A DNA stretch of 61,415 nt, taken from NCBI GenBank assembly GCA_905234855.1, contig CAJOIU010000017.1, positions 1 through 61,415 of the forward strand. The letters run 5' to 3'. How positions within the stretch are numbered: the stretch's first letter is position 1; the number at the start of each line of letters is the position of its first letter. The notes under the pieces were generated by a model. That model worked only from the letters and a program-made list of their open reading frames with translations. It did no database searches and was not told where the DNA came from. A program made the position numbers and the translations under genes. Positions 1 through 61,415 of this stretch are shown piece after piece. Source of the DNA: an uncultured Oscillospiraceae bacterium. Lineage in GTDB: Bacteria; Bacillota; Clostridia; Oscillospirales; Oscillospiraceae.

Positions 1-269
1 TGCAGATAAAGCCCTGCTCTCAAAAAACGATGCGGAAAAGAAAACAGAAAGGCACAGAATAACTTCTGCGCCCTCGAGTAATCCAATAACCAATCGATAG
101 TCCGGTATTTACGGCACCGGGTAGAGACACAAAACCATATCATTTGCATATATCGAAGGCGATATTTAATTTAGGCTTTGATTTTAATATGAATTTAACT
201 TTTTGTCAAGCTGATTTTTAGCGATTTTAGACAAAATATATATAAAGATTTTGTGCAATATGAACAAAA
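1..269. other. AT-rich margin without a recognisable gene
   Basis: No credible coding sequence is visible here. The stretch is clearly more AT-rich than the rest of the window, especially from about 130 to 260, with runs of A and T. It lies directly downstream of the chimeric recombinase ORF on the minus strand, so the change in composition may mark imported DNA or the edge of a mobile element. That reading is an inference; no terminal repeat can be seen because the window begins here. Confidence 0.4.
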
Positions 270-770
270 TTATCGAACCTTCACACTGTCAGCCCCGCAG
301 AGCTCGCAGAGCTCCTCTATCAGTGCTTCATGTTGAAGGCATCTTGCGCCAATCTTCTTTTTTTCTTTCTCGCAGTAGAGGATCAGCCGCTCATTCCCCG
401 GGAACATGGTCAGCAGAAGCCGTATATGCTCAAAAAGCGGATCGTCCCGGGAGGGGATTTTGACCCAGAGCGTTTTTTCCTCCTGCTGTGTGGCAGGGGC
501 CGCCTCGGCAGGCAGTGCATGCTTCTCTGTCAGCTCAGAGACGATTTTCAAAAGATCACGAGTATTGCGTGCAACTCTTGAAATACTCTCCACGACAAGA
601 GTGTCCCCAGAACGCAGGAATAGCATCATCTCCTTGAACTGCTCCCTGTCGGTGTCCTTACCGCTCTTTTTGTCGATATAAATCTTTTCGACCTTCTGTT
701 CTTCCATCATCACCATTTGTCGGGCTTCATTTTGTTCGACGGTGGAACAACGGACGTAGCCAACCTTCAT
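270..770 (-). CDS. Chimeric ORF: serine-recombinase N-terminal domain joined to a DnaE-like C-terminal tail
   Basis: This 166-residue ORF joins two unrelated families in one frame. Residues 1 to about 83 are the start of a resolvase/invertase catalytic domain: GYVRCSTVEQN carries the nucleophilic serine, and SGDTLVVESISRVARN is the typical second block. The rest of the catalytic domain and the DNA-binding part are absent. From about residue 98 (LWVKIPSRDDP, then MFPGNERLILY and HEALIEELCELCG) it reads like the extreme C-terminus of DNA polymerase III alpha subunit. The start at 770 is preferred over the upstream GTG at 779 because GGGAGTG lies just before it. It is probably inactive as a recombinase. 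It could be a scar of integration at dnaE or a domesticated fusion. Family calls are by eye but both motif sets are clear. Confidence 0.7.
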   Translation of the reverse strand: MKVGYVRCSTVEQNEARQMVMMEEQKVEKIYIDKKSGKDTDREQFKEMMLFLRSGDTLVVESISRVARNTRDLLKIVSELTEKHALPAEAAPATQQEEKTLWVKIPSRDDPLFEHIRLLLTMFPGNERLILYCEKEKKKIGARCLQHEALIEELCELCGADSVKVR

Positions 771-852
771 CGCGCTCACTCCCTTGCAAAGCGTTTCGCG
801 TCTCTAAGTGTACCACAAAGAGTGGGATATGTCAAAAGGGTGGGAATAAGTA

Positions 853-881
853 TTGACACATTTCAAATATTGTGTTATAAT
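853..881 (+). promoter_or_regulatory. Consensus sigma-A promoter for the 6S-like RNA
   Basis: TTGACA at 853-858 and TATAAT at 876-881 are both perfect consensus hexamers with a 17-base spacer. Transcription should begin near 888. No ORF follows before the strong terminator at 1042-1076, so the product is most likely an untranslated RNA of about 190 bases. Confidence 0.85.
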
Positions 882-887
882 TCGTTT

Positions 888-1076
888 GACATATAAGATG
901 AGGGCTTTTAAGCTGTTGTAATAGAGTGTACCCTAATGACACGGTTGGGAGACATTGCTCGGTTTGAGAAATGGTCAGAGGTCAGTGAAACGATCCAATG
1001 ATATAATTTCGATGGTATAACCGTTTCTTAACAATCCCACTCCGCCGCGATCTTCGGATCGCGGCGGTTTTGTTTT
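888..1076 (+). ncRNA. ssrS: Structured small RNA, candidate 6S RNA
   Basis: An RNA of about 189 bases is defined by a perfect promoter upstream and a strong intrinsic terminator downstream, with no ORF inside. Nested complementary segments can be traced by eye: GAGTG with CACTC, ACGGTT with AACCGT, CATTG with CAATG, and TCGGTTT with AAACGA. These give a long, interrupted rod with a large central opening. Length, isolation and this rod-like layout fit 6S RNA, which mimics an open promoter and binds the sigma-A polymerase holoenzyme. I could not run a covariance model, so the 6S name is provisional; that this is a structured non-coding RNA is more secure. Confidence 0.55.
1042..1076 (+). terminator. 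Intrinsic terminator of the 6S-like RNA
   Basis: An 11-bp GC-rich stem (CCGCCGCGATC with GATCGCGGCGG) closed by a TTCG tetraloop is followed by TTTTGTTTT. This is a strong factor-independent terminator on the plus strand. Confidence 0.9.
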
Positions 1077-1128
1077 GGGCGGCTTCCGGCAATGGCCGGA
1101 AAAATCACCGGATCACACTACTTTTGCC

Positions 1129-1157
1129 TTGCGCAGCCGAGGAATGTTTGATATAAT
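1129..1157 (+). promoter_or_regulatory. Promoter for the GGDEF gene
   Basis: TTGCGC at 1129-1134 and TATAAT at 1152-1157 are separated by 17 bases. The start codon of the diguanylate cyclase-like gene lies 57 bases downstream. Confidence 0.6.
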
Positions 1158-1213
1158 ATTATCAATGTATCTGTTGTCGGCTTTGCGTTAAGTTCAGATC
1201 GTGGGAGAGAGAT

Positions 1214-2290
1214 ATGGAGCTGTTCCGAAAATGCAAGAACCTCATCTTCTATGCCGGGCTGGAAAGGGAGGAGTTTTCCGAGCTGCTTCCTGCCGTTCGG
1301 GAGGAGAATCGGGCGACCCTGACATTATATTCCCGGCTGGGCGCCGTCATGTTTGCCGCGCTGTTCATCACCAGCCTCATCACCGGGGGCTTCACCACCG
1401 TCAATAACCCCATCTATCTGACCTCCGCTCTTGTGATGCTTCTCATCCTTCTTCTGGTGAAGCATGCCGTGCCGAAGCAGCCGAGCCTTGTGATGCCGCT
1501 CATCTATGTGTTTCAGATCGTGCTGTATGGCTTCGGGGTGTATGTATCGCTGCTCCATGCGGAAAAGCCCGCGGTCTCCGCCGTGGCGTTTTTGCTGGTG
1601 AGTCCGCTGCTGTTTTACGATAAGCCGATCCACTCTGCGCTGCTGACGGCGGCGGTCGTGGCGGGCTTCAGCATGACCGTGCATGTCGTCAAGGAGCCGG
1701 ATGTCGCCGCGACCGACCTGTGGAACATGGTCGCCTTCGGTCTTGTTGCGATCTTTGCCGGGGTCTTCATGATGAAGATCAAGATCCGCGCTCTGGCGCA
1801 GGCAAAGCAGATCGCCCATCTGAGCGAGACCGATCTTCTGACGGGACTGAAAAACCGAAACCATTTCGAGAACCGCCTGGGGGAGTATCCGGCGCTGTGC
1901 TCGGAGAAGCTGATCTGCGTCTACGGGGACGTGAACGGCTTGCACGAGCTGAACAACACCAAGGGGCATCCCGCGGGGGATCAGATGCTCCGAACGGTGG
2001 CCGGAGCCATGATGAAGCGCTTCGGCGCGGAGCATACCTACCGGGTCGGGGGCGACGAGTTCGTGGCCTTCCGGACGGATCGTCCGATGGAGGAGGTCGA
2101 GACGGCTGCCGAGGAGCTTCGGCAGGAGCTGGATGAGCAGGGCTATCATGTTTCCTTCGGCATCGCGTCTGTGGAAAAGCCGGAGGCGGTGATGGATGTT
2201 CGGTCGCTGGTTCATGAGGCGGAGCAGGGGATGTATCGGGCGAAGCAGGCCTTTTATCGCCGGCCGGAGCATAACCGCCGCAATCGATAA
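1214..2290 (+). CDS. Membrane-bound GGDEF-domain protein (putative diguanylate cyclase)
   Basis: The 358-residue protein has about six hydrophobic segments in its first 190 residues, then a GGDEF domain. The domain begins with SETDLLTGLKNR, continues with DVNGLHELNNTKGH (metal-binding aspartate and the Asn/Asp-x-x-GH block), and reaches an intact GGDEF signature. It should make cyclic di-GMP from two GTP at the inner membrane face. The RxxD inhibitory site normally placed five residues before GGDEF is not seen, so product inhibition through that site is unlikely. The N-terminal membrane part resembles no sensor domain I can name. The start has a GAGAGAGAT leader. The gene stands alone, with its own promoter and terminator. 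Confidence 0.88.
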   Translation: MELFRKCKNLIFYAGLEREEFSELLPAVREENRATLTLYSRLGAVMFAALFITSLITGGFTTVNNPIYLTSALVMLLILLLVKHAVPKQPSLVMPLIYVFQIVLYGFGVYVSLLHAEKPAVSAVAFLLVSPLLFYDKPIHSALLTAAVVAGFSMTVHVVKEPDVAATDLWNMVAFGLVAIFAGVFMMKIKIRALAQAKQIAHLSETDLLTGLKNRNHFENRLGEYPALCSEKLICVYGDVNGLHELNNTKGHPAGDQMLRTVAGAMMKRFGAEHTYRVGGDEFVAFRTDRPMEEVETAAEELRQELDEQGYHVSFGIASVEKPEAVMDVRSLVHEAEQGMYRAKQAFYRRPEHNRRNR

Positions 2291-2341
2291 GACCGTTTCG
2301 GAAGACATCGTCACCGAAGCGGACGGTTCACTGAATCTCAT

Positions 2342-2372
2342 AGCGGAATCTTCGGATTCCGCTTGTTTTTTT
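2342..2372 (+). terminator. Intrinsic terminator after the GGDEF gene
   Basis: AGCGGAATC and GATTCCGCT pair around a TTCG loop and are followed by TG and a run of seven T. Confidence 0.88.
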
Positions 2373-2449
2373 CCAAAATCCTTCGGGCGTGAAAAATTTT
2401 GCCCCCTTCGCGGATGTTATGGGTGAAAGGCCTTTCAAGGAGGAGCGAT

Positions 2450-2932
2450 ATGCTCGCAAACGAATGCTTCGACGCGCTGGCGCGCAGGTATATGGATATG
2501 GTCTATCGCATCGCGTTCAGCATGACGAAAAACCGGGCTGACGCGGACGATATCTCCCAAAACGTACTGCTGAAGCTGTATAAGACCGATAAGGCGTTCC
2601 GGGACGAGGAGCATCGCAAAAGCTGGCTCATCCGCGTGACGGTAAACGAGTGCCGGAGGCTGTGGCGCTCGCCGTGGCGGAAGACGGAGCCGCTGGAGGA
2701 ATACGCCGCGCTGCTTCCTTTTGAGGATGCGCGGGAGAGCGAGGTGTTCCTTGCGGTCATGGGGCTGGATGCAAAATACCGGGCGGTCGTGGTGCTGTAT
2801 TATTACGAGGGCTATTCCCTTGCGGAGATCGCCGGACTTCTCGGCATCCCGGCGGCCACGGCGGGAACACGCCTTGCGCGGGCGCGGGCAAAGCTCAAAA
2901 CCATTTTACAGGAGGCGGATTGCTGTGAGTGA
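2450..2932 (+). CDS. ECF-type RNA polymerase sigma factor
   Basis: The 160-residue protein has the two domains of extracytoplasmic-function sigma factors. Region 2 is in the first 70 residues (FDALARRYMDMVYRIAFSM, then ADADDISQNVLLKLY). Region 4 is C-terminal (YRAVVVLYYYEGYSLAEIA, then helix-turn-helix residues and TRLARARAKLK). It should direct polymerase to a small regulon when released from its anti-sigma partner. The start at 2450 follows a full AAGGAGGAG site. It overlaps the next gene by 8 bases (GTGAGTGA), so the two are translationally coupled. Confidence 0.93.
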   Translation: MLANECFDALARRYMDMVYRIAFSMTKNRADADDISQNVLLKLYKTDKAFRDEEHRKSWLIRVTVNECRRLWRSPWRKTEPLEEYAALLPFEDARESEVFLAVMGLDAKYRAVVVLYYYEGYSLAEIAGLLGIPAATAGTRLARARAKLKTILQEADCCE

Positions 2933-4067
2933 ACGAGACGTGATACGAAAATCCCTGTCCTATCTCCATGCCTCCGGCGATACGCTGCAGGAGGTTTATA
3001 AGATGATCGAAAAAGAAAAATCAAAAAAAGGCCGCCCGATCTATCGGACGGCGCTGATCGCGGCCATCATCGCCGTGCTGCTCATCGGCACCGCGGCGGC
3101 TATCTCTTATTCATCGTTGAGCGAGGGACTGAAGGGTCGCCTCCGGCTCACGGAGGAGGAAGCCATCGCGCTGGAGAATACAGAGCTTGTCACCTGCCCG
3201 TCGGCGTCGGATACCCACGATGGCGTGACCGTCGCCATCGAAAAGGCTGTGGTCAATGGAGAGGTAGCGCACCTTGCCCTGCGGATCGAGGGCATGACCA
3301 TCCCGGAGGGGTATAGGCTGGGCTGGGACGGGCCGGAGGTAACGATCGACGGCGAGAGCGCGCCGGGCTGGGGCGCAGGCGTATATGAGGGCCTTCACTG
3401 GAACGGCACACGCTTTGTTTACGACGACGGAACGCCCGCCGAGATGGCGGAGGAGGGCTATCCCATCCCCCGCGTCGTTCGGGAGGACGGCTCTGTGGAG
3501 TTTGATATCGACGTGTACGGGCTGGGCGAGACCGGCTCCCTCCTCGGGAAGGAGATCACCGTGACGCTCTATCGGCTGGGCTTTGCGCCTACAGGCTATG
3601 AGCCTGTGGAGGCGGCGACATTTACGGCGGAGGGGCCGTGGGTGCTGACATGGACGGCGGAGGGCTCCGATACCAGCCGCACATGGGCGCTGAACGCGCC
3701 GCTGGGGCATGGCATCACGGTGAAAAGTGTGACCCTTTCGCAGCTTTCCGCTCATATCGAATATGCTTTCCCTCCGATGACCATTGTGGGCGATCATGCC
3801 TACGACGAAAACGGGGACGAAATTCTGGAGGATCCGCCCGAGCTATACACCATCGTCATGAAGGACGGCACGGAATACTCCGGCGTTCTCGGCGCCGGCA
3901 CGTCCGAACCCGATGTGGACGAAGCGAGCGAGCTGGAAAACGGGTTTACCTATTCCGCCGATATGGAGTTGACTCATGTCGTCGATCCCGACGAGGTTGC
4001 CGCGCTGGTGTTCCGCGCGGGAGAAAAGGGGAACCGGCAGACGTATACCGTAGCGCTGGACGGGTAA
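2925..4067 (+). CDS. Membrane-anchored anti-sigma factor, DUF4179-like
   Basis: The 380-residue protein begins at a GTG that overlaps the sigma-factor stop and follows an AGGAGG site. A cytoplasmic segment of about 45 residues precedes a single transmembrane helix (ALIAAIIAVLLIGTAAAI), and the rest is a long extracytoplasmic region rich in Gly, Glu and Asp. This layout, and the place immediately after an ECF sigma gene, match the DUF4179 anti-sigma proteins of Firmicutes. It probably holds the sigma factor at the membrane until an envelope signal arrives. The signal is not evident from the sequence. Function is inferred mainly from layout and context. Confidence 0.78.
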   Translation: MSERDVIRKSLSYLHASGDTLQEVYKMIEKEKSKKGRPIYRTALIAAIIAVLLIGTAAAISYSSLSEGLKGRLRLTEEEAIALENTELVTCPSASDTHDGVTVAIEKAVVNGEVAHLALRIEGMTIPEGYRLGWDGPEVTIDGESAPGWGAGVYEGLHWNGTRFVYDDGTPAEMAEEGYPIPRVVREDGSVEFDIDVYGLGETGSLLGKEITVTLYRLGFAPTGYEPVEAATFTAEGPWVLTWTAEGSDTSRTWALNAPLGHGITVKSVTLSQLSAHIEYAFPPMTIVGDHAYDENGDEILEDPPELYTIVMKDGTEYSGVLGAGTSEPDVDEASELENGFTYSADMELTHVVDPDEVAALVFRAGEKGNRQTYTVALDG

Positions 4068-4132
4068 AAAGCGCCTTGGCTTAAATACAAAAGAGGTCCT
4101 CTGTCAATCCGCTCATACCGTTGATAATACTG

Positions 4133-4163
4133 GAAAAGCCCGCAGCCAAAACGGCTGCGGGCT
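4133..4163 (-). terminator. Intrinsic terminator of the XRE/membrane-protein operon
   Basis: AGCCCGCAGCC pairs with GGCTGCGGGCT. Read on the minus strand, the stem is followed by TTTT, placing it downstream of the regulator gene that ends at 4250. Confidence 0.65.
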
Positions 4164-4249
4164 TGTCAATGGAGTACGAAAAAGATGGATTTGCGATTTT
4201 GACAGATGGATTCGAACTCCCGAAAATGAATTGACTGAGCGGTCCTGTT

Positions 4250-4456
4250 TCAGAAGTAGAACAGCTCTTCAAACTTCATATCCAGCGCGATGCAGATGAT
4301 CAGCGCCAGCTTTGCCGTGGGGCTGAACTGTCCGGTTTCAATGGAACTGATGGTATTTCTGGATACGCCCACCAACTTCGCCAGCTCTGCCTGGGACAGT
4401 CCCTTCTCTTTTCTTACCTGCGCAAGATGGTTGCGCAGAATGAGCCCGTCTTCCAT
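4250..4456 (-). CDS. Small XRE-family transcriptional regulator
   Basis: The 68-residue protein is essentially one helix-turn-helix domain: LRNHLAQVRKEKGLSQAELA, then VSRNTISSIETGQFSPTAKL, ending FEELFYF. This is the short YozG-like type found in Firmicutes beside small membrane proteins. Its start overlaps the stop of the upstream gene (ATGA), so the pair is co-translated. A perfect 9-bp inverted repeat in the operon promoter is a natural binding site for it, suggesting autorepression. DNA-binding function is confident; the regulon is inferred. Confidence 0.9.
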   Translation of the reverse strand: MEDGLILRNHLAQVRKEKGLSQAELAKLVGVSRNTISSIETGQFSPTAKLALIICIALDMKFEELFYF

Positions 4457-4782
4457 CAGAGTACCCCCGTCAACTGCAGAATCCATACGACAAGCATGGA
4501 CAGCGCCAGCGCGCCCCAGAAGATGGTCAAGATCAGCTCGTGCTTCTTCCGCAGCCGCAGATACTTCATCAGAAACATCACAAAGGCCATGGAAAACAGA
4601 GCGAAGTCCGCTCCGCGGTTCACGTAGTGCAGCACGAAACCGTTGACGGTATCCACCAAAATCAGCAACACCACGCCGAGGATATACGCCGCCCACGCGC
4701 CGCTCCTCTGCGCCTCGCGATCCGGCAGATCCTTTTCCCTTCCTTCGTTCTGCGCTTTTGCCAGTATTTCTTCCCGATTCAT
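4456..4782 (-). CDS. Small integral membrane protein, DUF6442-like
   Basis: The 108-residue protein starts after AAAGGAGG. It begins MNREEILAKAQNEGREKD, followed by three hydrophobic segments: AAYILGVVLLILVDTVNGFV, a segment around ALFSMAFVMFLM, and FWGALALSMLVVWILQL. The acidic MNREEIL start and three-helix layout match the family that travels with short XRE regulators. Function is unknown; it may be the target or the sensor partner of the regulator it is coupled to. Confidence 0.75.
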   Translation of the reverse strand: MNREEILAKAQNEGREKDLPDREAQRSGAWAAYILGVVLLILVDTVNGFVLHYVNRGADFALFSMAFVMFLMKYLRLRKKHELILTIFWGALALSMLVVWILQLTGVL

Positions 4783-4824
4783 TTCTTGGAACCTCCTTTT
4801 GCAAAGTTTGCTTGGCACGCTGTC

Positions 4825-4853
4825 AGTATAACGTTGACAAGTAAACTTGTCAA
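4825..4853 (-). promoter_or_regulatory. Promoter with perfect palindromic operator
   Basis: On the minus strand, TTGACA (4853-4848) and TATACT (4830-4825) are 17 bases apart. A perfect inverted repeat of two 9-base arms around TT (4834-4853) covers the whole -35 box and most of the spacer. A protein bound there would block polymerase, so the adjacent XRE regulator probably represses its own operon. Confidence 0.8.
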
Positions 4854-4926
4854 GAGGTTTTTGCAAAGTTTTCTTTACATTTTTCGCCGGGCAGGATTCT
4901 GCCTGCCCGCATGGGTGGATTACATT

Positions 4927-4956
4927 GAAAAAGGACTTGCTTTCGCAAGTCCTTTT
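4927..4956 (-). terminator. Intrinsic terminator of tmRNA
   Basis: A 10-bp stem (AAGGACTTGC with GCAAGTCCTT) with a four-base loop lies immediately beyond the tmRNA 3' CCA and ends in T residues on the minus strand. Confidence 0.85.
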
Positions 4957-4958
4957 CC

Positions 4959-5319
4959 TGGTGGAGCTGAGGGGAATCGAACCCCTGTCCGAAAGCACAT
5001 CAGCGGAACTTTCTCCGGGCGCAGGCGGTTATCTTGCGCTAGGCGCGGTTCCCTTTCCCGGGGCAAGCCGTCACGCCGGTCGGGTCAGGTAGCTTCATGA
5101 TGCATGGTGCGCTCAAAGCTTTGCGCACGCACGGACGCTGCTGATCGACGCCCGAATCCCGAGCCGCAGCGCTCTCGGGTCGGACGGGCCTGCCTTAAGC
5201 GGCGGCCAGAGCGAAATTATCGTTCTCAGTTAATTTTTAAGGTTCCCGCTTTTAAGGATGGTCGGGGCATCCGCCCGCTTATCCCGCCCCCGCACCCCCG
5301 TCGAAACCATTGCAGCCCC
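4959..5319 (-). ncRNA. ssrA: Transfer-messenger RNA (tmRNA)
   Basis: The 5' end reads GGGGCTGCAATGGTTTCGAC and the 3' end GGGGTTCGATTCCCCTCAGC followed by TCCACCA, the two halves of the tRNA-like domain. The message part (complement of 5195-5227) encodes ENDNFALAAA followed by TAA, so the degradation tag on stalled proteins would be (A)ENDNFALAAA. The resume codon is GAG, not the more common GCA or GCT. tmRNA works with SmpB, encoded 0.6 kb upstream on the same strand. Ends are placed by conserved sequence and are probably right within a base or two. Confidence 0.96.
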
Positions 5320-5347
5320 GGATATGGGTGTGAGAACGAATCGCTTG

Positions 5348-5382
5348 CCTCTCCCGCCGACGGATGCGCCGACGGGAGAGGG
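5348..5382 (-). terminator. GC-rich hairpin between cyclophilin gene and tmRNA
   Basis: CCTCTCCCG and CGGGAGAGG flank a partly paired core directly downstream of the cyclophilin stop. There is no proper T-run on the minus strand, so it may be a weak terminator or an mRNA-stabilising hairpin. Confidence 0.3.
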
Positions 5383-5392
5383 GATCTATGCT

Positions 5393-5911
5393 TTAGGATT
5401 TCTTGGGCGCCGGATACTCTACGCCCTGCGTATCCACCGTGACCTTCTGCATGATCTGCGGCGTGAGGGGCTTATCGCCCCAGCCGGTCTTGGTGGCGGC
5501 GATCTTATCGACTACGTCCATGCCCTCCAGCACCTGACCGAAGGCGGCGTACTGCCCGTCCAGATGGGGGGCGTCCTCGTGCATGATGAAGAACTGGCTG
5601 CCGGCGGAATCGGGATCCATGGCCCGCGCCATGGAAAGGACGCCGCGGGTATGGCGCAGGTCGTTGGCATAGCCGTTCGCGGTAAATTCGCCCGGGATCT
5701 GATAGCCGGGACCGCCGGTGCCGTTGCCCTTGGGGCAGCCGCCTTGGATCATGAAGCCGGGGATGACGCGATGGAAAATAAGGCCGTTATAGAAGCCTTG
5801 GTTCACGAGAGAAATGAAATTGTTGACAGTGTTCGGCGCGATCTCGGGATACAGCTCGGCCTTGATGACGCCGCCGTCGAACATCTTGATGGTTACGATA
5901 GGATTGCTCAT
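5393..5911 (-). CDS. Cyclophilin-type peptidyl-prolyl cis-trans isomerase
   Basis: The 172-residue protein has the cyclophilin core: [36 protein letters not shown], and a [16 protein letters not shown] block with the conserved substrate-pocket Phe, Met and Gln residues. It has no signal peptide, so it is cytoplasmic and assists proline isomerisation during folding. It overlaps smpB by four bases (ATGA), indicating a shared transcript. Confidence 0.95.
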
Positions 5912-6378
5912 GCGTTTGCCTCCTTCAGCTTGCGATCGATCTCACGGCGCGCGCTTTTTTCGGCGGCGTCGTTTCGCTTGTCGTAGAGTTTCTTGCCTTT
6001 GCACAGGCCGAGCTCGACCTTCACGAGGCTGTTTTTGAAATAGAGCGACAGCGGCACGAGCGCCAGCCCCTCCTGCTGCACCCGGGAGCCGAGACGGGTG
6101 ATCTCGCGCTTATGCATGAGCAGACGCTTGTCCCTGTCGGGATCGGCGTTGAAGTAGCTGCCCTGCTTATACGGACTGATATGCATACCGTGGATCCACA
6201 GCTCGCCGTTTTTCACGCGGGCATAGCAATCCTTCATATTCAGTCCGCCCGTGCGGATGGACTTGACCTCTGTGCCGGTCAGCTCGATCCCGGCCTCAAA
6301 GCGGTCGAGGACGAAATAGTCGTGCAGCGCCTTTCGGTTGACGGCGATTTGTTTTGTACCCTTTCCGGCGGGCGGCAT
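5908..6378 (-). CDS. smpB: SsrA-binding protein SmpB
   Basis: The 156-residue protein carries the family signatures [28 protein letters not shown] and [11 protein letters not shown], and the basic C-terminal tail [20 protein letters not shown] that enters the ribosomal mRNA channel. It binds tmRNA and delivers it to stalled ribosomes. The gene lies on the same strand as, and just upstream of, its RNA partner. Length is normal for the family. Confidence 0.97.
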
Positions 6379-6467
6379 GACGGTTCACCCCGATCCTGTG
6401 CGATACTGCGGAAAATATTCCCGTATCCGTATTATACTACATCCGCGCGGAATTAGCAAATGTTATA

Positions 6468-6923
6468 TCACGTCGCAAACCGCCGGCGAAGCTCGGCGAT
6501 CGCCCGATCCGGCAGAAGGCATTCGCCGTGCTCCTTGGCATGGGCGAGCCGGTCTGCGGAGACGGAGGCCTCTGCGCCGAACTCATACAGCGCCGGGTGC
6601 CGCAGCTCCGGCGGGACGGCGAGGAAATAGCCGTTTTCCGCGGCATAGAGGGAGCTTTCCGCGTCGGGACACGCCGCGACAGCGCCGAGGAGCGATTCGA
6701 GATCGTCGAAGAAAATGACATGGGGATGCGTCGGCCCCGGGTGGGCGATGAGAAGAGCCTCACCCTCGGCGGCAAAGCATTCCGCCTCCGTTTCCGGCCA
6801 CGGGGCAAAGCCGCCGTCCTTCAGCGCCTGCCGCACAAGACGCAGCATCTGCCGCCGCGGGGGCGGCTCCTCTTGGGAGAACCAGATCGATACCGCGTTT
6901 TCCGCCACATGGATCGTACGCAT
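6468..6923 (-). CDS. MecA-like adaptor protein (divergent)
   Basis: The 151-residue protein starts at MRTIHV after GGAGGTATCCC. Its second half (VIFFDDLESLLGAVAAC, SSLYAAENGYFLAVP, YEFGAEASVSADRLAHAKEH) follows the pattern of the MecA C-terminal domain, which feeds substrates to the ClpC unfoldase: FDDxxxxI, SSLYxxxGxYYL, EYG and an EHG-type ending. The N-terminal half is short and little like classical MecA. If correct, three protein quality-control genes (ssrA, smpB and this) lie side by side. The call rests on a weak but ordered motif match. Confidence 0.55.
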   Translation of the reverse strand: MRTIHVAENAVSIWFSQEEPPPRRQMLRLVRQALKDGGFAPWPETEAECFAAEGEALLIAHPGPTHPHVIFFDDLESLLGAVAACPDAESSLYAAENGYFLAVPPELRHPALYEFGAEASVSADRLAHAKEHGECLLPDRAIAELRRRFAT

Positions 6924-7061
6924 GGGATACCTCCGAAGGATCATTCTCTTTTGGATTATAAATCATCCGGGAGCGGAACGTATAGGATAAAAATGTGGTA
7001 ATTTTCTTTGCGGCGTGCTATACTGAAGAAAAAAGTACTTTTTTAACGATTGGGGCATAGA

Positions 7062-7601
7062 ATGGATTATACAGAAAAAGCCATCCGCCGTGTAAACGCC
7101 TATCAGGGCATCATCGTGGATGTGACGACCGATATGGTCGAGCTGTCAAACGGAGCCGTCACCATGCGCGAGGTGGTGCATCACCCCGGAGGAGTATGCG
7201 TGGCCGCCGTGGATGAGGACGGACGCATAGCGGTGGTGCGGCAGTTCCGCTATCCCTTCCAGACCCACCTGCTGGAGCTGCCGGCGGGGAAGCTGGAGCA
7301 TGACGAGGAGCCGCTGCCCGCCGCGAAGCGCGAGCTCAGCGAGGAGACCGGGCTGGAGGCCGATACATGGACGCCTCTGGGCGCGCTGTATACCTCTCCG
7401 GGGTTTTCTACGGAGAAGCTGTATATATACCTCGCGACGGGACTGCATCAGGGCTCTGCGCATCCCGATCCCAATGAATTTCTCGATGTGATCCGCATGC
7501 CGCTCGGCGAGCTGCTGGAGCGGATCGAGCGGGACGAGATATGCGACGCGAAGACCGTAGCGGGTGCGCTGCGGGCCGAGCGGGCGATGCGCGGGAATTG
7601 A
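7062..7601 (+). CDS. NUDIX hydrolase, ADP-ribose pyrophosphatase-like
   Basis: The 179-residue protein holds a complete NUDIX box: GKLEHDEEPLPAAKRELSEE then TGL, matching G-x5-E-x7-RE-U-x-EE-x-G-U. The preceding VVRQFRYPFQTHLLELPAGK is typical of ADP-ribose pyrophosphatases, which hydrolyse ADP-ribose to AMP and ribose-5-phosphate. The ATG at 7062 is preferred to the TTG at 7050; the ribosome site is weak. A TATACT -10 box at 7019-7024 may be its promoter. Exact substrate is not fixed by the sequence. Confidence 0.88.
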   Translation: MDYTEKAIRRVNAYQGIIVDVTTDMVELSNGAVTMREVVHHPGGVCVAAVDEDGRIAVVRQFRYPFQTHLLELPAGKLEHDEEPLPAAKRELSEETGLEADTWTPLGALYTSPGFSTEKLYIYLATGLHQGSAHPDPNEFLDVIRMPLGELLERIERDEICDAKTVAGALRAERAMRGN

Positions 7602-7681
7602 TTTTCCCATGGGAGTATGTTACAATACCATGATCCGATAAAAGCAAGAATACGGAGCCGATTACATATCTGGAGCTGCAT

Positions 7682-8995
7682 ATGGAAAAATACCTTATAA
7701 ACGGAGGAAAACCGCTGCAGGGCGAGGTGGAGATCTCCGGCGCAAAGAACGCCGCCGTGGCGATCATTCCCGCGGCCATCATGGTGAAGGGCGTCTGCCG
7801 GCTGGAGAACCTGCCGCAGATCAGCGATACCGATACGCTCCTGCGCGTGCTGACCTATATGGGCGCCGTGGTGCGCACGATCAACCGATCCACCGTGGAG
7901 ATCGACTGCACCAACGTGCAGATCGACCGCCTTCCGGCGGACATGTGGGCGCTGACCCGCCGCATCCGGGCGAGCTATTATCTCATCGGCGCGATGCTTG
8001 GCCGCTTCGGCGCGGCGCGCAGCACCATGCCCGGCGGCTGCAACTTCGGTGTGCGTCCCATCGACCAGCATATCAAGGGACTGACCGCCTTGGGTGCGGA
8101 CGTGAACGTATCCGGCGGCTTTATCCGCGCCGCCGCGAAAAGCGGCCGTCTGCACGGCGCCCGGATCTATCTCGATAAGGTCTCCGTGGGCGCTACCGTC
8201 AATATCATGATCGCCGCGGCGACGGCGGAGGGGCGCACCGTCATCGAAAACGTCGCCCGCGAGCCCCATATCGTCGATCTGGCGAACTTCTTGAACTCCA
8301 TGGGCGCCGATGTGCGCGGAGCCGGTACGGACGTTATCAAGATCCGCGGCGTCAAGGAGCTGCACGGCGGCACCTACGCTCTCATCCCCGATCAGATCGA
8401 GGCGGGGACTTATATGGCCGCGGTGGCGGCGGCGGGGGGCGAGATCCGCGTTTCCAACGTGATCCCCAAGCACCTCGACTGCATCTCCTCCAAGCTGCGG
8501 GAGATGAACGTGCAGATCGAGGACGGGGACGATTACGTCATCGTGAAGCGCGAGGGGCCTCTGCGCCATACCAACATCAAAACCATGCCGTATCCCGGCT
8601 TCCCGACGGATATGCAGCCCCAGATCAGCGCGGTGCTGTGCTGCGCGGACGGGGTGAGCATCGTCACCGAGGGCGTCTGGGACAACCGCTATAAATACGT
8701 CGATGAGCTGCGCAAGATGGGCGCGCAGGTGCAGGTGCAGGATCGCGTTGCGCTGATCCAAGGCGTGCCGCATCTCACGGGCGCCACCGTGAAGGCCTGC
8801 GATCTGCGGGCAGGCGCGGCCATCGTGATCGCCGGTCTTGCCGCCGAGGGCGCCACTTATGTCGAGGATATCCGCTTCATCGAGCGGGGCTATCAGAACA
8901 TCGTCGGCAAGCTGCAGGCGCTGGGGGCGGACATCCAATGCGTGGACGTGCCGGATGAGCCGGAGGAGCTGCGCGACGACTGGATCGCCGGCTGA
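7682..8995 (+). CDS. murA: UDP-N-acetylglucosamine 1-carboxyvinyltransferase
   Basis: The 437-residue protein matches MurA over its full length. It opens with INGGKPLQGEVEISGAKNAA, holds the catalytic cysteine loop MPGGCNFGVRPIDQHIKGL, and ends in a typical FIERGYQNIVGKLQALGADI block. It transfers enolpyruvate from PEP to UDP-GlcNAc, the first committed step of peptidoglycan synthesis. Having Cys in the loop predicts fosfomycin sensitivity of this copy. A GGAG lies just before the start. It is followed closely by a metallo-hydrolase and rlmH, a common grouping in Firmicutes. Confidence 0.96.
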   Translation: MEKYLINGGKPLQGEVEISGAKNAAVAIIPAAIMVKGVCRLENLPQISDTDTLLRVLTYMGAVVRTINRSTVEIDCTNVQIDRLPADMWALTRRIRASYYLIGAMLGRFGAARSTMPGGCNFGVRPIDQHIKGLTALGADVNVSGGFIRAAAKSGRLHGARIYLDKVSVGATVNIMIAAATAEGRTVIENVAREPHIVDLANFLNSMGADVRGAGTDVIKIRGVKELHGGTYALIPDQIEAGTYMAAVAAAGGEIRVSNVIPKHLDCISSKLREMNVQIEDGDDYVIVKREGPLRHTNIKTMPYPGFPTDMQPQISAVLCCADGVSIVTEGVWDNRYKYVDELRKMGAQVQVQDRVALIQGVPHLTGATVKACDLRAGAAIVIAGLAAEGATYVEDIRFIERGYQNIVGKLQALGADIQCVDVPDEPEELRDDWIAG

Positions 8996-8998
8996 GGC

Positions 8999-9781
8999 GT
9001 GAAGCTTACGGTTTTTGCCAGCGGCTCGGGCGGCAACTGCTGCCTTGTGCAGGGCGGCGGAAGAAGCATCCTGATCGACGCGGGCATCTCCGCCAGCCGC
9101 ATCCGGGAGGGACTGACCCGGGCGGAGGTAGCCCCGGCGTCGCTGGACGGCATCTTCATCACCCACGAGCATTCCGATCATATCAGGGGTCTGTCCGTTT
9201 TTCTGAAAAAAGCGCCGGTGCCGGTCTATGCGCCCGAAACGGTCGCGGCCGCCTTATGCCGGGTATCGCCGGGGACGGACGTATACCTGCGCCGGTTCGA
9301 GCCGGGGCGCCCTGTTCGGTTCCCGTCGCTGGAGGTGGTGGCCTTTCCTACCGTGCATGATACCCTCCAAAGCGTCGGCTACCGCGTCACGGCGGCGGAC
9401 GGCACATCCTTCGCCCTCGCCACGGACACCGGCTGCGTGACGGAAACCATGCTCTATTGGCTCACAGGCGCGGATATCGCCCTCATCGAGGCCAATCACG
9501 ACGAGACGATGCTCCGAAACGGGCCGTATCCCCCGTCGCTCCAGCGGCGCATCCTGTCCGATCACGGGCATCTCTCGAACGCCGAATGCACATGGCTCGC
9601 GTCCGTGCTGGCGCGGCGCGGCACGCGAAAGCTCGTGCTGGGGCATCTGTCCAAGGAAAACAATATCCCCGGCCTCGCGCTGCGCACGGTGCGCCGCGGA
9701 CTGGAGGGAACGGACGCGGAGCTCATGGTCGCGCCCGTGCTGGGCTTTCTGGAAGTGGAGGCTTCGCCATGCTTCGCGTGA
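8999..9781 (+). CDS. Metallo-beta-lactamase-fold hydrolase, YycJ/WalJ-like
   Basis: The 260-residue protein starts at a GTG three bases after murA and opens LTVFASGSGGNCCLVQGGG. The zinc motif THEHSDHIRG is intact, and ATDTGCVTE and GHLSKENN supply further metal-site residues. This pattern is the YycJ/WalJ subgroup, a putative exonuclease linked to cell-wall and DNA processes in Firmicutes. It overlaps rlmH by 13 bases. Enzymatic class is confident; the substrate is not. Confidence 0.88.
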   Translation: MKLTVFASGSGGNCCLVQGGGRSILIDAGISASRIREGLTRAEVAPASLDGIFITHEHSDHIRGLSVFLKKAPVPVYAPETVAAALCRVSPGTDVYLRRFEPGRPVRFPSLEVVAFPTVHDTLQSVGYRVTAADGTSFALATDTGCVTETMLYWLTGADIALIEANHDETMLRNGPYPPSLQRRILSDHGHLSNAECTWLASVLARRGTRKLVLGHLSKENNIPGLALRTVRRGLEGTDAELMVAPVLGFLEVEASPCFA

Positions 9782-10194
9782 CGGTCATCTGTCAGGGGCG
9801 GCTGAAGGAAAAGCACTATATCGCCGCGTGCGAGGAATACCTGAAGCGCCTTACCGCCTATTGCCAGCCGGAGGTCGTCGAGCTGCCGGAGCAGGGGGAT
9901 ATCGCCGCCAAGCTCCCGAAGGGCGCGTATGTGATCGCCCTGTGCATCGAGGGCGAGAAAACGGACAGTCCCGGACTTTCCCGGCGGCTGGAGCGCTGCG
10001 CCATGGAGGGGAAGAGCCGCGTGTGCTTTCTGATCGGCGGGTCGGACGGGCTGTCAGAGGAGGTCAAGCGCCTTGCGGACTGGCGGCTTTCCATGTCGGA
10101 TATGACCTTCCCGCACCATCTGGCGCGGGTGATGCTGCTCGAGCAGATCTACCGGGCATTCACCATCAGCGCCGGCGCGAAATATCACAAATGA
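9769..10194 (+). CDS. rlmH: 23S rRNA (pseudouridine1915-N3)-methyltransferase
   Basis: The 141-residue protein starts at the ATG inside the end of the preceding gene. It has the SPOUT-knot signatures of RlmH: LCIEGEKTDSPG, FLIGGSDGL and LSMSDMTFPHHLARVMLLEQ, followed by IYRAFTISAGAKYHK. RlmH methylates pseudouridine 1915 in helix 69 of 23S rRNA on the assembled 70S ribosome. Length is only slightly below the usual 155-159 residues, and the SAM-binding C-terminus is complete. Confidence 0.95.
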   Translation: MLRVTVICQGRLKEKHYIAACEEYLKRLTAYCQPEVVELPEQGDIAAKLPKGAYVIALCIEGEKTDSPGLSRRLERCAMEGKSRVCFLIGGSDGLSEEVKRLADWRLSMSDMTFPHHLARVMLLEQIYRAFTISAGAKYHK

Positions 10195-10218
10195 TTCTAT
10201 CGATTGCGAGGTGTCATC

Positions 10219-10536
10219 ATGCAGTCTTGGGGACGGCACGAATACGGCAAGGTCTTTGACGCATGGCCGAAAACCGAGGACGGGAACCCGGTCGAACCCG
10301 CCTTTCTCGTACATTGCGGGCCGCTGGACATGGAATCGGAGATGATCCGCTCCATGCTGGAGGCCTATGGGATCCCGAGCGTGCGCTGCCTGCCCGGCGA
10401 CGGCGCGTTCGGCGAGCTGATCTTAGGCATCAGCGGGAACGGCGCAAACATATTTGTACCCGCCACCATGCTGGCGGACGCACAGGAACTTCTGAAAGGA
10501 GAACCCGACGATGACGGACTACAGGAAGGAATATGA
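10219..10536 (+). CDS. DUF2007-type putative signal-transducing protein
   Basis: The 105-residue protein starts at ATG 10219 after GAGGTG; a TTG 15 bases upstream is less likely. The core (FLVHCGPLDMESEMIRSMLE, YGIPSV, then a hydrophobic strand and VPATMLADAQELL) resembles DUF2007, a PII-like ferredoxin-fold family thought to be regulatory. It overlaps the phosphomutase gene by 26 bases, indicating co-transcription. Molecular function is unknown. Confidence 0.7.
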   Translation: MQSWGRHEYGKVFDAWPKTEDGNPVEPAFLVHCGPLDMESEMIRSMLEAYGIPSVRCLPGDGAFGELILGISGNGANIFVPATMLADAQELLKGEPDDDGLQEGI

Positions 10537-12244
10537 ACGCTGGCTGGACAGCCCTGCTCTCTCCGAGGAGGAGTGGCGCGAGCTGGACGCCATCCGGGAC
10601 AACGACACCGAGATCAAGAGCCGCTTCCGGGGGCCGCTGGAATTCGGCACCGCCGGTCTGCGCGGCGTGATGGGAGCCGGTATCGCCCGCATGAACGTCC
10701 ATGTGATCCGCTGGGCGACGCAGGCCTTTGCGGAGCTCATCGTGGCCGAGGGGGATGAGGCGCGTCGCAAGGGCGTCGTCATCTGCTACGACTGCCGCAA
10801 CAACAGCCGGGAATTTGCCATGGAGGCGGCCTGCGTCTGCGCGGCCAACGGCATCCATGTGCGCCTGTTCGACGCGCTGCGGCCGACGCCGGAGCTGTCC
10901 TTTGCCGTCATCGAATACGGCGCAACCGCGGGCATCAACATCACCGCGAGCCATAACCCCCGCCAGTACAACGGCTACAAGGTCTATTGGTCTGACGGCG
11001 CCCAGCTTCCCCCGCAGCACGCGGCGGCGGTGGCGCAGGCCATGGGGGAGATCGACATCTTCTCCGGCGTTTCCACCATGCCCTTTGCCGCGGCGCTGGA
11101 AAAGGGCGCCATCGAGTATATCGGCGCGGAGACGGACGAGCTGTTTCTGAAAAACGTGATGGCGCAGGCCATCGATCCGAGCGCGGTGAAGGCCGTGGCC
11201 GACCGCTTCCCCATCGTGTATACGCCGTTCCACGGCGCGGGACACAAGCTGGTGCCGGAGGCCTTGAAGCGCCTCGGTATCACACAGATCCATCCCGTGC
11301 CGGAGCAGATGATCATCGACGGCGATTTCCCGACGGTGGAAAGCCCGAACCCCGAAAACCCCGAGGGCTTCTATCTCGCGGTGGATCTGGCGAAAAAGGT
11401 GCGGAGCGAGCTCATCATCGGCACCGACCCGGATTCCGACCGCGTCGGCGTCATGGCGCTTGGCAAGGACGGGGAGTATCATACCATCACCGGCAACCAG
11501 ATGGGCGCGCTGCTCTCGGATTACGTCATCACCGCCCGCACCCGCACCGGCACCATGCCGGATAAGCCCGTGATCCTTTCCACCATCGTTTCCACGCCCA
11601 TGACCCGCGCGATCTGCGAGGCAAACGGCGTGCATTTCGTCGAGACGTTCACCGGCTTCAAATTCATGGCCGAGTGGCTCAATCAGCACGCGGAGGCGGA
11701 GGGCTATCGCTATATCATGTCCTTTGAGGAGAGCTACGGCTACATGATGGGCGATTACGTCCGCGACAAGGACGCCGTTACTGCCAGCATGATGATCGCG
11801 GAAATGGCCTCCTACTATTTCGCGCAGGGCATGACGCTGCTGGACGCCATTGAGGCGCTGTATAAGAAATACGGCTATTTCGCCGAGAAGACCATCAACG
11901 TCTTCATGGAGGGCGTGGACGGGCCGGAGCGCATGGCCGCCCTCATGACGCGCCTGCGCACCGCGCCGCCTGCCGAGCTGGCGGGACAGCGGGTGATCCG
12001 TATGCGGGATTACCGGGACGGAACGGTATCCGTTCCCGGCCTCGGGATCGTGGACAAGACGGAGATCGCCGGGTCGAACGTGCTGTATTTCGAGCTGGAG
12101 AACGACACGAACTTCGTGATCCGTCCCTCCGGCACCGAGCCGAAGATCAAGATCTATATCCTCGCCCGGGGCGAGGACGCCGAGCAGAGCCGCCGCCGGG
12201 CAGAGGACTGCGCCCAGAGCGCGGCGGAGCTTGGGAAGGAGTAA
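10511..12244 (+). CDS. Phospho-sugar mutase (alpha-D-phosphohexomutase)
   Basis: The 577-residue protein has the four family blocks in order: the phosphoserine loop TASHNPRQYNGYKVYW, the metal loop GTDPDSDRVGV, the sugar loop EESYGYMMGD, and the phosphate-binding RPSGTEPKIK. FGTAGLRGVMGAG near residue 50 is typical of the bacterial PgcA type. It interconverts glucose-1-phosphate and glucose-6-phosphate (or the ribose/mannose equivalents), feeding nucleotide-sugar and envelope synthesis. Length is normal. The ribosome site GAAAGGAG lies within the previous gene. Confidence 0.94.
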   Translation: MTDYRKEYERWLDSPALSEEEWRELDAIRDNDTEIKSRFRGPLEFGTAGLRGVMGAGIARMNVHVIRWATQAFAELIVAEGDEARRKGVVICYDCRNNSREFAMEAACVCAANGIHVRLFDALRPTPELSFAVIEYGATAGINITASHNPRQYNGYKVYWSDGAQLPPQHAAAVAQAMGEIDIFSGVSTMPFAAALEKGAIEYIGAETDELFLKNVMAQAIDPSAVKAVADRFPIVYTPFHGAGHKLVPEALKRLGITQIHPVPEQMIIDGDFPTVESPNPENPEGFYLAVDLAKKVRSELIIGTDPDSDRVGVMALGKDGEYHTITGNQMGALLSDYVITARTRTGTMPDKPVILSTIVSTPMTRAICEANGVHFVETFTGFKFMAEWLNQHAEAEGYRYIMSFEESYGYMMGDYVRDKDAVTASMMIAEMASYYFAQGMTLLDAIEALYKKYGYFAEKTINVFMEGVDGPERMAALMTRLRTAPPAELAGQRVIRMRDYRDGTVSVPGLGIVDKTEIAGSNVLYFELENDTNFVIRPSGTEPKIKIYILARGEDAEQSRRRAEDCAQSAAELGKE

Positions 12245-12250
12245 GCACCC

Positions 12251-13177
12251 ATGAAAAAACTCATCAGCCTTCTGCTGGCCGTGTGCATGGCGCTGGCGCT
12301 GTGCGTTCCGGCGCTGGCGGCGCGGGAGGGGGAGGAACGCGTCGTGATCGGCGCGGATATCTCCGAGGATCAGATCCTGAGCGTTTATGCCCAATTCGGC
12401 CTTATGCGCGGCGCCGTGAAGGAGCTGACGGTCACGAATGCCGAGGAGCGCAATTATCTCGAGGGACTGGTATCGGAGAGCGTGATCGGCACCCGCAGCA
12501 TCTCCTGCGTTTATATCAAGCTTCTGGGGGAAAACGCCGGCCTCACCGTTACGACGAACAACATCAGCTGGTGCACGGAGGATATGTATAAGTCGGCGCT
12601 CATGACCGCAGGCATCTACGATGCGGAGGTCAAGGTCGGCGCGCCGTTTGCCGTGTCCGGCACCGCGGCGCTCACGGGCATCTACAAGGCCTATGAGGAT
12701 ATCACCGGCGTCCAGCTCGAGGAGGAGGCCAAATCCGTCGCGGCCGATGAGCTTATCATCACCGCGGAGCTGGCGGACGCCATCAGCGAGGCCATCGACA
12801 ACGGCGAGGTCACGATCGACGGCGACGCTGTGGCCGAGGAGGTCAGCAACGCCGACGCCGTGGCCATCGTGAACGATCTGAAGCTCATCCTCGACGAGAC
12901 GCAGAAAATGTCCGATGACGAGCTGCGCGCCGAGATCATCAAGATCGCGGAGCAATACGGCTACACCCTCGACGAGGAGATGATCCAGCGGCTCATAAAC
13001 CTCTGCCGCAGCATGGAGGGGCTTTCCATCGCGGAGCTGCAGGAGAAGGTGGAGCAGTTCAAATCCACTGTGGAAACCGTGACGGGCTATGCCAATCAGG
13101 CCGTCACCTTCGGACAGAAGGTCGCCGCCTTCTTCCAGCGGATCGCGGAGGCCTTCCGCAGCATCTTCGGCGGCTGA
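12251..13177 (+). CDS. Secreted DUF1002 family protein
   Basis: The 308-residue protein has a clear signal peptide (MKKLISLLLAVCMALALC, cleavage near ALAA). The mature part begins with VVIGADISEDQILSVYAQFG and contains VKELTVTNAEERNYLEGLV and SISCVYIKLL, characteristic of DUF1002 proteins of spore-forming Firmicutes. The second half is helical and acidic, ending in amphipathic helices. No enzymatic residues are recognisable. It lies seven bases after the mutase gene and ends at a strong terminator, so it is the last gene of the murA-side run. Confidence 0.85.
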   Translation: MKKLISLLLAVCMALALCVPALAAREGEERVVIGADISEDQILSVYAQFGLMRGAVKELTVTNAEERNYLEGLVSESVIGTRSISCVYIKLLGENAGLTVTTNNISWCTEDMYKSALMTAGIYDAEVKVGAPFAVSGTAALTGIYKAYEDITGVQLEEEAKSVAADELIITAELADAISEAIDNGEVTIDGDAVAEEVSNADAVAIVNDLKLILDETQKMSDDELRAEIIKIAEQYGYTLDEEMIQRLINLCRSMEGLSIAELQEKVEQFKSTVETVTGYANQAVTFGQKVAAFFQRIAEAFRSIFGG

Positions 13178-13192
13178 TCAAGCGCACAACAG

Positions 13193-13231
13193 AAAAACAC
13201 CGAATGCAGACGGTTGCATTCGGTGTTTTTT
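13193..13231. terminator. Bidirectional terminator between convergent genes
   Basis: A 14-bp stem (AAACACCGAATGCA with TGCATTCGGTGTTT) with A-run before and T-run after serves both the plus-strand DUF1002 gene and the minus-strand gene ending at 13243. Confidence 0.92.
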
Positions 13232-13242
13232 GGTGCTTTCGG

Positions 13243-13815
13243 TCAGATATCGATGTCCATCGTCATCTGCAGCTCATAATCGGGATAGGCAGCCTGCACC
13301 TGCTCCTGTATCTCACGGAACAGCGCGGCTCGGTCGTCCAGAGCGAAATCGAGGATGATATCGAAGCTGACGCGCTTATGCTCGAGATCGACGTAAAAGC
13401 CGTGCATCTGCAAAACGCCCTCATGCGCCATGACGAGGCGGGTGATCTCCGTCCGCATGGCGCGTATCCCGTCGTTTGTGGTGTTCACGGAGTAGATGCC
13501 GATGCCCGTGAGGATCACGCCGTGCTTGGCGAAGACGTTTTGGGCGATGCGCCGCTCCATGCGGTCGATCTCCTCCGCGGTCATGGTGTCCGCTACCTCC
13601 ACATGCACGGAGCCAAGGAGCCGCTCCGGCCCATAGCTGTGCAGGATGAGATCGTAGGCGCCCTGCACGGCCCCGTCCTCGCATACAGTATCCCGGATCG
13701 CGGCGGCGACCTCGCGTTCCGTCCGCTTGCCCAGCAGCTCGTCAAGGGTCTCCAGAAGCATCTCGATACCGGCCTTGATGATGACGGCGGCGATGCTTTG
13801 GGTGTTTCCCCCCAT
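13243..13815 (-). CDS. Stand-alone cytoplasmic domain of a cation diffusion facilitator transporter
   Basis: The protein (190 residues from 13815) reads like the C-terminal half of a clostridial CDF metal exporter. IAAVIIKAGIEMLLETLDEL LGKR matches the end of the last CDF helix and its linker. AAIRDTVCEDGAVQGAYDLI, SYGPERLLGSVHVEV and a second ferredoxin-like unit follow. The five to six transmembrane helices that bind and move metal are absent, because the upstream neighbour is an aldehyde dehydrogenase. Start 13815 has AAGGAAAGGAA before it; 13839 overlaps the dehydrogenase stop (ATGA) and is an alternative. It may be a remnant or a soluble metal sensor. Confidence 0.78.
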   Translation of the reverse strand: MGGNTQSIAAVIIKAGIEMLLETLDELLGKRTEREVAAAIRDTVCEDGAVQGAYDLILHSYGPERLLGSVHVEVADTMTAEEIDRMERRIAQNVFAKHGVILTGIGIYSVNTTNDGIRAMRTEITRLVMAHEGVLQMHGFYVDLEHKRVSFDIILDFALDDRAALFREIQEQVQAAYPDYELQMTMDIDI

Positions 13816-13835
13816 GATCGGTTCCTTTCCTTCGG

Positions 13836-15197
13836 TCATACGACCCGGCGCAGGAAAAACAGCTTGCCCTTGGTGAACGGGAAGTGCCGCATCCGCTGCT
13901 CCGGGAAGGTATAGCGCTCGCAGATCGAGCGATAGTGCGTGAAGGTGTCGAACGACGCCCTGCCGTGGTACTGTCCGATGCCCGAGGCGCCCACGCCGCC
14001 AAAGGCCAGCTCCGTGGCGGACAGATGCAGGATCACGTCATTCACGCAGCCGCCGCCGAAGGAGCAGTCGTTCATGATGCGCCGGACGATGCTCTTGTCC
14101 TTCGTGAAGAGATACAGCGCGAGCGGCTTATCATAGCTGCGGATAAAGTCGATGCAGCGGTTCAGATCGGTCCACGGGATCATGGGCAGGATGGGGCCGA
14201 AGATCTCCTCCCGCATGACAGGGGAGGCGGGATCGACGTCCTTGAGGACGGTGGGCTCGATGAAGCGCCGGTCGGGATATTTGCCGCCGCCGATGACGGC
14301 ATTCTGTCCCTCCAGAAGCCCGCATAAACGGTTGAAATGTTCATCGTTCACGATGACGGGCATCTGGGACATATCGCCGCCGGGGAAGAATTTCGCCAGC
14401 GCCTTGGCATATTCCTCCACAAAGGCGTCCCGGATGCTCTCATGGATGAGCAGATAATCCGGCGCGATGCAGGTCTGACCGGCGTTGATGCATTTGCCCC
14501 ACGCGATGCGGGTGGCGGCCACCTTCAGATCGGCGGTGGGATCGACGATGACGGGGTTCTTGCCGCCCAGCTCCAGCGTGACGGGGATGAAATTCTCCGC
14601 CGCGGCCTCCATGACCTGCCTTCCGCCGCCCTTGGAGCCTGTGAAGAAGATATAGTCCCACTTCTGCCGCAGCAGATCGCCGCATTCGGCGCGGGAGGCG
14701 TTTACCATGGCCACATGCTCGTCCGGGAAGACGGAGGCGAGCATCTCCGCCAGCACCGCGCCGGTATGGGGGCATTTGGCGGAGCATTTCACCACGGCGC
14801 AGTTGCCCGCGGCGATGGCGCCGATGAGGGGCATGAGGCTGAGGTTGATCGGATAGTTCCACGGCGCGACGATCAGTACGACGCCGTAGGGCTCCGGGTT
14901 CCTATAGCTTTTGTTCGGCGCAAAGCCGATATTCGGCATAACGCGGCGGTTTTTCATCCAGCGCTTCAAATGCCGCTCGAAATACTTCAGCTCCCCGAGC
15001 ACGATGCTGACCTCCATGAGATAGGCCTCGTATTCGGACTTGTTGAGGTCTTTGAGCAGCGCCTCATACAGCCGCGGCTCGAATTGCTTCAAAACGCGCC
15101 GCAGCTCCCGGAGCGCATGGAGCCTCGCCTCGTAGGAGCGGGTCGCGCCGCTCTGGAAATACGCTCGCTGGCGCTCGATCAGTTCGCTGAAATCCAT
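13836..15197 (-). CDS. Aldehyde dehydrogenase family protein
   Basis: The 453-residue protein has the main ALDH features: WNYPINLSLMPLIGAIAAGN, a Rossmann-type FFTGSKGGGRQVMEAAAENF, LELGGKNPVIVD with the general-base glutamate, and INAGQTCIAPDYLL with the catalytic cysteine. Length of about 450 and lack of an N-terminal extension place it near class 3/fatty aldehyde dehydrogenases (AlkH/CalB type). It oxidises an aldehyde with NAD(P). It follows an alcohol dehydrogenase by 12 bases, so the pair may oxidise an alcohol to an acid in two steps. The substrate cannot be told. Confidence 0.93.
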   Translation of the reverse strand: MDFSELIERQRAYFQSGATRSYEARLHALRELRRVLKQFEPRLYEALLKDLNKSEYEAYLMEVSIVLGELKYFERHLKRWMKNRRVMPNIGFAPNKSYRNPEPYGVVLIVAPWNYPINLSLMPLIGAIAAGNCAVVKCSAKCPHTGAVLAEMLASVFPDEHVAMVNASRAECGDLLRQKWDYIFFTGSKGGGRQVMEAAAENFIPVTLELGGKNPVIVDPTADLKVAATRIAWGKCINAGQTCIAPDYLLIHESIRDAFVEEYAKALAKFFPGGDMSQMPVIVNDEHFNRLCGLLEGQNAVIGGGKYPDRRFIEPTVLKDVDPASPVMREEIFGPILPMIPWTDLNRCIDFIRSYDKPLALYLFTKDKSIVRRIMNDCSFGGGCVNDVILHLSATELAFGGVGASGIGQYHGRASFDTFTHYRSICERYTFPEQRMRHFPFTKGKLFFLRRVV

Positions 15198-15209
15198 GGC
15201 TTGCCCTCC

Positions 15210-16427
15210 TTATTCGCAGTCAAGTACGATCTTGAACACACCGGGGGGATTGCGCAGCGCCAGCCGATAGGCCTCCTTATAATCGTCGAGCTTAAAGTGG
15301 TGCGTCACGAAGCCGTCCACGGAGTATTTGCCGTCCCGGATCCATTCCTGCACGAGGTCGAAGGTGTACATCCTCCGCCCCTCCCATTCCTCCATGCCGT
15401 GGGCGTCGATGCCCATGAGCGTAAGCTCCTGCCACCAGACCGGGGTCTCGTCGTATTTCACGGCGTTCATATGGTGGCCGACCTTCACGAACGTGCCCCG
15501 GGCGGCCAGCAGGCGCACGCCCACGGTGTTTGCCCAGTTGCCGCCGATGCAGTCGTAAATGCGGTCAAAGCCGCCGAAGAAATAGCGGTTATTATGGCTC
15601 ATGCCCTCGTATACCTCGCTGCCGCCGCAGGCCGCCGCCGCGGCCTCCATCACGTCGCCGGAGAGGACGTGATCCGCGCCGAGACGCATGGCAAAGTCGA
15701 GCTTGTCCTTCGTGCGGCTCAGCACCCAGATCTCGCATTCCGGCTGGATGACGCGGAGCGCCTGCACGATGCCGAGGCCGATGACGCCGCAGCCCATGAT
15801 GAGGACTTTTTCGCCCTTTTTCGGCGTCGCCATGAGGACGGTATGGACGGAAACGGCGCTGGGCTCGATCATCACCGCCTGATCTATCGTAAGAGAATCG
15901 TCGATGCGGTAGAGCTGCTGCTGGGGGGCAATGAAGCTGTCGCCCCAGCCCGCGCCCGTCCATTCGAGGTCAAAGCGCGGCTTTGCGCCGTAGTTGAGGC
16001 AGAGGTTATAGTTGCCCTCCGCGCAGTAGCGGCAGCGGGGCAGATCCTTCGTATCGCAGCCTGCCATATAGGCGCGGATGCCGACCCTGTCGCCCGCCTT
16101 GAAATCCGTGACGGCGCTGCCGACCTCCACCACCTCGCCCACATTCTCATGGCCGAGGAAGGTCTTGCTGCTGCCGGGGATCGGCTCAAGGGCGGAGTTC
16201 GTGCCGGTGGTGGACTTGAAGAAGCTCACGTCCGTACCGCAGACGCCGCAGGCGATGTTCCGCACCCGCACCCAGTTATCGGCGGGCAGGGGCGGATCGG
16301 GGATGTCCTTTTTGAATTTTACGGCGTTGATGCCGGTGAACAGCAGCCCCTGCGTGGCCTTGAAGCGCGCCGCGGCCTTCGCCGCAACGATGCGGGGGAT
16401 GTCCTTGTCGTAATAGATCGTTTTCAT
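15210..16427 (-). CDS. Zinc-dependent medium-chain alcohol dehydrogenase
   Basis: The 405-residue protein (start at 16427 after GGAGAG, not the ORF-maximal 16529) has ACGVCGTDVSFFKS and LGHENVGEVVEVGSAVTDFK for the catalytic zinc, and a CRYCAEGNYNLCLNYG cluster, close to the usual structural-zinc site. The nucleotide fold reads VLIMGCGVIGLGIVQAL. The first cysteine of the four-Cys cluster sits in AGCDTKDLPRC. It oxidises a secondary or polyol-type alcohol with NAD(P). It is the first gene of a run with the aldehyde dehydrogenase. Confidence 0.92.
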   Translation of the reverse strand: MKTIYYDKDIPRIVAAKAAARFKATQGLLFTGINAVKFKKDIPDPPLPADNWVRVRNIACGVCGTDVSFFKSTTGTNSALEPIPGSSKTFLGHENVGEVVEVGSAVTDFKAGDRVGIRAYMAGCDTKDLPRCRYCAEGNYNLCLNYGAKPRFDLEWTGAGWGDSFIAPQQQLYRIDDSLTIDQAVMIEPSAVSVHTVLMATPKKGEKVLIMGCGVIGLGIVQALRVIQPECEIWVLSRTKDKLDFAMRLGADHVLSGDVMEAAAAACGGSEVYEGMSHNNRYFFGGFDRIYDCIGGNWANTVGVRLLAARGTFVKVGHHMNAVKYDETPVWWQELTLMGIDAHGMEEWEGRRMYTFDLVQEWIRDGKYSVDGFVTHHFKLDDYKEAYRLALRNPPGVFKIVLDCE

Positions 16428-16564
16428 GCCGGAAAACTCTCCTTTCGGATACATAAGGAAATTATATCCGATTTTTCGCCGCAAGTAAATACAAAAACCC
16501 CGTTTAGAAAAACGAATCGCCGCCGACAATATCGGCAGAAGAACCGAAAAGGCGGTGATCGCGC

Positions 16565-17149
16565 ATGAAAAAACAAAAACTATATGCGTGGGAGCTGGCG
16601 CTGCTTCTGGCGCTGTGCGTCACGCTATGCTCAGGCCTGTGGGCGCAGCGGGAGCAGCGGGCGCTGGCCGGGGCGCTTGTGCGGCTGCATGTGATCGCCA
16701 ATTCCGACAGCCCGGCGGATCAGGCGGAAAAGCTGCAGATCCGGGACAAGGTGCTGGCGCTGCTCGCCCCCGCGCTGCAAGGCTGCGAGACGCAGGCGGA
16801 GGCGGTTGACATAATACAAGAACACGTCCCCGCGCTGGAGGCGCTGGGGGACGTGTCCGTTTCGGTCGGCACGGAAGCCTATCCCACGCGGGACTACGAT
16901 ACCTTCTCGCTCCCGGCGGGGGAGTATGTCTCCCTGCGGGTGACGGTGGGGGAGGGACAGGGCAGGAATTGGTGGTGCGTCGTTTTTCCGCCTTTATGCA
17001 CCGAGGCGCTGGCGGAGGAGAGCGGGCAGGACGCCTTTCTCTCCCTTGAAGACGGACAGGCGGCGCTGATCACGCAGGAGGACGAGCCGTATGAGCTGCG
17101 GTTCCGAGTGATCGAATGGTGGGGAGCGCTGGCGCAGCGCTTCGATTAG
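16565..17149 (+). CDS. spoIIR: Stage II sporulation protein R
   Basis: The 194-residue protein has an N-terminal membrane/signal segment (LALLLALCVTLCSGLWA) and the SpoIIR hallmark VRLHVIANSDSPADQAEKLQ, then IRDKVLALLAP. Further on are YPTRDYDTFSLPAGEYVSLR and the GRNWWCVVFPPLC block. SpoIIR is made in the forespore and crosses into the intermembrane space to trigger SpoIIGA-dependent processing of pro-sigma-E in the mother cell. Its presence is strong evidence that the organism sporulates. An AAGGCGGTGATC site precedes the start. It converges with the next gene by a 4-base overlap. Confidence 0.95.
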   Translation: MKKQKLYAWELALLLALCVTLCSGLWAQREQRALAGALVRLHVIANSDSPADQAEKLQIRDKVLALLAPALQGCETQAEAVDIIQEHVPALEALGDVSVSVGTEAYPTRDYDTFSLPAGEYVSLRVTVGEGQGRNWWCVVFPPLCTEALAEESGQDAFLSLEDGQAALITQEDEPYELRFRVIEWWGALAQRFD

Positions 17150-17676
17150 ACGCGGGGCATGAGGGGCATATCCGGCTGCTGCGGCTCGTCCTTGGCGAGG
17201 ACGGCCTCGCCGCTGTATACGGTGATGACCGTGCGGCTGACCTGTGTCATGACCATGAGTCCGCCGTGCTTATCCACGGCAAAGGCAAAGCCATATACCG
17301 GCATCCCGCGATACACCACATCCACGAACTTCATGAGCGTGCGGCAGCGGTTGCAGTAATTCTGGATGATCTCGGCGTTGTTCGCGGGGAAGTCCGCCGC
17401 CAGCCCGGCAACGGCCTTTTCCACATCCATGGCGAGCGTCTCCGACGCATGGGCGGGGCTTACATCGAAGGTGAGCAGGACGCTGCCCTCGCCGACGCGG
17501 CAGGTCACGGAGGCGAGCTCCTCCTCGCCCAGCAGGATATGACCCGGCCAGAGGATCTCGGTCCTGCCGCCGATGGCGTCCCGCAGACAGGTCGCCGCGG
17601 CAGCGCCGAGGGAGCGGGCTTCCGAGCGGGAGCAGGAGGTGGGGAGCGTGATTTCAAAATGCAGATTATCGTTCAT
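17146..17676 (-). CDS. Truncated BirA-like biotin/lipoate ligase domain protein
   Basis: The 176-residue protein resembles the middle and C-terminal parts of biotin-protein ligase. GAAAATCLRDAIGGRTEILW and PGHILLGEEELASVTCR follow the BirA pattern ending in IKWPNDILLNGKKLAGIL. EIIQNYCNRCRTLMKFVDV, GFAFAVDKHGGLMV and TVYSGEAVL follow the BirA C-terminal domain. The biotin-binding GRGRxGR loop is missing, and the lysine normally in KLAGI is glutamate, so ligase activity is doubtful. It starts 64 bases after pyruvate carboxylase, the main biotinylated enzyme, but behind a terminator. An AAGGA ribosome site is present. A regulator or remnant are both possible. Confidence 0.6.
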   Translation of the reverse strand: MNDNLHFEITLPTSCSRSEARSLGAAAATCLRDAIGGRTEILWPGHILLGEEELASVTCRVGEGSVLLTFDVSPAHASETLAMDVEKAVAGLAADFPANNAEIIQNYCNRCRTLMKFVDVVYRGMPVYGFAFAVDKHGGLMVMTQVSRTVITVYSGEAVLAKDEPQQPDMPLMPRV

Positions 17677-17692
17677 GGCTGCGAGTCCTTAA

Positions 17693-17730
17693 TAAAAAAA
17701 TATCCGAAGCGGGTTTCCCCGCTTCGGATA
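17693..17730 (-). terminator. Intrinsic terminator of pyruvate carboxylase
   Basis: TATCCGAAGCGGG and CCCGCTTCGGATA form a 13-bp stem; on the minus strand it is followed by seven T. It separates pycA from the BirA-like gene. Confidence 0.92.
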
Positions 17731-17740
17731 GTATAGCAGA

Positions 17741-20700
17741 TTATTTGAGGGTTATCAACAGCTCGCCGGCCTTCACGTTGTCGCCCTTCTTGATGAACAC
17801 CTGATCGATGACGCCGCCCTTGGGCGCCACGATGCTCGTTTCCATCTTCATGGCCTCGACCACGGCCAGCACCTGATTTTCGTCCACCTCATCGCCGGGC
17901 TGCACGTCCACCCGGGAGATCATGCCCGGGATCGAGGCGCCGATCTGGCGGTCGTCGCCCGCGTCCGCCATGACGATGGACACGCCCGCGTCCTTCGCGA
18001 AGGGATCGACCACGGCCACGTCGCGGCGCATGCCGTTGAGCTCAAACTGGACGTTCCGGGTGCCGTCCTCGTTGAGGTCGCCCAGACCGACGTATTTGAT
18101 GACGAGGGTCTTGCCGTCCTCGATGTTGATCTTGTTGACCTCGCCGACGGCCATGCCGTTGAAGAACACATGGCTGCCCATCCGCATGATGTAGCCGTAT
18201 TCCTTGCGGTGGCGGATATAGTCCTCGAATACCTTCGGATACATGGCATAGCTGATGAACGGGCGGTCGTCCTCGTCCTTGGCCTCCGGCCAGAAGGCGT
18301 GCACCTCTTCGCCGATCTTCTTCCAGTCCACCGGCGGGATCTGCGCGCCGGGACGTCCCTCGATGGGCTTCTCGCCCTTGAGGACGATCTCCTGCAGCCA
18401 CGCGGGGATGCCGCCCACCGGCTGACCCATGAGACCCTTGCAGAAGCTGACGACGCTGTCGGGATAGGCAAGGGAAGCGCCCTTGGTGCGGATATTCTCC
18501 GGCGTGAGGCCGTTCTGCACCATGAAGATCGCCAGATCGCCCACCATCTTCGACGACGGGGTGACCTTGATGATGTCGCCCAGCATGTCGTTGACGGTCT
18601 TGTACATCTCCTTGACCTCTTGGAAGCGGCTGCCGAGGCCGAGGGCTTCCACCTGCGGCTGGAGGTTCGTATACTGGCCGCCGGGGATCTCGTAGCGGTA
18701 GATATCGGTGACGGGGCCCTTCAGACCCTTGTCGAAGGTCTCATAGCGCAGGCGCACGTCGGACCAGTAGTCCGCCAGCTCCTGCAGGCGCAGGGTATCG
18801 AAGCCGGTATCGCGGGGCTGCCCCTTGAGCGCCTCGACCAGCGCGTTCATGGAGGGCTGGCTCGTGAGGCTGGAGAGCGGCTGGATCGCGGTATCGACGA
18901 TATCCACCCCGGCCTCCGCCGCGAGAAGATAGGCGGCGATCTGGTTGCCGGTGGTGTTGTGGGTATGCAGATGGATCGGCAGGCCGACCTCCTGCTTGAG
19001 GGTCTCCACGAGCTTCTTGGCGCTGTAGGGCTTCAGCAGGCCGGACATATCCTTGATGCAAAGGGTGTGGGCGCCGAACTTTTCGAGCTCCTTGGCGAAT
19101 TTCACATAGTAGTCGAGGGTGTATTTGTCGGAGTGCGGATTGAGGATATCGCCGGTGTAGCAGACGGTGGCCTCGAGGAGCTTGTTTTGGTTGAGCACCT
19201 CCTCCATGGCGGTCTGCATGGAGGGCATCCAGTTGAGGCTGTCGAACACGCGGAACACGTCGATGCCCTCTCGGGCGGCGGTTTTGACGAACACGCGCAC
19301 GAGGTTATCGGGATAGGAGGCGTAGCCCACGAGGTTCGAGCCGCGCAGCAGCATCTGGAAGAGGATGTTGGGGATCTTCTCGCGCAGCATGGAAAGACGC
19401 TCCCACGGGCTTTCATGCAGGAAGCGGTAAGCGGTGTCGAATGTCGCGCCGCCCCACATCTCAAGGGAAAAGGCGTCCTTCAGGATCTCTGCCGTGCCGT
19501 CCGCCGCCTTCACCATATCGCGGGTGCGCATGCGTGTGGACAGGAGGCTCTGATGCGCGTCGCGCATGGTGGTGTCGGTGATGAGCAGGCGCTTCTGATC
19601 CAGCGTCCACTGCTGCACCGCCTTGGGGCCCTGCTTGTCGAGCATCTCCTTGAGGCTGCCCTCATACTTCGCGGGCGCGTGCGCCACGGGGAAGCGGGGC
19701 GGATCGTACTGATGGCGCTCGGCATTGGGGTTGGCGACTTGGATGTTCGCGATGTATTTCAGCACGCGGGTGGCGCGGTCGCCGCCGGTGGCGTCGAACT
19801 CGAAGAGCTCCGGCGTCTCGTCGATGAATTTTGTGTGGCACTGTCCCTTGCGGAACGTCTCGTTCGAGAGGACGTTCGTCACGAAGGGGATATTCGTCTT
19901 GACGCCGCGGACGTGCGTCTCCTTGATGGCGCGCGTGGCCTTGCGGCAGGCGCCCTCGAAGGTATTGTCCCAGCAGGTGATCTTGACGAGCAGGCTGTCG
20001 TAATACGGGCTGATGACGGAGCCGGTGCTGGCGTTGCCGCCGTCGAGGCGGACGCCGAAGCCGCCGCCCGAGCGGTAGGCCGTGATCTTGCCGGTGTCGG
20101 GGGCAAAGTTGTTTTTCGGATCCTCGGTGGTGACACGGCATTGGATGGCGTAGCCGTTGATATGTACGTCGTCCTGACTGCTTAGGCCGATATCGGGAGT
20201 AGAGAGGGGATAACCCTCCGCCACGAGGATCTGCGCGCGGACGATATCCACGCCGGTGACGAGCTCGGTGACGGTATGCTCCACTTGGATGCGGGGGTTC
20301 ATCTCGATGAAGTAGTACCCGCCGTTTTTGTCCACGAGGAACTCCAGCGTGCCGGCGTTCGTATAGCCGACGGACTTGGCGATCTTCACCGCGTCGGCGC
20401 GGATCTTGGCGATGGTATCCTGCGGGACGCTCCAAGCGGGGGCGAACTCCACGACCTTCTGATAGCGGCGCTGCAGGGAGCAGTCGCGCTCACCGAGATG
20501 ATAGAGGTTTCCGTGCTCGTCGCCGAGGACCTGTACCTCGATGTGCTTCGGCTCCACGAGGTATTTCTCGATGAAGATATCGCCGTTGCCGAAGGCCTTT
20601 TCCGCCTCGGAATGGACAAGCTCATAGGCGGCCTCGACCTCGTCCTCACGGTCGCAGCGGCGCATGCCGCGCCCGCCGCCGCCGGCGGCGGCCTTCAGAA

Positions 20701-21181
20701 TGACGGGGAAGCCGTATTCGATGGCCTTCTGCAGGGCTTCCTTGCCGTCCTTCAGGGGAACGGTGGAGCCGGGGATGATGGGGACGCCGCAGTTGATGGC
20801 CATTTCCTTGGCGGAGAGCTTGTCGCCCATCTTGGCGAGGATCTCCGAGGACGGGCCGATGAACTTGATCCCGGCGGCCTCGCAGGCGCGGGCAAAGTCC
20901 GCGTTCTCCGAAAGGAAGCCATAACCGGGATGGATGGCGTCCACGCCGTGCTTCTTCGCCAGATCAATGATGGCGTCGATGTTGAGGTAGGCGCCCAGCG
21001 GGCTGTCATGCTCGCCGATGAGGTAGGCTTCGTCCGCCCGGGTGCGGAACATGCTGTAGGTGTCTTCCTTGCTGTAGATCGCCACGGTATGCACGCCCAG
21101 ATCGTTGCAGGCGCGGAATATGCGGATCGCTATCTCGCCGCGGTTGGCGACGAGAACCTTGGAAAAGCTTTTCACATCCAT
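17741..21181 (-). CDS. pycA: Pyruvate carboxylase
   Basis: The single-chain 1146-residue enzyme has all domains in order. Biotin carboxylase spans about residues 1-450 (KVLVANRGEIAIRIFRACND, glycine-rich AAAGGGGRGMRR, EMNPRIQVEHTVTE). Carboxyltransferase spans about 530-800 (DTTMRDAHQSLLSTRMR, HLHTHNTTG), then the tetramerisation region. The biotinyl domain has VEAMKMETSIVAP with the biotinylated lysine near 1109. It makes oxaloacetate from pyruvate, bicarbonate and ATP. The start follows AAGGAGAA and a good promoter, and the gene ends in its own terminator, so it is monocistronic. Confidence 0.98.
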   Translation of the reverse strand: MDVKSFSKVLVANRGEIAIRIFRACNDLGVHTVAIYSKEDTYSMFRTRADEAYLIGEHDSPLGAYLNIDAIIDLAKKHGVDAIHPGYGFLSENADFARACEAAGIKFIGPSSEILAKMGDKLSAKEMAINCGVPIIPGSTVPLKDGKEALQKAIEYGFPVILKAAAGGGGRGMRRCDREDEVEAAYELVHSEAEKAFGNGDIFIEKYLVEPKHIEVQVLGDEHGNLYHLGERDCSLQRRYQKVVEFAPAWSVPQDTIAKIRADAVKIAKSVGYTNAGTLEFLVDKNGGYYFIEMNPRIQVEHTVTELVTGVDIVRAQILVAEGYPLSTPDIGLSSQDDVHINGYAIQCRVTTEDPKNNFAPDTGKITAYRSGGGFGVRLDGGNASTGSVISPYYDSLLVKITCWDNTFEGACRKATRAIKETHVRGVKTNIPFVTNVLSNETFRKGQCHTKFIDETPELFEFDATGGDRATRVLKYIANIQVANPNAERHQYDPPRFPVAHAPAKYEGSLKEMLDKQGPKAVQQWTLDQKRLLITDTTMRDAHQSLLSTRMRTRDMVKAADGTAEILKDAFSLEMWGGATFDTAYRFLHESPWERLSMLREKIPNILFQMLLRGSNLVGYASYPDNLVRVFVKTAAREGIDVFRVFDSLNWMPSMQTAMEEVLNQNKLLEATVCYTGDILNPHSDKYTLDYYVKFAKELEKFGAHTLCIKDMSGLLKPYSAKKLVETLKQEVGLPIHLHTHNTTGNQIAAYLLAAEAGVDIVDTAIQPLSSLTSQPSMNALVEALKGQPRDTGFDTLRLQELADYWSDVRLRYETFDKGLKGPVTDIYRYEIPGGQYTNLQPQVEALGLGSRFQEVKEMYKTVNDMLGDIIKVTPSSKMVGDLAIFMVQNGLTPENIRTKGASLAYPDSVVSFCKGLMGQPVGGIPAWLQEIVLKGEKPIEGRPGAQIPPVDWKKIGEEVHAFWPEAKDEDDRPFISYAMYPKVFEDYIRHRKEYGYIMRMGSHVFFNGMAVGEVNKINIEDGKTLVIKYVGLGDLNEDGTRNVQFELNGMRRDVAVVDPFAKDAGVSIVMADAGDDRQIGASIPGMISRVDVQPGDEVDENQVLAVVEAMKMETSIVAPKGGVIDQVFIKKGDNVKAGELLITLK

Positions 21182-21215
21182 GGTTCCGTTCTCCTTATTA
21201 TATTATTGCGCCTCT

Positions 21216-21244
21216 ATTATAAAACGCTTTTTCCCATTTCACAA
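21216..21244 (-). promoter_or_regulatory. Promoter of pyruvate carboxylase
   Basis: On the minus strand TTGTGA (21244-21239) and TATAAT (21221-21216) are 17 bases apart, 35 bases before the start codon. Confidence 0.75.
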
Positions 21245-21346
21245 GAATAAATATATGTTTGACAGTTAAAAGCGATTTTTTCTCTTGGTTTTTGTAGGAA
21301 TAAACAAAAATAAACAACAAACCACGTGATCGGAAAGGGTGAGCCT

Positions 21347-22513
21347 ATGGCGAATACAGAGCGGCGGAAACGGTTTATCATAAATGCGGCCTATTTCGCC
21401 GTCATCGGCGGGATCGTTCTGCTCCTGTTCCGCCGCGGTCTGGGGCTGATCGGGCCGTTTGCGGCGGCATTCGCGTTCTCGTGGATGCTGATGCCCGCCG
21501 TTCGGTGGCTGACGGTGCGGCGGCGCTGGCGGTATAAGCTCGCGGCGGCGGTGTGTCTAGCGGCGTTTTTCGCGGTGCTGGGCGGGACGGCGGTGCTGAT
21601 CACGACCCGTCTGGCGGGGTGGATCACGGAGCTGGCCGCTTGGCTTCCCGGGCTGTATGCGGATACGCTGGCGCCGGGGCTGGACCGGCTGGCGCTGCGC
21701 TTGGAGGAAGGATCGGAGCTTTTCGGCCCGGAGGCGGAGCGGGCGGTGAACGAAGCTATGCCGGATATCCTGTCCTCGGTCGGTACGGCGGTCACGGGCG
21801 CGTCCGTGCGGCTCGTTTCGGCGCTGTCCGGCTGGGCGGCGAAGCTGCCGAGGCAGATGCTTTCCGCCGTGGTATGTGGGATCGCCACGGTGTTCATCAC
21901 GCTGGATTTCCCGCGCATCACGGCCTTTTTGCTGCGGCAGGTGCCGGAGCGGCCGCGCCGTATCCTGCATGAGGCCAAGGAGAGCTTCAAAACGGTGGCG
22001 CGCCGATACGGCCGGGGATACGCGATCCTGCTGGGGATCACCTTTGCGGAGCTGCTGATAGGATTTCTCCTGCTGCGGCAGAAAAATGCCGTAGGGCTCG
22101 CGGCGCTCATCGCGGTATTCGATATCTTCCCGGTGGTTGGCGCGGGTCTGATCCTTGTGCCGTGGGGCATTGCGGAGCTTGCAGGCGGCGCAGCGGCGCA
22201 CGGCGCCGGGCTTCTGATCCTCTGGGCGCTGGAGGTGGCGGCGCGGCAGGTGCTGGAGCCGCGGATCCTCGGTCATCAAGTAGGGCTGCATCCCCTTGTG
22301 ACCCTCATGGCGGTGTTCATCGGCTCGAAGCTCTTCGGCGGCGTCGGGCTCATCGGTCTGCCCATCGCCTGTGCCGTAGCACAGAGCTTGGAGGAGGCGG
22401 GCGTCGTCCGTTTCATAAAGCGGGAGAATCCGCCCCGCGCCGCTTCGCCGGATCAGCCGCGGTCAGAGCCGGACGCCCGGACGCCGATCCTTCGCCCGAA
22501 GCGAAAAAAATAA
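21347..22513 (+). CDS. AI-2E family permease, YtvI-like sporulation membrane protein
   Basis: The 388-residue protein (ATG at 21347 after AAAGGGTG) has the AI-2E/PerM layout. Two helices open it (YFAVIGGIVLLLF; LIGPFAAAFAFSWMLMP), a soluble stretch follows, and then helices with LRQVPERPRRILHEAKESFK and AVFDIFPVVGAGLILVPWG. EPRILGHQVGLHPLVTLMAV is the signature of the subgroup that includes YtvI, needed for sporulation in Bacillus. Transport substrate is unknown. The C-terminal tail is basic and proline-rich. It precedes the tRNA cluster with no shared transcript evident. Confidence 0.82.
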   Translation: MANTERRKRFIINAAYFAVIGGIVLLLFRRGLGLIGPFAAAFAFSWMLMPAVRWLTVRRRWRYKLAAAVCLAAFFAVLGGTAVLITTRLAGWITELAAWLPGLYADTLAPGLDRLALRLEEGSELFGPEAERAVNEAMPDILSSVGTAVTGASVRLVSALSGWAAKLPRQMLSAVVCGIATVFITLDFPRITAFLLRQVPERPRRILHEAKESFKTVARRYGRGYAILLGITFAELLIGFLLLRQKNAVGLAALIAVFDIFPVVGAGLILVPWGIAELAGGAAAHGAGLLILWALEVAARQVLEPRILGHQVGLHPLVTLMAVFIGSKLFGGVGLIGLPIACAVAQSLEEAGVVRFIKRENPPRAASPDQPRSEPDARTPILRPKRKK

Positions 22514-22533
22514 AAAATTCCGAGGGGAAGCTA

Positions 22534-22562
22534 TTGACATATCGTCCTTCGAATGCTAAAAT
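22534..22562 (+). promoter_or_regulatory. Promoter of the tRNA cluster
   Basis: TTGACA (22534-22539) and TAAAAT (22557-22562) are 17 bases apart, ten bases before the first tRNA. Confidence 0.8.
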
Positions 22563-22572
22563 CATTTAGCTT

Positions 22573-22647
22573 GCGGGCGTAGCACAACGGCTAGTGCACC
22601 AGCCTTCCAAGCTGGGGACGTGGGTTCGATTCCCATCGCCCGCTCCA
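22573..22647 (+). tRNA. tRNA-Gly(TCC)
   Basis: The acceptor GCGGGCG pairs with CGCCCGC, and the anticodon loop CTTCCAA carries TCC. The T arm reads GTGGGTTCGATTCCCAT, and the 3' CCA is encoded. First of a five-tRNA cluster. Confidence 0.96.
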
Positions 22648-22677
22648 GCCAGAGCGCCGGACATGCTCACCACATAT

Positions 22678-22754
22678 GCGCCAGTAGCTCAGGTGGATAG
22701 AGCAACTGCCTTCTAAGCAGTAGGCCGGGGGTTCGAGTCCCTCCTGGCGTGCCA
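22678..22754 (+). tRNA. tRNA-Arg(TCT)
   Basis: The acceptor GCGCCAG pairs with CTGGCGT (one G-U). The anticodon loop CTTCTAA carries TCT. The T loop GTTCGAGTC and the 3' GCCA are encoded. Confidence 0.96.
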
Positions 22755-22770
22755 ATTTAATACGAAATAT

Positions 22771-22848
<78 letters not shown>

Positions 22849-22901
22849 TTTTTATTCCATATCGCGCTCTGCGCGTTATGATCTCGGATGGCGGCATCCG
22901 T

Positions 22902-22975
22902 AGGGATGTAGTGTAAAGGTAACACACCGGACTTTGACTCCGATATAGTGGGTTCGAATCCCGCCATCCCTGCCA
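22902..22975 (+). tRNA. tRNA-Gln(TTG)
   Basis: The acceptor AGGGATG pairs with CATCCCT, and the anticodon loop CTTTGAC carries TTG. The T arm GTGGGTTCGAATCCCGC and the 3' GCCA are encoded. Confidence 0.95.
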
Positions 22976-22978
22976 TTT

Positions 22979-23054
22979 GACTTGGTAGCTCAGCAGGCAG
23001 AGCAACTGCCTTTTAAGCAGTGGGTCCGGGGTTCGAATCCCCGCCAGGTCACCA
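22979..23054 (+). tRNA. tRNA-Lys(TTT)
   Basis: The acceptor GACTTGG pairs with CCAGGTC, and the anticodon loop CTTTTAA carries TTT. The T arm CGGGGTTCGAATCCCCG and the 3' ACCA are encoded. Only three bases separate it from tRNA-Gln. Confidence 0.96.
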
Positions 23055-23093
23055 AAACGGGAAGCTCTTGTTGTCAAGGGCTTCCCGTTTTTT
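23055..23093 (+). terminator. Terminator of the tRNA cluster
   Basis: AAACGGGAAGC and GCTTCCCGTTT form the main stem with an inner CTTG/CAAG extension, followed by TTTT directly after the last tRNA. Confidence 0.88.
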
Positions 23094-23140
23094 GCATACA
23101 GATCGGCGCCGATCATGGATCGGCGCCGCGTCTTTTTCGG

Positions 23141-23566
23141 TTACTGTGCTTTCTTGAGCGCGTTCACATCGCGGGAAAGGCGCTTTACGATCGCCTCCAG
23201 CGTAGATATCCGGCTGTTTGCGATCTCCATATCCTCCGAGGTCGGCATTCGGTCGATCTTCTTATTGATTGCGTCGATGCCCTCGGCAAGGATCTGGAAT
23301 TTTGGATCGATATAGGATTCGAGGATAACACGCATGTTATGGGCGCTCTCATCCAGCACTCTGCGTTCGGAGGCGCTGATCTTGGCGTCCATCTGCTCGG
23401 AGAGGCGCTGCTCGGAGGCGCTGATCTTAGCGTCCATCTGCTCGGAGAGGCGCTGCTCGGAGGCGCTGATCTTGGCGTCCATCTGCTCGGAGAGTCGCTG
23501 CTCGGAGGCGCTGATCTCACGGTGCATCAAATCGGCGATGGCATGAAGGTCTTTTTCATCCAGCAT
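23141..23566 (-). CDS. Small coiled-coil protein with 15-residue tandem repeats
   Basis: The 141-residue protein is soluble and almost wholly helical. After a short start (MLDEKDLHAIADLMHREI) it contains about three and a half copies of a 15-residue unit, ISASEQRLSEQMDAK, whose hydrophobic spacing suggests a coiled coil. The second half (MRVILESYIDPKFQILAEGI and STLEAIVKRLSRDVNALKKA) continues the helix. No known function is recognised. It has its own promoter inside the end of the upstream isomerase gene, so it may be transcribed apart from the sugar operon. An AAGGAGGGATCG site precedes the start. Confidence 0.82.
   Translation of the reverse strand: MLDEKDLHAIADLMHREISASEQRLSEQMDAKISASEQRLSEQMDAKISASEQRLSEQMDAKISASERRVLDESAHNMRVILESYIDPKFQILAEGIDAINKKIDRMPTSEDMEIANSRISTLEAIVKRLSRDVNALKKAQ
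23376..23510. repeat. Three tandem 45-bp coding repeats
   Basis: Units at 23376, 23421 and 23466 differ by only one or two bases, and a partial fourth follows from 23511. They encode the 15-residue coiled-coil unit. The near identity points to recent expansion. Confidence 0.93.
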
Positions 23567-23593
23567 ATCGATCCCTCCTTGTGTTCATAAGGT

Positions 23594-23622
23594 ATTATAC
23601 GGAATCGCCGCGGGCTTGTCAA
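23594..23622 (-). promoter_or_regulatory. Promoter of the coiled-coil gene
   Basis: On the minus strand TTGACA (23622-23617) and TATAAT (23599-23594), both perfect, are 17 bases apart. The -35 overlaps the stop codon of the isomerase gene. Confidence 0.85.
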
Positions 23623-24959
23623 CCGCGGGGGATGTTCAGCATATCCGCGAGGATGGACAGCTCCTCGGCGACATCGCCGTAGACGACGGCGTAATGCGGC
23701 TCCCAGCCGTCCCGCACCGTGCGGCGGACAAGCTCCTCCGCGCTGCGATCGGCGCGGAAAACAAGGGAGGTGCCGTAAAACTGCTGTGGGCGGTCAAGGA
23801 TCTCGCCGGGTTCGATGAGGAAGCGGAAGCCGCCCTCCGTCGTGCGGCCGACGCGGAAGATCACGGCGCGGCTTGCGGGGCGGCAGCCGAATTCCAGCGT
23901 GGGGCCGATGTGCCGGTTGCAGTGCTCGCCGACACAGGCGCCGGTGTCCTCCCGGGCGAGAGAGCAGGCGGCGGTGCCGCAATGCCAGAAGGTGATCGTA
24001 TTCCCGCTCTCGCTGAGGGATACGGGATCGCCGAAAAAGGCCGGGCGGCCGCTGAGCTTCTGGCCGATGTACATCGAAAGCGCGCCGTAGACGTCCGCCT
24101 CGCAGGCGGCGGCCACGCCGAGGTCGTTCAGAATGCCGAGAACGGCGCAGACCGGCGTGCCGAAGGCCGTGAAGAAATCCGGCCAGCAGCGGGAGGCCAG
24201 CGCGCCGATCCCGTTTTCCCGCACATAATCGGCATACGCCTTGTAAAGCCGCGCGAAATCCCGGCGGTTTTTCTCCGGCGTTTCGTCGAGGCCGGTCATA
24301 CGACCGCACGCGTCCTGCAGGAAGCTCTCGCAATCCGCGTCGGAAAAGCTTCTGGCGCGGTCGATGAGCTCCCGCGCCTCGATGGAGGTGAGGCGCACGC
24401 CGAAGGCCTTGAGCAGATCGAGATCGAGGGCGCGGCCAAAGCCGAAGCCCTGCGGCGTATGGCCGACGGCGGCGAGGTTCAGATGCGAAAGCTCCCATTT
24501 CAGCTCCGCCGCCCGCAGACACGCGGTGACAGTCTTCCGCACGGCATCCTCGGCGGGGGCGCCATAGACGAAGGTAAACGGCTCCGCGCGGAGCTGCCGG
24601 ATAGCGTTCGCGGCGGAATACGCCCCCGTGAGGGAATTGAGGCGCAGCCGTCCGCCGTCGATCACCGGCTCCCGCAGCGTCCAGAGAAGGATCGGCGCGT
24701 TGGGGCAGCGGCGCAGCACCTCGCCGGCATAGGCGGCGTTGGCAAAGGTGGCGTTCTGCAGGATGATGAGATCGGGGTCGACCGTATCGAGGAATGCCTC
24801 CAGCGCCTCCACGGACAGGAGGATATCCTCCGGCGCGGCGACGTGGGGGCTTACCGAGCGGAGCAGGGCGAGGGAGTCGGAAAAAGCCTGCCGCGCGCTT
24901 TCCAGATGGAAGGTCGGCACGCCGATGGGGATGTACGCCGCCTGAAACGCTTTTTTCAT
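23619..24959 (-). CDS. L-fucose/arabinose isomerase-like protein, probable sulfoquinovose isomerase
   Basis: The 446-residue protein has the two-part fold of fucose/arabinose isomerases. An N-terminal region holds DTVDPDLIILQNATFANAAY, and a C-terminal part carries metal ligands in ACEADVYGALSMYI (Glu, Asp) and TITFWHCGTAACSL (His). Such enzymes interconvert aldose and ketose sugars on a divalent metal. In sulfo-TAL gene sets a member of this family converts sulfoquinovose to 6-deoxy-6-sulfofructose; the operon context assigns that role here. It overlaps the reductase by four bases (ATGA) and is the last gene of the five-gene operon. The family is confident and the substrate is inferred. Confidence 0.82.
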   Translation of the reverse strand: MKKAFQAAYIPIGVPTFHLESARQAFSDSLALLRSVSPHVAAPEDILLSVEALEAFLDTVDPDLIILQNATFANAAYAGEVLRRCPNAPILLWTLREPVIDGGRLRLNSLTGAYSAANAIRQLRAEPFTFVYGAPAEDAVRKTVTACLRAAELKWELSHLNLAAVGHTPQGFGFGRALDLDLLKAFGVRLTSIEARELIDRARSFSDADCESFLQDACGRMTGLDETPEKNRRDFARLYKAYADYVRENGIGALASRCWPDFFTAFGTPVCAVLGILNDLGVAAACEADVYGALSMYIGQKLSGRPAFFGDPVSLSESGNTITFWHCGTAACSLAREDTGACVGEHCNRHIGPTLEFGCRPASRAVIFRVGRTTEGGFRFLIEPGEILDRPQQFYGTSLVFRADRSAEELVRRTVRDGWEPHYAVVYGDVAEELSILADMLNIPRG

Positions 24960-25831
24960 GCCTCCGCCTCCGCGTGCTGCCCGCGCACGACCTTCGCCGT
25001 GGCGCAGAAATCCTCGTCCCCGAGGCCGAGGGTCATGGCCTCGTCATAGACGCGCAGGGCGTTTTCCTCGCCGGGCATGGCTATGCCCGCCTCCCGGGCG
25101 AGGTTTACGCAGATGCCGACGTCCTTGTGCATGTTTTTCACGGAAAACGCCGTGGTATAGTCCTCCGCCGCAATGGCGGCTTTTTTCGTGTCGAGATACA
25201 TGTTCTGCCCGCCGCCGTAGGAAATGGCCTCGGCGAAGGTGAGGATATCGATGCCGTTTTTCGCGGCGAGGGTCGCCGTCTCGTTCACACCGTTCTGGAT
25301 CTGCGATACGAGGGCGTTGTGGCAGATCTTCATAACGAGGCCTTTGCCGTTATCGCCCATGCGGAGGATGTTCGATCCCATGCAGCGCAGGATGGGCAGC
25401 GCCCGCTCGAAGGCCGCCTCCGGCCCGCCGACATAGATGCCCAGCGTCCCGGCGACGGCGGCGGGGCGGCTCTTCACCACCGGCGCGTCGATAAATTCCG
25501 CGCCCCGCGTGCGGACGAGCGATGCCAGCTCCACCGAAACGGACGGCTCGATGGTGCTCATATCGATACAGAGCTTCGTTTCGTCCAGCGCGGGCAGGAT
25601 GGATTCATACACCGCGCGGGAATCCGCCGCGGTGGGTACCATGGTGATGAAGATATCCGCCTGCCCGGCGACCTCCCGGGCGCTGCCGCAGACCACCGCG
25701 CCCATGGCGGCCAGAGGCTCCGCCTTCGCGGGGGTGCGGTTATAGACATAGACCGCGGCGCCGGATTTCTTGAGAATATTTTCGCACATGGGCGCGCCCA
25801 TGATGCCGAGGCCGACAAATCCGATATTCAT
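24956..25831 (-). CDS. Beta-hydroxyacid dehydrogenase-type reductase, probable 3-sulfolactaldehyde reductase
   Basis: The 291-residue protein is a 6-phosphogluconate/3-hydroxyisobutyrate dehydrogenase homologue. It has the nucleotide fold GFVGLGIMGAPMCENILKKS, the catalytic lysine in GLVMKICHNALVSQ and an intact C-terminal helical domain. In carboxylate-acting relatives the substrate loop after the DAPV motif is Ser-Gly-Gly; here it is DAPVVKSRPAA, with two basic residues and no Gly pair. The E. coli sulfolactaldehyde reductase YihU also has a basic residue there. It would reduce sulfolactaldehyde to 2,3-dihydroxypropane-1-sulfonate and regenerate NAD. It lies four bases after the transaldolase gene. 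Confidence 0.82.
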   Translation of the reverse strand: MNIGFVGLGIMGAPMCENILKKSGAAVYVYNRTPAKAEPLAAMGAVVCGSAREVAGQADIFITMVPTAADSRAVYESILPALDETKLCIDMSTIEPSVSVELASLVRTRGAEFIDAPVVKSRPAAVAGTLGIYVGGPEAAFERALPILRCMGSNILRMGDNGKGLVMKICHNALVSQIQNGVNETATLAAKNGIDILTFAEAISYGGGQNMYLDTKKAAIAAEDYTTAFSVKNMHKDVGICVNLAREAGIAMPGEENALRVYDEAMTLGLGDEDFCATAKVVRGQHAEAEA

Positions 25832-25835
25832 GCCG

Positions 25836-26522
25836 TCAGCCCTCCGCGGTGTGATCCCATGCGTCGGTGAAGGTGCCGATGCCCTGCGTGGTATAGGCGT
25901 GGCGCATACTGTCTTTATAAACGTCCAGCCCCGCGGTCACGATATCCGCCCCGGCCACGGCGCAGTCCACGATCTGCTTCGGCGTGCGGACGGCGGCGCA
26001 GATGATCTCCGTTTTGCCGTACCAGCCGTAGTTTTTATAGATCTCCACGATATCGCGGATATATCGGCGGCAGTCCTCGCCGTTTGCCTCCTTCCAGCCG
26101 ATGAAGGGGGAGACGAATTTCGAGCCGTTTTTCGCCGGGAGAATGGCCTGCGCGGGGGAGAAGATGAGGGTCACGTTCGTGCGGATGCCCTCGCGCTCGA
26201 GCTGCCGCGCGGCGGTGATGCCGTCGGGCGTGGCAGGGATCTTGATGACGAAGTTTTCGCTGATGGCGGCGATCCTCCGCGCCGCCGCGATCATCTCCGG
26301 CGCGGCCTCGATATGGGGATCGATCTCCACCGAGACGGGGAAGCGCTCGCAGCCGGAAAGACCCTCGGCCTTCACCCAGTCCGCGATATCGCGGACGGCG
26401 GTGAGGAAGGGCTTGCCGCTGAGCATGATATGGCGGGGATTCGTGGTCACGCCGTCGATGCCGAAGGTGCTGTGTGCCTGCGCGATCTCATCGAGCTTCG
26501 CGCTGTCGAGAAAGTATTTCAT
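25836..26522 (-). CDS. Small transaldolase/fructose-6-phosphate aldolase family protein, probable sulfofructose transaldolase
   Basis: The 228-residue protein (start at 26522 after GAGAGGA) is of the short TalC/FSA type. FGIDGVTTNPRHIM is the entry motif, NFVIKIPATPDG carries the Schiff-base lysine, and TNVTLIFSPAQAI and AGADIVTAGLDVY complete the barrel. FSA-type enzymes cleave or transfer a dihydroxyacetone unit. In the sulfo-TAL pathway the unit is moved from 6-deoxy-6-sulfofructose to glyceraldehyde-3-phosphate, giving fructose-6-phosphate and sulfolactaldehyde. The assignment to sulfosugar comes from the operon; the fold is clear from sequence. Confidence 0.85.
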   Translation of the reverse strand: MKYFLDSAKLDEIAQAHSTFGIDGVTTNPRHIMLSGKPFLTAVRDIADWVKAEGLSGCERFPVSVEIDPHIEAAPEMIAAARRIAAISENFVIKIPATPDGITAARQLEREGIRTNVTLIFSPAQAILPAKNGSKFVSPFIGWKEANGEDCRRYIRDIVEIYKNYGWYGKTEIICAAVRTPKQIVDCAVAGADIVTAGLDVYKDSMRHAYTTQGIGTFTDAWDHTAEG

Positions 26523-26535
26523 GTGCAGTGTCCTC

Positions 26536-28032
26536 TCACTTTTTATTGGATAGCTTGGATGCGTTCTCGGCGTCCCAGAGCCGGTCATAGGAGAAGCCGG
26601 TGACGGTCTCGCATACGGCGATCTCCTCCGGCGTGATGACGGAATCATCCTCGCCGCGGCGGCGGGCGCCCTCCCGGCGGATGATCTCAAATTCGCGCTT
26701 GCCCATGGGATAGCGGATCACGAAATACAGCGTGATCGCCAGCAGCACGAGCTGCGAAAAGACATAGACATAAGCGATGCCGCTCTGCACCGGGGCGGCC
26801 TGCCGCAGACCCTGACTGGCGGCGATCTCGTCGTAGCCTACCATGGCCAGCAGCACGCCGATGATGGCGGAGGAAAAGCCGGTGGCGATCTTCCGGATGA
26901 AGGTGGCCATGCCGGAGCAGGTGGCCGGGCGGCTGATGGAGGTGATGAGCTCGTCCACATCCGCCATATCCGCGAGGATCGCGTAGATGCTGGTGGAGCA
27001 GCCCGCCATGCCGAGGCCTATGATGAAGGAGAGCGCTAGGATCACGGTGAAATTCGCGCCCTCATGGGAGAAAAACAGCATGGCGAGGGTCGCCAGCATG
27101 CGGATCGGCGTGCCCACCAGCACCGGGAATTTTTTCGAGGTGCGCGCCATGATGGGAGCAAACAGGATCATGCCCAAAAACTGCGAGAGCAGGATGACGC
27201 CCATGAGCAGCGTGAAGTTGCCGCCGCCGTAGGCGTTCAGCACGTCGTCGATGTAATAAACCGCAAGGCCGGTCACGAAGTCCGCCGCGCCCTGACCAAA
27301 CACGAAAATGCCGATCAGAAGGCGGAAGGAGCGGCTTTTATACACGGTGAAGGCATGGATGAAGCTGTCCTTGAGGCCGATCTTCACGACGGGCTTTTTC
27401 CGTTCCCACGTCCCGATGAAGGTCAGCAGGATCGAGACGAGGAAGATCACCGCGAAAATGAGCGCTACGGTGAGATACTGCCCGGCGTTTGTGTTGTCCC
27501 GGATGAGGAGCGTCGGAACAAGGCCGGCGAGGATCGCGCCGAAGGAGGAGAAGATCATGCGGACGCTTGAGAACCTCGCCCGGGTCGTATAGTCCTCCAC
27601 CATATCCGGCAGCAGGCCGTTATACGGCACCATCACGATGGTGAAGCCCGTCGAGAACAGCATATACATGGCCACATAGAAGATATACTGTCCCGTCACG
27701 CCCGCCGAGTACAGCGGTATCCACATCAGCGCGAAGGTGATCGCGGAAATGATGCTGCCGATGAGGATATAAAACCGCTTCGGACCGAAGCGCGAGCGGG
27801 TGCGGTCGGCGATGTTGCCCATGACGGGGTCCGTCACCGCGTCCCAGATCTTGCCGATGAGCGGTATCGTTCCCGCCAGCGCCGTGGGCATGCCCAGCGC
27901 CTTGGTGAGAAAAACGGTGAAAAACGTACTGATGACGACAAAGGCGCCGCCGCCGTAGATGTCCGCGAAGCCATAGGAGAACTTGGCCCATGCGCTGTTT
28001 TCCCGCGGGGTGTTCCTCGGATTCTTTCTCAT
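26536..28032 (-). CDS. GPH-family sugar:cation symporter, probable sulfoquinovoside importer
   Basis: The 498-residue protein (start at 28032 after AGGTAGAGAG) has about 12 hydrophobic segments. The glycoside-pentoside-hexuronide signature is present: LIGKIWDAVTDPVMGNIADR then TRSRFGPKRFYIL. It overlaps the upstream glycosidase by four bases and precedes the transaldolase gene by 13. YihO and YihP of the E. coli sulfoquinovose locus are of this family, so it is the likely importer of sulfoquinovose or its glycerol glycoside. Substrate is inferred from neighbours. Confidence 0.85.
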   Translation of the reverse strand: MRKNPRNTPRENSAWAKFSYGFADIYGGGAFVVISTFFTVFLTKALGMPTALAGTIPLIGKIWDAVTDPVMGNIADRTRSRFGPKRFYILIGSIISAITFALMWIPLYSAGVTGQYIFYVAMYMLFSTGFTIVMVPYNGLLPDMVEDYTTRARFSSVRMIFSSFGAILAGLVPTLLIRDNTNAGQYLTVALIFAVIFLVSILLTFIGTWERKKPVVKIGLKDSFIHAFTVYKSRSFRLLIGIFVFGQGAADFVTGLAVYYIDDVLNAYGGGNFTLLMGVILLSQFLGMILFAPIMARTSKKFPVLVGTPIRMLATLAMLFFSHEGANFTVILALSFIIGLGMAGCSTSIYAILADMADVDELITSISRPATCSGMATFIRKIATGFSSAIIGVLLAMVGYDEIAASQGLRQAAPVQSGIAYVYVFSQLVLLAITLYFVIRYPMGKREFEIIRREGARRRGEDDSVITPEEIAVCETVTGFSYDRLWDAENASKLSNKK

Positions 28033-30008
28033 CTCTCTACCTGCCCTTTCATATTGATCAAAAGCGAATACCATGAGCTGGAGCTACGGATGAATACCGG
28101 GGGGCGTCCAAGGGGCGCTTCGATCTCGTGAACGCCGCCGCCGTAAGAAACGCCGGTGAATAGCTGCTTCCAATCGTCCTGCGGCAGATATACCGTCCTG
28201 CCTCGCGCGCTCTCCCGAAGGACGGGGGCGACGAGGATATCCCGCCCCAGAAGATATTCGGTTTTCTCGCTGTATGCCGCCGGCTCGTCGTAGTGGTAAA
28301 ACAGCGGGCGCGTCATGGGAATGCCGTCCTCGACAGCCTCCTGCGCCAGCGCCTGCAGATAGGGCCCCAGCGCCGCGTGCCATCCGGCTGCTTTCGCAAG
28401 CTGGGCAAGAAGCTCGGCGTCCCCGTCGAACTGGACGTTGTTCACGGGCTGATTGCCCTCATGGAAGCGAAGCAGGGGGGAGAAGGCGTTCATCTCCTCC
28501 CAGCGCAGAAGCAGCTCCTTCGAGCGCTTCATATGCATCATGGTGGTGTAGCCGCCCGTATCGGAATGGGCGGCGGGACAGCCGCTCATGGCCAGCGAGA
28601 GCATGGCGGGGATCACGGAGGGCAGACCGTCGTCCGCCGACCAGTCCACATGCTGATCGCCTGTCCAAAGCATGGGCGAGACCGCGGCGGTGCCGGAGTA
28701 GCCTGCGCGGGTGAAGAAAAACGCCTCGTCCTGCGCGCCGGCCTCCTCGATTGCCTCGCGGTTGAGCCGCGCCCACAGCACCGGCCAGCGGTTATGGACG
28801 AGCGCCGCGTCCTCGCCGCTGTGCAGCACCGCGTCCACGGGGAGATACTCGCCGAAATCCGCCATCCAGCCGGAAAGACCGATGCCGAGCAGATTCGTTT
28901 TTATGATATCCTTATACCACGCATAGGCTTCGGGGTTCGTGAAGTCTACCATGGCGGCGGGGAAGGTGGTGATGGTGACGAGATAATCCCCGCCGTCTCT
29001 GTTTTTCACGCAATAGCCTCGCTCCGCGGCGGTTTGATACAGCGCGCCCTCCAGCGCGAGGAAGGGATTTATGTAGCCGAGGAACCGCACGCCCTGCGCC
29101 TTCCAAGCGGGGATGCGCTCATCCAGCGCCGGATACAGCGTTTGATCCCATGCCCAGTTCCACATGACCTGATAGCCGAAGCCCGTGCGTCGGCAGCCGC
29201 ACCAGTCCTGCGACCATACGCCGCAGACCTTCGCTCCGGCCGCCCGCGCCGCCTTGAGCTTTTTCTCCACCGCCTCCGTGCCGCCCTGCACGGCGAGGAT
29301 CGCGCCGTCATAGATCCAGTCCGGCAGCGAGGGAGGCCGCCCGATCAGCGCCGAGAGGCGGCGGGATACCTCTTCAAAGCTCCCGCACCGCTCGTAATAC
29401 AGCACCGGCGGCTCTTGGAAAACCAGCGCCGTCCGATCCGGCGTGCGGAAATCGAATTCCGCGTACGCGGCGGTTTCGGCGTGGATATAATATTTCCCGC
29501 TGGAGACGAAGGTGGGCTGGGCGTGATAGGATTCGTACCGCCCGAAGGGAAGAATGCGATCCGGCCTGCGGCCGAAAAGCTTCTCGCGGATGAGCTTTCC
29601 GCCGATCCGCTTGGCGTTCTGATGCTCCGCCACCCAGATGCGCACCCGCTCGCCCTTGAGGTCGAGGGTGGAATATACCTCGCCGCAGCCGTAGATATGC
29701 TCCGCCGGATCGGCGGGAAAGCAGAGCCGGAAGCGGTTCCACGGCGCGTCCTCCGGCAAAGCGAGGGAGAGCCGAAGCCTGCCGTCGGCCTCCTCGATGC
29801 GCAGACCGATCCGCCCGGAAAGCGAGGGGTGGCCAAACCACAGCATGACCGCGCCGTCCGTCTCCTCCCGCCCCTCCGGGCGCAGATCGAGGCGGCGGGC
29901 GATCCGCTGGCGGTAACGGAAGCTGCCGCGCTGCATGGTAAAACGGCTTTCCCCGGCGCCGACGGACAGCGACATACCCTCGAAAAAGCCCAGCTCCGAT
30001 GCCTGCAT
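28029..30008 (-). CDS. Glycoside hydrolase family 31, sulfoquinovosidase-like
   Basis: The 659-residue protein (start at 30008 after GGGGAGGG) resembles E. coli sulfoquinovosidase YihQ over its length. The nucleophile lies in SGWMADFGEYLP, the acid/base in TGDQHVDWSADDG, and GGYTTMMHMKRSKELLLRW follows. By manual alignment to YihQ, four of five sulfonate-pocket positions are kept (Gln262 in AVQGGTE, Gln288 in SQDWCG, Trp304 in VMWNW, Tyr508 in GGYTT), but the Arg301 position is Gln (GFGYQVMW). It has no signal peptide, so substrates are hydrolysed after import. It is the first gene of the operon. A non-sulfonated alpha-glucoside is the main alternative substrate. Confidence 0.85.
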   Translation of the reverse strand: MQASELGFFEGMSLSVGAGESRFTMQRGSFRYRQRIARRLDLRPEGREETDGAVMLWFGHPSLSGRIGLRIEEADGRLRLSLALPEDAPWNRFRLCFPADPAEHIYGCGEVYSTLDLKGERVRIWVAEHQNAKRIGGKLIREKLFGRRPDRILPFGRYESYHAQPTFVSSGKYYIHAETAAYAEFDFRTPDRTALVFQEPPVLYYERCGSFEEVSRRLSALIGRPPSLPDWIYDGAILAVQGGTEAVEKKLKAARAAGAKVCGVWSQDWCGCRRTGFGYQVMWNWAWDQTLYPALDERIPAWKAQGVRFLGYINPFLALEGALYQTAAERGYCVKNRDGGDYLVTITTFPAAMVDFTNPEAYAWYKDIIKTNLLGIGLSGWMADFGEYLPVDAVLHSGEDAALVHNRWPVLWARLNREAIEEAGAQDEAFFFTRAGYSGTAAVSPMLWTGDQHVDWSADDGLPSVIPAMLSLAMSGCPAAHSDTGGYTTMMHMKRSKELLLRWEEMNAFSPLLRFHEGNQPVNNVQFDGDAELLAQLAKAAGWHAALGPYLQALAQEAVEDGIPMTRPLFYHYDEPAAYSEKTEYLLGRDILVAPVLRESARGRTVYLPQDDWKQLFTGVSYGGGVHEIEAPLGRPPVFIRSSSSWYSLLINMKGQVER

Positions 30009-30036
30009 AGAGATCTCCCTCCCCGGAATGCGGATA

Positions 30037-30088
30037 TGACAACTCTCTGACACTTTTGTATTATACCGTATTTTTTTGTCAAGGTAAA
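30037..30088 (-). promoter_or_regulatory. Promoter region and possible operator of the sulfoquinovose operon
   Basis: On the minus strand a perfect -10 TATAAT (30065-30060) has a poor -35, TTTACC (30088-30083), at 17 bases. Just beyond the expected start of transcription, the minus-strand sequence TGTCA occurs twice (complement of 30048-30052 and 30037-30041), spaced one DNA turn (11 bases). A weak -35 and a repeat at +1 fit a regulated promoter. No regulator gene is nearby. Confidence 0.45.
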
Positions 30089-30216
30089 TAACAAGATAGA
30101 AATATTGCGGATCATCAAACAATATTATGTAAACTAATAGATCGGTCGTATTTTTATTTTGACATTTTTTTCAATTATTCCCGCGGGAAATAACCGGGTT
30201 TCGTACAGCATTTTGA

Positions 30217-30245
30217 TTGACATTCCACAGTCCGTGCATTATAAT
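30217..30245 (+). promoter_or_regulatory. Consensus promoter of the surface-polysaccharide operon
   Basis: TTGACA (30217-30222) and TATAAT (30240-30245) are perfect and 17 bases apart. The transcript would have a leader of about 90 bases before the Wzz-like gene. The remaining intergenic DNA (30089-30216) is AT-rich with no ORF. Confidence 0.9.
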
Positions 30246-30344
30246 AAACCGAAAATATGTCTTACTATGTCTTGCTGTACATTCTTGAGTTAAAAAAGCT
30301 TCCAAAGCTTCCGATCCATCGAAAACTTCCGCAAGGAGAGAGAT

Positions 30345-31169
30345 ATGACCGATACGAACGAAACCATGGAAATCGACCTGCGAGAACTGTTCGGCGTCCT
30401 GCTGCACCGTGCGTGGGCGATCATCCTCGCGGCGCTGATCCTCGGCGCCGCCGCCTTCGGGTATACATACTTCATGATCGACCCGCTGTATCAGGCGTCC
30501 GCGCTGATGTATGTCAACAACTCCGATATCTCCGTCGGCTCGACGAGCTTCAGCATATCCAACGCGGATCTGACCGCCGCCCAGAAGCTGGTCGATACCT
30601 ATGTCGTCATCCTCAAATCCCGCACCGCCCTCAACGAGGTCATCCGGGAGGCGGAGCTCGATTACACCTATGAAGAGCTGGAGAAAATGATCACCGCCAG
30701 CGCGGTGAACTCCACCGAGATCTTCAAGGTCGTGGTCACCAGCACCAGCGCCGCGGAGGCGGAGCATATCGCAAACACCATCGCCGATGTGCTTCCGGAC
30801 AAGATCGCCGATATCGTGGCGGGCAGCGACGTCCGCATCGTCGACTATGCCGTGGTTCCGGCGCATCGCTCGTCCCCGAGCTACACGCGCAATACCGCCA
30901 TCGGCGTGCTGCTGGGCGCGGTGCTTTGCGCCGCGGTGGTCATTCTCGGCCACCTCTTTGACGAGAACATCCGCAGCGAGGATTACCTCACCCATACCTA
31001 TCCCGAGATCCCGCTGCTGTCCGTCATCCCCGATATGAACCAGACGAAGCAGAAATCCGGCGGCTATTACGGCTACGGCAATTCCGGGTCGTCCCGGAGG
31101 CGGCTGAGCTCCGGGCAGCGGAGCGGGCGCAGCGAGGCCGAGGCTGCGCGGAAGACGGGAGGTGCCTGA
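30345..31169 (+). CDS. Wzz-type polysaccharide chain-length regulator / BY-kinase activator
   Basis: The 274-residue protein starts EIDLRELFGVLLHRAWAIIL, the first membrane helix of Wzz/CapA proteins. An extracytoplasmic domain follows (YQASALMYVNNSDISVGSTS, VVTSTSAAEAEHIANTIADV), then a second helix (IGVLLGAVLCAAVVILGHLF) and a basic cytoplasmic tail. In Firmicutes this protein activates the separate tyrosine kinase encoded next, and together they set the length or export of capsule/exopolysaccharide. The GGAGAGAG site supports the start. No glycosyltransferase genes follow, so the polymer may be made elsewhere. Confidence 0.9.
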   Translation: MTDTNETMEIDLRELFGVLLHRAWAIILAALILGAAAFGYTYFMIDPLYQASALMYVNNSDISVGSTSFSISNADLTAAQKLVDTYVVILKSRTALNEVIREAELDYTYEELEKMITASAVNSTEIFKVVVTSTSAAEAEHIANTIADVLPDKIADIVAGSDVRIVDYAVVPAHRSSPSYTRNTAIGVLLGAVLCAAVVILGHLFDENIRSEDYLTHTYPEIPLLSVIPDMNQTKQKSGGYYGYGNSGSSRRRLSSGQRSGRSEAEAARKTGGA

Positions 31170-31170
31170 G

Positions 31171-31983
31171 ATGGCGGACAATCGCAGAAGAAGCAGCGCC
31201 AAAAGCCTTGTGAAGAGCGGCGCGAAGAGCAATGCCTCCCTTGTGGAGCTTCGCAACGAGCGGCGCACGATGCTGGCCGACAATATGAGCTTTGCCGCGT
31301 CGGAGGCCTATAAGCTGCTGCGCACGAACCTCATGTTTTCCTTCTCCGGCTCGGAGGAATGCCGGATCATCGGCATGACCAGCTCGTTCCGGGGCGAGGG
31401 AAAGAGCCTCACCTCCATGAACCTCGCCTATACGCTGGCGGAGGCTCGCAAGAAGGTGCTTCTCATCGAGGGCGACATGCGTCTGCCTACGATGTCTTCC
31501 CGACTGAGCCTCGGCGCGACCCCCGGACTGTCCAACCTTCTCGTGGGCCTCAACTCCATCGGCGAGGCGATCCAGCAGTTCAAGGTGGCGGTGGAGGAAG
31601 ACGCCACGATCAAGGTGGATGTGCTCGTTTCCGGGGATGTCCCGCCCAATCCCTCGGAGCTTCTTGGCTCGGAGCGGATGCAGAGCCTTCTGAAGGTGCT
31701 GCGGGATCATTACGATTATATCATCCTCGATCTTCCGCCGGTCACGGCGGTGACGGACGCGCTGGTCGCCTCCCGGCTGGTGGACGGCATGGTGGTGGTC
31801 GTGCGCGGCAATCACGCCGTCCGCGGCGCGCTGGACGAGACGATCCGCCAGCTCAAGCAGGTGGATACCCGCATCCTAGGCTTTGTCTTCAACGGCGCGG
31901 TGGAATCCGGCTCCGGCTATTATCGGGGCAAGAGCTACTATAAAAAGAACTACTACAAAAAGAGCGGCTACTATCAGCAATGA
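31171..31983 (+). CDS. CpsD/CapB-family bacterial tyrosine kinase
   Basis: The 270-residue protein (ATG at 31171 after GGGAGGTG) has the BY-kinase P-loop MTSSFRGEGKSLTSMNLAYT, Walker A' VLLIEGDMRLPTM and Walker B YIILDLPPVTAV. It ends in a tyrosine cluster of at least ten Tyr within the last 25 residues (YYRGKSYYKKNYYKKSGYYQ), the autophosphorylation tail. Its phosphorylation state controls polysaccharide assembly, with the Wzz-like partner activating it. Its stop overlaps the phosphatase start by four bases. Confidence 0.95.
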   Translation: MADNRRRSSAKSLVKSGAKSNASLVELRNERRTMLADNMSFAASEAYKLLRTNLMFSFSGSEECRIIGMTSSFRGEGKSLTSMNLAYTLAEARKKVLLIEGDMRLPTMSSRLSLGATPGLSNLLVGLNSIGEAIQQFKVAVEEDATIKVDVLVSGDVPPNPSELLGSERMQSLLKVLRDHYDYIILDLPPVTAVTDALVASRLVDGMVVVVRGNHAVRGALDETIRQLKQVDTRILGFVFNGAVESGSGYYRGKSYYKKNYYKKSGYYQQ

Positions 31984-32687
31984 CCGATTTTCACTCGCAT
32001 TTTCTGCCGGGCATTGACGACGGGAGCGACAGCGTCGAGACCTCTCTGGCCATGCTGGAGGCATGGCGGCGGCAGGGGATCGAGCGTCTGTGCGCCACGC
32101 CCCATTTCTATGCCGACCGCAACACCCCGGAGCGCTTTCTCCGGCGCCGCGCCGCCGCGTTCCAGAGCGTGCTGGAGGCGATGGGATCGCCGGAGGCCTA
32201 TCCGCCGATCCTGCTGGGCGCTGAGGTGCGCTTCTTCGACGGGATCGGCGCCAGCCGGGAGCTGCCGCAGCTTTGCCTGCAGGGGACCAATCTCCTGCTG
32301 CTGGAGATGCCCTTCACCCGATGGTCGGATCGGATGCTGGGCGAGGTGGCGGAGCTGCCGCATCGGGGGATCCAGCCCGTGGCGGCGCACATCGAGCGCT
32401 ATCTGGATCTCAATCCGAAGAAAACCATTGAGCGCTTTATGAGCATGGATATCCTGATCCAATGCAACGCGGAGTTTTTCCTCTCTCGGCGGACGGCCCG
32501 CAAGGCGCTGCGGATGCTGAAGGAGGAGCGTATCCATTTTCTCGGCTCCGACGCGCATAATATGTCCTCCCGTGCCCCGGATCTGGGGCCGGCGCTGGAG
32601 CTGATCGAACGGAAGCTTGGCGCTTATGCCATCGACCGGCTGCTGGAGCTGGAGGAGCTGCTGATCCCCGGGGAAGGCTCCCTTTGA
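31980..32687 (+). CDS. CpsB/YwqE-type PHP-fold tyrosine phosphatase
   Basis: The 235-residue protein opens MTDFHSHFLPGIDDGS, the metal-binding start of the PHP family. CATPHFY, LLLEMPF, AHIERY and FLGSDAHN supply the other metal ligands. It dephosphorylates the tyrosine tail of the kinase encoded just upstream, completing the kinase/phosphatase cycle. The ATGA overlap shows translational coupling. Confidence 0.93.
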   Translation: MTDFHSHFLPGIDDGSDSVETSLAMLEAWRRQGIERLCATPHFYADRNTPERFLRRRAAAFQSVLEAMGSPEAYPPILLGAEVRFFDGIGASRELPQLCLQGTNLLLLEMPFTRWSDRMLGEVAELPHRGIQPVAAHIERYLDLNPKKTIERFMSMDILIQCNAEFFLSRRTARKALRMLKEERIHFLGSDAHNMSSRAPDLGPALELIERKLGAYAIDRLLELEELLIPGEGSL

Positions 32688-32696
32688 GGTAATCAT

Positions 32697-33527
32697 ATGA
32701 AAAAACGTGGTATTTATATCGCCTGCGGCGTTGTGTTTCTGCTGGCCGCCGCGTTCTTCGGCGTGAAGATATTCCAAGGCACCTACGCCCCGGCGGCGGT
32801 GACCGAATCCATGTCCTATACCGCGGCTCCCGCGCCCACAGAGGCGCCGGAGGCGACGGCCGTTCCCGCGGCGGAGCCGGCAGCGGAGACGGAGGAGGCG
32901 ACCCCCGCGCCGACGGCGACGCCGGAGCCTTACGTCAGTCCCATCGATTTCGAGAGCCTGCAGGCCGTCAATCCCGATATCATCGGCTGGATCACGATCC
33001 TCGATACGAATATCGACTATCCCGTTCTGCAAAGTCCAACGGACGATGATTTCTATATGGATCACAACAGCGACGGACGGTATTCCTCCAACGGTTCGAT
33101 CTTTTCCGATCATGAGTATAACGCAGCGGATTTTTCCGATCCCGTCACGATCCTGTACGGACACCACATGGCCAGCGGCGCCATGTTCGGCCGTTTGCAG
33201 AAGTATTATTCCGATCCCGATTTCTGGGAGCCGGATCATTATATCCACATCTATACACCGGAGAGGGAGCTTGCCTATAAGGTTTTCGCGGCGCTTCCCT
33301 TCTCCAGCGACAATCTCCTGTATTACTACGATTTCACCGATGAGAAGACCTTTGAAAGCTTCTTCGATGCGGTTTTCAACGCCCGGGACCTGAGCGCGCA
33401 CTTCAAAGAGGAATACGCGCCGGAGCCGGGGGATCAGGTGATCATCCTATCCACCTGCCTGATCGGCAACAACACCCGTCGCTTTCTGGTCATGGGGACG
33501 CTTGTTTCCGACGACCAGTCATCATAA
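32697..33527 (+). CDS. srtB: Class B sortase
   Basis: The 276-residue protein has an N-terminal membrane anchor (IYIACGVVFLLAAAFFGV), an Ala/Pro/Glu-rich spacer of about 50 residues, and a sortase domain. The class B triad is visible: ILYGHHMASGAMF (His), VIILSTCLIGNNTRR (Cys, then Arg). IGWITILDTNIDYPVLQS and a long insert before the cysteine are typical of class B. It anchors secreted proteins to peptidoglycan. The next gene encodes a likely substrate. GAGGTAATCAT precedes the start. Confidence 0.95.
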   Translation: MKKRGIYIACGVVFLLAAAFFGVKIFQGTYAPAAVTESMSYTAAPAPTEAPEATAVPAAEPAAETEEATPAPTATPEPYVSPIDFESLQAVNPDIIGWITILDTNIDYPVLQSPTDDDFYMDHNSDGRYSSNGSIFSDHEYNAADFSDPVTILYGHHMASGAMFGRLQKYYSDPDFWEPDHYIHIYTPERELAYKVFAALPFSSDNLLYYYDFTDEKTFESFFDAVFNARDLSAHFKEEYAPEPGDQVIILSTCLIGNNTRRFLVMGTLVSDDQSS

Positions 33528-33559
33528 AGCGAAATCTTTGAGGAAAGGAGGTTATTCCG

Positions 33560-34291
33560 ATGAAAAAGTTTCTTTCCATCGTGGCTGCGCTGGCGATGCT
33601 CTTCGCGCTGGCGGTCCCGGCTTTTGCCGCGGATTTCAGCATCACCTATAACGATGACGATGTGACTGCTCCCGCTGCGTCGGTCGGCGAGACCGAGGAC
33701 GGCGAGGCTGTCTATGTCGCTGTCGAGGGCGTTGGGTTCGCCGACGAGGCCGAGAAGGCCGAGTTTGAGGAGAGCCTGGCCAAGGCGGTCGACCAGTTTG
33801 TCGGCGCCGGTGCGGCTGACGTCGTTGAGACGAAGGCTGTCGAGGTCACTCTGAAGACCGAGTCCGGCGAGAACGTCACCAAGGAGTACTTCGAGGAGAA
33901 TGCATCTCTGACGGTGGTGATCGTGGTCGATCCCGGCCAGGGCAACGAAGTGACGGCTGTCCTTCACCAGAAGGCTGACGGCACTTGGGAATCTCTGGAC
34001 TTCACCGCCAACGGCAACAATGTCAGCGTGACGTTCACCAGCCTGTCTCCCGTAACGTTCGTTATCTCGGAGGTCAAGCAGGATCCCGGCAAGCAGGATC
34101 CCGGCAAGCAGGATCCCGGCAAGCAGGATCCCGGCAAGCAGGATATTCCGGCAAAGATGCGGCCAAGTCCCACCAGACCGGTTATGATACCGTTCTGTGG
34201 ACGGTCGCTGCAGCCGCGATGGTGCTTTGCGCGGGCTACTGCTTTGTCAGCGCCCGTAAGAAGGCTGCTGAGTGATTCAGCATTTCCCTGA
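33560..34291 (+). CDS. Secreted sortase-substrate-like protein, reading frame broken at a short tandem repeat
   Basis: The N-terminus is a signal peptide (MKKFLSIVAALAMLFALAVP), followed by an acidic domain of about 150 residues ending in SPVTFVISEV. Four KQDPG repeats come next. As written, the frame then runs into an unlikely Arg/Pro-rich tail ending at 34291. In the other frame from about 34144 the sequence reads YSGKDAAKSHQTGYD, then LWTVAAAAMVLCAGYCFVSA and RKKAAE, ending at 34275. That is a textbook wall-sorting signal: QTG motif, hydrophobic helix, basic tail. One missing T near 34144-34147 would explain the break. Disablement, assembly error and phase variation are all possible. AGGAGG precedes the start. 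Confidence 0.8.
   Translation: MKKFLSIVAALAMLFALAVPAFAADFSITYNDDDVTAPAASVGETEDGEAVYVAVEGVGFADEAEKAEFEESLAKAVDQFVGAGAADVVETKAVEVTLKTESGENVTKEYFEENASLTVVIVVDPGQGNEVTAVLHQKADGTWESLDFTANGNNVSVTFTSLSPVTFVISEVKQDPGKQDPGKQDPGKQDPGKQDIPAKMRPSPTRPVMIPFCGRSLQPRWCFARATALSAPVRRLLSDSAFP
34076..34144 (+). repeat. 15-bp tandem repeat encoding KQDPG
   Basis: Four identical 15-base units (AAGCAGGATCCCGGC) from 34076 to 34135 and a partial fifth end exactly where the reading frame changes. Such perfect short repeats can slip during replication, though a whole unit would keep frame. Confidence 0.93.
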
Positions 34292-34325
34292 TGGGCATCC
34301 GAATCTCTCGGATGCCCATTTTGAT
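34291..34325 (+). terminator. Intrinsic terminator after the sortase-substrate gene
   Basis: ATGGGCATCCGA and TCGGATGCCCAT form a 12-bp stem followed by TTTGATA. Its position just after 34275 fits the restored-frame stop better than the 34291 stop. Confidence 0.8.
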
Positions 34326-34366
34326 AATGTATACTTTGAAACTCTTTGGCGGAAGAGAGGATTACC

Positions 34367-35470
34367 GTGAACAGAGAAAAGCTGCATGCCTTGAGCAAAA
34401 GAAAAAAGATCCTGCTGGTCGTGCTGATCGCAGCCGTCCTGATCGCCCTGTGCCTTGGGGCATACGCGCTGCTTTCACGCTTGGAGCTGGAGCATGACGC
34501 CGCGCCGGAGGGCGCGGGGGAGGCGCTCAGCCGAGAGGAGCTGGAGGCGGCGGACGCCGCGCTGGCGGAGGAATTGGAGCTGGATACGACGCCCCTTGAC
34601 GTTGACAGCGAATCTATAGTGACCCTGTTCTATAACGGGCAGCAATACCGATATAACGACGAGCTTTCCGTCCTGCTGATCATCGGCATCGACGATTATG
34701 ATATAGAAGCGGAATACGCCTATCGCAACCATACCCAGTCGGACTTCCTGCTGCTGGCGGTGTTTGACAACGCGGAAAAAACCTGCCGTCTGATCCAAGT
34801 GAACCGCGACACCATGACGGACGTTCCCGTGCTGGGCTATCAGGGGACCTATATCGGCCTGGCAAACGAGCAGATCGCCTTGGCGTATACCTACGGCAAG
34901 GGCTTGGAGGACAGCTGCGAGAATACCGTCCATGCGGTATCCCGCTTCCTGTATGATATCCCCATCGACAACTACTTCACGCTGACCATGTCTGCGGTGC
35001 CCGTCCTGAACGATCTCGTGGGCGGCGTCACCGTCACGGTGGAGGATGATTTCACCGGCGTGGACGACAGTCTGCAAAAGGGCAGCACCGTTACGCTGAC
35101 GGCCGAGAATGTGGAGAATTTCGTCCGCTCCCGCATGAGCATGAAGGACGATCCCACGAACCTCAACCGCATGCGCCGCCAGCGGACGTATATGACGGCG
35201 CTGTTCTCCGCCCTGTCCGACGCGGCGGCCAAAAGCTCCTCCTTTGCGGTGGACGCCTACGACGCCGTGTCCGAGTATATGCTCACCGACTGCACCGTGG
35301 ATCAGCTGAACGTATATGCCGATCAGTTCAACGGCTATACGCTCTCCGAGATCGTCACGCCGGAGGGCGAGGCGGTCAAGGGCGAAAAATACGTCGAGTT
35401 CTATATCGACGAGGCCGCGCTGCAGCAGCTCGTGATCGACACCTTCTATGTCCCGGTGGAGGAGGAATGA
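34367..35470 (+). CDS. LytR-CpsA-Psr (LCP) family cell-wall ligase
   Basis: The 367-residue protein (GTG at 34367 after AGAGAGG) has a membrane anchor (ILLVVLIAAVLIALCLGAYA) and an LCP domain with SVLLIIGIDDY, SDFLLLAVFD, LIQVNRDTMTDVPV and RMRRQRTYMTAL. LCP proteins transfer lipid-linked polymers to peptidoglycan. Close to the kinase/phosphatase module, it could attach the polymer they regulate. Compared with typical members, the arginine-rich block after FVRSRMSMKDDP is kept. Confidence 0.9.
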   Translation: MNREKLHALSKRKKILLVVLIAAVLIALCLGAYALLSRLELEHDAAPEGAGEALSREELEAADAALAEELELDTTPLDVDSESIVTLFYNGQQYRYNDELSVLLIIGIDDYDIEAEYAYRNHTQSDFLLLAVFDNAEKTCRLIQVNRDTMTDVPVLGYQGTYIGLANEQIALAYTYGKGLEDSCENTVHAVSRFLYDIPIDNYFTLTMSAVPVLNDLVGGVTVTVEDDFTGVDDSLQKGSTVTLTAENVENFVRSRMSMKDDPTNLNRMRRQRTYMTALFSALSDAAAKSSSFAVDAYDAVSEYMLTDCTVDQLNVYADQFNGYTLSEIVTPEGEAVKGEKYVEFYIDEAALQQLVIDTFYVPVEEE

Positions 35471-35494
35471 CCGCGCCGCCGCGAAAAAATTGCT

Positions 35495-35523
35495 TTGCAA
35501 TTTGCGCGGGGCTGTGGTATAAT
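35495..35523 (+). promoter_or_regulatory. Promoter upstream of the MATE gene
   Basis: TTGCAA (35495-35500) and TATAAT (35518-35523) are 17 bases apart. Confidence 0.7.
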
Positions 35524-35541
35524 CCACTCCATCGAGCAGCA

Positions 35542-35579
35542 AAAAAGCGTAAGTCCGGATGACCGGGCTTGCGCTTTTT
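35542..35579 (+). terminator. Terminator-like hairpin between the MATE promoter and start codon
   Basis: A 17-bp unbroken stem with two or three G-U pairs (AAAAAGCG-TAAG-TCCGG with CCGGG-CTTG-CGCTTTTT) around ATGA ends in TTTTT. It may end the upstream LCP transcript, or act as an attenuator, because the only visible MATE promoter lies before it. Confidence 0.75.
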
Positions 35580-35599
35580 GCGTTATGGGAGGAATCGTT

Positions 35600-37006
35600 A
35601 TGGAAGAAACCAGTCCGTCCTATCTGGCCGACGAAAAAATCGGCCGTCTTATGCGGCGGTATGCCGTGCCGTGCGTCATCTCGCTGCTGGTGGGGGCGCT
35701 GTATAATATCGTCGATCAAATCTTTATCGCGAACGCCGATTACCTCGGCTCCTACGGAAACGCGGCGAATACCGTCGTGTTCCCGCTGACTGTCATTGCG
35801 CTTGCCATTGCCGTGATGATAGGCGACGGCTGCTGCGCTTTTGTGAGCCTCAGCATGGGGCAGGGGCGCGGAGACGACGCGGCCCGCAGCATGGGCAACG
35901 CCGTGACGCTGACGCTTCTGTCAAGCGCTGTGCTGACGGCGGTGTATCTCCTATTCCGCGACCCGATCCTTGCCATGTTCGGCGGCACTGTGAACGAGGA
36001 GACCTTCCGGCAGGCGCAGGAGTATTTCTTCTGGATCGCGCTGGGTATCCCGTTTTATATGTTCGGGCAGGCCATGAACCCCGTGATCCGCGCGGACGGC
36101 AGCCCGCGGTTTGCCATGGTGTCCACGCTGGCAGGCGCGGTCACGAATATCATTCTCGACCCCGTTTTTATCTTCCTATTCCGCTGGGGCATGATGGGCG
36201 CGGCGGTGGCCACGGTGCTGGGGCAGATCCTCACGGCGGTGCTGGCGGTCTGGCATCTCTGCCGCACGAAGACCGTGCGTCTGACGAAGGGCGCGTTCCG
36301 TCTGCAGGGCGGGATCGTGCGCCGCACGCTGGTTCTGGGGATATGCAGCTTTCTGTCGCAGATATCGCTGGTGGCGTCCATGGCGGCGGTGAACAATATG
36401 ATCCGCCGATACGGCGCGGCGGACGCGCTGTTCGGGCAGGCGGCATACGCCCAGATCCCCATGGCGGTAGTGGGTATCGTGATGAAATTTTTTCAGATCG
36501 TCATCTCCGTCGTGGTGGGCATGGCGGCTGGATGTATCCCCATCGTGGGCTTCAATGTGGGAGCGGGTCTGCATGAGCGGGTGAAAAAGCTGTTCACGAC
36601 GCTGCTCATCGCGGAGGCGGCGGTTGGCGCCGCCGCGCTGCTCATCGTGGAGCTGCTGCCCCGGCAGCTCATCGGCATTTTCGGCGCGGCGAACGAGAGC
36701 GCGTATTATACCCAGTTCGCGGTGAAGGCGTTCCGCGTCTATCTCTGCATGGTCGTATTCGCCTGCGTGAACAAGGCGGCCTTCATCTTCCTGCAGGCCA
36801 TGGGCAAGGCTGCGGAATCCACGATGCTGTCCATGGTGCGTGAGATCGTATTCGGCGTGGGCTTTGCGCTGCTGCTGCCCCGGTTTTTCGGGCTGGACGG
36901 CGTGCTGTATTCCATGCCGGTATCGGATGTCCTTACGGCGGTGATCTCGGCGGTCGTGATCGCCCGGACGTACCGGCAGCTTGACCGGCACGAATCTCCG
37001 GCTTGA
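35600..37006 (+). CDS. MATE family efflux transporter
   Basis: The 468-residue protein (ATG at 35600 after GGGAGGAA) has about 12 helices. It opens GRLMRRYAVPCVISLLVGAL then YNIVDQIFIAN, the family start. MNPVIRADGSPRFAM and CIPIVGFNVGAG are the conserved loops of the two halves. MATE proteins expel cationic drugs and metabolites using Na+ or H+. The leader hairpin suggests possible attenuation. Substrate is unknown. Confidence 0.93.
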   Translation: MEETSPSYLADEKIGRLMRRYAVPCVISLLVGALYNIVDQIFIANADYLGSYGNAANTVVFPLTVIALAIAVMIGDGCCAFVSLSMGQGRGDDAARSMGNAVTLTLLSSAVLTAVYLLFRDPILAMFGGTVNEETFRQAQEYFFWIALGIPFYMFGQAMNPVIRADGSPRFAMVSTLAGAVTNIILDPVFIFLFRWGMMGAAVATVLGQILTAVLAVWHLCRTKTVRLTKGAFRLQGGIVRRTLVLGICSFLSQISLVASMAAVNNMIRRYGAADALFGQAAYAQIPMAVVGIVMKFFQIVISVVVGMAAGCIPIVGFNVGAGLHERVKKLFTTLLIAEAAVGAAALLIVELLPRQLIGIFGAANESAYYTQFAVKAFRVYLCMVVFACVNKAAFIFLQAMGKAAESTMLSMVREIVFGVGFALLLPRFFGLDGVLYSMPVSDVLTAVISAVVIARTYRQLDRHESPA

Positions 37007-37073
37007 CGGACGGAGCCGCAGCCGTTATCATAGGGGCAGAAGGCGCGATCATGCGCCGAACGGAGGATATGCC

Positions 37074-37535
37074 ATGTTCAATAAAAGTCCCGAAAACCTG
37101 TGGGCGGCGGTGTTCAACGTCCCGCAGGGGCTGACGATGACGATTGCCGTGTCCCTGTATATCGGCCAGGCGCAGTTCGTTTCTCTCTGCAAGACCTTTG
37201 TCTGCGCCTACTGCGCGGGCGTGATGCTCACCCTCTTTCTGCGCATCCCGGCCTTTGGAGACGCGGTCGCACGTCTGCTGCGCTGCGATCGGAAGCCGAC
37301 GCTCGGCTATATCGTCTCCGGCGCGGCGGGCGGCGCGCTGATGGGCGTTTTTATGAATTTCTTCATGACCTTCATGGCCATTGGCCCGATCCCGGCGTTT
37401 CCTATGGCGTTTCTGCAGGCGCTGCCCTTTTCGATCCTTGTGTCGGCGATCTCCTCCTGCGTGTGGGTATGGATGGTGAACCGGCTGGTGGCGCGGGTAT
37501 ACGGTCAGCGCGAGGGAGAGAAGGATCGGACATGA
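37074..37535 (+). CDS. Small integral membrane protein, DUF2798-like
   Basis: The 153-residue protein (ATG at 37074 after CGGAGGA) has about four hydrophobic segments, among them VPQGLTMTIAVSLYIG, FVCAYCAGVMLTLFL and the Gly/Phe/Met-rich VSGAAGGALMGVFMNFFMTF. The repeated two-helix pattern is reminiscent of DUF2798. No function can be given. It overlaps the aminotransferase gene by four bases. Confidence 0.65.
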   Translation: MFNKSPENLWAAVFNVPQGLTMTIAVSLYIGQAQFVSLCKTFVCAYCAGVMLTLFLRIPAFGDAVARLLRCDRKPTLGYIVSGAAGGALMGVFMNFFMTFMAIGPIPAFPMAFLQALPFSILVSAISSCVWVWMVNRLVARVYGQREGEKDRT

Positions 37536-38707
37536 GCTTTGATTTTGATAGGCCGGTGGATCGGCACGGAACGAACAGCCTGAAATACGATTTCGCGAAG
37601 GAATTCGGAAAGCCGGAAAACGCCCTGCCGCTGTGGGTGGCGGATATGGACTTTCCTGCGCCGCCCGCCGTGCGCGAGGCGATCCAAGCTGCGGCGGAGC
37701 ACGGCATTTTCGGCTACAGCGACGCGAAGGACGGTTATACCGAGGCGGCTGCGGCATGGTTCCGGCAGCGTCACGGCTGGGAGCCGCGGCGGGAATGGCT
37801 CGTGAAGACACCCGGCGTGGTGTTTGCCCTCGCCATGGCGGTGCGCTCGCTGACGGAGGCGGGGGACGCTGTGCTCGTCCAGCCTCCGGTGTATTATCCC
37901 TTCTACAGCGTGGTGAAAAACAACGGGCGGCGGCTCGTGGAGAGCGAGCTTGTGCTGCGGGACGGGCATTATGAGATCGATTTTGCCGACTTTGAGGAAA
38001 AGCTCGCCCGGGAGCGGGTGAAGCTGTTCATCCTCTGCTCGCCTCACAATCCCGTATGCCGTGTTTGGACGCGGGAGGAGCTGGAGCGCCTCGGCGCGCT
38101 GTGCGAGCGGTACGGCGTTTTTGTCGTATCGGACGAGATCCATTGTGATTTCGCGTTCCCGGAGCATCCGCATACCGTGTTCATAAAGGCCTGCCCGGCG
38201 CTGGCGGAGCGGACGGTCGTCTGCACCGCGCCCAGCAAGACCTTCAATCTGGCAGGCCTGCAGACCTCCAATATCTGGATCCCCGGCGAGGATGTTCGCA
38301 GGCGCTTCAAGGCCGAGATGTCCCGCTGCGGCGCCTCGGGGCCGAATCTGCTGGGGCTGCGGGCGGCGCAGGCAGCGTATGAAAGCGGTGCCGCGTGGCT
38401 GGACGAATGCAGAGCCTATATGCGGGAAAACCTAGCGTTTCTGCGGACGTTTCTGGCGGAGCGTCTGCCGGAACTGAGGCTCATCGAGCCGGAGGGGACG
38501 TATTTCGCGTGGCTCGACTGCTCGGCGCTCGGCCTTTCCGCTGATGCGCTGGACGAGCTCATTCTCCGCAAGGCGGCGGTATGGCTCGACGGCGGTCAGA
38601 TGTTCGGCGCCTGCGCGGGACAGTTCCAGCGTATGGTGCTGGCCTGCACGCGGGCGACGCTCCGCGAGGCGCTGGAGCGGATCGAATGCGCCTTTCACGG
38701 CGCGTGA
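37532..38707 (+). CDS. PLP-dependent aminotransferase, MalY/PatB family (cystathionine beta-lyase-like)
   Basis: The 391-residue protein is a fold-type I PLP enzyme of the PatB/MalY subgroup. Landmarks are LPLWVADMDFPAPPAV, VLVQPPVYYPFYSVV, CSPHNPVCRVW, VVSDEIHCDF and the PLP lysine in TAPSKTFNLAGLQTS. Members cleave cystathionine or cysteine S-conjugates to a thiol, pyruvate and ammonia. The usual HNPxGR motif reads HNPVCR, with cysteine in place of glycine. Coupling to the membrane protein upstream suggests a shared transcript. Confidence 0.93.
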   Translation: MSFDFDRPVDRHGTNSLKYDFAKEFGKPENALPLWVADMDFPAPPAVREAIQAAAEHGIFGYSDAKDGYTEAAAAWFRQRHGWEPRREWLVKTPGVVFALAMAVRSLTEAGDAVLVQPPVYYPFYSVVKNNGRRLVESELVLRDGHYEIDFADFEEKLARERVKLFILCSPHNPVCRVWTREELERLGALCERYGVFVVSDEIHCDFAFPEHPHTVFIKACPALAERTVVCTAPSKTFNLAGLQTSNIWIPGEDVRRRFKAEMSRCGASGPNLLGLRAAQAAYESGAAWLDECRAYMRENLAFLRTFLAERLPELRLIEPEGTYFAWLDCSALGLSADALDELILRKAAVWLDGGQMFGACAGQFQRMVLACTRATLREALERIECAFHGA

Positions 38708-38725
38708 GGAAGGGGAACGGACGCT

Positions 38726-39571
38726 ATGGGACGTGAATTGGAGCCGTGGGAGGCCGTCGAGCGGAGCATTTTTACCAAATTCCGCCGGAGCCTTTGGGGT
38801 CCCTTCATCACGGCGGTGAAGCGGTATGAATTGATCCAAGAGGGCGACCGCATCGCCGTGTGCATCTCCGGCGGCAAGGATTCCATGCTGCTGGCAAAGC
38901 TTATGCAGCTTCTGCAGCGCCATTCAGACGTGCCCTTCGAGCTGGAATTTCTCGTCATGGATCCCGGCTATAACGCGGAAAACCGCGCCCGGATCGAATC
39001 GAACGCGGCGCTTCTGCGGGTGCCCGTCACGGTGCGGGAGTCGCAGATCTTCGATGTGGCGAACCGCACGGAGAAAAACCCATGCTACCTCTGCGCCCGG
39101 ATGCGGCGCGGCCATCTTTACAGCTATGCTAAGGAGCTCGGCTGCAGCAAGATCGCCCTCGGTCACCATTTCAGCGACGTGATCGAAACCACGGTGATGA
39201 GCATGTTTTACGGCGGCCAGCTCCAAGGCATGATCCCGAAGCTTCACAGCAAAAACTTCGAGGGCATGACGCTCATCCGCCCGCTCTATTGCGTGCATGA
39301 GGACGATATCATCGCTTGGGCGCGGTATAACGGGCTGGAGTTCATTCGGTGCGCCTGCCGGTTCACCGAGGCGGCCGCCCGGGAGGATGCGGAGAATCTT
39401 TCCAAGCGGAAGGAGATCAAAGAGCTCATCCGCTCTCTCAAGCAGCAGAACCCCAATATCGAAAAAAGTATCTTCCGCAGCCTCCACAATGTGGCGCTCG
39501 ACACCTTCCCGGGCTATAAGTCCGAGGACGAGGAGCATTCGTTTCTGGAGCGTTTTGACCGAAATATATAA
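38726..39571 (+). CDS. TtcA-like PP-loop tRNA thiolase
   Basis: The 281-residue protein has the PP-loop ATPase motif VCISGGKDSMLLAKLM, the paired cysteines in NPCYLCARMRRGHLY, and LGHHFSDVIETTVMSMFYGG. This is the TtcA group, which makes 2-thiocytidine in tRNA using an Fe-S cluster and ATP. A further cysteine (FIRCAC) lies where the third cluster ligand is expected. A bacterial paralogue acting on another nucleoside cannot be excluded. Confidence 0.88.
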   Translation: MGRELEPWEAVERSIFTKFRRSLWGPFITAVKRYELIQEGDRIAVCISGGKDSMLLAKLMQLLQRHSDVPFELEFLVMDPGYNAENRARIESNAALLRVPVTVRESQIFDVANRTEKNPCYLCARMRRGHLYSYAKELGCSKIALGHHFSDVIETTVMSMFYGGQLQGMIPKLHSKNFEGMTLIRPLYCVHEDDIIAWARYNGLEFIRCACRFTEAAAREDAENLSKRKEIKELIRSLKQQNPNIEKSIFRSLHNVALDTFPGYKSEDEEHSFLERFDRNI

Positions 39572-39581
39572 GGAGAAACGT

Positions 39582-39621
39582 CATCGGCCTCCCGCTTTTC
39601 CGGCGGGAGGCCGATGTGCTT
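39582..39621. terminator. Hairpin terminator between convergent genes
   Basis: CATCGGCCTCCCGC and GCGGGAGGCCGATG form a 14-bp stem followed on the plus strand by TGCTTTTG, between the TtcA-like gene and the convergent secreted-protein gene. Confidence 0.75.
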
Positions 39622-39631
39622 TTGCCTATGG

Positions 39632-42022
39632 TCATTCGATGACGGTGATGACAACGCCGTTGCCAAGGTCGTGGACGCCGTTTCCGGCGATCAGATAATC
39701 GTTGACGTACAGCGTGCCGGTGTTGCCGGGATCGGTGCGGTCAAGGGTGAAGGCCACGGTATTGCCGCTCTCCGCAAAGGCCTCGTCCGTCTCGATGGAG
39801 AGGGTGTAGCGCTCGCCGATATAGAGCTTCATCTGCCCGCCGGAGATGGAGCTGTCGCCATACAGGCGCAGGATGCTGAAGCCGTTCACCTGCTCGGCGG
39901 CGTCGCCGGTGAGGGTCTTGACCACATAGCTGACCGCCTCCGCTCCGGCATCCATCTCCTCGCTCGTCATGAAATCCCGTCCGCCCTTCGTGTAGCCGAG
40001 AGCGACGGCGTATTCGCTGTCGTCGGTGAGGGTGACGGCGGAATCCGCGACGGTGACGACGGATTTTGCGGCCTTCGCGTCCCAATAGAAGCTCTCGCCC
40101 ATGTTCAGCACGGAATTGACCGCGTAAAGCGAGCCGGTATCCGTCCAATAGCTCGTGTTGTTGTGGAACTCATAGTAATCATAGAAATCCGCGATGCAGT
40201 TTTCATAGTACACCGTTCCGCCGCCGTTGATTTCCGAGGTGGAGGAGCCGGTGATGTAGGAGTTTTTATAGTATACCATGCTCGTCTCGTCCAGCACGGA
40301 GCCGCCGGTGCCGTCCTTGATGCTGGTGCATTCGTTATAGACGAGATACCCGCCCCAGTAGTCCGTGGAGAAGATGCGGCCGGAGCCGAGGATCGCGCTG
40401 TTGTCATACCACAGAACACCGTTATAGGTGAGGTTCGAGGTATGGGTGCCGGGGGAGTAGATGTGGATATTTTTGTTGTAGATCGCCGCGTCGCACAGGG
40501 GCAGGAAGCCGCCTGCGGAGGAGGCTGTCTCCACGTCTACGTTTATGCGGCCGTCCAAGCCCACGAGGCTCACGACCGTGCCCTTGTCCCGTGCGAGCAG
40601 CACTGCGCCGCCGCCGAAGCCGTAATCGCTGTTGGCGGTGGAGGTGGTAAGATACGGATCGATGAGGGTGACCTTGGCGCCGTTTGATACGACGAGGGCG
40701 TTTTGGTTGCCCTCCGGGGCGAACACCGCGTCGTCGCCCGTGAGGACGCAGTCCTCGGTGATCTCCTCGTATACCTCGTAGGCGGCGGTCTTGTCGTTGC
40801 CGTTGTCGGGGTTTTTGACGCCCTCCACGTCCAGCGAGGTCGCGATGGCATAGTCCGTGTCGGGATAGGTGAGGGCGGTGATATAGTTGCGCTGCGCCAG
40901 CGTATAGAAGACCTCGATGGCCTCCATCTTGGATATGCTCTTGGAGAGGGTCACATCCTCCAGCTCCAGCAGCTCCGCCATGGCCTGCGCCTTGTATTTC
41001 GCGGTGCCGGCGTCCGGCAGGCGGTTGGCCGCGTCCCGCCCGACAGGGGAGAGATGGGCATAGCCGCTCTTCATGGCGTTATAGAGCGTTGCCAGCACGT
41101 CCTGATACGTCATGGGCGCGTCGCACACGATGGCAGTCTGGGGATCGACGGCGGAGATGTCGTCGATGATGCCCGTGCCGTCGGTGTTCATGATGGAGAC
41201 AAAATAGGGCTCGCTGCCGATGGTATAGCCGTCCATCCATACGCCGTAGGCATTGTCGTACACACCGAAATAGCGATAGATGAACAGCGTCAGCTCAAAG
41301 GCATAGAAGCTCTCCCGGTCGTAGCCGAAGACGCCGAGGCTGTCTCCGCCGTTCGTGAAGCCGGAATGCAGCCACCATTCGGCGGCGGCCATTTCCTCCT
41401 CGGAGGCGGCGGCCAGATCGGCGAAATCCTCCGCGGAAAACAGCGTGCTGTTATAGGCGATATAGGGGCGGACGATATCCGCGCCGCGGTATTCGTCGCG
41501 GTACAGCCCGTCGTCCGAGGCGTTCACGCCCATCACGGGCGCGTAGGCGCTGAGGGCGAGACGGCCGCTGCCCACGCCCCCGGAGGCGATGGAGGCGTTA
41601 TAGAGGGTCTGAGCGGTCTCCGCCTCGTCCACGACGATATACAGGGCGGTGGCGGGGCTGCCGTCGAAGCTCGCCCAATAGACGGTGTTTTCCTCGGGCA
41701 GGGGCAGCTCAAAGGCCCAGCCGCCCCGTTCGGCTTCGTAGACGGCCTCGGCGGTGCCGATCACCGCGCCGCCTTCCTGCGCGTCGTAGAGGGTGACGGC
41801 GGCCTTGCCGGCGGGGAAGGGGACGATGCCGCCCATCTCGTCGAAGGTGCCGTAGCATAGAAATTCGGCCGCAGTGTCGCCGTCCTGCGCGGTGTAGACG
41901 CCGCTCTGCATGCTCGGCCACGGGCGGATGTCCCGCTCCCGGCTGGAGCTTGCCTCGCCGGAGGCGAAGGCGGGCGCCGCCAGAAGGCACAGGCACAGCA
42001 GGATCGCTAAGATTCGTTTCAT
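39632..42022 (-). CDS. Large secreted protein, beta-helix-like, function unknown
   Basis: The 796-residue protein has a signal peptide (MKRILAILLCLCLLAAPAFA). The region to about residue 370 contains a mixed, partly helical part with aromatic-rich blocks (FELTLFIYRYFGVYDNAYGV). From about 420 to 700 come short strand-turn repeats rich in Asn, Gly, Ser and Tyr (VLWYDNSAILGSGRIFST, TVYYENCIADFYDYYEF), suggesting a right-handed beta-helix. There is no wall anchor or lipobox, so it is likely released or held non-covalently. No family is recognised. An AAAGGAGC site precedes the start. The fold is a guess from strand periodicity. Confidence 0.75.
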   Translation of the reverse strand: MKRILAILLCLCLLAAPAFASGEASSSRERDIRPWPSMQSGVYTAQDGDTAAEFLCYGTFDEMGGIVPFPAGKAAVTLYDAQEGGAVIGTAEAVYEAERGGWAFELPLPEENTVYWASFDGSPATALYIVVDEAETAQTLYNASIASGGVGSGRLALSAYAPVMGVNASDDGLYRDEYRGADIVRPYIAYNSTLFSAEDFADLAAASEEEMAAAEWWLHSGFTNGGDSLGVFGYDRESFYAFELTLFIYRYFGVYDNAYGVWMDGYTIGSEPYFVSIMNTDGTGIIDDISAVDPQTAIVCDAPMTYQDVLATLYNAMKSGYAHLSPVGRDAANRLPDAGTAKYKAQAMAELLELEDVTLSKSISKMEAIEVFYTLAQRNYITALTYPDTDYAIATSLDVEGVKNPDNGNDKTAAYEVYEEITEDCVLTGDDAVFAPEGNQNALVVSNGAKVTLIDPYLTTSTANSDYGFGGGAVLLARDKGTVVSLVGLDGRINVDVETASSAGGFLPLCDAAIYNKNIHIYSPGTHTSNLTYNGVLWYDNSAILGSGRIFSTDYWGGYLVYNECTSIKDGTGGSVLDETSMVYYKNSYITGSSTSEINGGGTVYYENCIADFYDYYEFHNNTSYWTDTGSLYAVNSVLNMGESFYWDAKAAKSVVTVADSAVTLTDDSEYAVALGYTKGGRDFMTSEEMDAGAEAVSYVVKTLTGDAAEQVNGFSILRLYGDSSISGGQMKLYIGERYTLSIETDEAFAESGNTVAFTLDRTDPGNTGTLYVNDYLIAGNGVHDLGNGVVITVIE

Positions 42023-42183
42023 GGGGGGTGCTCCTTTCTCTTTTTTTGCTCTTCTGCCGCCATTGTATCACAATTCGATAAAGCGTGTGTAAAGAATTTG
42101 ACAAAACCGCCGCCTGAACGGGAGAAACGGCGGCCGTTTGTGCAGAATATTGCAAATTTCTTCCTTCTTTTGCGTGATTGCTA

Positions 42184-42212
42184 GTGACTTTTCCGGGTGG
42201 ATGATGTATAAT
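42184..42212 (+). promoter_or_regulatory. Promoter of the SPFH gene
   Basis: TATAAT at 42207-42212 is perfect. The -35 is GTGACT at 17 bases, so it is weak or activator-dependent. Confidence 0.55.
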
Positions 42213-42308
42213 GTATCTGTCTGAATGTACCCTGACGGCCGGAGGTGATCCCGCTTCGGCAGGAATCGGCTCCGTAGGGAACCAAATAATTCTAAAAGGA
42301 GAATCATC

Positions 42309-43610
42309 ATGGGACTTATCAAAGCAGCGCTGGGCGCCGCGGGCGGCGTTCTGGCTGATCAGTGGAAAGAATACTTTTACTGCGAGGCGCTGCCGGCCGA
42401 TGTGATCGCGGTCAAGGGGCAGAAGCGCACCAGCGGCCGCGGCTCCAACAACGGCTCGGATAACATCATCTCCAACGGCTCCGTGATCGCCGTGGCCGAC
42501 GGTCAGTGCATGCTGATCGTGGATCAGGGCAAGGTCGTGGACATCTGCGCCGAACCCGGCGAATACACCTACGATATCTCCAGCGAGCCGTCCATTTTCT
42601 TCGGCAGCCTCTCCGAATCCATCCCCGGTATCATCAAGAGCATCGGCCAGCGTATCGCCTTCGGCGGCGAGGCGCCCAAGGATCAGCGCATCTATTATTT
42701 CAATACCAAGGAGCTCGTCGGCAACAAATACGGCACTCCCAGCCCGGTCCCCTTCCGGGTGGTGGATAACAACATCGGCCTCGATGTGGATATCTCCATC
42801 CGCTGCTTCGGCGAATACAGCTACCGCGTGACGAACCCCGTCCTGTTCTATACGAACGTCTGCGGCAACGTGACGAGCGCCTACACCCGCGATCAGATCG
42901 ACGGACAGCTCAAGAGCGAGCTTCTCACCGCCCTCCAGCCTGCCTTCGCGAAGATCTCCGAGATGGGCATCCGCTATTCCGCCCTGCCCGGCCACACCAC
43001 CGAGATGGCCGATGCGCTCAACGAGGTCCTTTCGAAGAAATGGGCGGAGCTGCGGGGCGTGGAGATCGTATCCTTCGGCGTTTCCAGCGTGAAGGCGTCC
43101 GAGGAGGACGAGCAGATGATCAAGGATCTGCAGAAGTCCGCCGTGAACCGCAACCCCGGCATGGCCGCCGCCACCCTCGTGGGCGCGCAGGCGGACGCGA
43201 TGCGCGCCGCTGCGGCGAATACGAACGCCGGCCCGGCCATGGCTTTCATGGGCATGAACATGGCGCAGAACGCGGGCGGCATGGATGCGCAGCAGCTCTT
43301 TGCCATGAATGCCCAGCAGCAGGCGGCGCAGCAGGCGGCACAGCCCGCGCAGCCCGCGGCGGCGGCCGGATGGACCTGCTCCTGCGGCAAGACCGGCAAC
43401 ACCGGCAAGTTCTGCGCGGAATGCGGCGCCCCGAAGCCCGCGGAGCCGGAAGCGTGGACCTGCTCCTGCGGCAAGACCGGCAACACCGGCAAATTCTGCT
43501 CCGAGTGCGGCGCCCCGAAGCCGGAAGCCAGCGGCGAGTGGACCTGCTCCTGCGGCAAGACCGGCAATACGGGCAAATTCTGCGCGGAGTGCGGCTCGCC
43601 CCGGCCGTAA
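42309..43610 (+). CDS. SPFH-domain protein with three C-terminal zinc ribbons (YdjI-like)
   Basis: The 433-residue protein starts MGLIKAALGAAGGVLADQWK and continues with an SPFH/band-7-like domain (residues about 20-270: GSVIAVADGQCMLIVDQGKV, PVPFRVVDNNIGLDVDISIR). An Ala/Gln-rich linker follows, and then from residue 355 three almost identical 28-residue zinc ribbons, each with CSCG near the start and CxxCG near the end. B. subtilis YdjI, which recruits a phage-shock protein to the membrane, has this SPFH plus zinc-ribbon plan but not, to my knowledge, a triple ribbon. It has no signal peptide. Its role is probably membrane-stress organisation, by analogy only. Confidence 0.85.
   Translation: MGLIKAALGAAGGVLADQWKEYFYCEALPADVIAVKGQKRTSGRGSNNGSDNIISNGSVIAVADGQCMLIVDQGKVVDICAEPGEYTYDISSEPSIFFGSLSESIPGIIKSIGQRIAFGGEAPKDQRIYYFNTKELVGNKYGTPSPVPFRVVDNNIGLDVDISIRCFGEYSYRVTNPVLFYTNVCGNVTSAYTRDQIDGQLKSELLTALQPAFAKISEMGIRYSALPGHTTEMADALNEVLSKKWAELRGVEIVSFGVSSVKASEEDEQMIKDLQKSAVNRNPGMAAATLVGAQADAMRAAAANTNAGPAMAFMGMNMAQNAGGMDAQQLFAMNAQQQAAQQAAQPAQPAAAAGWTCSCGKTGNTGKFCAECGAPKPAEPEAWTCSCGKTGNTGKFCSECGAPKPEASGEWTCSCGKTGNTGKFCAECGSPRP
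43371..43607 (+). repeat. Three tandem 84-bp repeats encoding zinc ribbons
   Basis: Copies begin at 43371, 43455 and 43539 and are nearly identical at DNA level, each encoding WTCSCGKTGNTGKFC and a second CxxCG knuckle. High identity suggests recent duplication. Confidence 0.92.
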
Positions 43611-43696
43611 GTGAATAATGCTCCTGCATGCGGAGGATGGTTGACGTTCGGGTCGTACCCTTGACGCCGTTTTCGCCGCGAGGAGCCGGAAAGCAA

Positions 43697-43725
43697 GCGT
43701 TGCCGTCAGTTTCTGGCGGCAACGC
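43697..43725 (+). other. Hairpin in the leader of the lipoprotein gene
   Basis: GCGTTGCCG and CGGCAACGC form a perfect 9-bp stem with an 11-base loop, ending ten bases before the AAGGAGGAG ribosome site. There is no T-run, so it may affect translation or RNA stability. Confidence 0.4.
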
Positions 43726-43748
43726 GACTACTACAAGGAGGAGAACAA

Positions 43749-45440
43749 GTGAAAAAACTGCTCTGCATCCTGTTGGCCGCAGTGATGGCGGCCGCGCTGT
43801 GCGCCTGCGGAGGAAGCACGGCCACGCATAACGACGCGGGGTACTATGTCATCTTTTCCATCGACGAGGGAGACGATGTCATGACCCAAGCGGATTTTGA
43901 GGATCTGGACTGGACGATCTTCCTGCAGCTCAACGAAGACGGTACCGGTGTTCTGGATATGGACGACGGTGATATTCAGGAGCTGACATGGGAGGACGGC
44001 GTTCTGGAGGTCGAGGGCGATAAGGCTGAATATGTGATCGCCGGAGGGATGCTGACGCTGGATCTTTCCGATGAAGACGGCGATTTCGTGATGCTCTTCA
44101 AGAAAAGCACGCCTCCCGCCGAGGAAACGGAGAGCGGCGGACTGCTCAGCCGCTTCGGGAAGATCCCCGGGGCGGATACCGGCATGGTCGGGAGCTATAA
44201 GGCCGTCGCCATGCTGGATGCGGACGGCGAGGTGGAGATGGACGAGGAAGCGATCGCCGAAATGGAGGAGCTGGGCCTCGTGGCTACCATCGAACTGCGG
44301 GAGGACGGCACCGGCGTTTTGGATATCTATGGCGATATCACGGAATTTACATGGGACGACAGCTCCATCACGGCCGACGGCGAATCCATGCCGCTGTCCT
44401 ATGCGGACGGACGGGTGACCCTTACCGCCGGAAACGAGAGCATAGTGTTTGAAAAGACCGGCGCGGCTGCCGCTCCCGCGGCGGCGATCGCTCCGGCTGA
44501 GAAACCTGCCGAAGAGCCCGAGGCCGAAGAGCCCAAGGCGGAAGAGCCCAAGGCGGAAGAGCCCGCCGAAAAGCCCGCGGAGGAGCCGGCGGAGGAACCT
44601 GCCGAGGAGCCGGCGGAGGAACCGATCGGAGCCTTTGAGCCTGTCAGCGGTACGGTGGCCGGCTGCGAGGTAACGATCCTCGGCGCGGAATCGTTTGTGG
44701 ATTACGACGGCAAGGACGCGATCCGCATCTATTACGACTTCACAAACGGCACAGACATGCCCACCTCGGCGTATATGGAGCTGTATCTCGCTGCTGAGGA
44801 GGACGGCTATGAGCTGGGAACCACGAGCGCGCCGGATGACGAATCGGCGCCGGAGGACGGCCATGCGTTTATCCTGCTCCAGCCCGGCGTGACCATGCGC
44901 TGCATCGAGGAGTTCAAGTTCCAGCCAACCGGGAAGGCGCTGACCTTCAGCGTCCATGACTGGGAGGAGGATGGGATCTCCGCGACCTTTGATCCGCAGA
45001 ATCTTCCCGGAAGACCCGACGAGTGGGAGCTGGAGCTCATTTCCGATCCGCAGTATTATCTGAACTACGAATCCTATGGCTCCGGCGATTACGGCGACTA
45101 TGCCATTACGAACGTCGAGCTGTGCTTGGACTGGACGGGAGAGGAAGCCCTCATCCGCTACTATTTTGAGTTTACGAACAACTCGGATGAGGAAAGGAGC
45201 ATCTACTCCGGAACCGATATCCGCGCCTATCAGGACGGCATAGGACTTTCGGAAGGATACCCCGAGGAGTCGGTGGATTCCGACAGCGAGTTCTATGTAG
45301 CCATCGCCCCGGGCGAGACCGTAACGGTGTCGAATTGCTGGGCGCTGCACAGCGCCTCCCCGGTGGAGGTCGCGATCACCGATTCGTGGACCGGCGAGGT
45401 CATCTGCGCCGGAACCTCGTATTTCGAGCCGCAGGAATGA
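43749..45440 (+). CDS. Multidomain lipoprotein with two DUF5067-like domains
   Basis: The 563-residue protein starts at a GTG after AAGGAGGAG and has a lipobox (ALCAC), so it is lipid-anchored outside the cell. Two related beta-rich units (around residues 35-115 and 145-235, each with ED-GTGVLD) are followed by a Glu/Pro/Ala spacer of about 55 residues. Two domains of the DUF5067 type follow, with DAIRIYYDFTNGTDMPTSAY and ALIRYYFEFTNNSDEERSIY as matching blocks. DUF5067 occurs in many clostridial lipoproteins of unknown role. The strong acidity and spacer suggest it spans part of the wall. Confidence 0.83.
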   Translation: MKKLLCILLAAVMAAALCACGGSTATHNDAGYYVIFSIDEGDDVMTQADFEDLDWTIFLQLNEDGTGVLDMDDGDIQELTWEDGVLEVEGDKAEYVIAGGMLTLDLSDEDGDFVMLFKKSTPPAEETESGGLLSRFGKIPGADTGMVGSYKAVAMLDADGEVEMDEEAIAEMEELGLVATIELREDGTGVLDIYGDITEFTWDDSSITADGESMPLSYADGRVTLTAGNESIVFEKTGAAAAPAAAIAPAEKPAEEPEAEEPKAEEPKAEEPAEKPAEEPAEEPAEEPAEEPIGAFEPVSGTVAGCEVTILGAESFVDYDGKDAIRIYYDFTNGTDMPTSAYMELYLAAEEDGYELGTTSAPDDESAPEDGHAFILLQPGVTMRCIEEFKFQPTGKALTFSVHDWEEDGISATFDPQNLPGRPDEWELELISDPQYYLNYESYGSGDYGDYAITNVELCLDWTGEEALIRYYFEFTNNSDEERSIYSGTDIRAYQDGIGLSEGYPEESVDSDSEFYVAIAPGETVTVSNCWALHSASPVEVAITDSWTGEVICAGTSYFEPQE

Positions 45441-45554
45441 TGCCCCGGGGCCGGGAAGTACAGGCTTCGAGGAGCCATCCGTAATTAAAATCACAGGCGC
45501 TGCTTCGGTGATCTGACCGTCGCCGCGGCAGCGCTCCCAAGGAAAGGAAGGAGC

Positions 45555-47363
45555 ATGAAGAAAACCGTGGATATCCCCCAAGGCAAGCTGCCGACCCTCG
45601 TGCGGGACGGCGTGGAGCTGCCCTTTGATCCGGCGGCGCCGCAGGAAACGGGCGAGGTTGTTCTGCGTGACCGCTTGGAGATCGCCCATAGCTGCGAGCT
45701 GAAGCCCGATAAGCCGGTGAACTGGCGGGCGGGCCTGTTCGTGACGGCGGACGGCGTCGTGCCGGAAAAATCCGTCGAGGCGGCCGTGACCGGCGGAACG
45801 TATGATGACCGCGGGGCGGACGGCATCCGCGTCGAGGCGCACAGCGACGATTTCTCCGCAGTGATCGCGGACGGCGGACGGTATACCCTCAAAAACGCCA
45901 AGATCGTCATGCCCACGAAGAGCGACGGCAAGAACGTCTGCGACTTTGCGGGGCTGGGTTCCGCAATAGCGGCCTTCAACGAGGCTCGCTTGGACATCGA
46001 GGACTGCGAGATCGAGACCGAGGGCGTCGCCAAATGCATGGTGTTTGCCGATAACGCCTCGGACGTGGTGGTAAAGCGCTGCCGCATGCACGCCAAGGGC
46101 GGCAAGCTCTATGACGGCTATGTGAACTCCGCCGACTTCAATTATATGGTTGCATCTCCTTGGGTGCTGGGCATGACGGGCAACGCCCGCGGCACCAACA
46201 TCATGGGCGACAAAACCTCTATGGCGGTGGTCGACTGCGACGTGAAGGCGCGCAACTGGGGCGTGCTCTCCACGGATAACGGCGAGGGGAACATTCTCGC
46301 CGTGATCGACTCGACCCTCACCGTCACCGGCGGCGAGGACGATAAGAAAAACCCCTATCATAAGACCTACGGCAGCGGCTACGGCACCTATATCCTCGGC
46401 TGCGACGAGGATTTCCGCGGCGTGACGATCCATGCCGGCACCTATGTGGGCATCGCGCGGGACGGCAACGCCGTCTACCGCTCCTCCCGAGGCCCCATCC
46501 GCGTCCTCTCAGCCCGCAACGGGGAGACGCTGTATGAGGGCGAGGGCAAGGGCAACATCTCCCGCCTTCATTCCGACGCCTTCGGGATCATGGCGCACGG
46601 TGACGCCGAGCTGACCCTCACCGACGGCACCGAGCTGGATACGGAGAATGCGGCGTTCCTGCTGCGCTGCGGCGGTGTGCATATCCGCGTGGAGGACGGC
46701 GCGAAGCTCCGCCCGAAGGACGGCGTGCTGCTTCAGATCATCGACGACGACGATATGACCGTCGGCGTGGATTGGGGCGCGGAGCGGGAGATCCAGTTCC
46801 ACACGGATTTCTATGAAAAGGAAGGCTGGCCAAGCGAAAACGGCCAGATCACCTCGAAAATGCCGCCTCCCGATCCCTCCGATATGCCCCCGCCTCCGCC
46901 TGTGCCGGAGGGGGAGGAGCCTCCCGGACCGCCGAAGCTCGACGTATCCTTCCATGCGGCGGATGCAGAGCTCAAGGGCGACATCTGGAACGGATCCGGG
47001 TATTACGGACAGCAGGCCAAACAGCTTGCCGTCACGCTGGAGAAGGGCGCGGTGCTGACCGGCGCGATCTCCGCCACGGAAACCATCCATGTGGATGAAA
47101 ACGGCAAACAGAACACCCACTTCACCAGCGAGGAATATTATTACCTCGGCCATGTGGCGAACCGGCCGTTCCTGAACGGGGACAACACCGTCGCGGTGGC
47201 GCTGGAAGACGGCGCCGTATGGAACGTCAAGGGCGAGGGGGTCATCTCCTCCCTGACGGTGCAGGCTGGCGCAAGGCTCAATGGCAGCGTGACCGTGGAC
47301 GGCGCGGACATCGTGCCGCAGCCGGGCGTGACCTATACGGGGACGATCACCGTCCGCGAATAA
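45555..47363 (+). CDS. Beta-helix-like repeat protein without an obvious signal peptide, function unknown
   Basis: The 602-residue protein starts MKKTVDIPQGKLPTLVRDG after AAGGAAGGAGC. There is no hydrophobic N-terminal segment, so classical secretion is not predicted. The body is a run of short strands with Asp, Gly and Thr turns (ARLDIEDCEIETEGVAKCMV, LAVIDSTLTVTGGEDD), typical of right-handed beta-helices. Near residue 440 is a proline-rich break (PPPDPSDMPPPPPVPEGEE). It ends in another strand-rich part (LTVQAGARLNGSVTVDG). It lies between exported proteins of similar build. No family name can be given with confidence. Confidence 0.75.
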   Translation: MKKTVDIPQGKLPTLVRDGVELPFDPAAPQETGEVVLRDRLEIAHSCELKPDKPVNWRAGLFVTADGVVPEKSVEAAVTGGTYDDRGADGIRVEAHSDDFSAVIADGGRYTLKNAKIVMPTKSDGKNVCDFAGLGSAIAAFNEARLDIEDCEIETEGVAKCMVFADNASDVVVKRCRMHAKGGKLYDGYVNSADFNYMVASPWVLGMTGNARGTNIMGDKTSMAVVDCDVKARNWGVLSTDNGEGNILAVIDSTLTVTGGEDDKKNPYHKTYGSGYGTYILGCDEDFRGVTIHAGTYVGIARDGNAVYRSSRGPIRVLSARNGETLYEGEGKGNISRLHSDAFGIMAHGDAELTLTDGTELDTENAAFLLRCGGVHIRVEDGAKLRPKDGVLLQIIDDDDMTVGVDWGAEREIQFHTDFYEKEGWPSENGQITSKMPPPDPSDMPPPPPVPEGEEPPGPPKLDVSFHAADAELKGDIWNGSGYYGQQAKQLAVTLEKGAVLTGAISATETIHVDENGKQNTHFTSEEYYYLGHVANRPFLNGDNTVAVALEDGAVWNVKGEGVISSLTVQAGARLNGSVTVDGADIVPQPGVTYTGTITVRE

Positions 47364-47384
47364 CTCAAGAGAAAACCGCAACGG

Positions 47385-47421
47385 GCGGGAAAAAGTTTTT
47401 TCGGAAACTTTTTCCCGCTTT
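47385..47421 (+). terminator. Intrinsic terminator
   Basis: GCGGGAAAAAGTTT and AAACTTTTTCCCGC form a 14-bp stem followed by TTTAAG, downstream of the beta-helix-like gene. Confidence 0.88.
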
Positions 47422-47485
47422 AAGTATGCTTTAGGTTGCCCGGTTACACTAGAGCCATCGAAGCAAGAAAGGATGGTTCACGAAA

Positions 47486-48670
47486 ATGAAAAACCATAAG
47501 ACGATAAAAACCGCAGCTTTGGCTCTGGCTGTATGCGCCTGCGCCGTATTCGCCCCCCTGACCGCCGCCTCCGCCGCGGCGGAGACCGATCCCGCCGAGA
47601 GCGCCGCGGTCGGCGTTGTGAGCGGCGGCCTGCTGGGCGGGGAGGAGATATTCACCGAGCGTGACCTTACCCAGACCGCCGACATCTCTGACGCGGTGAC
47701 CTATACCGTGAAGGATGGCGCGGATATCCATATCACCGCCGAGGGCGTGTACGTCCTCACCGGCGAGGCCGAGAACGTCACCGTCTATGTGGAAGCGGAG
47801 GACGCCGATAAGGTGCAGCTCGTGCTGGACGGCGTGAGCATCACGAACGACGGTTTCCCCTGCATCTATGTCACGAGCGCCGATAAGGTGTTCATCACCG
47901 TGAGCGAGGACAGCTCGCTTTCCGTCACAGGAGCCTTCACAGCCGACGGCGAGACGAATACCGACGGCGTGATCTTCTCCCGCTCCGACCTTACGCTGAA
48001 CGGTACGGCAGCGCTCTCGATCTCCTCCACCGATAACGGCGTCGTCTGTAAGGACGACCTCAAGGTCACCGGCGGAACGTATGAGATCACCGCGGCGTCC
48101 AAGGCCTTCGAGGCCAACGACTCCATCCGCATATCCGACGGCGCGTTCGTGATCGCCGCAGGGACGGATGGCCTCCACGCCGAGAACGACGAGGACGACA
48201 CGCAGGGTTATATCTACATCGGAGGCGGCGACTTCACCATCGAAGCGGGCGACGACGGCATTCACGCCGTGTCCTTCGTACAGATCGACGGCGGCACGTT
48301 CGCGATTTCCGCCGGGGAGGGCATCGAGGCCACCTACATCCAAATCAACGGCGGAGCCGTCTCCATCAACGGTCGGGACGACGGTATCAACGGCGCACAG
48401 AAATCCTCCGCCTACCGCGCCACCATCGAGATCACCGGCGGCGAGATCACCGTGGTGATGGCCTCCGGCGACACGGACGGCATCGACTGCAACGGCGACC
48501 TTATCATCACCGGCGGCACCATCGATGTGACCGGGCAGTCCACCTTCGATTACGACGGCACCGGCACCTTCACCGGCGGCACGGTCATCGTAAACGGCCA
48601 GCAGGTCACCAGTCTGCCTAACCAGATGGGCATGGGCGGCTTCGGCGGAGGCCGCGGGCGCTGGGGTTGA
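47486..48670 (+). CDS. Secreted carbohydrate-binding-type beta-helix protein (Cthe_2159-like)
   Basis: The 394-residue protein has a signal peptide (TAALALAVCACAVFAPLTA). The mature part is made of regular beta-helix turns such as GVYVLTGEAENVTVYVEAED, VQLVLDGVSITND and YIYIGGGDFTIEAGDDGIHA, with the recurring GG-x-x-x-I-x-x-GDDGI motif of Cthe_2159-like proteins. Clostridium thermocellum Cthe_2159 binds polygalacturonic acid and cellulose. The C-terminus is Gly/Arg-rich (GMGGFGGGRGRWG). The assignment by motif is fairly secure; ligand is unknown. AAAGGATGG precedes the start. Confidence 0.86.
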   Translation: MKNHKTIKTAALALAVCACAVFAPLTAASAAAETDPAESAAVGVVSGGLLGGEEIFTERDLTQTADISDAVTYTVKDGADIHITAEGVYVLTGEAENVTVYVEAEDADKVQLVLDGVSITNDGFPCIYVTSADKVFITVSEDSSLSVTGAFTADGETNTDGVIFSRSDLTLNGTAALSISSTDNGVVCKDDLKVTGGTYEITAASKAFEANDSIRISDGAFVIAAGTDGLHAENDEDDTQGYIYIGGGDFTIEAGDDGIHAVSFVQIDGGTFAISAGEGIEATYIQINGGAVSINGRDDGINGAQKSSAYRATIEITGGEITVVMASGDTDGIDCNGDLIITGGTIDVTGQSTFDYDGTGTFTGGTVIVNGQQVTSLPNQMGMGGFGGGRGRWG

Positions 48671-48689
48671 TCGAAAACCGAAAATCCGC

Positions 48690-48723
48690 AGGATAGCCGG
48701 CAAAACGCCGGCTATCCTTTTTG
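48690..48723 (+). terminator. Intrinsic terminator
   Basis: AGGATAGCCGGC and GCCGGCTATCCT pair in a 12-bp stem and are followed by TTTTT. Confidence 0.92.
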
Positions 48724-48772
48724 GCGCCTGTCGGGAGGATTGTAAAATCGCGGAAAAATATTATGTTACCTC

Positions 48773-48840
48773 TTGACAAATCGACTCTAAACCACTATAT
48801 TTAGTGATGCACGAAGTGGACGTGCCACGATATATAGAAA
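48773..48840 (+). promoter_or_regulatory. nrd promoter with two NrdR-box-like palindromes
   Basis: TTGACA (48773-48778) and TATATT (48796-48801) are 17 bases apart. CCACTATATTTAGTGA (48792-48807) covers the -10 and matches the NrdR box pattern; a weaker copy, CCACGATATATAGAAA, begins 33 bases later at 48825. Paired boxes about three helical turns apart are usual for NrdR repression of ribonucleotide reductase genes. Confidence 0.78.
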
Positions 48841-48859
48841 GAGCGGAGTGAACACCATC

Positions 48860-51139
48860 ATGATACAGATGATCATCAAGCGGGACGGCCGTGTCGTTCC
48901 GTATGACAGGGAAAAGATCGCAATGGCTGTCCTGACGGCCATGCGCGCTTCCGGCGAGGGCACGGTGGCGGACGCCGCCCGCGTCGCGGAGGCGGTGGAA
49001 AGCACGCTGGAAGGCCGCTGCGGCGCGGAGCCGCCCCAGATCGAGGTCATTCAGGATACCGTGGAGCAGGAGCTCATGCAGCGGGAGTTCCCCGGCACCG
49101 CCAAGGCCTATATCCTTTACCGCGCCACACGCACCCGCGCCCGCGAATCCCGCACGACGCTGATGAAGACCATCGACGAGATCGCCAGCAAGGACGCGCG
49201 CCTTTCCGATCTCAAGCGCGATAACGCCAACATCGACGGCAACACCGCCATGGGCGCCATGCTGCAGATCGGCGCGGCGGGCGCGAAGGCGTATAACGAG
49301 GCGTATCTTCTCCGTCCCGAGCATGCCAAGGCACAGCGAGAGGGCGATATCCACATCCACGACTTCGATTTTTACGCCCTGACCACCACCTGCACGCAGA
49401 TCGACATCATCCGCCTGTTCAAGGACGGCTTCTCCACCGGCCACGGCTTCCTGCGGGAGCCGCAGTCCATCCAGAGCTATGCCGCGCTTGCCGCCATCGC
49501 CATCCAGTCGAACCAGAACGACCAGCACGGCGGGCAGTCCATCCCGAACTTCGATTACGGCATGGCGCTCGGCGTGGGCAAGACCTTCCGCAAGCAGTAC
49601 CGCAAAAAGCTCACGGATATCGTGGAGGATCATCTCGATAAGGACGACCTTTCCGAGAAGGTAGACGGCGCGGTGGACGCCGCCGAGGCGGAGCTGGGGC
49701 AGAACGCGCTGGTGCCCGCGGAGGGCTTCGACGCCGCCGTGGCGAAGCATCTTTATGACGAGCTGGGCATCGGGGCGGAGGAGGCGCTGCCCATGGCAGC
49801 CCGCGCCCGCCGCCGGGCGGAAAAACAGACCGAGCGGGACACCTATCAGGCGATGGAGGGCTTTGTGCATAACCTCAACACCATGCACTCCCGCGCCGGC
49901 GCGCAGACGCCGTTTTCCTCCATCAACTACGGCACCGACACCACGCCGGAGGGCCGCATGGTCATCAAAAACATCCTGCTGGCGCTGGACGCCGGCCTCG
50001 GTCACGGCGAGACGTGCATCTTCCCGATCCACATCTTCAAGGTGAAGGAGGGCGTCAACTATAACGAGGGCGATCCGAACTACGACCTGTTCCGTCTCTC
50101 CTGCAAGGTGAGCGCGAAGCGCCTGTTCCCGAACTACACGTTCCTCGACAGCCCTTATAACCTCCAGTATTACGTCCCCGGACGCCCCGAGACCGAGGTC
50201 GCAACGATGGGATGTCGGACCCGCGTGATGGGCAACGTCTACGATCCCGATCAGCAGATCGCCTATTCCCGCGGCAATCTGTCCTTTACCTCCATAAACC
50301 TCCCGCGTCTCGCGCTTGCGAGCCGGGGCGACGAGGCGCTGTTCCTGCGCAAGCTCGACGAGATGCTGGAGCTGGTGGCGCAGCAGCTTCTTGACCGCTT
50401 TGAGATCCAGGCCAAAAAGCGTGTTTACAACTATCCGTTCCTCATGGGTCAGGGCGTCTGGCTCGATTCCGATAAGCTCGGCCCCTATGACGAGGTGCGC
50501 GAGGTGCTCAAGCACGGCACCCTGTCCATCGGCTTTATCGGCCTTGCGGAGACGCTGACGGCGCTCTACGGTCACAACCACGCCGAGGATCCCGCCATGC
50601 AGGAGAAGGGACTCCAGATCATCGGCCGGATGCGCGATTTCTGCGACGCCAAGTCGAAGAAGGAGCATATGAACTTCACCCTGCTCGCCACCCCGGCGGA
50701 GGGGCTGTCCGGCCGCTTCGTCCGCATGGATCGCCAGCGCTTCGGCAAGATCCCCGGCGTGACCGACCGGGAATACTATACAAACTCCTTCCATGTTCCC
50801 GTCTGGTATCCCATCGGGGCGTATGACAAGATCCGCATCGAGGCGCCGTATCACGCGCTATGCAATGCCGGGCATATCTCCTATGTGGAGCTCGACGGCG
50901 ACACGGCGAAGAACGTCGAGGCCTTCGAGAGCATCGTCCGCTGCATGCACGACGAGGGAATCGGCTATGGCTCCATCAACCATCCTGTGGATCGCGACCC
51001 CATCTGCGGCTATGTGGGCGTCATCGGCGACGTCTGCCCGCGCTGCGGCCGCCGCGAGGGCGAGGCCGTGGAGCCGGAGCGCATGGAAGAGCTCATCAAA
51101 ATCTATCCCCAAATCAAATCCTTTGTTGGAATCGAATAA
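48860..51139 (+). CDS. nrdD: Anaerobic (class III) ribonucleoside-triphosphate reductase, main subunit lacking the glycyl-radical tail
   Basis: The 759-residue protein (ATG at 48860 after CGGAG) has an ATP-cone (MIIKRDGRVVPYDREKIAMA) and the catalytic barrel with ATMGCRTRVMGN, carrying the expected thiyl cysteine. It ends soon after PICGYVGVIGDVCPRCGRRE, which matches the zinc-ribbon part of NrdD rather than the later RVCGYLG glycyl-radical loop. The loop and following helix are encoded by the separate 58-residue ORF immediately downstream. Together with NrdG this makes deoxyribonucleotides without oxygen. The stop is genuine: the next ORF has its own ribosome site and another frame. Confidence 0.93.
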   Translation: MIQMIIKRDGRVVPYDREKIAMAVLTAMRASGEGTVADAARVAEAVESTLEGRCGAEPPQIEVIQDTVEQELMQREFPGTAKAYILYRATRTRARESRTTLMKTIDEIASKDARLSDLKRDNANIDGNTAMGAMLQIGAAGAKAYNEAYLLRPEHAKAQREGDIHIHDFDFYALTTTCTQIDIIRLFKDGFSTGHGFLREPQSIQSYAALAAIAIQSNQNDQHGGQSIPNFDYGMALGVGKTFRKQYRKKLTDIVEDHLDKDDLSEKVDGAVDAAEAELGQNALVPAEGFDAAVAKHLYDELGIGAEEALPMAARARRRAEKQTERDTYQAMEGFVHNLNTMHSRAGAQTPFSSINYGTDTTPEGRMVIKNILLALDAGLGHGETCIFPIHIFKVKEGVNYNEGDPNYDLFRLSCKVSAKRLFPNYTFLDSPYNLQYYVPGRPETEVATMGCRTRVMGNVYDPDQQIAYSRGNLSFTSINLPRLALASRGDEALFLRKLDEMLELVAQQLLDRFEIQAKKRVYNYPFLMGQGVWLDSDKLGPYDEVREVLKHGTLSIGFIGLAETLTALYGHNHAEDPAMQEKGLQIIGRMRDFCDAKSKKEHMNFTLLATPAEGLSGRFVRMDRQRFGKIPGVTDREYYTNSFHVPVWYPIGAYDKIRIEAPYHALCNAGHISYVELDGDTAKNVEAFESIVRCMHDEGIGYGSINHPVDRDPICGYVGVIGDVCPRCGRREGEAVEPERMEELIKIYPQIKSFVGIE

Positions 51140-51156
51140 GCGAGGAGGAAACAAAA

Positions 51157-51333
51157 ATGACAGCAGCAACCAAACAGGCAAAAATGGGTCAGGGCGTCGG
51201 CTTTGAGCGCATCCGCCGCATCACGGGCTATCTGGTCGGCACCATGGATAAATGGAACGACGCGAAGAAGGCCGAGGAGCGCGACCGCGTCAAGCATTCC
51301 CTCACCGGGAACTCCTGCTGCGACGGGCGCTGA
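51157..51333 (+). CDS. Separate glycyl-radical peptide of class III ribonucleotide reductase
   Basis: The 58-residue ORF starts at 51157 after a strong GAGGAGGAAACAAAA leader. FERIRRITGYLVGTMDKW then NDAKKAEERDRVKHS lines up with the last 35 or so residues of E. coli NrdD (RRVCGYLG through NAGKQEEVKRRVKHL), so the glycine of ITGYL is the predicted radical site. The C-terminus ends with a Cys pair (SCCDGR). It lies between nrdD and nrdG, whose product would install the radical. It should dock into the NrdD active site, much as GrcA does for pyruvate formate-lyase. Coding status is supported by position and motif. Confidence 0.82.
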   Translation: MTAATKQAKMGQGVGFERIRRITGYLVGTMDKWNDAKKAEERDRVKHSLTGNSCCDGR

Positions 51334-51336
51334 AAT

Positions 51337-51852
51337 ATGACCATCGACATGGCCGGGATCGTCACCGATTCTATCGTGGACGGTCCCGGCATCCGTACCG
51401 CTTTTTTCTCGCAGGGGTGTCCGCATCACTGCGAGGGCTGCCATAATCCCGAAACATGGGAGTTCGGCGTCGGAACGCCCATGGAAACGGCGCGGCTGGC
51501 CGATATCGCCCGGTCAAATCCCCTTTGCCGGGGCGTCACGTTTTCCGGCGGGGAGCCGTTTGCGCAGGCGGAGGGCTTTTGTGAGCTGGCGCAGACCTTG
51601 AAGGCCGAGGGATACGAGATCGCAAGCTACACGGGCTACACCTTTGAGCGCCTCCGAGATCACGGCACAGAAGCCCAGAAGCGGCTGCTTTCGCTCTTGG
51701 ACGTGCTGGTGGACGGACCGTTCGTGCTTTCGCAGCGGAGCCTTGATCTGGTATTCCGCGGCAGCGCGAACCAGCGGATCATCGACGTGCCGAAAAGCCT
51801 CGCGGCGGGAGATGTGATCCTCGCGCCGCCCCGCTGGCAGGGCGAATACTGA
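51337..51852 (+). CDS. nrdG: Anaerobic ribonucleotide reductase activating enzyme
   Basis: The 171-residue radical SAM protein has the cluster motif CPHHCEGC in SQGCPHHCEGCHNPETW and the SAM-binding TFSGGEPFAQ. DGPGIRTAFF before the cluster is typical of activases. It uses S-adenosylmethionine to form the glycyl radical on the reductase, here probably on the small separate peptide encoded three bases upstream. Confidence 0.95.
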   Translation: MTIDMAGIVTDSIVDGPGIRTAFFSQGCPHHCEGCHNPETWEFGVGTPMETARLADIARSNPLCRGVTFSGGEPFAQAEGFCELAQTLKAEGYEIASYTGYTFERLRDHGTEAQKRLLSLLDVLVDGPFVLSQRSLDLVFRGSANQRIIDVPKSLAAGDVILAPPRWQGEY

Positions 51853-51856
51853 AGCT

Positions 51857-53176
51857 ATGCGAAGCAGAAAACCACGCGAAGCGCGGGAGCCGTGGCGGTT
51901 CCCGCATATCGGCAGGCGCATCACCAAGACGACCGTCGCCGTGTTCCTGTGCCTGCTCATTTATTATCTCCGGGGTTACCAAGGCGGCGATATGCCTACG
52001 GAATCCGCCATCACGGCGATCATCTGCATGCAGCCATATGTGCGGGATGCCCGGACGTACGCCCTTAACCGCTTTGCGGGCTCGGCCATCGGCGCTGCAT
52101 GGGGGCTATTATTGCTGCTGCTTCTGTCGGTGTATCCCATGCTGGGAGCGAGCGTGCTGGGTCTTTACGCCATGATGGCGCTGGGCGTCATGCTGTCCCT
52201 TTACAGCGCGGTGCTGGTGCGTATGCCGGATACCTCCGGCCTCGCCGCCATCGTATTCCTGTGCGTTGTGATCGCGTTCCCCGATATCGAGGAGCCGCTG
52301 CGGCAGGCGGGGAACCGTCTGCTGGACGTGTTCATCGGCACGGTGGTGGCCATCGGCGTGAACGTGTTCCGGCTGCCCCGGGTCAAGCATCGGGAGCGTG
52401 TGTTTTTCGTCAAGACCAAGGATCTTGTGCCGGATCGCTTTTCCCAGATCCCGGCGGCGGCGCTGTTTCGCCTCAATTACCTTTATAACGACGGGGCGCG
52501 CATCTGCCTCATGAGCGAGCATGCCCCGGCCTTTTTCACGCTCCAGATGAGCGCGGCGAAGCTCAACGCGCCGCTGATCGTCATGGATGGCGCCGCGATC
52601 TATGACGCCAATGAGAACCGCTATCTCAGCGCGGAGACCATCGCCCCGGAGGATTCCAAACCGATCCGGGAGCGGCTGGATGCGCTGGGGATCAGCTATT
52701 TCCTCTATACCGTCCATCACGGCAAGACCTGCATCTTCCATGCCGGGGAATACCGGGAGGAGGAAAAAACGGTCTATGACCGCATGCGCCGCTCGCCCTA
52801 TCGCAGCTATCTCGAGGGGGAGATCTACGATCCGGCGGAGATCGTGTATATCAAGATCCTAGCGGAGGACAGCCGCATCACCGAACTCGAATACAGCCTG
52901 CGCACCGTGCTGCCCCGGGGTCGGCTGCGGGGCGTGAGCCGCCCGCAGGCAGGGGCGCCGGGGATCAGCGGCCTGTATATCTATTCCCATACGGCAACGA
53001 TGGAGCAGGCGCAGAAGCGGCTGATGCAGCGGCTCAGGGAGGACGACCCCGCGCTGGAGCCGGTGGAGATCGTCTCCCGGGAGGGTTATCGCTCCGAGCG
53101 GGACGCGGTGCATCTGCTCCACATTCTGGAGCGTTATTACGAGCCGGTGGGACTGCCGGGGAAACGGACACGGTAA
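51857..53176 (+). CDS. FUSC/aromatic-acid-exporter-like membrane domain fused to a catalytically degenerate HAD domain
   Basis: The 439-residue protein has an N-terminal membrane region (about 25-170) like ArAE_1/FUSC exporters: ITKTTVAVFLCLLIYY, GGDMPTESAITAIICMQPYV, and RFAGSAIGAAWGLLLLLLLS, ending VFIGTVVAIGVNVFRLP. From about 178 it continues as a Cof-type HAD phosphatase fold: RVFFVKTKDLVPDRFSQIPA, NDGARICLMSEHAPAFF, and APLIVMDGAAIYDANENRYL. The essential DxDGTL motif is replaced by VKTKDL, so phosphatase activity is unlikely; the domain may bind a ligand or regulate transport. It begins five bases after nrdG but probably belongs to another process. Confidence 0.78.
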   Translation: MRSRKPREAREPWRFPHIGRRITKTTVAVFLCLLIYYLRGYQGGDMPTESAITAIICMQPYVRDARTYALNRFAGSAIGAAWGLLLLLLLSVYPMLGASVLGLYAMMALGVMLSLYSAVLVRMPDTSGLAAIVFLCVVIAFPDIEEPLRQAGNRLLDVFIGTVVAIGVNVFRLPRVKHRERVFFVKTKDLVPDRFSQIPAAALFRLNYLYNDGARICLMSEHAPAFFTLQMSAAKLNAPLIVMDGAAIYDANENRYLSAETIAPEDSKPIRERLDALGISYFLYTVHHGKTCIFHAGEYREEEKTVYDRMRRSPYRSYLEGEIYDPAEIVYIKILAEDSRITELEYSLRTVLPRGRLRGVSRPQAGAPGISGLYIYSHTATMEQAQKRLMQRLREDDPALEPVEIVSREGYRSERDAVHLLHILERYYEPVGLPGKRTR

Positions 53177-53201
53177 GCATCGGAAAAAACAGTCTTTCGT
53201 A

Positions 53202-53231
53202 TTGCCATACGGAGGGCTGTTTTGTTATAAT
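53202..53231 (+). promoter_or_regulatory. Promoter of the serine dehydratase gene
   Basis: TTGCCA (53202-53207) and TATAAT (53226-53231) are 18 bases apart. An imperfect hairpin (AACAG...CTGTT) overlaps the -35 and may end the upstream transcript. Confidence 0.6.
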
Positions 53232-53268
53232 CTTATCAGACCCGGTACCCATACCAAAGGAGGGCGCT

Positions 53269-54468
53269 ATGAAATCCATACGCGATATTTATAAGATCGG
53301 CAAGGGGCCGTCCAGCTCGCACACTATGGGGCCGGAAAAGGCCGCCATGCTCTGCCGGAGCCGCTATCCAAGGGCGGATCGGTTCAAGGTGACGCTGTAC
53401 GGCTCGCTGGCCAAAACGGGGAAGGGACACGGCACGGATACCGTGCTGCGGGACACCTTTGCGCCCGTTCCGACGGAGGTCGTTTTCTGCACGGATGATA
53501 CGATCCCGCTGCCCCATCCAAATACCCTCGATCTTGCGGCGTATGAAAACGGCGTCTGCCTCGGCGCCATGCGGGTCATGAGCATCGGCGGCGGCGATAT
53601 CCGTGTGGAGGGAGATAAGACGGTGGAGCCGCCGGAGGTCTATCCCGAAAAGAGCTTTGCCGAGATCGCGGCCTATTGCAAGCGGCACCGCCTGCGCATC
53701 AGCGATTATGTGGAGGCCTATGAGGGGAAGGAAATATGGGACTTTCTGTTCCGTGTCTGGACGGTCATGGGTGATTCCATCCGGGACGGACTGACCTGCA
53801 CGGGCATTCTGCCCGGCGGGCTGAACGTGGAGCGCAAGGCGCAGATGCTCTATAACCAGCGGCATATCGACGAACGCCCCGAGACCCGGGAGAGCCGCAT
53901 CGTATGCGCCTATGCCTTCGCCGTCAGCGAGCAGAACGCGGCGCAGGGAACGATCGTGACCGCGCCGACCTGCGGCGCGTGCAGCACGCTGCCCGCCGTG
54001 CTGAAATATATGCAGGAGGAAAAGCGCCTCGACGACGACCGCATCCTGCGTGCGCTGGCCGTGGCGGGCATCGTGGGGAATATCGTCAAAACGAACGCCT
54101 CCATCAGCGGCGCGGAGTGCGGCTGTCAGGCGGAGATCGGTACGGCCTGCTCCATGGCGGCCGCGGCGCTGGCGGAATTGTTTGAAATGGGCATCGACCA
54201 GATCGAATACGCCGCAGAGGTGGCGCTGGAGCATCATCTCGGCCTCACCTGCGATCCCATCGGAGGTCTTGTGCAGATACCCTGCATCGAACGCAATGCC
54301 GTGGCCGCCATGCGTGCCATCAACGCCGTGCGGATCGCGAATTTCCTCACCGCCACCCGGAAGATCTCCTTCGATATGGTGGTGGAGACCATGTACCAGA
54401 CCGGGAAGGATCTGAACCATATCTATCGGGAAACGGCGGAGGGCGGCCTTGCAAAGCTCTATCGCTGA
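53269..54468 (+). CDS. sdaA: L-serine ammonia-lyase, iron-sulfur dependent, single chain
   Basis: The 399-residue enzyme starts YKIGKGPSSSHTMGPEKAA, the beta-domain signature, and continues with the alpha domain: TAPTCGACSTLPAVL, NASISGAECGCQAEIG and EHHLGLTCDPIGGLVQIPCI, which carry the [4Fe-4S] ligands. It deaminates serine to pyruvate and ammonia and is oxygen-sensitive. The single-chain form, with both domains fused, is about 400-450 residues in many bacteria, so length is normal. It is probably monocistronic. Confidence 0.96.
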   Translation: MKSIRDIYKIGKGPSSSHTMGPEKAAMLCRSRYPRADRFKVTLYGSLAKTGKGHGTDTVLRDTFAPVPTEVVFCTDDTIPLPHPNTLDLAAYENGVCLGAMRVMSIGGGDIRVEGDKTVEPPEVYPEKSFAEIAAYCKRHRLRISDYVEAYEGKEIWDFLFRVWTVMGDSIRDGLTCTGILPGGLNVERKAQMLYNQRHIDERPETRESRIVCAYAFAVSEQNAAQGTIVTAPTCGACSTLPAVLKYMQEEKRLDDDRILRALAVAGIVGNIVKTNASISGAECGCQAEIGTACSMAAAALAELFEMGIDQIEYAAEVALEHHLGLTCDPIGGLVQIPCIERNAVAAMRAINAVRIANFLTATRKISFDMVVETMYQTGKDLNHIYRETAEGGLAKLYR

Positions 54469-54482
54469 AGGAACGTGAACGA

Positions 54483-54513
54483 ATTGCATAAAATCTGCGA
54501 TTCTTTATGCAAT
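54483..54513. other. Perfect inverted repeat before the secreted-protein pair
   Basis: ATTGCATAAA and TTTATGCAAT form a 10-bp repeat with an 11-base centre, flanked by GTGAAC and GTTCAT that could extend it. It lies just upstream of a TACAAT -10 (54530-54535), so it could be an operator or a transcript-ending hairpin of the dehydratase gene. Confidence 0.5.
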
Positions 54514-54566
54514 ATTTATGTTCATGTGATACAATACTTTTATCAAATTGACAGGAGGAGCGTCAC

Positions 54567-55559
54567 ATGAAGAAAACGGGAAAGATCCTGCTCAGCCTTG
54601 CCTGCGTGATCGCGCTCATGATGTCTGTCGGCGCGGGGGCGTTTGCCGCGGAGCTGACGCTGGAGGATGTCTATGCCGAGGCGCAGGAAGCCAAGGCCAT
54701 GGCGCAGCGGGCGCTGGATCAGCAGGCGGTGGAGAACATCATGAGCCGCCATGTGCTGTATCATTGCTACGGCGAGCACCGCGAAGAGATGGAAGAGATC
54801 TGGGTGCAGGAGCCGGCCAATCAGGCCACGGCGACCTTCGGCCGGAACCAAGGCTACGAGGTGGGCTACGACTATATCTGGCAGTCCTATGTGGAGGAGC
54901 ATGACGCCTCGTGGCTCACGAGCGCGACGGAATGGTGCCTCGAAAACGGCGTGGATATCAGCGGCATGACCGACGAGGAGATCATCGACGTCTACGGCGG
55001 CGTGGGACAGCTTCTGCTGCACGTTACCACCACCGCCATCATCGAGATCGCGGACGACGGGCTCACCGCCAAGGGCTATTGGTATACCCCCGGCCTGCTC
55101 AAGCAGACCGATTTCGATAACGCCGACTCCATGTGGGAGAATTACGGCGCGGACTTCATCAAGGAAAACGGCGAATGGAAGATCTGGCACCTGCATATGT
55201 ATACCGACTTCCAGTGTGAATTCGGCACGAGCTTCACCGGCTCGACCTCCAGCGGCGAGCTGGGCGGCGCCCCCGGAACCACGGGCATCGGCGGTCCTCC
55301 TCCGGGGGGCGCGCCGGGCGGAGCCTCCACGTCCTCTGATGTGGATACCAGCGGCTGGATCGGCGGCAAGATCAATCAGTCCACCTATAAGCAGTGGAGC
55401 ACCAAGCGCCTGCGCGCGGATATGGCAAGCATCCCCATCCCGCTGCCGTATGCCTCGTGGGACTTTTCCGAGCCGAACTACGGCGTCACCGTCGAGCAAT
55501 ATGCATCTCTCGGGATCGATGTGAACGATTGGTACGCCGCGCATGCGAGCGGACAATAA
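54567..55559 (+). CDS. Secreted NTF2/SnoaL-like protein, first of two tandem paralogues
   Basis: The 330-residue protein has a signal peptide (ILLSLACVIALMMSVGAGAF). A SnoaL/NTF2-type cone-fold domain spans about residues 45-220: VENIMSRHVLYHCYGEHREE, EIWVQEPANQATATFGRNQG, and EWKIWHLHMYTDFQ. The conserved His, Tyr and Trp pattern resembles SnoaL_4 proteins, some of which are dehydratases or isomerases. A Gly/Pro linker (GGPPPGGAPGG) leads to a tail with YASWDFSEPNYGVTVEQYAS. It shares about half its residues with the next gene. Activity and substrate are unknown. GACAGGAGG precedes the start. Confidence 0.82.
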   Translation: MKKTGKILLSLACVIALMMSVGAGAFAAELTLEDVYAEAQEAKAMAQRALDQQAVENIMSRHVLYHCYGEHREEMEEIWVQEPANQATATFGRNQGYEVGYDYIWQSYVEEHDASWLTSATEWCLENGVDISGMTDEEIIDVYGGVGQLLLHVTTTAIIEIADDGLTAKGYWYTPGLLKQTDFDNADSMWENYGADFIKENGEWKIWHLHMYTDFQCEFGTSFTGSTSSGELGGAPGTTGIGGPPPGGAPGGASTSSDVDTSGWIGGKINQSTYKQWSTKRLRADMASIPIPLPYASWDFSEPNYGVTVEQYASLGIDVNDWYAAHASGQ

Positions 55560-55594
55560 ACGGTGTGCGCACCGAAAAATAGGAGGATCGAAAA

Positions 55595-56554
55595 ATGAAG
55601 AAAACCGGGAAGATACTGATCGCGCTGGCCTGCGTGATCGCCCTTGTCGCCTCGCTGGGCGGCGGTGCGCTGGCTTACACCGATGAGGAGATCGACGCGA
55701 AATTCGCGGAGCTTCAGCGCGCGCAGGACGCGGTGGAGATCCAGAACGTCATGAGCTGGCACGTCATGTACCATTGCTATGGCGAGCATCGTGCCGAGAT
55801 GGAAAACATCTGGGTGCAGGAGCCGGAGAACCGCGCCACGGCCTCCTTCGGCCAGAACCAAGGCTTCTATGTGGGCTATGGCTCCATCTGGGACGCCTAT
55901 ATGACCGGCCACGACCAGAGCTGGCTCAAAAGCGCGAAGCGCTACTGCGAGAATAACGGCATCGACGTGTCCGACTGGACAGACGAGCAGATCCTAGAGG
56001 TCTATGGCGGCGTAGGTCAGCTTCTGCTGCACGTCACCACCACCAGCATCATCGAGGTCGCCAAGGACGGCAAAACCGCCAAGGCCTTCTGGTATTCCCC
56101 CGGTATGATCATGGAGACCGGGCAGAGCGCGGGCGCCATCTGGGAGGCCTACGGCGCCGACTTCGTGAAGGAGGAGGGCGGCTGGAAGCTCTGGCATCTG
56201 CATATGTTCACCGATTTCGGCGGCGGCTTCTTTGTATCGCTGGGCGGCGGCTCCGGGGAGCCGACGGTCGTGAACGCGCAGGAGGAATGGAAGGGCGAGG
56301 AAGGCAACCAGTTTGTGAAATCCGGCTCCCTTGAGCTGGATACGGAGGCCGGGATCGACGATTCGACCCGTCATGAGTATCTGAGCAGCCCCCAGTATAC
56401 GCAGTTTTCCAGCCACCGTCTGCGCTCCGAGATGGAGATCTTCCTGCCGGAGGCGTATGATACATGGAGCTTCGACGACGGCAACTACGGCCCCACCGCG
56501 GCGGAATATGAATCCCTCGGCATCGACCTCAACGCGTGGTACGCCGCCCAGTAA
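55595..56554 (+). CDS. Secreted NTF2/SnoaL-like protein, second of two tandem paralogues
   Basis: The 319-residue protein repeats the plan of the upstream gene: signal peptide, cone-fold domain (VMSWHVMYHCYGEHRAEMEN, NIWVQEPENRATASFGQNQG, GWKLWHLHMFTDFGGG) and a closing YDTWSFDDGNYGPTAAEYES motif. The linker differs, with acidic sequence in place of the Gly/Pro stretch. The 35-base gap and AGGAGG site suggest a two-gene operon from duplication. The shared C-terminal tyrosine-rich segment may fold over the active-site cone. Function unknown. Confidence 0.82.
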   Translation: MKKTGKILIALACVIALVASLGGGALAYTDEEIDAKFAELQRAQDAVEIQNVMSWHVMYHCYGEHRAEMENIWVQEPENRATASFGQNQGFYVGYGSIWDAYMTGHDQSWLKSAKRYCENNGIDVSDWTDEQILEVYGGVGQLLLHVTTTSIIEVAKDGKTAKAFWYSPGMIMETGQSAGAIWEAYGADFVKEEGGWKLWHLHMFTDFGGGFFVSLGGGSGEPTVVNAQEEWKGEEGNQFVKSGSLELDTEAGIDDSTRHEYLSSPQYTQFSSHRLRSEMEIFLPEAYDTWSFDDGNYGPTAAEYESLGIDLNAWYAAQ

Positions 56555-56568
56555 TCCCAAACCAAAGC

Positions 56569-56605
56569 AAGGACTTCCCGGCGGTGTAAGCCGGGAAGTC
56601 CTTTT
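56569..56605 (+). terminator. Intrinsic terminator of the NTF2-like pair
   Basis: AAGGACTTCCCGGC and GCCGGGAAGTCCTT form a 14-bp stem followed by TT. The following DNA to 56825 has no ORF that can be supported, only a TATAAT at 56781-56786. Confidence 0.88.
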
Positions 56606-56825
56606 GCTTGAGAAAAACCATGCTCCGACATGGAAAACCGATAATCCGAGATCGCCATACTGCCCGATAGGGAGCGGGACGATCGCATAGAATAGAGGCG
56701 GAAATATGACGCGGCGCAGTTCCGTCGCTTTTTCGGCGTCGGCGGACAAATTGTTCTTCCCAAGCGGGGCCGCGCGGTGTTATAATGCTACCGTTACAGG
56801 ATCCGGCATAAGGAGAGAAGCTGCT

Positions 56826-57947
56826 ATGGCAATGGATTATTTCGGCAAAGACACACCCAAGCTGGGCTTTGGCCTCATGCGCCTGCCCAATACGCTGGGA
56901 AAGATCGATGTGGCGCAGACGGCGCAGATGGTGGATCGCTTTCTGGAGGCGGGCTTCACCTATTTCGATACGGCCTACGTCTATCTCGGCTCGGAGGCGG
57001 CGGCAAAAAAGGCGCTGGTGGATCGCTATCCCCGGGAATCGTTCACGCTGGCCTCGAAGATCAACGCTTTCCTCATGGCGCCGACGGAAAAGGCCTGCAA
57101 GAAGCAGTTTTATACGAGCTTGGAGCGTACCGGCGCGGGGTATTTCGATTACTATCTCCTCCATGCTCTTATGGAAAATAACTATCGGAAATACGACAAG
57201 TTCCATATCTGGGATTTCGTGGCGGAGCAGAAGGAGAAGGGACTCATCAAGCACATCGGCTTTTCGTTCCACGCCGGGCCGGAGCTTTTGGATGAGCTTC
57301 TGACGGCGCACCCGGAGGTGGATTTCGTCCAGCTCCAGCTCAACTACGCGGATTGGGACAACCCGAGCGTCACCTCCCGCGCCAATTACGAGGTCGCCCG
57401 GAAGCATAATAAGGCCATCACGGTCATGGAGCCGGTGAAGGGCGGGCGCCTGGCCGATCCGCCGAAGGAGGTCAAGGCGTTGTTTGACGCCTATGCGCCG
57501 GGGGCGTCCTATGCCTCGTGGGCGATCCGCTTCGTCGCCTCTCTCGACGGCATCCTGACGGTTCTCTCCGGCATGTCCAATGTGGCGCAGATGGAGGACA
57601 ACCTGTCCTATATGCGGCAGTTCAAGCCCCTGAACGAGGAGGAGCAGCGGATCATCCAAGAAGCGCAGCGCATTCTGGGGCATTCCGCCACCGTGCCCTG
57701 CACCGCCTGCCGCTATTGCACGGAGGGCTGCCCCATGCAGATCCCCATCCCGGATATCTTCAAGGCTCTCAATAAGCGCCTCGGCAACGGACAGATGGAG
57801 GAAGCCGTGCAGGAGTATCTTACCGTCACGGAGGAAGGTCACCGCGCGGGCGACTGCATCGAATGCCGTCAATGCGAAGGCGCATGCCCCCAGCATATCG
57901 CCATTACGGATCGGCTCAAGCAAGCCGCGGAGCTGCTGGAGACATGA
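56826..57947 (+). CDS. Aldo/keto reductase with C-terminal 4Fe-4S ferredoxin domain
   Basis: The 373-residue protein (ATG at 56826 after AAGGAGAG) has an AKR barrel with LGFGLMRLP, FTYFDTAYVYLGSEAA (Asp and Tyr of the catalytic tetrad), and YYLLHALMENN. The C-terminus has two cysteine clusters (CTACRYCTEGCPM and CIECRQCEGACPQ) that should each bind [4Fe-4S]. Such AKR-ferredoxin fusions are common in anaerobes; the electron donor or acceptor and substrate are unknown. The lysine and histidine of the tetrad are expected in LASKIN and LLHAL. Confidence 0.93.
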   Translation: MAMDYFGKDTPKLGFGLMRLPNTLGKIDVAQTAQMVDRFLEAGFTYFDTAYVYLGSEAAAKKALVDRYPRESFTLASKINAFLMAPTEKACKKQFYTSLERTGAGYFDYYLLHALMENNYRKYDKFHIWDFVAEQKEKGLIKHIGFSFHAGPELLDELLTAHPEVDFVQLQLNYADWDNPSVTSRANYEVARKHNKAITVMEPVKGGRLADPPKEVKALFDAYAPGASYASWAIRFVASLDGILTVLSGMSNVAQMEDNLSYMRQFKPLNEEEQRIIQEAQRILGHSATVPCTACRYCTEGCPMQIPIPDIFKALNKRLGNGQMEEAVQEYLTVTEEGHRAGDCIECRQCEGACPQHIAITDRLKQAAELLET

Positions 57948-57960
57948 TCGGCTTTTCGCT

Positions 57961-58002
57961 AAATAAAACCATGCCCTGTCGGCCAACGGCTGACAGGGCA
58001 TG
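57961..58002 (-). terminator. Intrinsic terminator of the permease-kinase gene
   Basis: CATGCCCTGTC and GACAGGGCATG pair around a partly paired core. On the minus strand the hairpin is followed by GGTTTTATTT. Confidence 0.78.
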
Positions 58003-58017
58003 TCCTATGCAGAGGGA

Positions 58018-61000
58018 TCAAACTTCTTCTTCGATGGGATGGGCGGTGTTTCCCGCGATCAGCCGCGCCATTGTCTCATACAGGCGCTCCGGTTCGATAG
58101 GCTTCGAGAGATGGGCGTTCATACCGGCCTGCAGGGAGCGCTCTACGTCCTCGTCGAACACGTTCGCCGTCATGGCGATGATCGGAATGGTCTTGGCGTC
58201 CGGCCGGTCAAGAGCGCGGATCGTACGGGTGGCGGTCAGGCCGTCCATCACCGGCATCCGAACATCCATCAGAATGGCGTCGTAATAGCCTGCCGGCTTT
58301 TCGGAGAACATCTGCACGGCGCGCTCGCCGTTGATGGCGTGCTCGGAGAGGATATCCTCCAGCTCCAGCAGATCGGAGAGGATCTCGGCGTTCTGATCCA
58401 CGTCCTCGGCCATGAGGATCCGCCGTCCGCTCAGCTTTCCGGCCGAGGCTTCGGCCTTCTCGGGCGCGGGGATCGTAAGCTCCGTGCCGTCCTTCTTCAG
58501 GAGAACGGCGTGGATCTGCCGGATAAGACTCTCTGAGAAGAGGGGCTTTGCCATGATGCTGTCTACGCCCGCCTCGTGAGCATCCTCCTCTATGATGTCC
58601 CAGTTATAGCCCGTCAGCAGAATGACGGCGGTTTTTCCTTTGTCGAAGGCACGAATGGCGCGGGTGAGCTCCAGTCCGTTCATCTCCGGCATCTTATAGT
58701 CGGTGAGGAGCAGGGGGTAGTCCTGTCCTTGGGCGTGAGCCTGCTCCATGCGTTTGAGCGCTTCGGCGGCCTCGGTGAAGATATCGGACTCGATGCCGAG
58801 CGCCCGCAGCACCACCTGCGTATGCTCGCAGGCGATCATATCGTCGTCCACCACGATGGCGCGAAGACCGGAGGGCAGCAGCCCGTGATCCGCCGGCGCG
58901 CTGCGGCCGGAGGCCTTCAGCGTGACCGTGACAGTAAAAACGGAGCCGACGCCCTTTGTGCTCTCGACATGGATATCGCCGTTCATCATCTCGACGAAAT
59001 TCTTGGTGATGGCCATGCCCAGACCGCTGCCGCCGTAGCGGTTGGTGGCGGTCGCGTCCTCCTGAGAGAAGGCCTCGAAGATCTGGGGGATGTATTCCTT
59101 ATCCATTCCGATGCCGGTGTCGCTCATGGTGAAGCGAAGGGTACACAGACCCTCGAATTGAGTGAGCTGCTCGACCGTCAGGGCGACGCTGCCGGGGGCT
59201 TCCGTAAATTTGACGGAGTTGCCGAGGATGTTGATGAGCACCTGCTTGAGCTTCATATCGTCGCCGTAGTAGTAATCGCAGACATTGCCGATGATATTGC
59301 ACTCGTAATGCAGTCCCTTGTCGATGCATTGACCGTTGATCATGATGTTGATCTGGTCAAGGAACTCCCGGAAGGAGAACTCCTCGTTTTTCAGGACCAT
59401 GCGGCCGGATTCGATGCGGCTCATATCCAGAATATCGTTGATGAGGCCGAGAAGATGTTTGGCGCTTGCCCCGATCTTCTCGAGCTGCTCCCGTGTCTTC
59501 GGCGAGAGATCCGGGTCTCGGAGCGCGATATTGTCGAGGCCGATGATCGCGTTCATCGGCGTACGGATCTCATGGCTCATGTTGGAGAGGAAGCTGGTTT
59601 TGGCGCGGCTCGACTCCTCCGCCAGCGCCTTTTCGACCTCGACGATTTTTTCCCGCTTCTGGATCAGCGCATAAATGGTAAACAGCACCGCCAGCGTAAA
59701 GATGCTCATGCCGACATGGACGAAGATCGTCCTTCGGAAGGCGTTGTCCGCCGAGTTGAGGACATCGTGCAGATAAGCGAAGGAATCGCGGGTGGCGCTG
59801 GAAACAACGTCGATCCCGGCGTTTTCCATCTGATCCATGTAGTAGGTGTGGATCGGCGCGACGGAATTCTCGATCGCCTGCTCGGAGGACTGCAGCATCC
59901 AGACGGTGGAGGCGAATATGATAAGGCCGAACATCACGATGAGCGCCATGTTGGAGCGGCCGAGGCGGCGCAGATGGAGCTTGCAGTCACGGTGCAGGAG
60001 AAACAGGAACGCCACATATCCGAGGAACCCCCAAGCCGCGAGGATCAGATAGGATTCCGTGGAGAGCGTCTTGACCGAGATGAGGTTCGGGATCAGAAAT
60101 CCCAGCGCAAACAGGAGCGAGATGATGAGACCCGCTATGCCTGCGGCCATGAAGCCGCGCTGCTTTTCCTCCCGCGCGGTCTTCCATGCGGCGGCGGAGG
60201 TGAAGGCATAGGCGATGGTCGCCCCTACGGTGGTGACGTCCACGATCCAACTGATAGCCGTCCGCCCCAAAAAGGGAAGGACGACGGAAACGCAGAGGAT
60301 GCAGAGAATGGCGTTTCTCGGGACTTGGTTTTCGTCAAGCTTTCCGAGCCAGCCGATGAGCATCCCGTCCTCCGAAAGGGCGCGCATCAGACGGCTGAGG
60401 GCGATGTAATTCCCGATGAGGCCGGTGAAGATGGCGCAGAGCGCGGCCACGCCGAGGATAACGGAGCCAAGATTTCCCAGCGCGGTATGTGCGGCGAAGA
60501 AGGTCGGTTGAGATGCGATGCCGCCGTAATCCCCCAGATTCGCGATATAGTCTGGCCAGCTGGCGCAGCCGTCGGGCAGAGCGGTAACGGCCAGCAGCGC
60601 CAGCAGGATATAGGCGGCGGTGGCCGTCACGATGGCGACAGCGAGGATCGGGAAAACGCGCTTAAGGGAAAATTTTGCCTCCGCCGCGGAATGGGATATG
60701 GATTCAAAGCCTACGAATGCCCACGGCGCGAGCGCAAAGATCGTAAAGGCTTCGCTGAAGGGGCTGTTCTCGGGCGCATAAGAAGGCGAGAAAACGGCCG
60801 TGCCGCCCGCTCTGGTCGCCATGGCGGCGCCGAAGAGCGCGATGGCCATCAGGATCTGCGCCCGCTCCGCCAGCTTCCGCCGCATACAGAGGAGCGCCGC
60901 GATGATCAGCGACCCGATGGCCAGCATGATCTCGCCCATGTAGATGTGGTAGCCCGCGATCTCATAGTCGAAGCCGAACTGGAAGGTGCTGCCCAGCAGC

Positions 61001-61371
61001 GTTCGCGCGATGAGCGGCAGCGCCGTGGCGTTTGCCCAGATGATGGCGATGTAGGTGATGATGAGGAACCATGCGCTCAGAAAGCCATGGTCGTAGCCGA
61101 AGCTCATTTTAGTATAGGCGTAGGTACCTCCGCCGTCCGGGCAGCGGTTCATGAGATAATGGTAGTTCGCCCCGAGGATAAGCATGACAAGCCCGCCGAT
61201 GCCGATGCCCAGCGCGGTGCCGACGGGTCCGGCGATCGGCAGGAAGGTGGTGCCCGGCATGACGAACGCCCCCCAGCCGACGCTGCAGCCAAAGGCGAGC
61301 GCCCATGCGCCGAGGGAGGAGAGATAAGGGGTGTTATGCTGTTTTTCCGGGGAGGAGGATAGACGGTTCAT
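58018..61371 (-). CDS. Amino-acid permease fused to a hybrid sensor histidine kinase with two receiver domains
   Basis: The 1117-residue protein begins with an APC-superfamily permease of about 470 residues and 12 helices (GAWALAFGCSVGWGAFVMPG, then PDGGGTYAYTKMSFGYDHGF). A short extracytoplasmic loop and a helix near residue 557 follow, then a kinase core: phospho-acceptor His near 598 in SNMSHEIRTPMNAI, and ATP-binding SDTGIGMDKEY and GGSGLGMAITKNF. Two receivers follow, with phospho-Asp in LTDYKMPEMNG (about 892) and LMDVRMPVMDG (about 1035). No HPt domain or DNA-binding output is seen. It probably couples transport or sensing of an amino acid to a phosphorelay. The start follows GGAGG. 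Confidence 0.93.
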   Translation of the reverse strand: MNRLSSSPEKQHNTPYLSSLGAWALAFGCSVGWGAFVMPGTTFLPIAGPVGTALGIGIGGLVMLILGANYHYLMNRCPDGGGTYAYTKMSFGYDHGFLSAWFLIITYIAIIWANATALPLIARTLLGSTFQFGFDYEIAGYHIYMGEIMLAIGSLIIAALLCMRRKLAERAQILMAIALFGAAMATRAGGTAVFSPSYAPENSPFSEAFTIFALAPWAFVGFESISHSAAEAKFSLKRVFPILAVAIVTATAAYILLALLAVTALPDGCASWPDYIANLGDYGGIASQPTFFAAHTALGNLGSVILGVAALCAIFTGLIGNYIALSRLMRALSEDGMLIGWLGKLDENQVPRNAILCILCVSVVLPFLGRTAISWIVDVTTVGATIAYAFTSAAAWKTAREEKQRGFMAAGIAGLIISLLFALGFLIPNLISVKTLSTESYLILAAWGFLGYVAFLFLLHRDCKLHLRRLGRSNMALIVMFGLIIFASTVWMLQSSEQAIENSVAPIHTYYMDQMENAGIDVVSSATRDSFAYLHDVLNSADNAFRRTIFVHVGMSIFTLAVLFTIYALIQKREKIVEVEKALAEESSRAKTSFLSNMSHEIRTPMNAIIGLDNIALRDPDLSPKTREQLEKIGASAKHLLGLINDILDMSRIESGRMVLKNEEFSFREFLDQINIMINGQCIDKGLHYECNIIGNVCDYYYGDDMKLKQVLINILGNSVKFTEAPGSVALTVEQLTQFEGLCTLRFTMSDTGIGMDKEYIPQIFEAFSQEDATATNRYGGSGLGMAITKNFVEMMNGDIHVESTKGVGSVFTVTVTLKASGRSAPADHGLLPSGLRAIVVDDDMIACEHTQVVLRALGIESDIFTEAAEALKRMEQAHAQGQDYPLLLTDYKMPEMNGLELTRAIRAFDKGKTAVILLTGYNWDIIEEDAHEAGVDSIMAKPLFSESLIRQIHAVLLKKDGTELTIPAPEKAEASAGKLSGRRILMAEDVDQNAEILSDLLELEDILSEHAINGERAVQMFSEKPAGYYDAILMDVRMPVMDGLTATRTIRALDRPDAKTIPIIAMTANVFDEDVERSLQAGMNAHLSKPIEPERLYETMARLIAGNTAHPIEEEV

Positions 61372-61415
61372 GGCGAGATACGCCTCCGTTTCGATGGAAT
61401 AAGCAAAAGTCAGCC

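Follow-up and report, generated by a model that had tools for sequence, protein, structure and literature searches.

A likely sulfoquinovose operon whose YihQ-like GH31 glycosidase carries glutamine at the Arg301 position

The locus and its genomic context

The window, by which we mean the whole stretch of 61,415 nucleotides that was analyzed, contains five open reading frames on the minus strand between positions 23619 and 30008, all free of internal stops (Table 1). The sequence-only reading had described five overlapping or closely spaced genes here, and the spacing bears this out: the GH31 and GPH genes overlap, gaps of 13 and 4 bases follow, and the reductase and isomerase genes overlap by 4 bases. 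These overlaps and 4-13 base gaps, together with an order that is kept in the congener G023, link the genes as one unit. In G023 all five genes are present in unchanged order, with identities of 69% (GH31), 86% (symporter), 90% (transaldolase), 77% (reductase) and 73% (isomerase). In a further genome, G022, four of the five genes recur, on a contig that starts within the symporter gene. The symporter plausibly starts at a later ATG, at 28032; its overlap with the GH31 gene would then be 4 bases.

Table 1. Features of the operon. Positions are those of the window.
Feature	Position	Strand	Details
GH31 glycosidase, YihQ family, Gln-type	28029..30008	-	659 aa from ATG
GPH-family (MFS_2) sugar symporter	26536..28074	-	PF13347 219 bits
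FSA-type transaldolase	25836..26522	-	228 aa; PF00923 155 bits
Reductase, NAD(P)-dependent 3-hydroxyacid-dehydrogenase family	24956..25831	-	291 aa; PF03446 147 bits
Metal-dependent sugar isomerase	23619..24959	-	446 aa; NF048012 SftI 387 bits
Promoter-like site TTTACC-17-TATAAT	30060..30088	-	about 50 bases ahead of GH31 start codon

The gene families that had been assigned by eye, i.e. GH31, GPH symporter, FSA-type transaldolase, reductase and isomerase, are all recovered by NCBIfam and Pfam models. The family matches are all far beyond chance, while four of the five proteins stay under their curated NCBIfam cut-offs, the GH31 being the exception.

The promoter-like site matches the consensus at 10 of 12 positions; it is weak evidence, since the region has seven sites of this kind and shuffled sequence 2.3. 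The GC of the operon is about 0.61-0.65 (2-kb windows), near that of its surroundings, and a tRNA cluster lies beside it at 22573-23054. Both flanking anchors of the operon are matched in 35 of 35 genomes of the genus at E <= 0.001, several through weak paralogue matches only. Strong anchor matches on one contig occur only in the window's own genome, and no empty site that would speak to a recent insertion of the operon beside the tRNA cluster is readable in the genus genomes (n=35). Among 196 records that match the transaldolase, no plasmid copy was found at an identity of at least 60%.

It had also been claimed that a regulator and an exporter are missing from the surroundings, and this holds for the open reading frames listed at 18000-36000, read by eye. 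Many relatives have both a regulator and an exporter inside the cluster. DUF4867 (SftX) was not found in the window's genome, which is 83% complete. The same genome has a Spo0A_C match, consistent with the spore-forming host that had been proposed.

Glutamine at the Arg301 position of the glycosidase

The GH31 protein belongs with the sulfoquinovosidases both by family model and by fold. It scores 768 bits against NCBIfam PRK10426 (cut-off 553; the model is named alpha-glucosidase), and its best solved sequences are YihQ (640 bits) and 8r56 (629 bits). With its AlphaFold model (pLDDT 92) as query, the first 23 Foldseek rows are all chains of solved sulfoquinovosidases, at TM 0.90-0.93. The catalytic aspartates are kept, the nucleophile Asp384 and the acid/base Asp451 aligning with D405 and D472 of YihQ. 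The pocket residues are Gln241, Gln267, Gln280, Trp283 and Tyr487.

Five residues, Arg301 among them, form the signature by which the specificity of sulfoquinovosidases is judged. At this position, which we take to be a contact of the sulfonate and not on the aglycone side, the window enzyme has Gln280, where all four solved sulfoquinovosidases aligned have arginine. We therefore file it as an altered type and not as a canonical YihQ. The sequence-only reading had placed the enzyme close to E. coli YihQ, and its best matches, in sequence as in fold, are sulfoquinovosidases throughout; the difference at the R301 position had escaped that reading.

Linked with Gln280 are Thr348, Pro-Ala-Ala at 350-352, His453 and, mostly, also a helix with Lys138. 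The window enzyme reads ITTFPAA in place of the YihQ sequence FGEFYGG (with Glu369). Its stretch 125-150 is four residues longer than in the solved enzymes and shows a helix at residues 132-145 in the model, while His453 adjoins the acid/base Asp451. This histidine is found in 78 of the 79 readable Gln-type rows and in none of the 15 Arg-type rows. A sequencing or assembly error at Gln280 is ruled out, as glutamine is shared by G023 and 79 further GH31 rows.

Given these changes in active site and loops, the Gln-type GH31 probably binds its substrate differently, at the sulfonate or elsewhere on the glycoside. We know of no assay of any Gln-type GH31. In the literature covered on sulfonate-site residues, the Gln variant and Butyrivibrio, no description of the variant was found, which says little about all that is in print.

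The transaldolase, isomerase, reductase and symporter

Of all relatives BmSF-TAL is closest to the transaldolase, at 278 bits against 170 for the next one, so the nearest match is a sulfofructose transaldolase rather than a fructose-6-phosphate aldolase. Against NCBIfam TIGR00875 it scores 187 bits (cut-off 246). The catalytic triad D6/E66/K94 is kept, as is WAR (W143, A177 and R179, numbered from the ATG), which PMC11659671 (sec. 3.4) names as the sulfonate motif of the sulfofructose transaldolase. Counting the window's transaldolase, WAR is kept by 56 of the 58 rows aligned. With both WAR and the D/E/K triad, the protein is of the sulfofructose type.

For the isomerase the sole NCBIfam match is NF048012 (SftI), with 387 bits and E 8e-116, well under the curated cut-off of 700; this cut-off is reached in none of the 295 genomes sampled in the order. 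Foldseek matches its model (pLDDT 92) to 41 entries at E <= 0.001, each of them an arabinose or a fucose isomerase. Such a fold is expected for an SqvD-type isomerase, since SqvD is a FucI homologue according to PMC9594981. We predict that the protein is a sulfoquinovose isomerase (SftI/SqvD). Its candidate metal ligands Glu287, Asp311 and His422, picked on the assumption that the FucI metal-ligand spacing applies, are invariant in 26 aligned relatives.

By sequence the reductase stands nearer to HIBADH and to tartronate-semialdehyde reductases, with YihU farther off. Against NCBIfam TIGR01692 it scores 194 bits (cut-off 292); the sulfolactaldehyde reductase model PRK15461 comes fourth (155 bits, cut-off 348), and the E. 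coli enzyme 6sm7 ranks 16 among the solved structures matched. The substrate loop reads DAPVVKSRPAA, and DAPVVKS[KR] is found in all 15 of the commonest loop types, corresponding to 58 of 61 rows. The predicted role as a sulfolactaldehyde reductase (YihU/SftR) rests on synteny. The symporter scores 192 bits against TIGR00792 (cut-off 231) and is presumed to import sulfoquinovose or its glycoside.

The sulfo-TAL assignment of the sequence-only reading is supported by the matches to BmSF-TAL, WAR, SftI and the sulfoquinovosidases, within three limits: the sequence matches of the reductase do not single out sulfolactaldehyde, the isomerase stays well below the SftI cut-off, and the GH31 differs from the four solved sulfoquinovosidases at the R301 position.

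Spread of the two glycosidase types

Among 96 YihQ-like GH31 rows, a sample drawn towards the window, 81 have glutamine and 15 arginine; two of the glutamine rows repeat a genome under a second id (L156 = L067, L146 = L068). Of the 74 named Gln-type loci, 63 have at least one of three markers of the window's kind, namely transaldolase, SftI-like isomerase and reductase; L146, matched only by its own isomerase, is not counted among them. All three markers are present in 43. Further, DUF4867 is found in 44 of the 74 and TauE/SafE exporter genes in 28. The transaldolase accompanies the Gln type in 49 loci. None of the three markers is seen in the remaining 11. Four of these loci span less than 7.5 kb, and sulfoglycolysis-like genes of other kinds are present in L180 and L146; L149 and L172, however, show no marker in about 10 kb on each side, and neither does L113 in 8-10 kb.

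Other enzymes also accompany the Gln type: transketolase genes in L140, which has a transaldolase as well, and in L180, and a PfkB-family kinase in eight Erysipelotrichaceae loci that lack the transaldolase (Pfam covered the kinase of L139 and the transketolase of L140). The Gln type is found with differing chemistries that have the SQ/sulfofructose entry in common.

On the transaldolase tree the Arg-type clusters, of which there are only four, stand apart from one another amid Gln-type ones, with four changes, all four forced by starred branches. One of them, L194, has a GH31 close to the assayed E. rectale SQase 6PNR (1080 bits), and its transaldolase nests among those of Gln-type Butyrivibrio. 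Both types meet in L126, a single cluster with an Arg-type and a Gln-type GH31, and in G022, where an Arg-type GH31 lies beside a second isomerase, in addition to the window-type operon. The idea that glutamine marks loss of the pathway is ruled out by the contents of the Gln-type clusters and by the transaldolase tree. Cultured carriers of the Gln type, judged by their record titles, are Pseudobutyrivibrio ruminis DSM 9787 and Butyrivibrio sp. FCS014, MB2005 and AE2015.

Proposed pathway and alternatives

Sulfoquinovose (SQ) is the sulfur-bearing sugar of plant leaves. Observed here are the genes and their families, the predicted folds, the conserved motifs and the residue switch with its spread; on these grounds it is quite likely that the operon provides a full sulfo-TAL route for SQ, in which an alternative Gln-type sulfoquinovosidase feeds an ordinary sulfo-TAL. 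The symporter would import SQ or an SQ glycoside, from which the GH31 would release SQ; this GH31 would be an alternative sulfoquinovosidase, with YihQ R301 replaced by glutamine plus the linked active-site and loop changes. The isomerase would then convert SQ to 6-deoxy-6-sulfofructose, and the transaldolase would transfer three carbons onto glyceraldehyde-3-phosphate, which yields sulfolactaldehyde along with fructose-6-phosphate that enters glycolysis. The reductase would reduce the sulfolactaldehyde to dihydroxypropanesulfonate, which would leave through a transporter encoded outside the cluster. Substrate, product and the binding role of each residue are what we infer.

The reading named best matches lying all with neutral-sugar pathways as its own refutation; this outcome is absent: the GH31, transaldolase and isomerase are nearest to sulfoglycolytic enzymes. 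A neutral-sugar pathway would consist of a GH31 alpha-glucosidase, a fucose-type isomerase and a fructose-6-phosphate aldolase, its likeness to sulfo-TAL being due to common descent only. The GH31, FSA and HIBADH families do hold many neutral-sugar members and the change from arginine to glutamine loses a positive charge, but the wide margins by which the best relatives of these three proteins are sulfoglycolytic, and the exporter genes in over a third of the named Gln-type loci, make it very improbable, and we reject it. Another 6-sulfonated or anionic sugar, e.g. sulfofucose or a sugar phosphonate, degraded by the same transaldolase logic, is also improbable, if less so. The low SftI score of the isomerase and a GH31 without the arginine of the solved SQases would fit such a sugar. 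However, the Gln-type and the E. rectale-like Arg-type transaldolases interleave on one tree at short distances, so the sulfo-sugar that they cleave is most simply identical, and WAR is kept.

It is possible, although we hold it to be somewhat unlikely, that the operon handles SQ as described while the GH31 opens a glycoside other than SQ-glycerol (for instance sulfolipid, whether intact or lyso, or some other SQ conjugate), the altered loops serving the aglycone. The linked changes extend beyond the R301 position to the longer 132-145 helix stretch and His453, and the presence of both GH31 types in L126 and G022 is as expected if each type opens a different glycoside. Against this, the aglycone is unreadable from sequence, and in the YihQ structures the R301 position is on the sulfonate side of the substrate, not on the aglycone side.

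Returning to the alternative sulfoquinovosidase, we tentatively suggest, at short of even confidence, that the Gln-type GH31s could be a second functional sulfoquinovosidase class spread through gut and rumen Firmicutes, with apparent transfer to Treponemataceae, Coriobacteriales and mollicutes. Its members would have a sulfonate pocket rebuilt without the canonical arginine (Arg301/Glu369 to Gln/Thr, a helix that bears Lys, and a new histidine by the acid/base) and would act on a natural SQ glycoside of another kind. A large part of the long rumen yihQ branch that PMC13219744 sets beside a mollicute (Mariniplasma) sequence in its reference tree may consist of Gln-type GH31s.

New here are Gln280 at the R301 position of a GH31, its linked changes and their spread. 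If a large gut and rumen enzyme set works without this arginine, the five-residue signature rule is too narrow, and there would be a natural system for how proteins hold a sulfonate without it. Surveys of SQ users, PMC13219744 among them, rely on YihQ-type SQases. If the primer numbers given in PMC13219744 follow E. coli yihQ, residue 453 is inside the amplicon, so published amplicons could be re-sorted by GH31 type. The cultured carriers (P. ruminis DSM 9787 and Butyrivibrio spp.) make the reading testable at once.

Comparison with known systems

Sulfo-TAL (sulfo-SFT) clusters of anaerobic Firmicutes are described, in PMC11489063, PMC11968277 and PMC12330013, from Agathobacter (Eubacterium) rectale (EUBREC_2585-2596), Enterococcus gilvus and Enterocloster clostridioformis. 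They have in common with the window the GH31, a sugar transporter, the sulfofructose transaldolase and, by prediction for the window, an SftI-type isomerase and a YihU-type reductase, and the transaldolase of the E. rectale-like cluster L194 falls in one starred set with the window's. The window differs in its Gln-type GH31, and no gene for DUF4867/SftX, TauE or a regulator is seen in its cluster. The Hpf genes of E. gilvus are not among its five genes.

The window transaldolase resembles BmSF-TAL of Bacillus (Priestia) megaterium (8bc2-8bc4, 8c4i) over its full length, including triad and WAR; two short insertions set them apart, and no functional difference is seen.

The solved GH31 sulfoquinovosidases compared, YihQ (5aed/5oht), BmSQase (8r56), E. 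rectale SftG (6pnr) and A. tumefaciens SQase (5ohy), are 40-46% identical to the window enzyme in the fold alignment. They have in common with it the pocket Q/Q/W/Y and both catalytic aspartates, except that the A. tumefaciens enzyme has K/E at the first two positions. Unlike them, the window enzyme has Gln280 for Arg301, ITTFPAA, the four extra residues in 125-150 and His453. A natural change at a sulfonate-recognition residue within sulfoglycolytic clusters is also seen in an NAD-dependent enzyme family; that family is a different one, however, and the sulfonate contact there is a backbone amide.

A probable five-gene operon for sulfoquinovose

The sequence-only reading claimed a complete sulfo-TAL (transaldolase pathway) operon for sulfoquinovose (SQ). 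The ORF listing bears out the operon: five minus-strand genes form one tight unit from 30008 to 23619. Apart from the uncertain symporter start, the genes overlap or are separated by gaps of 4 to 13 bases.

Coordinates of the operon genes, their downstream neighbours and two related loci
Feature	Position	Strand	Remark
GH31	30008-28029	minus	
GPH symporter	28074-26536	minus	start uncertain
Transaldolase	26522-25836	minus	
Reductase	25831-24956	minus	
Isomerase	24959-23619	minus	
Coiled-coil-like protein	23141-23566	minus	141 residues
tRNA cluster	22573-23054	plus	Gly, Arg, His, Gln, Lys
Lachnospiraceae cluster	L140:9965-21624		
Protein 5' of a GH31 gene	L154:7449-9914		821 residues

A promoter-like site, matching the consensus at 10 of 12 positions, lies about 50 bases 5' of the GH31 start, and a perfect sigma-70-like match is found on the same strand at the end of the isomerase gene; such matches are in general weak evidence. 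By position, the perfect site belongs to the next gene, whose small product carries a threefold repeat (LSEQMDAKISASEQR) and looks coiled-coil-like by eye. This gene and the five tRNA genes lie downstream of the operon, and the ORFs listed within the tRNA cluster are likely spurious. Upstream, in the opposite direction, are polysaccharide-export-like and tyrosine-kinase-like genes, as judged by eye. The genome (1.79 Mb, 83% complete, 44 contigs) contains a Spo0A_C match.

The pathway is also supported, most clearly by the transaldolase. Among solved sequences this enzyme best matches the sulfofructose transaldolase of Bacillus (Priestia) megaterium (BmSF-TAL, 8bc3) and the near-identical 8bc4 and 8bc2 (273-278 bits), while the next solved relative scores 170 bits. 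It retains D6, E66 and K94 as well as W143, A177 and R179, the W/A/R set described as the sulfonate motif of this enzyme (PMC11659671). The motif is kept in 56 of 58 aligned transaldolases from related loci, the exceptions being a 41%-identical protein (L100) and the second row of locus L116.

For the isomerase the single NCBIfam match is sulfoquinovose isomerase SftI (E 8e-116). The score of 387 bits lies well below the naming cut-off of 700, which is also missed by every one of 295 genomes sampled across the order. In a fold search with the predicted structure (pLDDT 92), all 41 rows at E <= 0.001 are L-arabinose, D-arabinose or L-fucose isomerases (query TM 0.74-0.82), and the next row has a query TM of 0.19. 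This fold fits the description of the SQ isomerase SqvD as a FucI homologue (PMC9594981). The reductase is of the right family, with scores that are not specific for sulfolactaldehyde, and is assigned by its place in the operon.

Recurrence in relatives

The isomerase has a match at E <= 0.001 in 25 of the 60 related genomes searched, 35 of which, counting the own genome, belong to the genus. Homologues of at least 60% identity over most of the protein are found only in the own genome and in two relatives, G022 (two copies) and G023. G023 carries the whole set in unchanged order at 69-90% identity; the operon contig of G022 begins within the symporter gene. On a different contig G022 carries a further isomerase (60%), next to a GH31 of the Arg type (see below) and a transketolase-like end piece. 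Further, the transaldolase is found at E <= 1e-60 in 6 of 391 class genomes sampled, own included. From this pattern we conclude that the pathway has a patchy distribution and that its genes are retained as one block.

Counting against the pathway reading, no copy of DUF4867 (SftX) was found in the window's genome, though G022 and G023 have copies outside their operon contigs. The one TauE of the window's genome is on a contig other than the operon's and shows no match at E <= 1e-12 to two cluster TauE proteins.

An altered GH31 enzyme

The GH31 was aligned with four solved sulfoquinovosidases: YihQ (5aed), 8r56, and the E. rectale (6pnr) and A. tumefaciens (5ohy) enzymes. Both catalytic aspartates are retained, as are the pocket Gln, Gln, Trp and Tyr; at the first two of these positions 5ohy differs, with Lys and Glu. 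All four have Arg where the window has Gln280, counted on the alignments as YihQ R301, presumably the arginine that holds the sulfonate. The alignments cover five of the six distinct solved sequences at the threshold; the remaining one is another A. tumefaciens entry.

We collected 96 GH31 rows (94 distinct) from a contig scan, the best 80 of at least 572 confirmed relatives together with further loci. In this sample, drawn towards the window, 81 rows have Gln and 15 Arg. In a sample not so drawn, covering 398 genomes of the phylum, a close GH31 occurs in 6 besides the own genome, 2 with Gln and 4 with Arg.

Other positions change with Gln. Thr occupies position 348 in 76 of the 81 Gln rows (otherwise Val in 3, Ala in 1, Asp in 1), where all 15 Arg rows have Glu or Asp. 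Three features are absent from all 15 Arg rows: PAA at 350-352 (79 of 81 Gln rows), His at 453, which follows the acid/base by two residues (78 of the 79 Gln rows readable there), and Lys138 (79 of 81). In 79 of the 81 Gln rows the stretch with Lys138, a helix in the predicted model, is extended by four residues. A FastTree tree from which the columns around 280, 345-354 and 128-150 had been removed requires three changes between Gln and Arg, at least two forced by well-supported branches. Since L090 and L096 lack the long stretch but have both Gln and PAA, it is Gln and the PAA motif that travel together in separate backgrounds, not the long stretch.

Gene content around the Gln type

Of 74 named Gln-type loci, 49 have the transaldolase, 58 an SftI-like isomerase, 56 the reductase and 43 all three, and at least one is present in 63; DUF4867 occurs in 44, a ROK protein in 36 and TauE/SafE in 28. 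Eight Erysipelotrichaceae loci, by name or listed family (L123, L134, L135, L137, L138, L139, L141, L150), combine the Gln-type GH31, isomerase and reductase with a PfkB-family kinase (Pfam on L139 alone) and no transaldolase; DUF4867 is present in seven. Judged from the kinase gene, the route would be sulfo-EMP-like. The differing kinase, transketolase and transaldolase loci indicate that one GH31 type occurs with different downstream chemistries sharing an SQ-to-sulfofructose entry.

The Lachnospiraceae cluster L140 resembles the bifurcated Faecalicatena route: beside a Gln-type GH31 it has a split transketolase (halves identified by Pfam), an RpiB-type isomerase and an Fe-alcohol dehydrogenase (by likeness to proteins of genome G273) and a sulfofructose-type transaldolase (58%). 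Pfam gives nothing at E <= 0.001 for the L154 protein directly 5' of the Gln-type GH31. In a MAG named Treponemataceae (L109) the Gln-type GH31, the transaldolase (72%) and the reductase (65%) are Firmicutes-like, which suggests transfer or mis-binning. The public name Bacteroides sp. of L156 (contig JAMPEQ010000002.1) looks wrong, its GH31 being identical to that of L067, whose genome belongs to the window's order.

Do both types deliver sulfoquinovose?

The plainest reading of the sequences is that both GH31 types would deliver the same sugar, SQ. A transaldolase tree of 59 rows (52 Gln-type, 4 Arg-type, 3 without GH31 type) is not sorted by GH31 type: starred branches force every one of the four changes needed, and 500 of 500 label shuffles are as low, a small test with four Arg-type rows. 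In the Arg-type cluster L194 the GH31 scores 1080 bits to the E. rectale enzyme, whose assay is reported in PMC11968277, and the transaldolase falls inside a starred set of six with Gln-type rows from Pseudobutyrivibrio ruminis and three Butyrivibrio. One cluster, L126, contains both types, a hint that the SQ glycosides they act on differ.

Against SQ as the common sugar stand 11 of the 74 named Gln-type loci, in which no transaldolase, isomerase or reductase marker was seen. Some of their contigs are short, and two of the loci have other genes of interest: DUF4867, TauE, Fe-alcohol dehydrogenase and RpiB-type genes in L146, and transketolase-like genes in L180. But L149 and L172 show no markers within flanks of about 10 kb to either side, nor does L113 with 8-10 kb. 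L149, L172 and L143 form a small Gln-type side clade with the odd motif GCRNNTFGYQ and without sulfoglycolytic markers, possibly with another specificity or serving as a glycoside scavenger. In L172 and L143 the GH31 lies close to a GPH symporter.

Relation to known systems

In rumen yihQ amplicons, PMC13219744 reports a long branch beside a Mariniplasma sequence of its reference tree with 64% of 1220 or 47.5% of 1548 variants, depending on the primer pair, while its genome-database matches assign the majority of variants to Oscillospiraceae, Lachnospiraceae and Acutalibacteraceae. Mariniplasma belongs to Acholeplasmataceae, as does the uncultured Acholeplasma of L180, a Gln-type long branch of our GH31 tree, and Goat, Sheep, cattle, deer, Rumen or Lapin appears in the titles of 25 of the 80 best loci (of at least 572 relatives). 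Our guess from this is that the rumen branch may contain the Gln type.

Neither a structure nor an assay of any Gln-type enzyme came up in the literature searched, which left several primary papers uncovered; the variant is directly testable in cultured strains. An analogous change is described in GH188 enzymes (PMC11465081). The sulfo-TAL pathway is known from anaerobic Firmicutes (PMC12890257, PMC11489063, PMC11968277, PMC12330013). By operon and pathway alone this is another member of that known kind, and it is the altered, widespread GH31 that makes it a variant.
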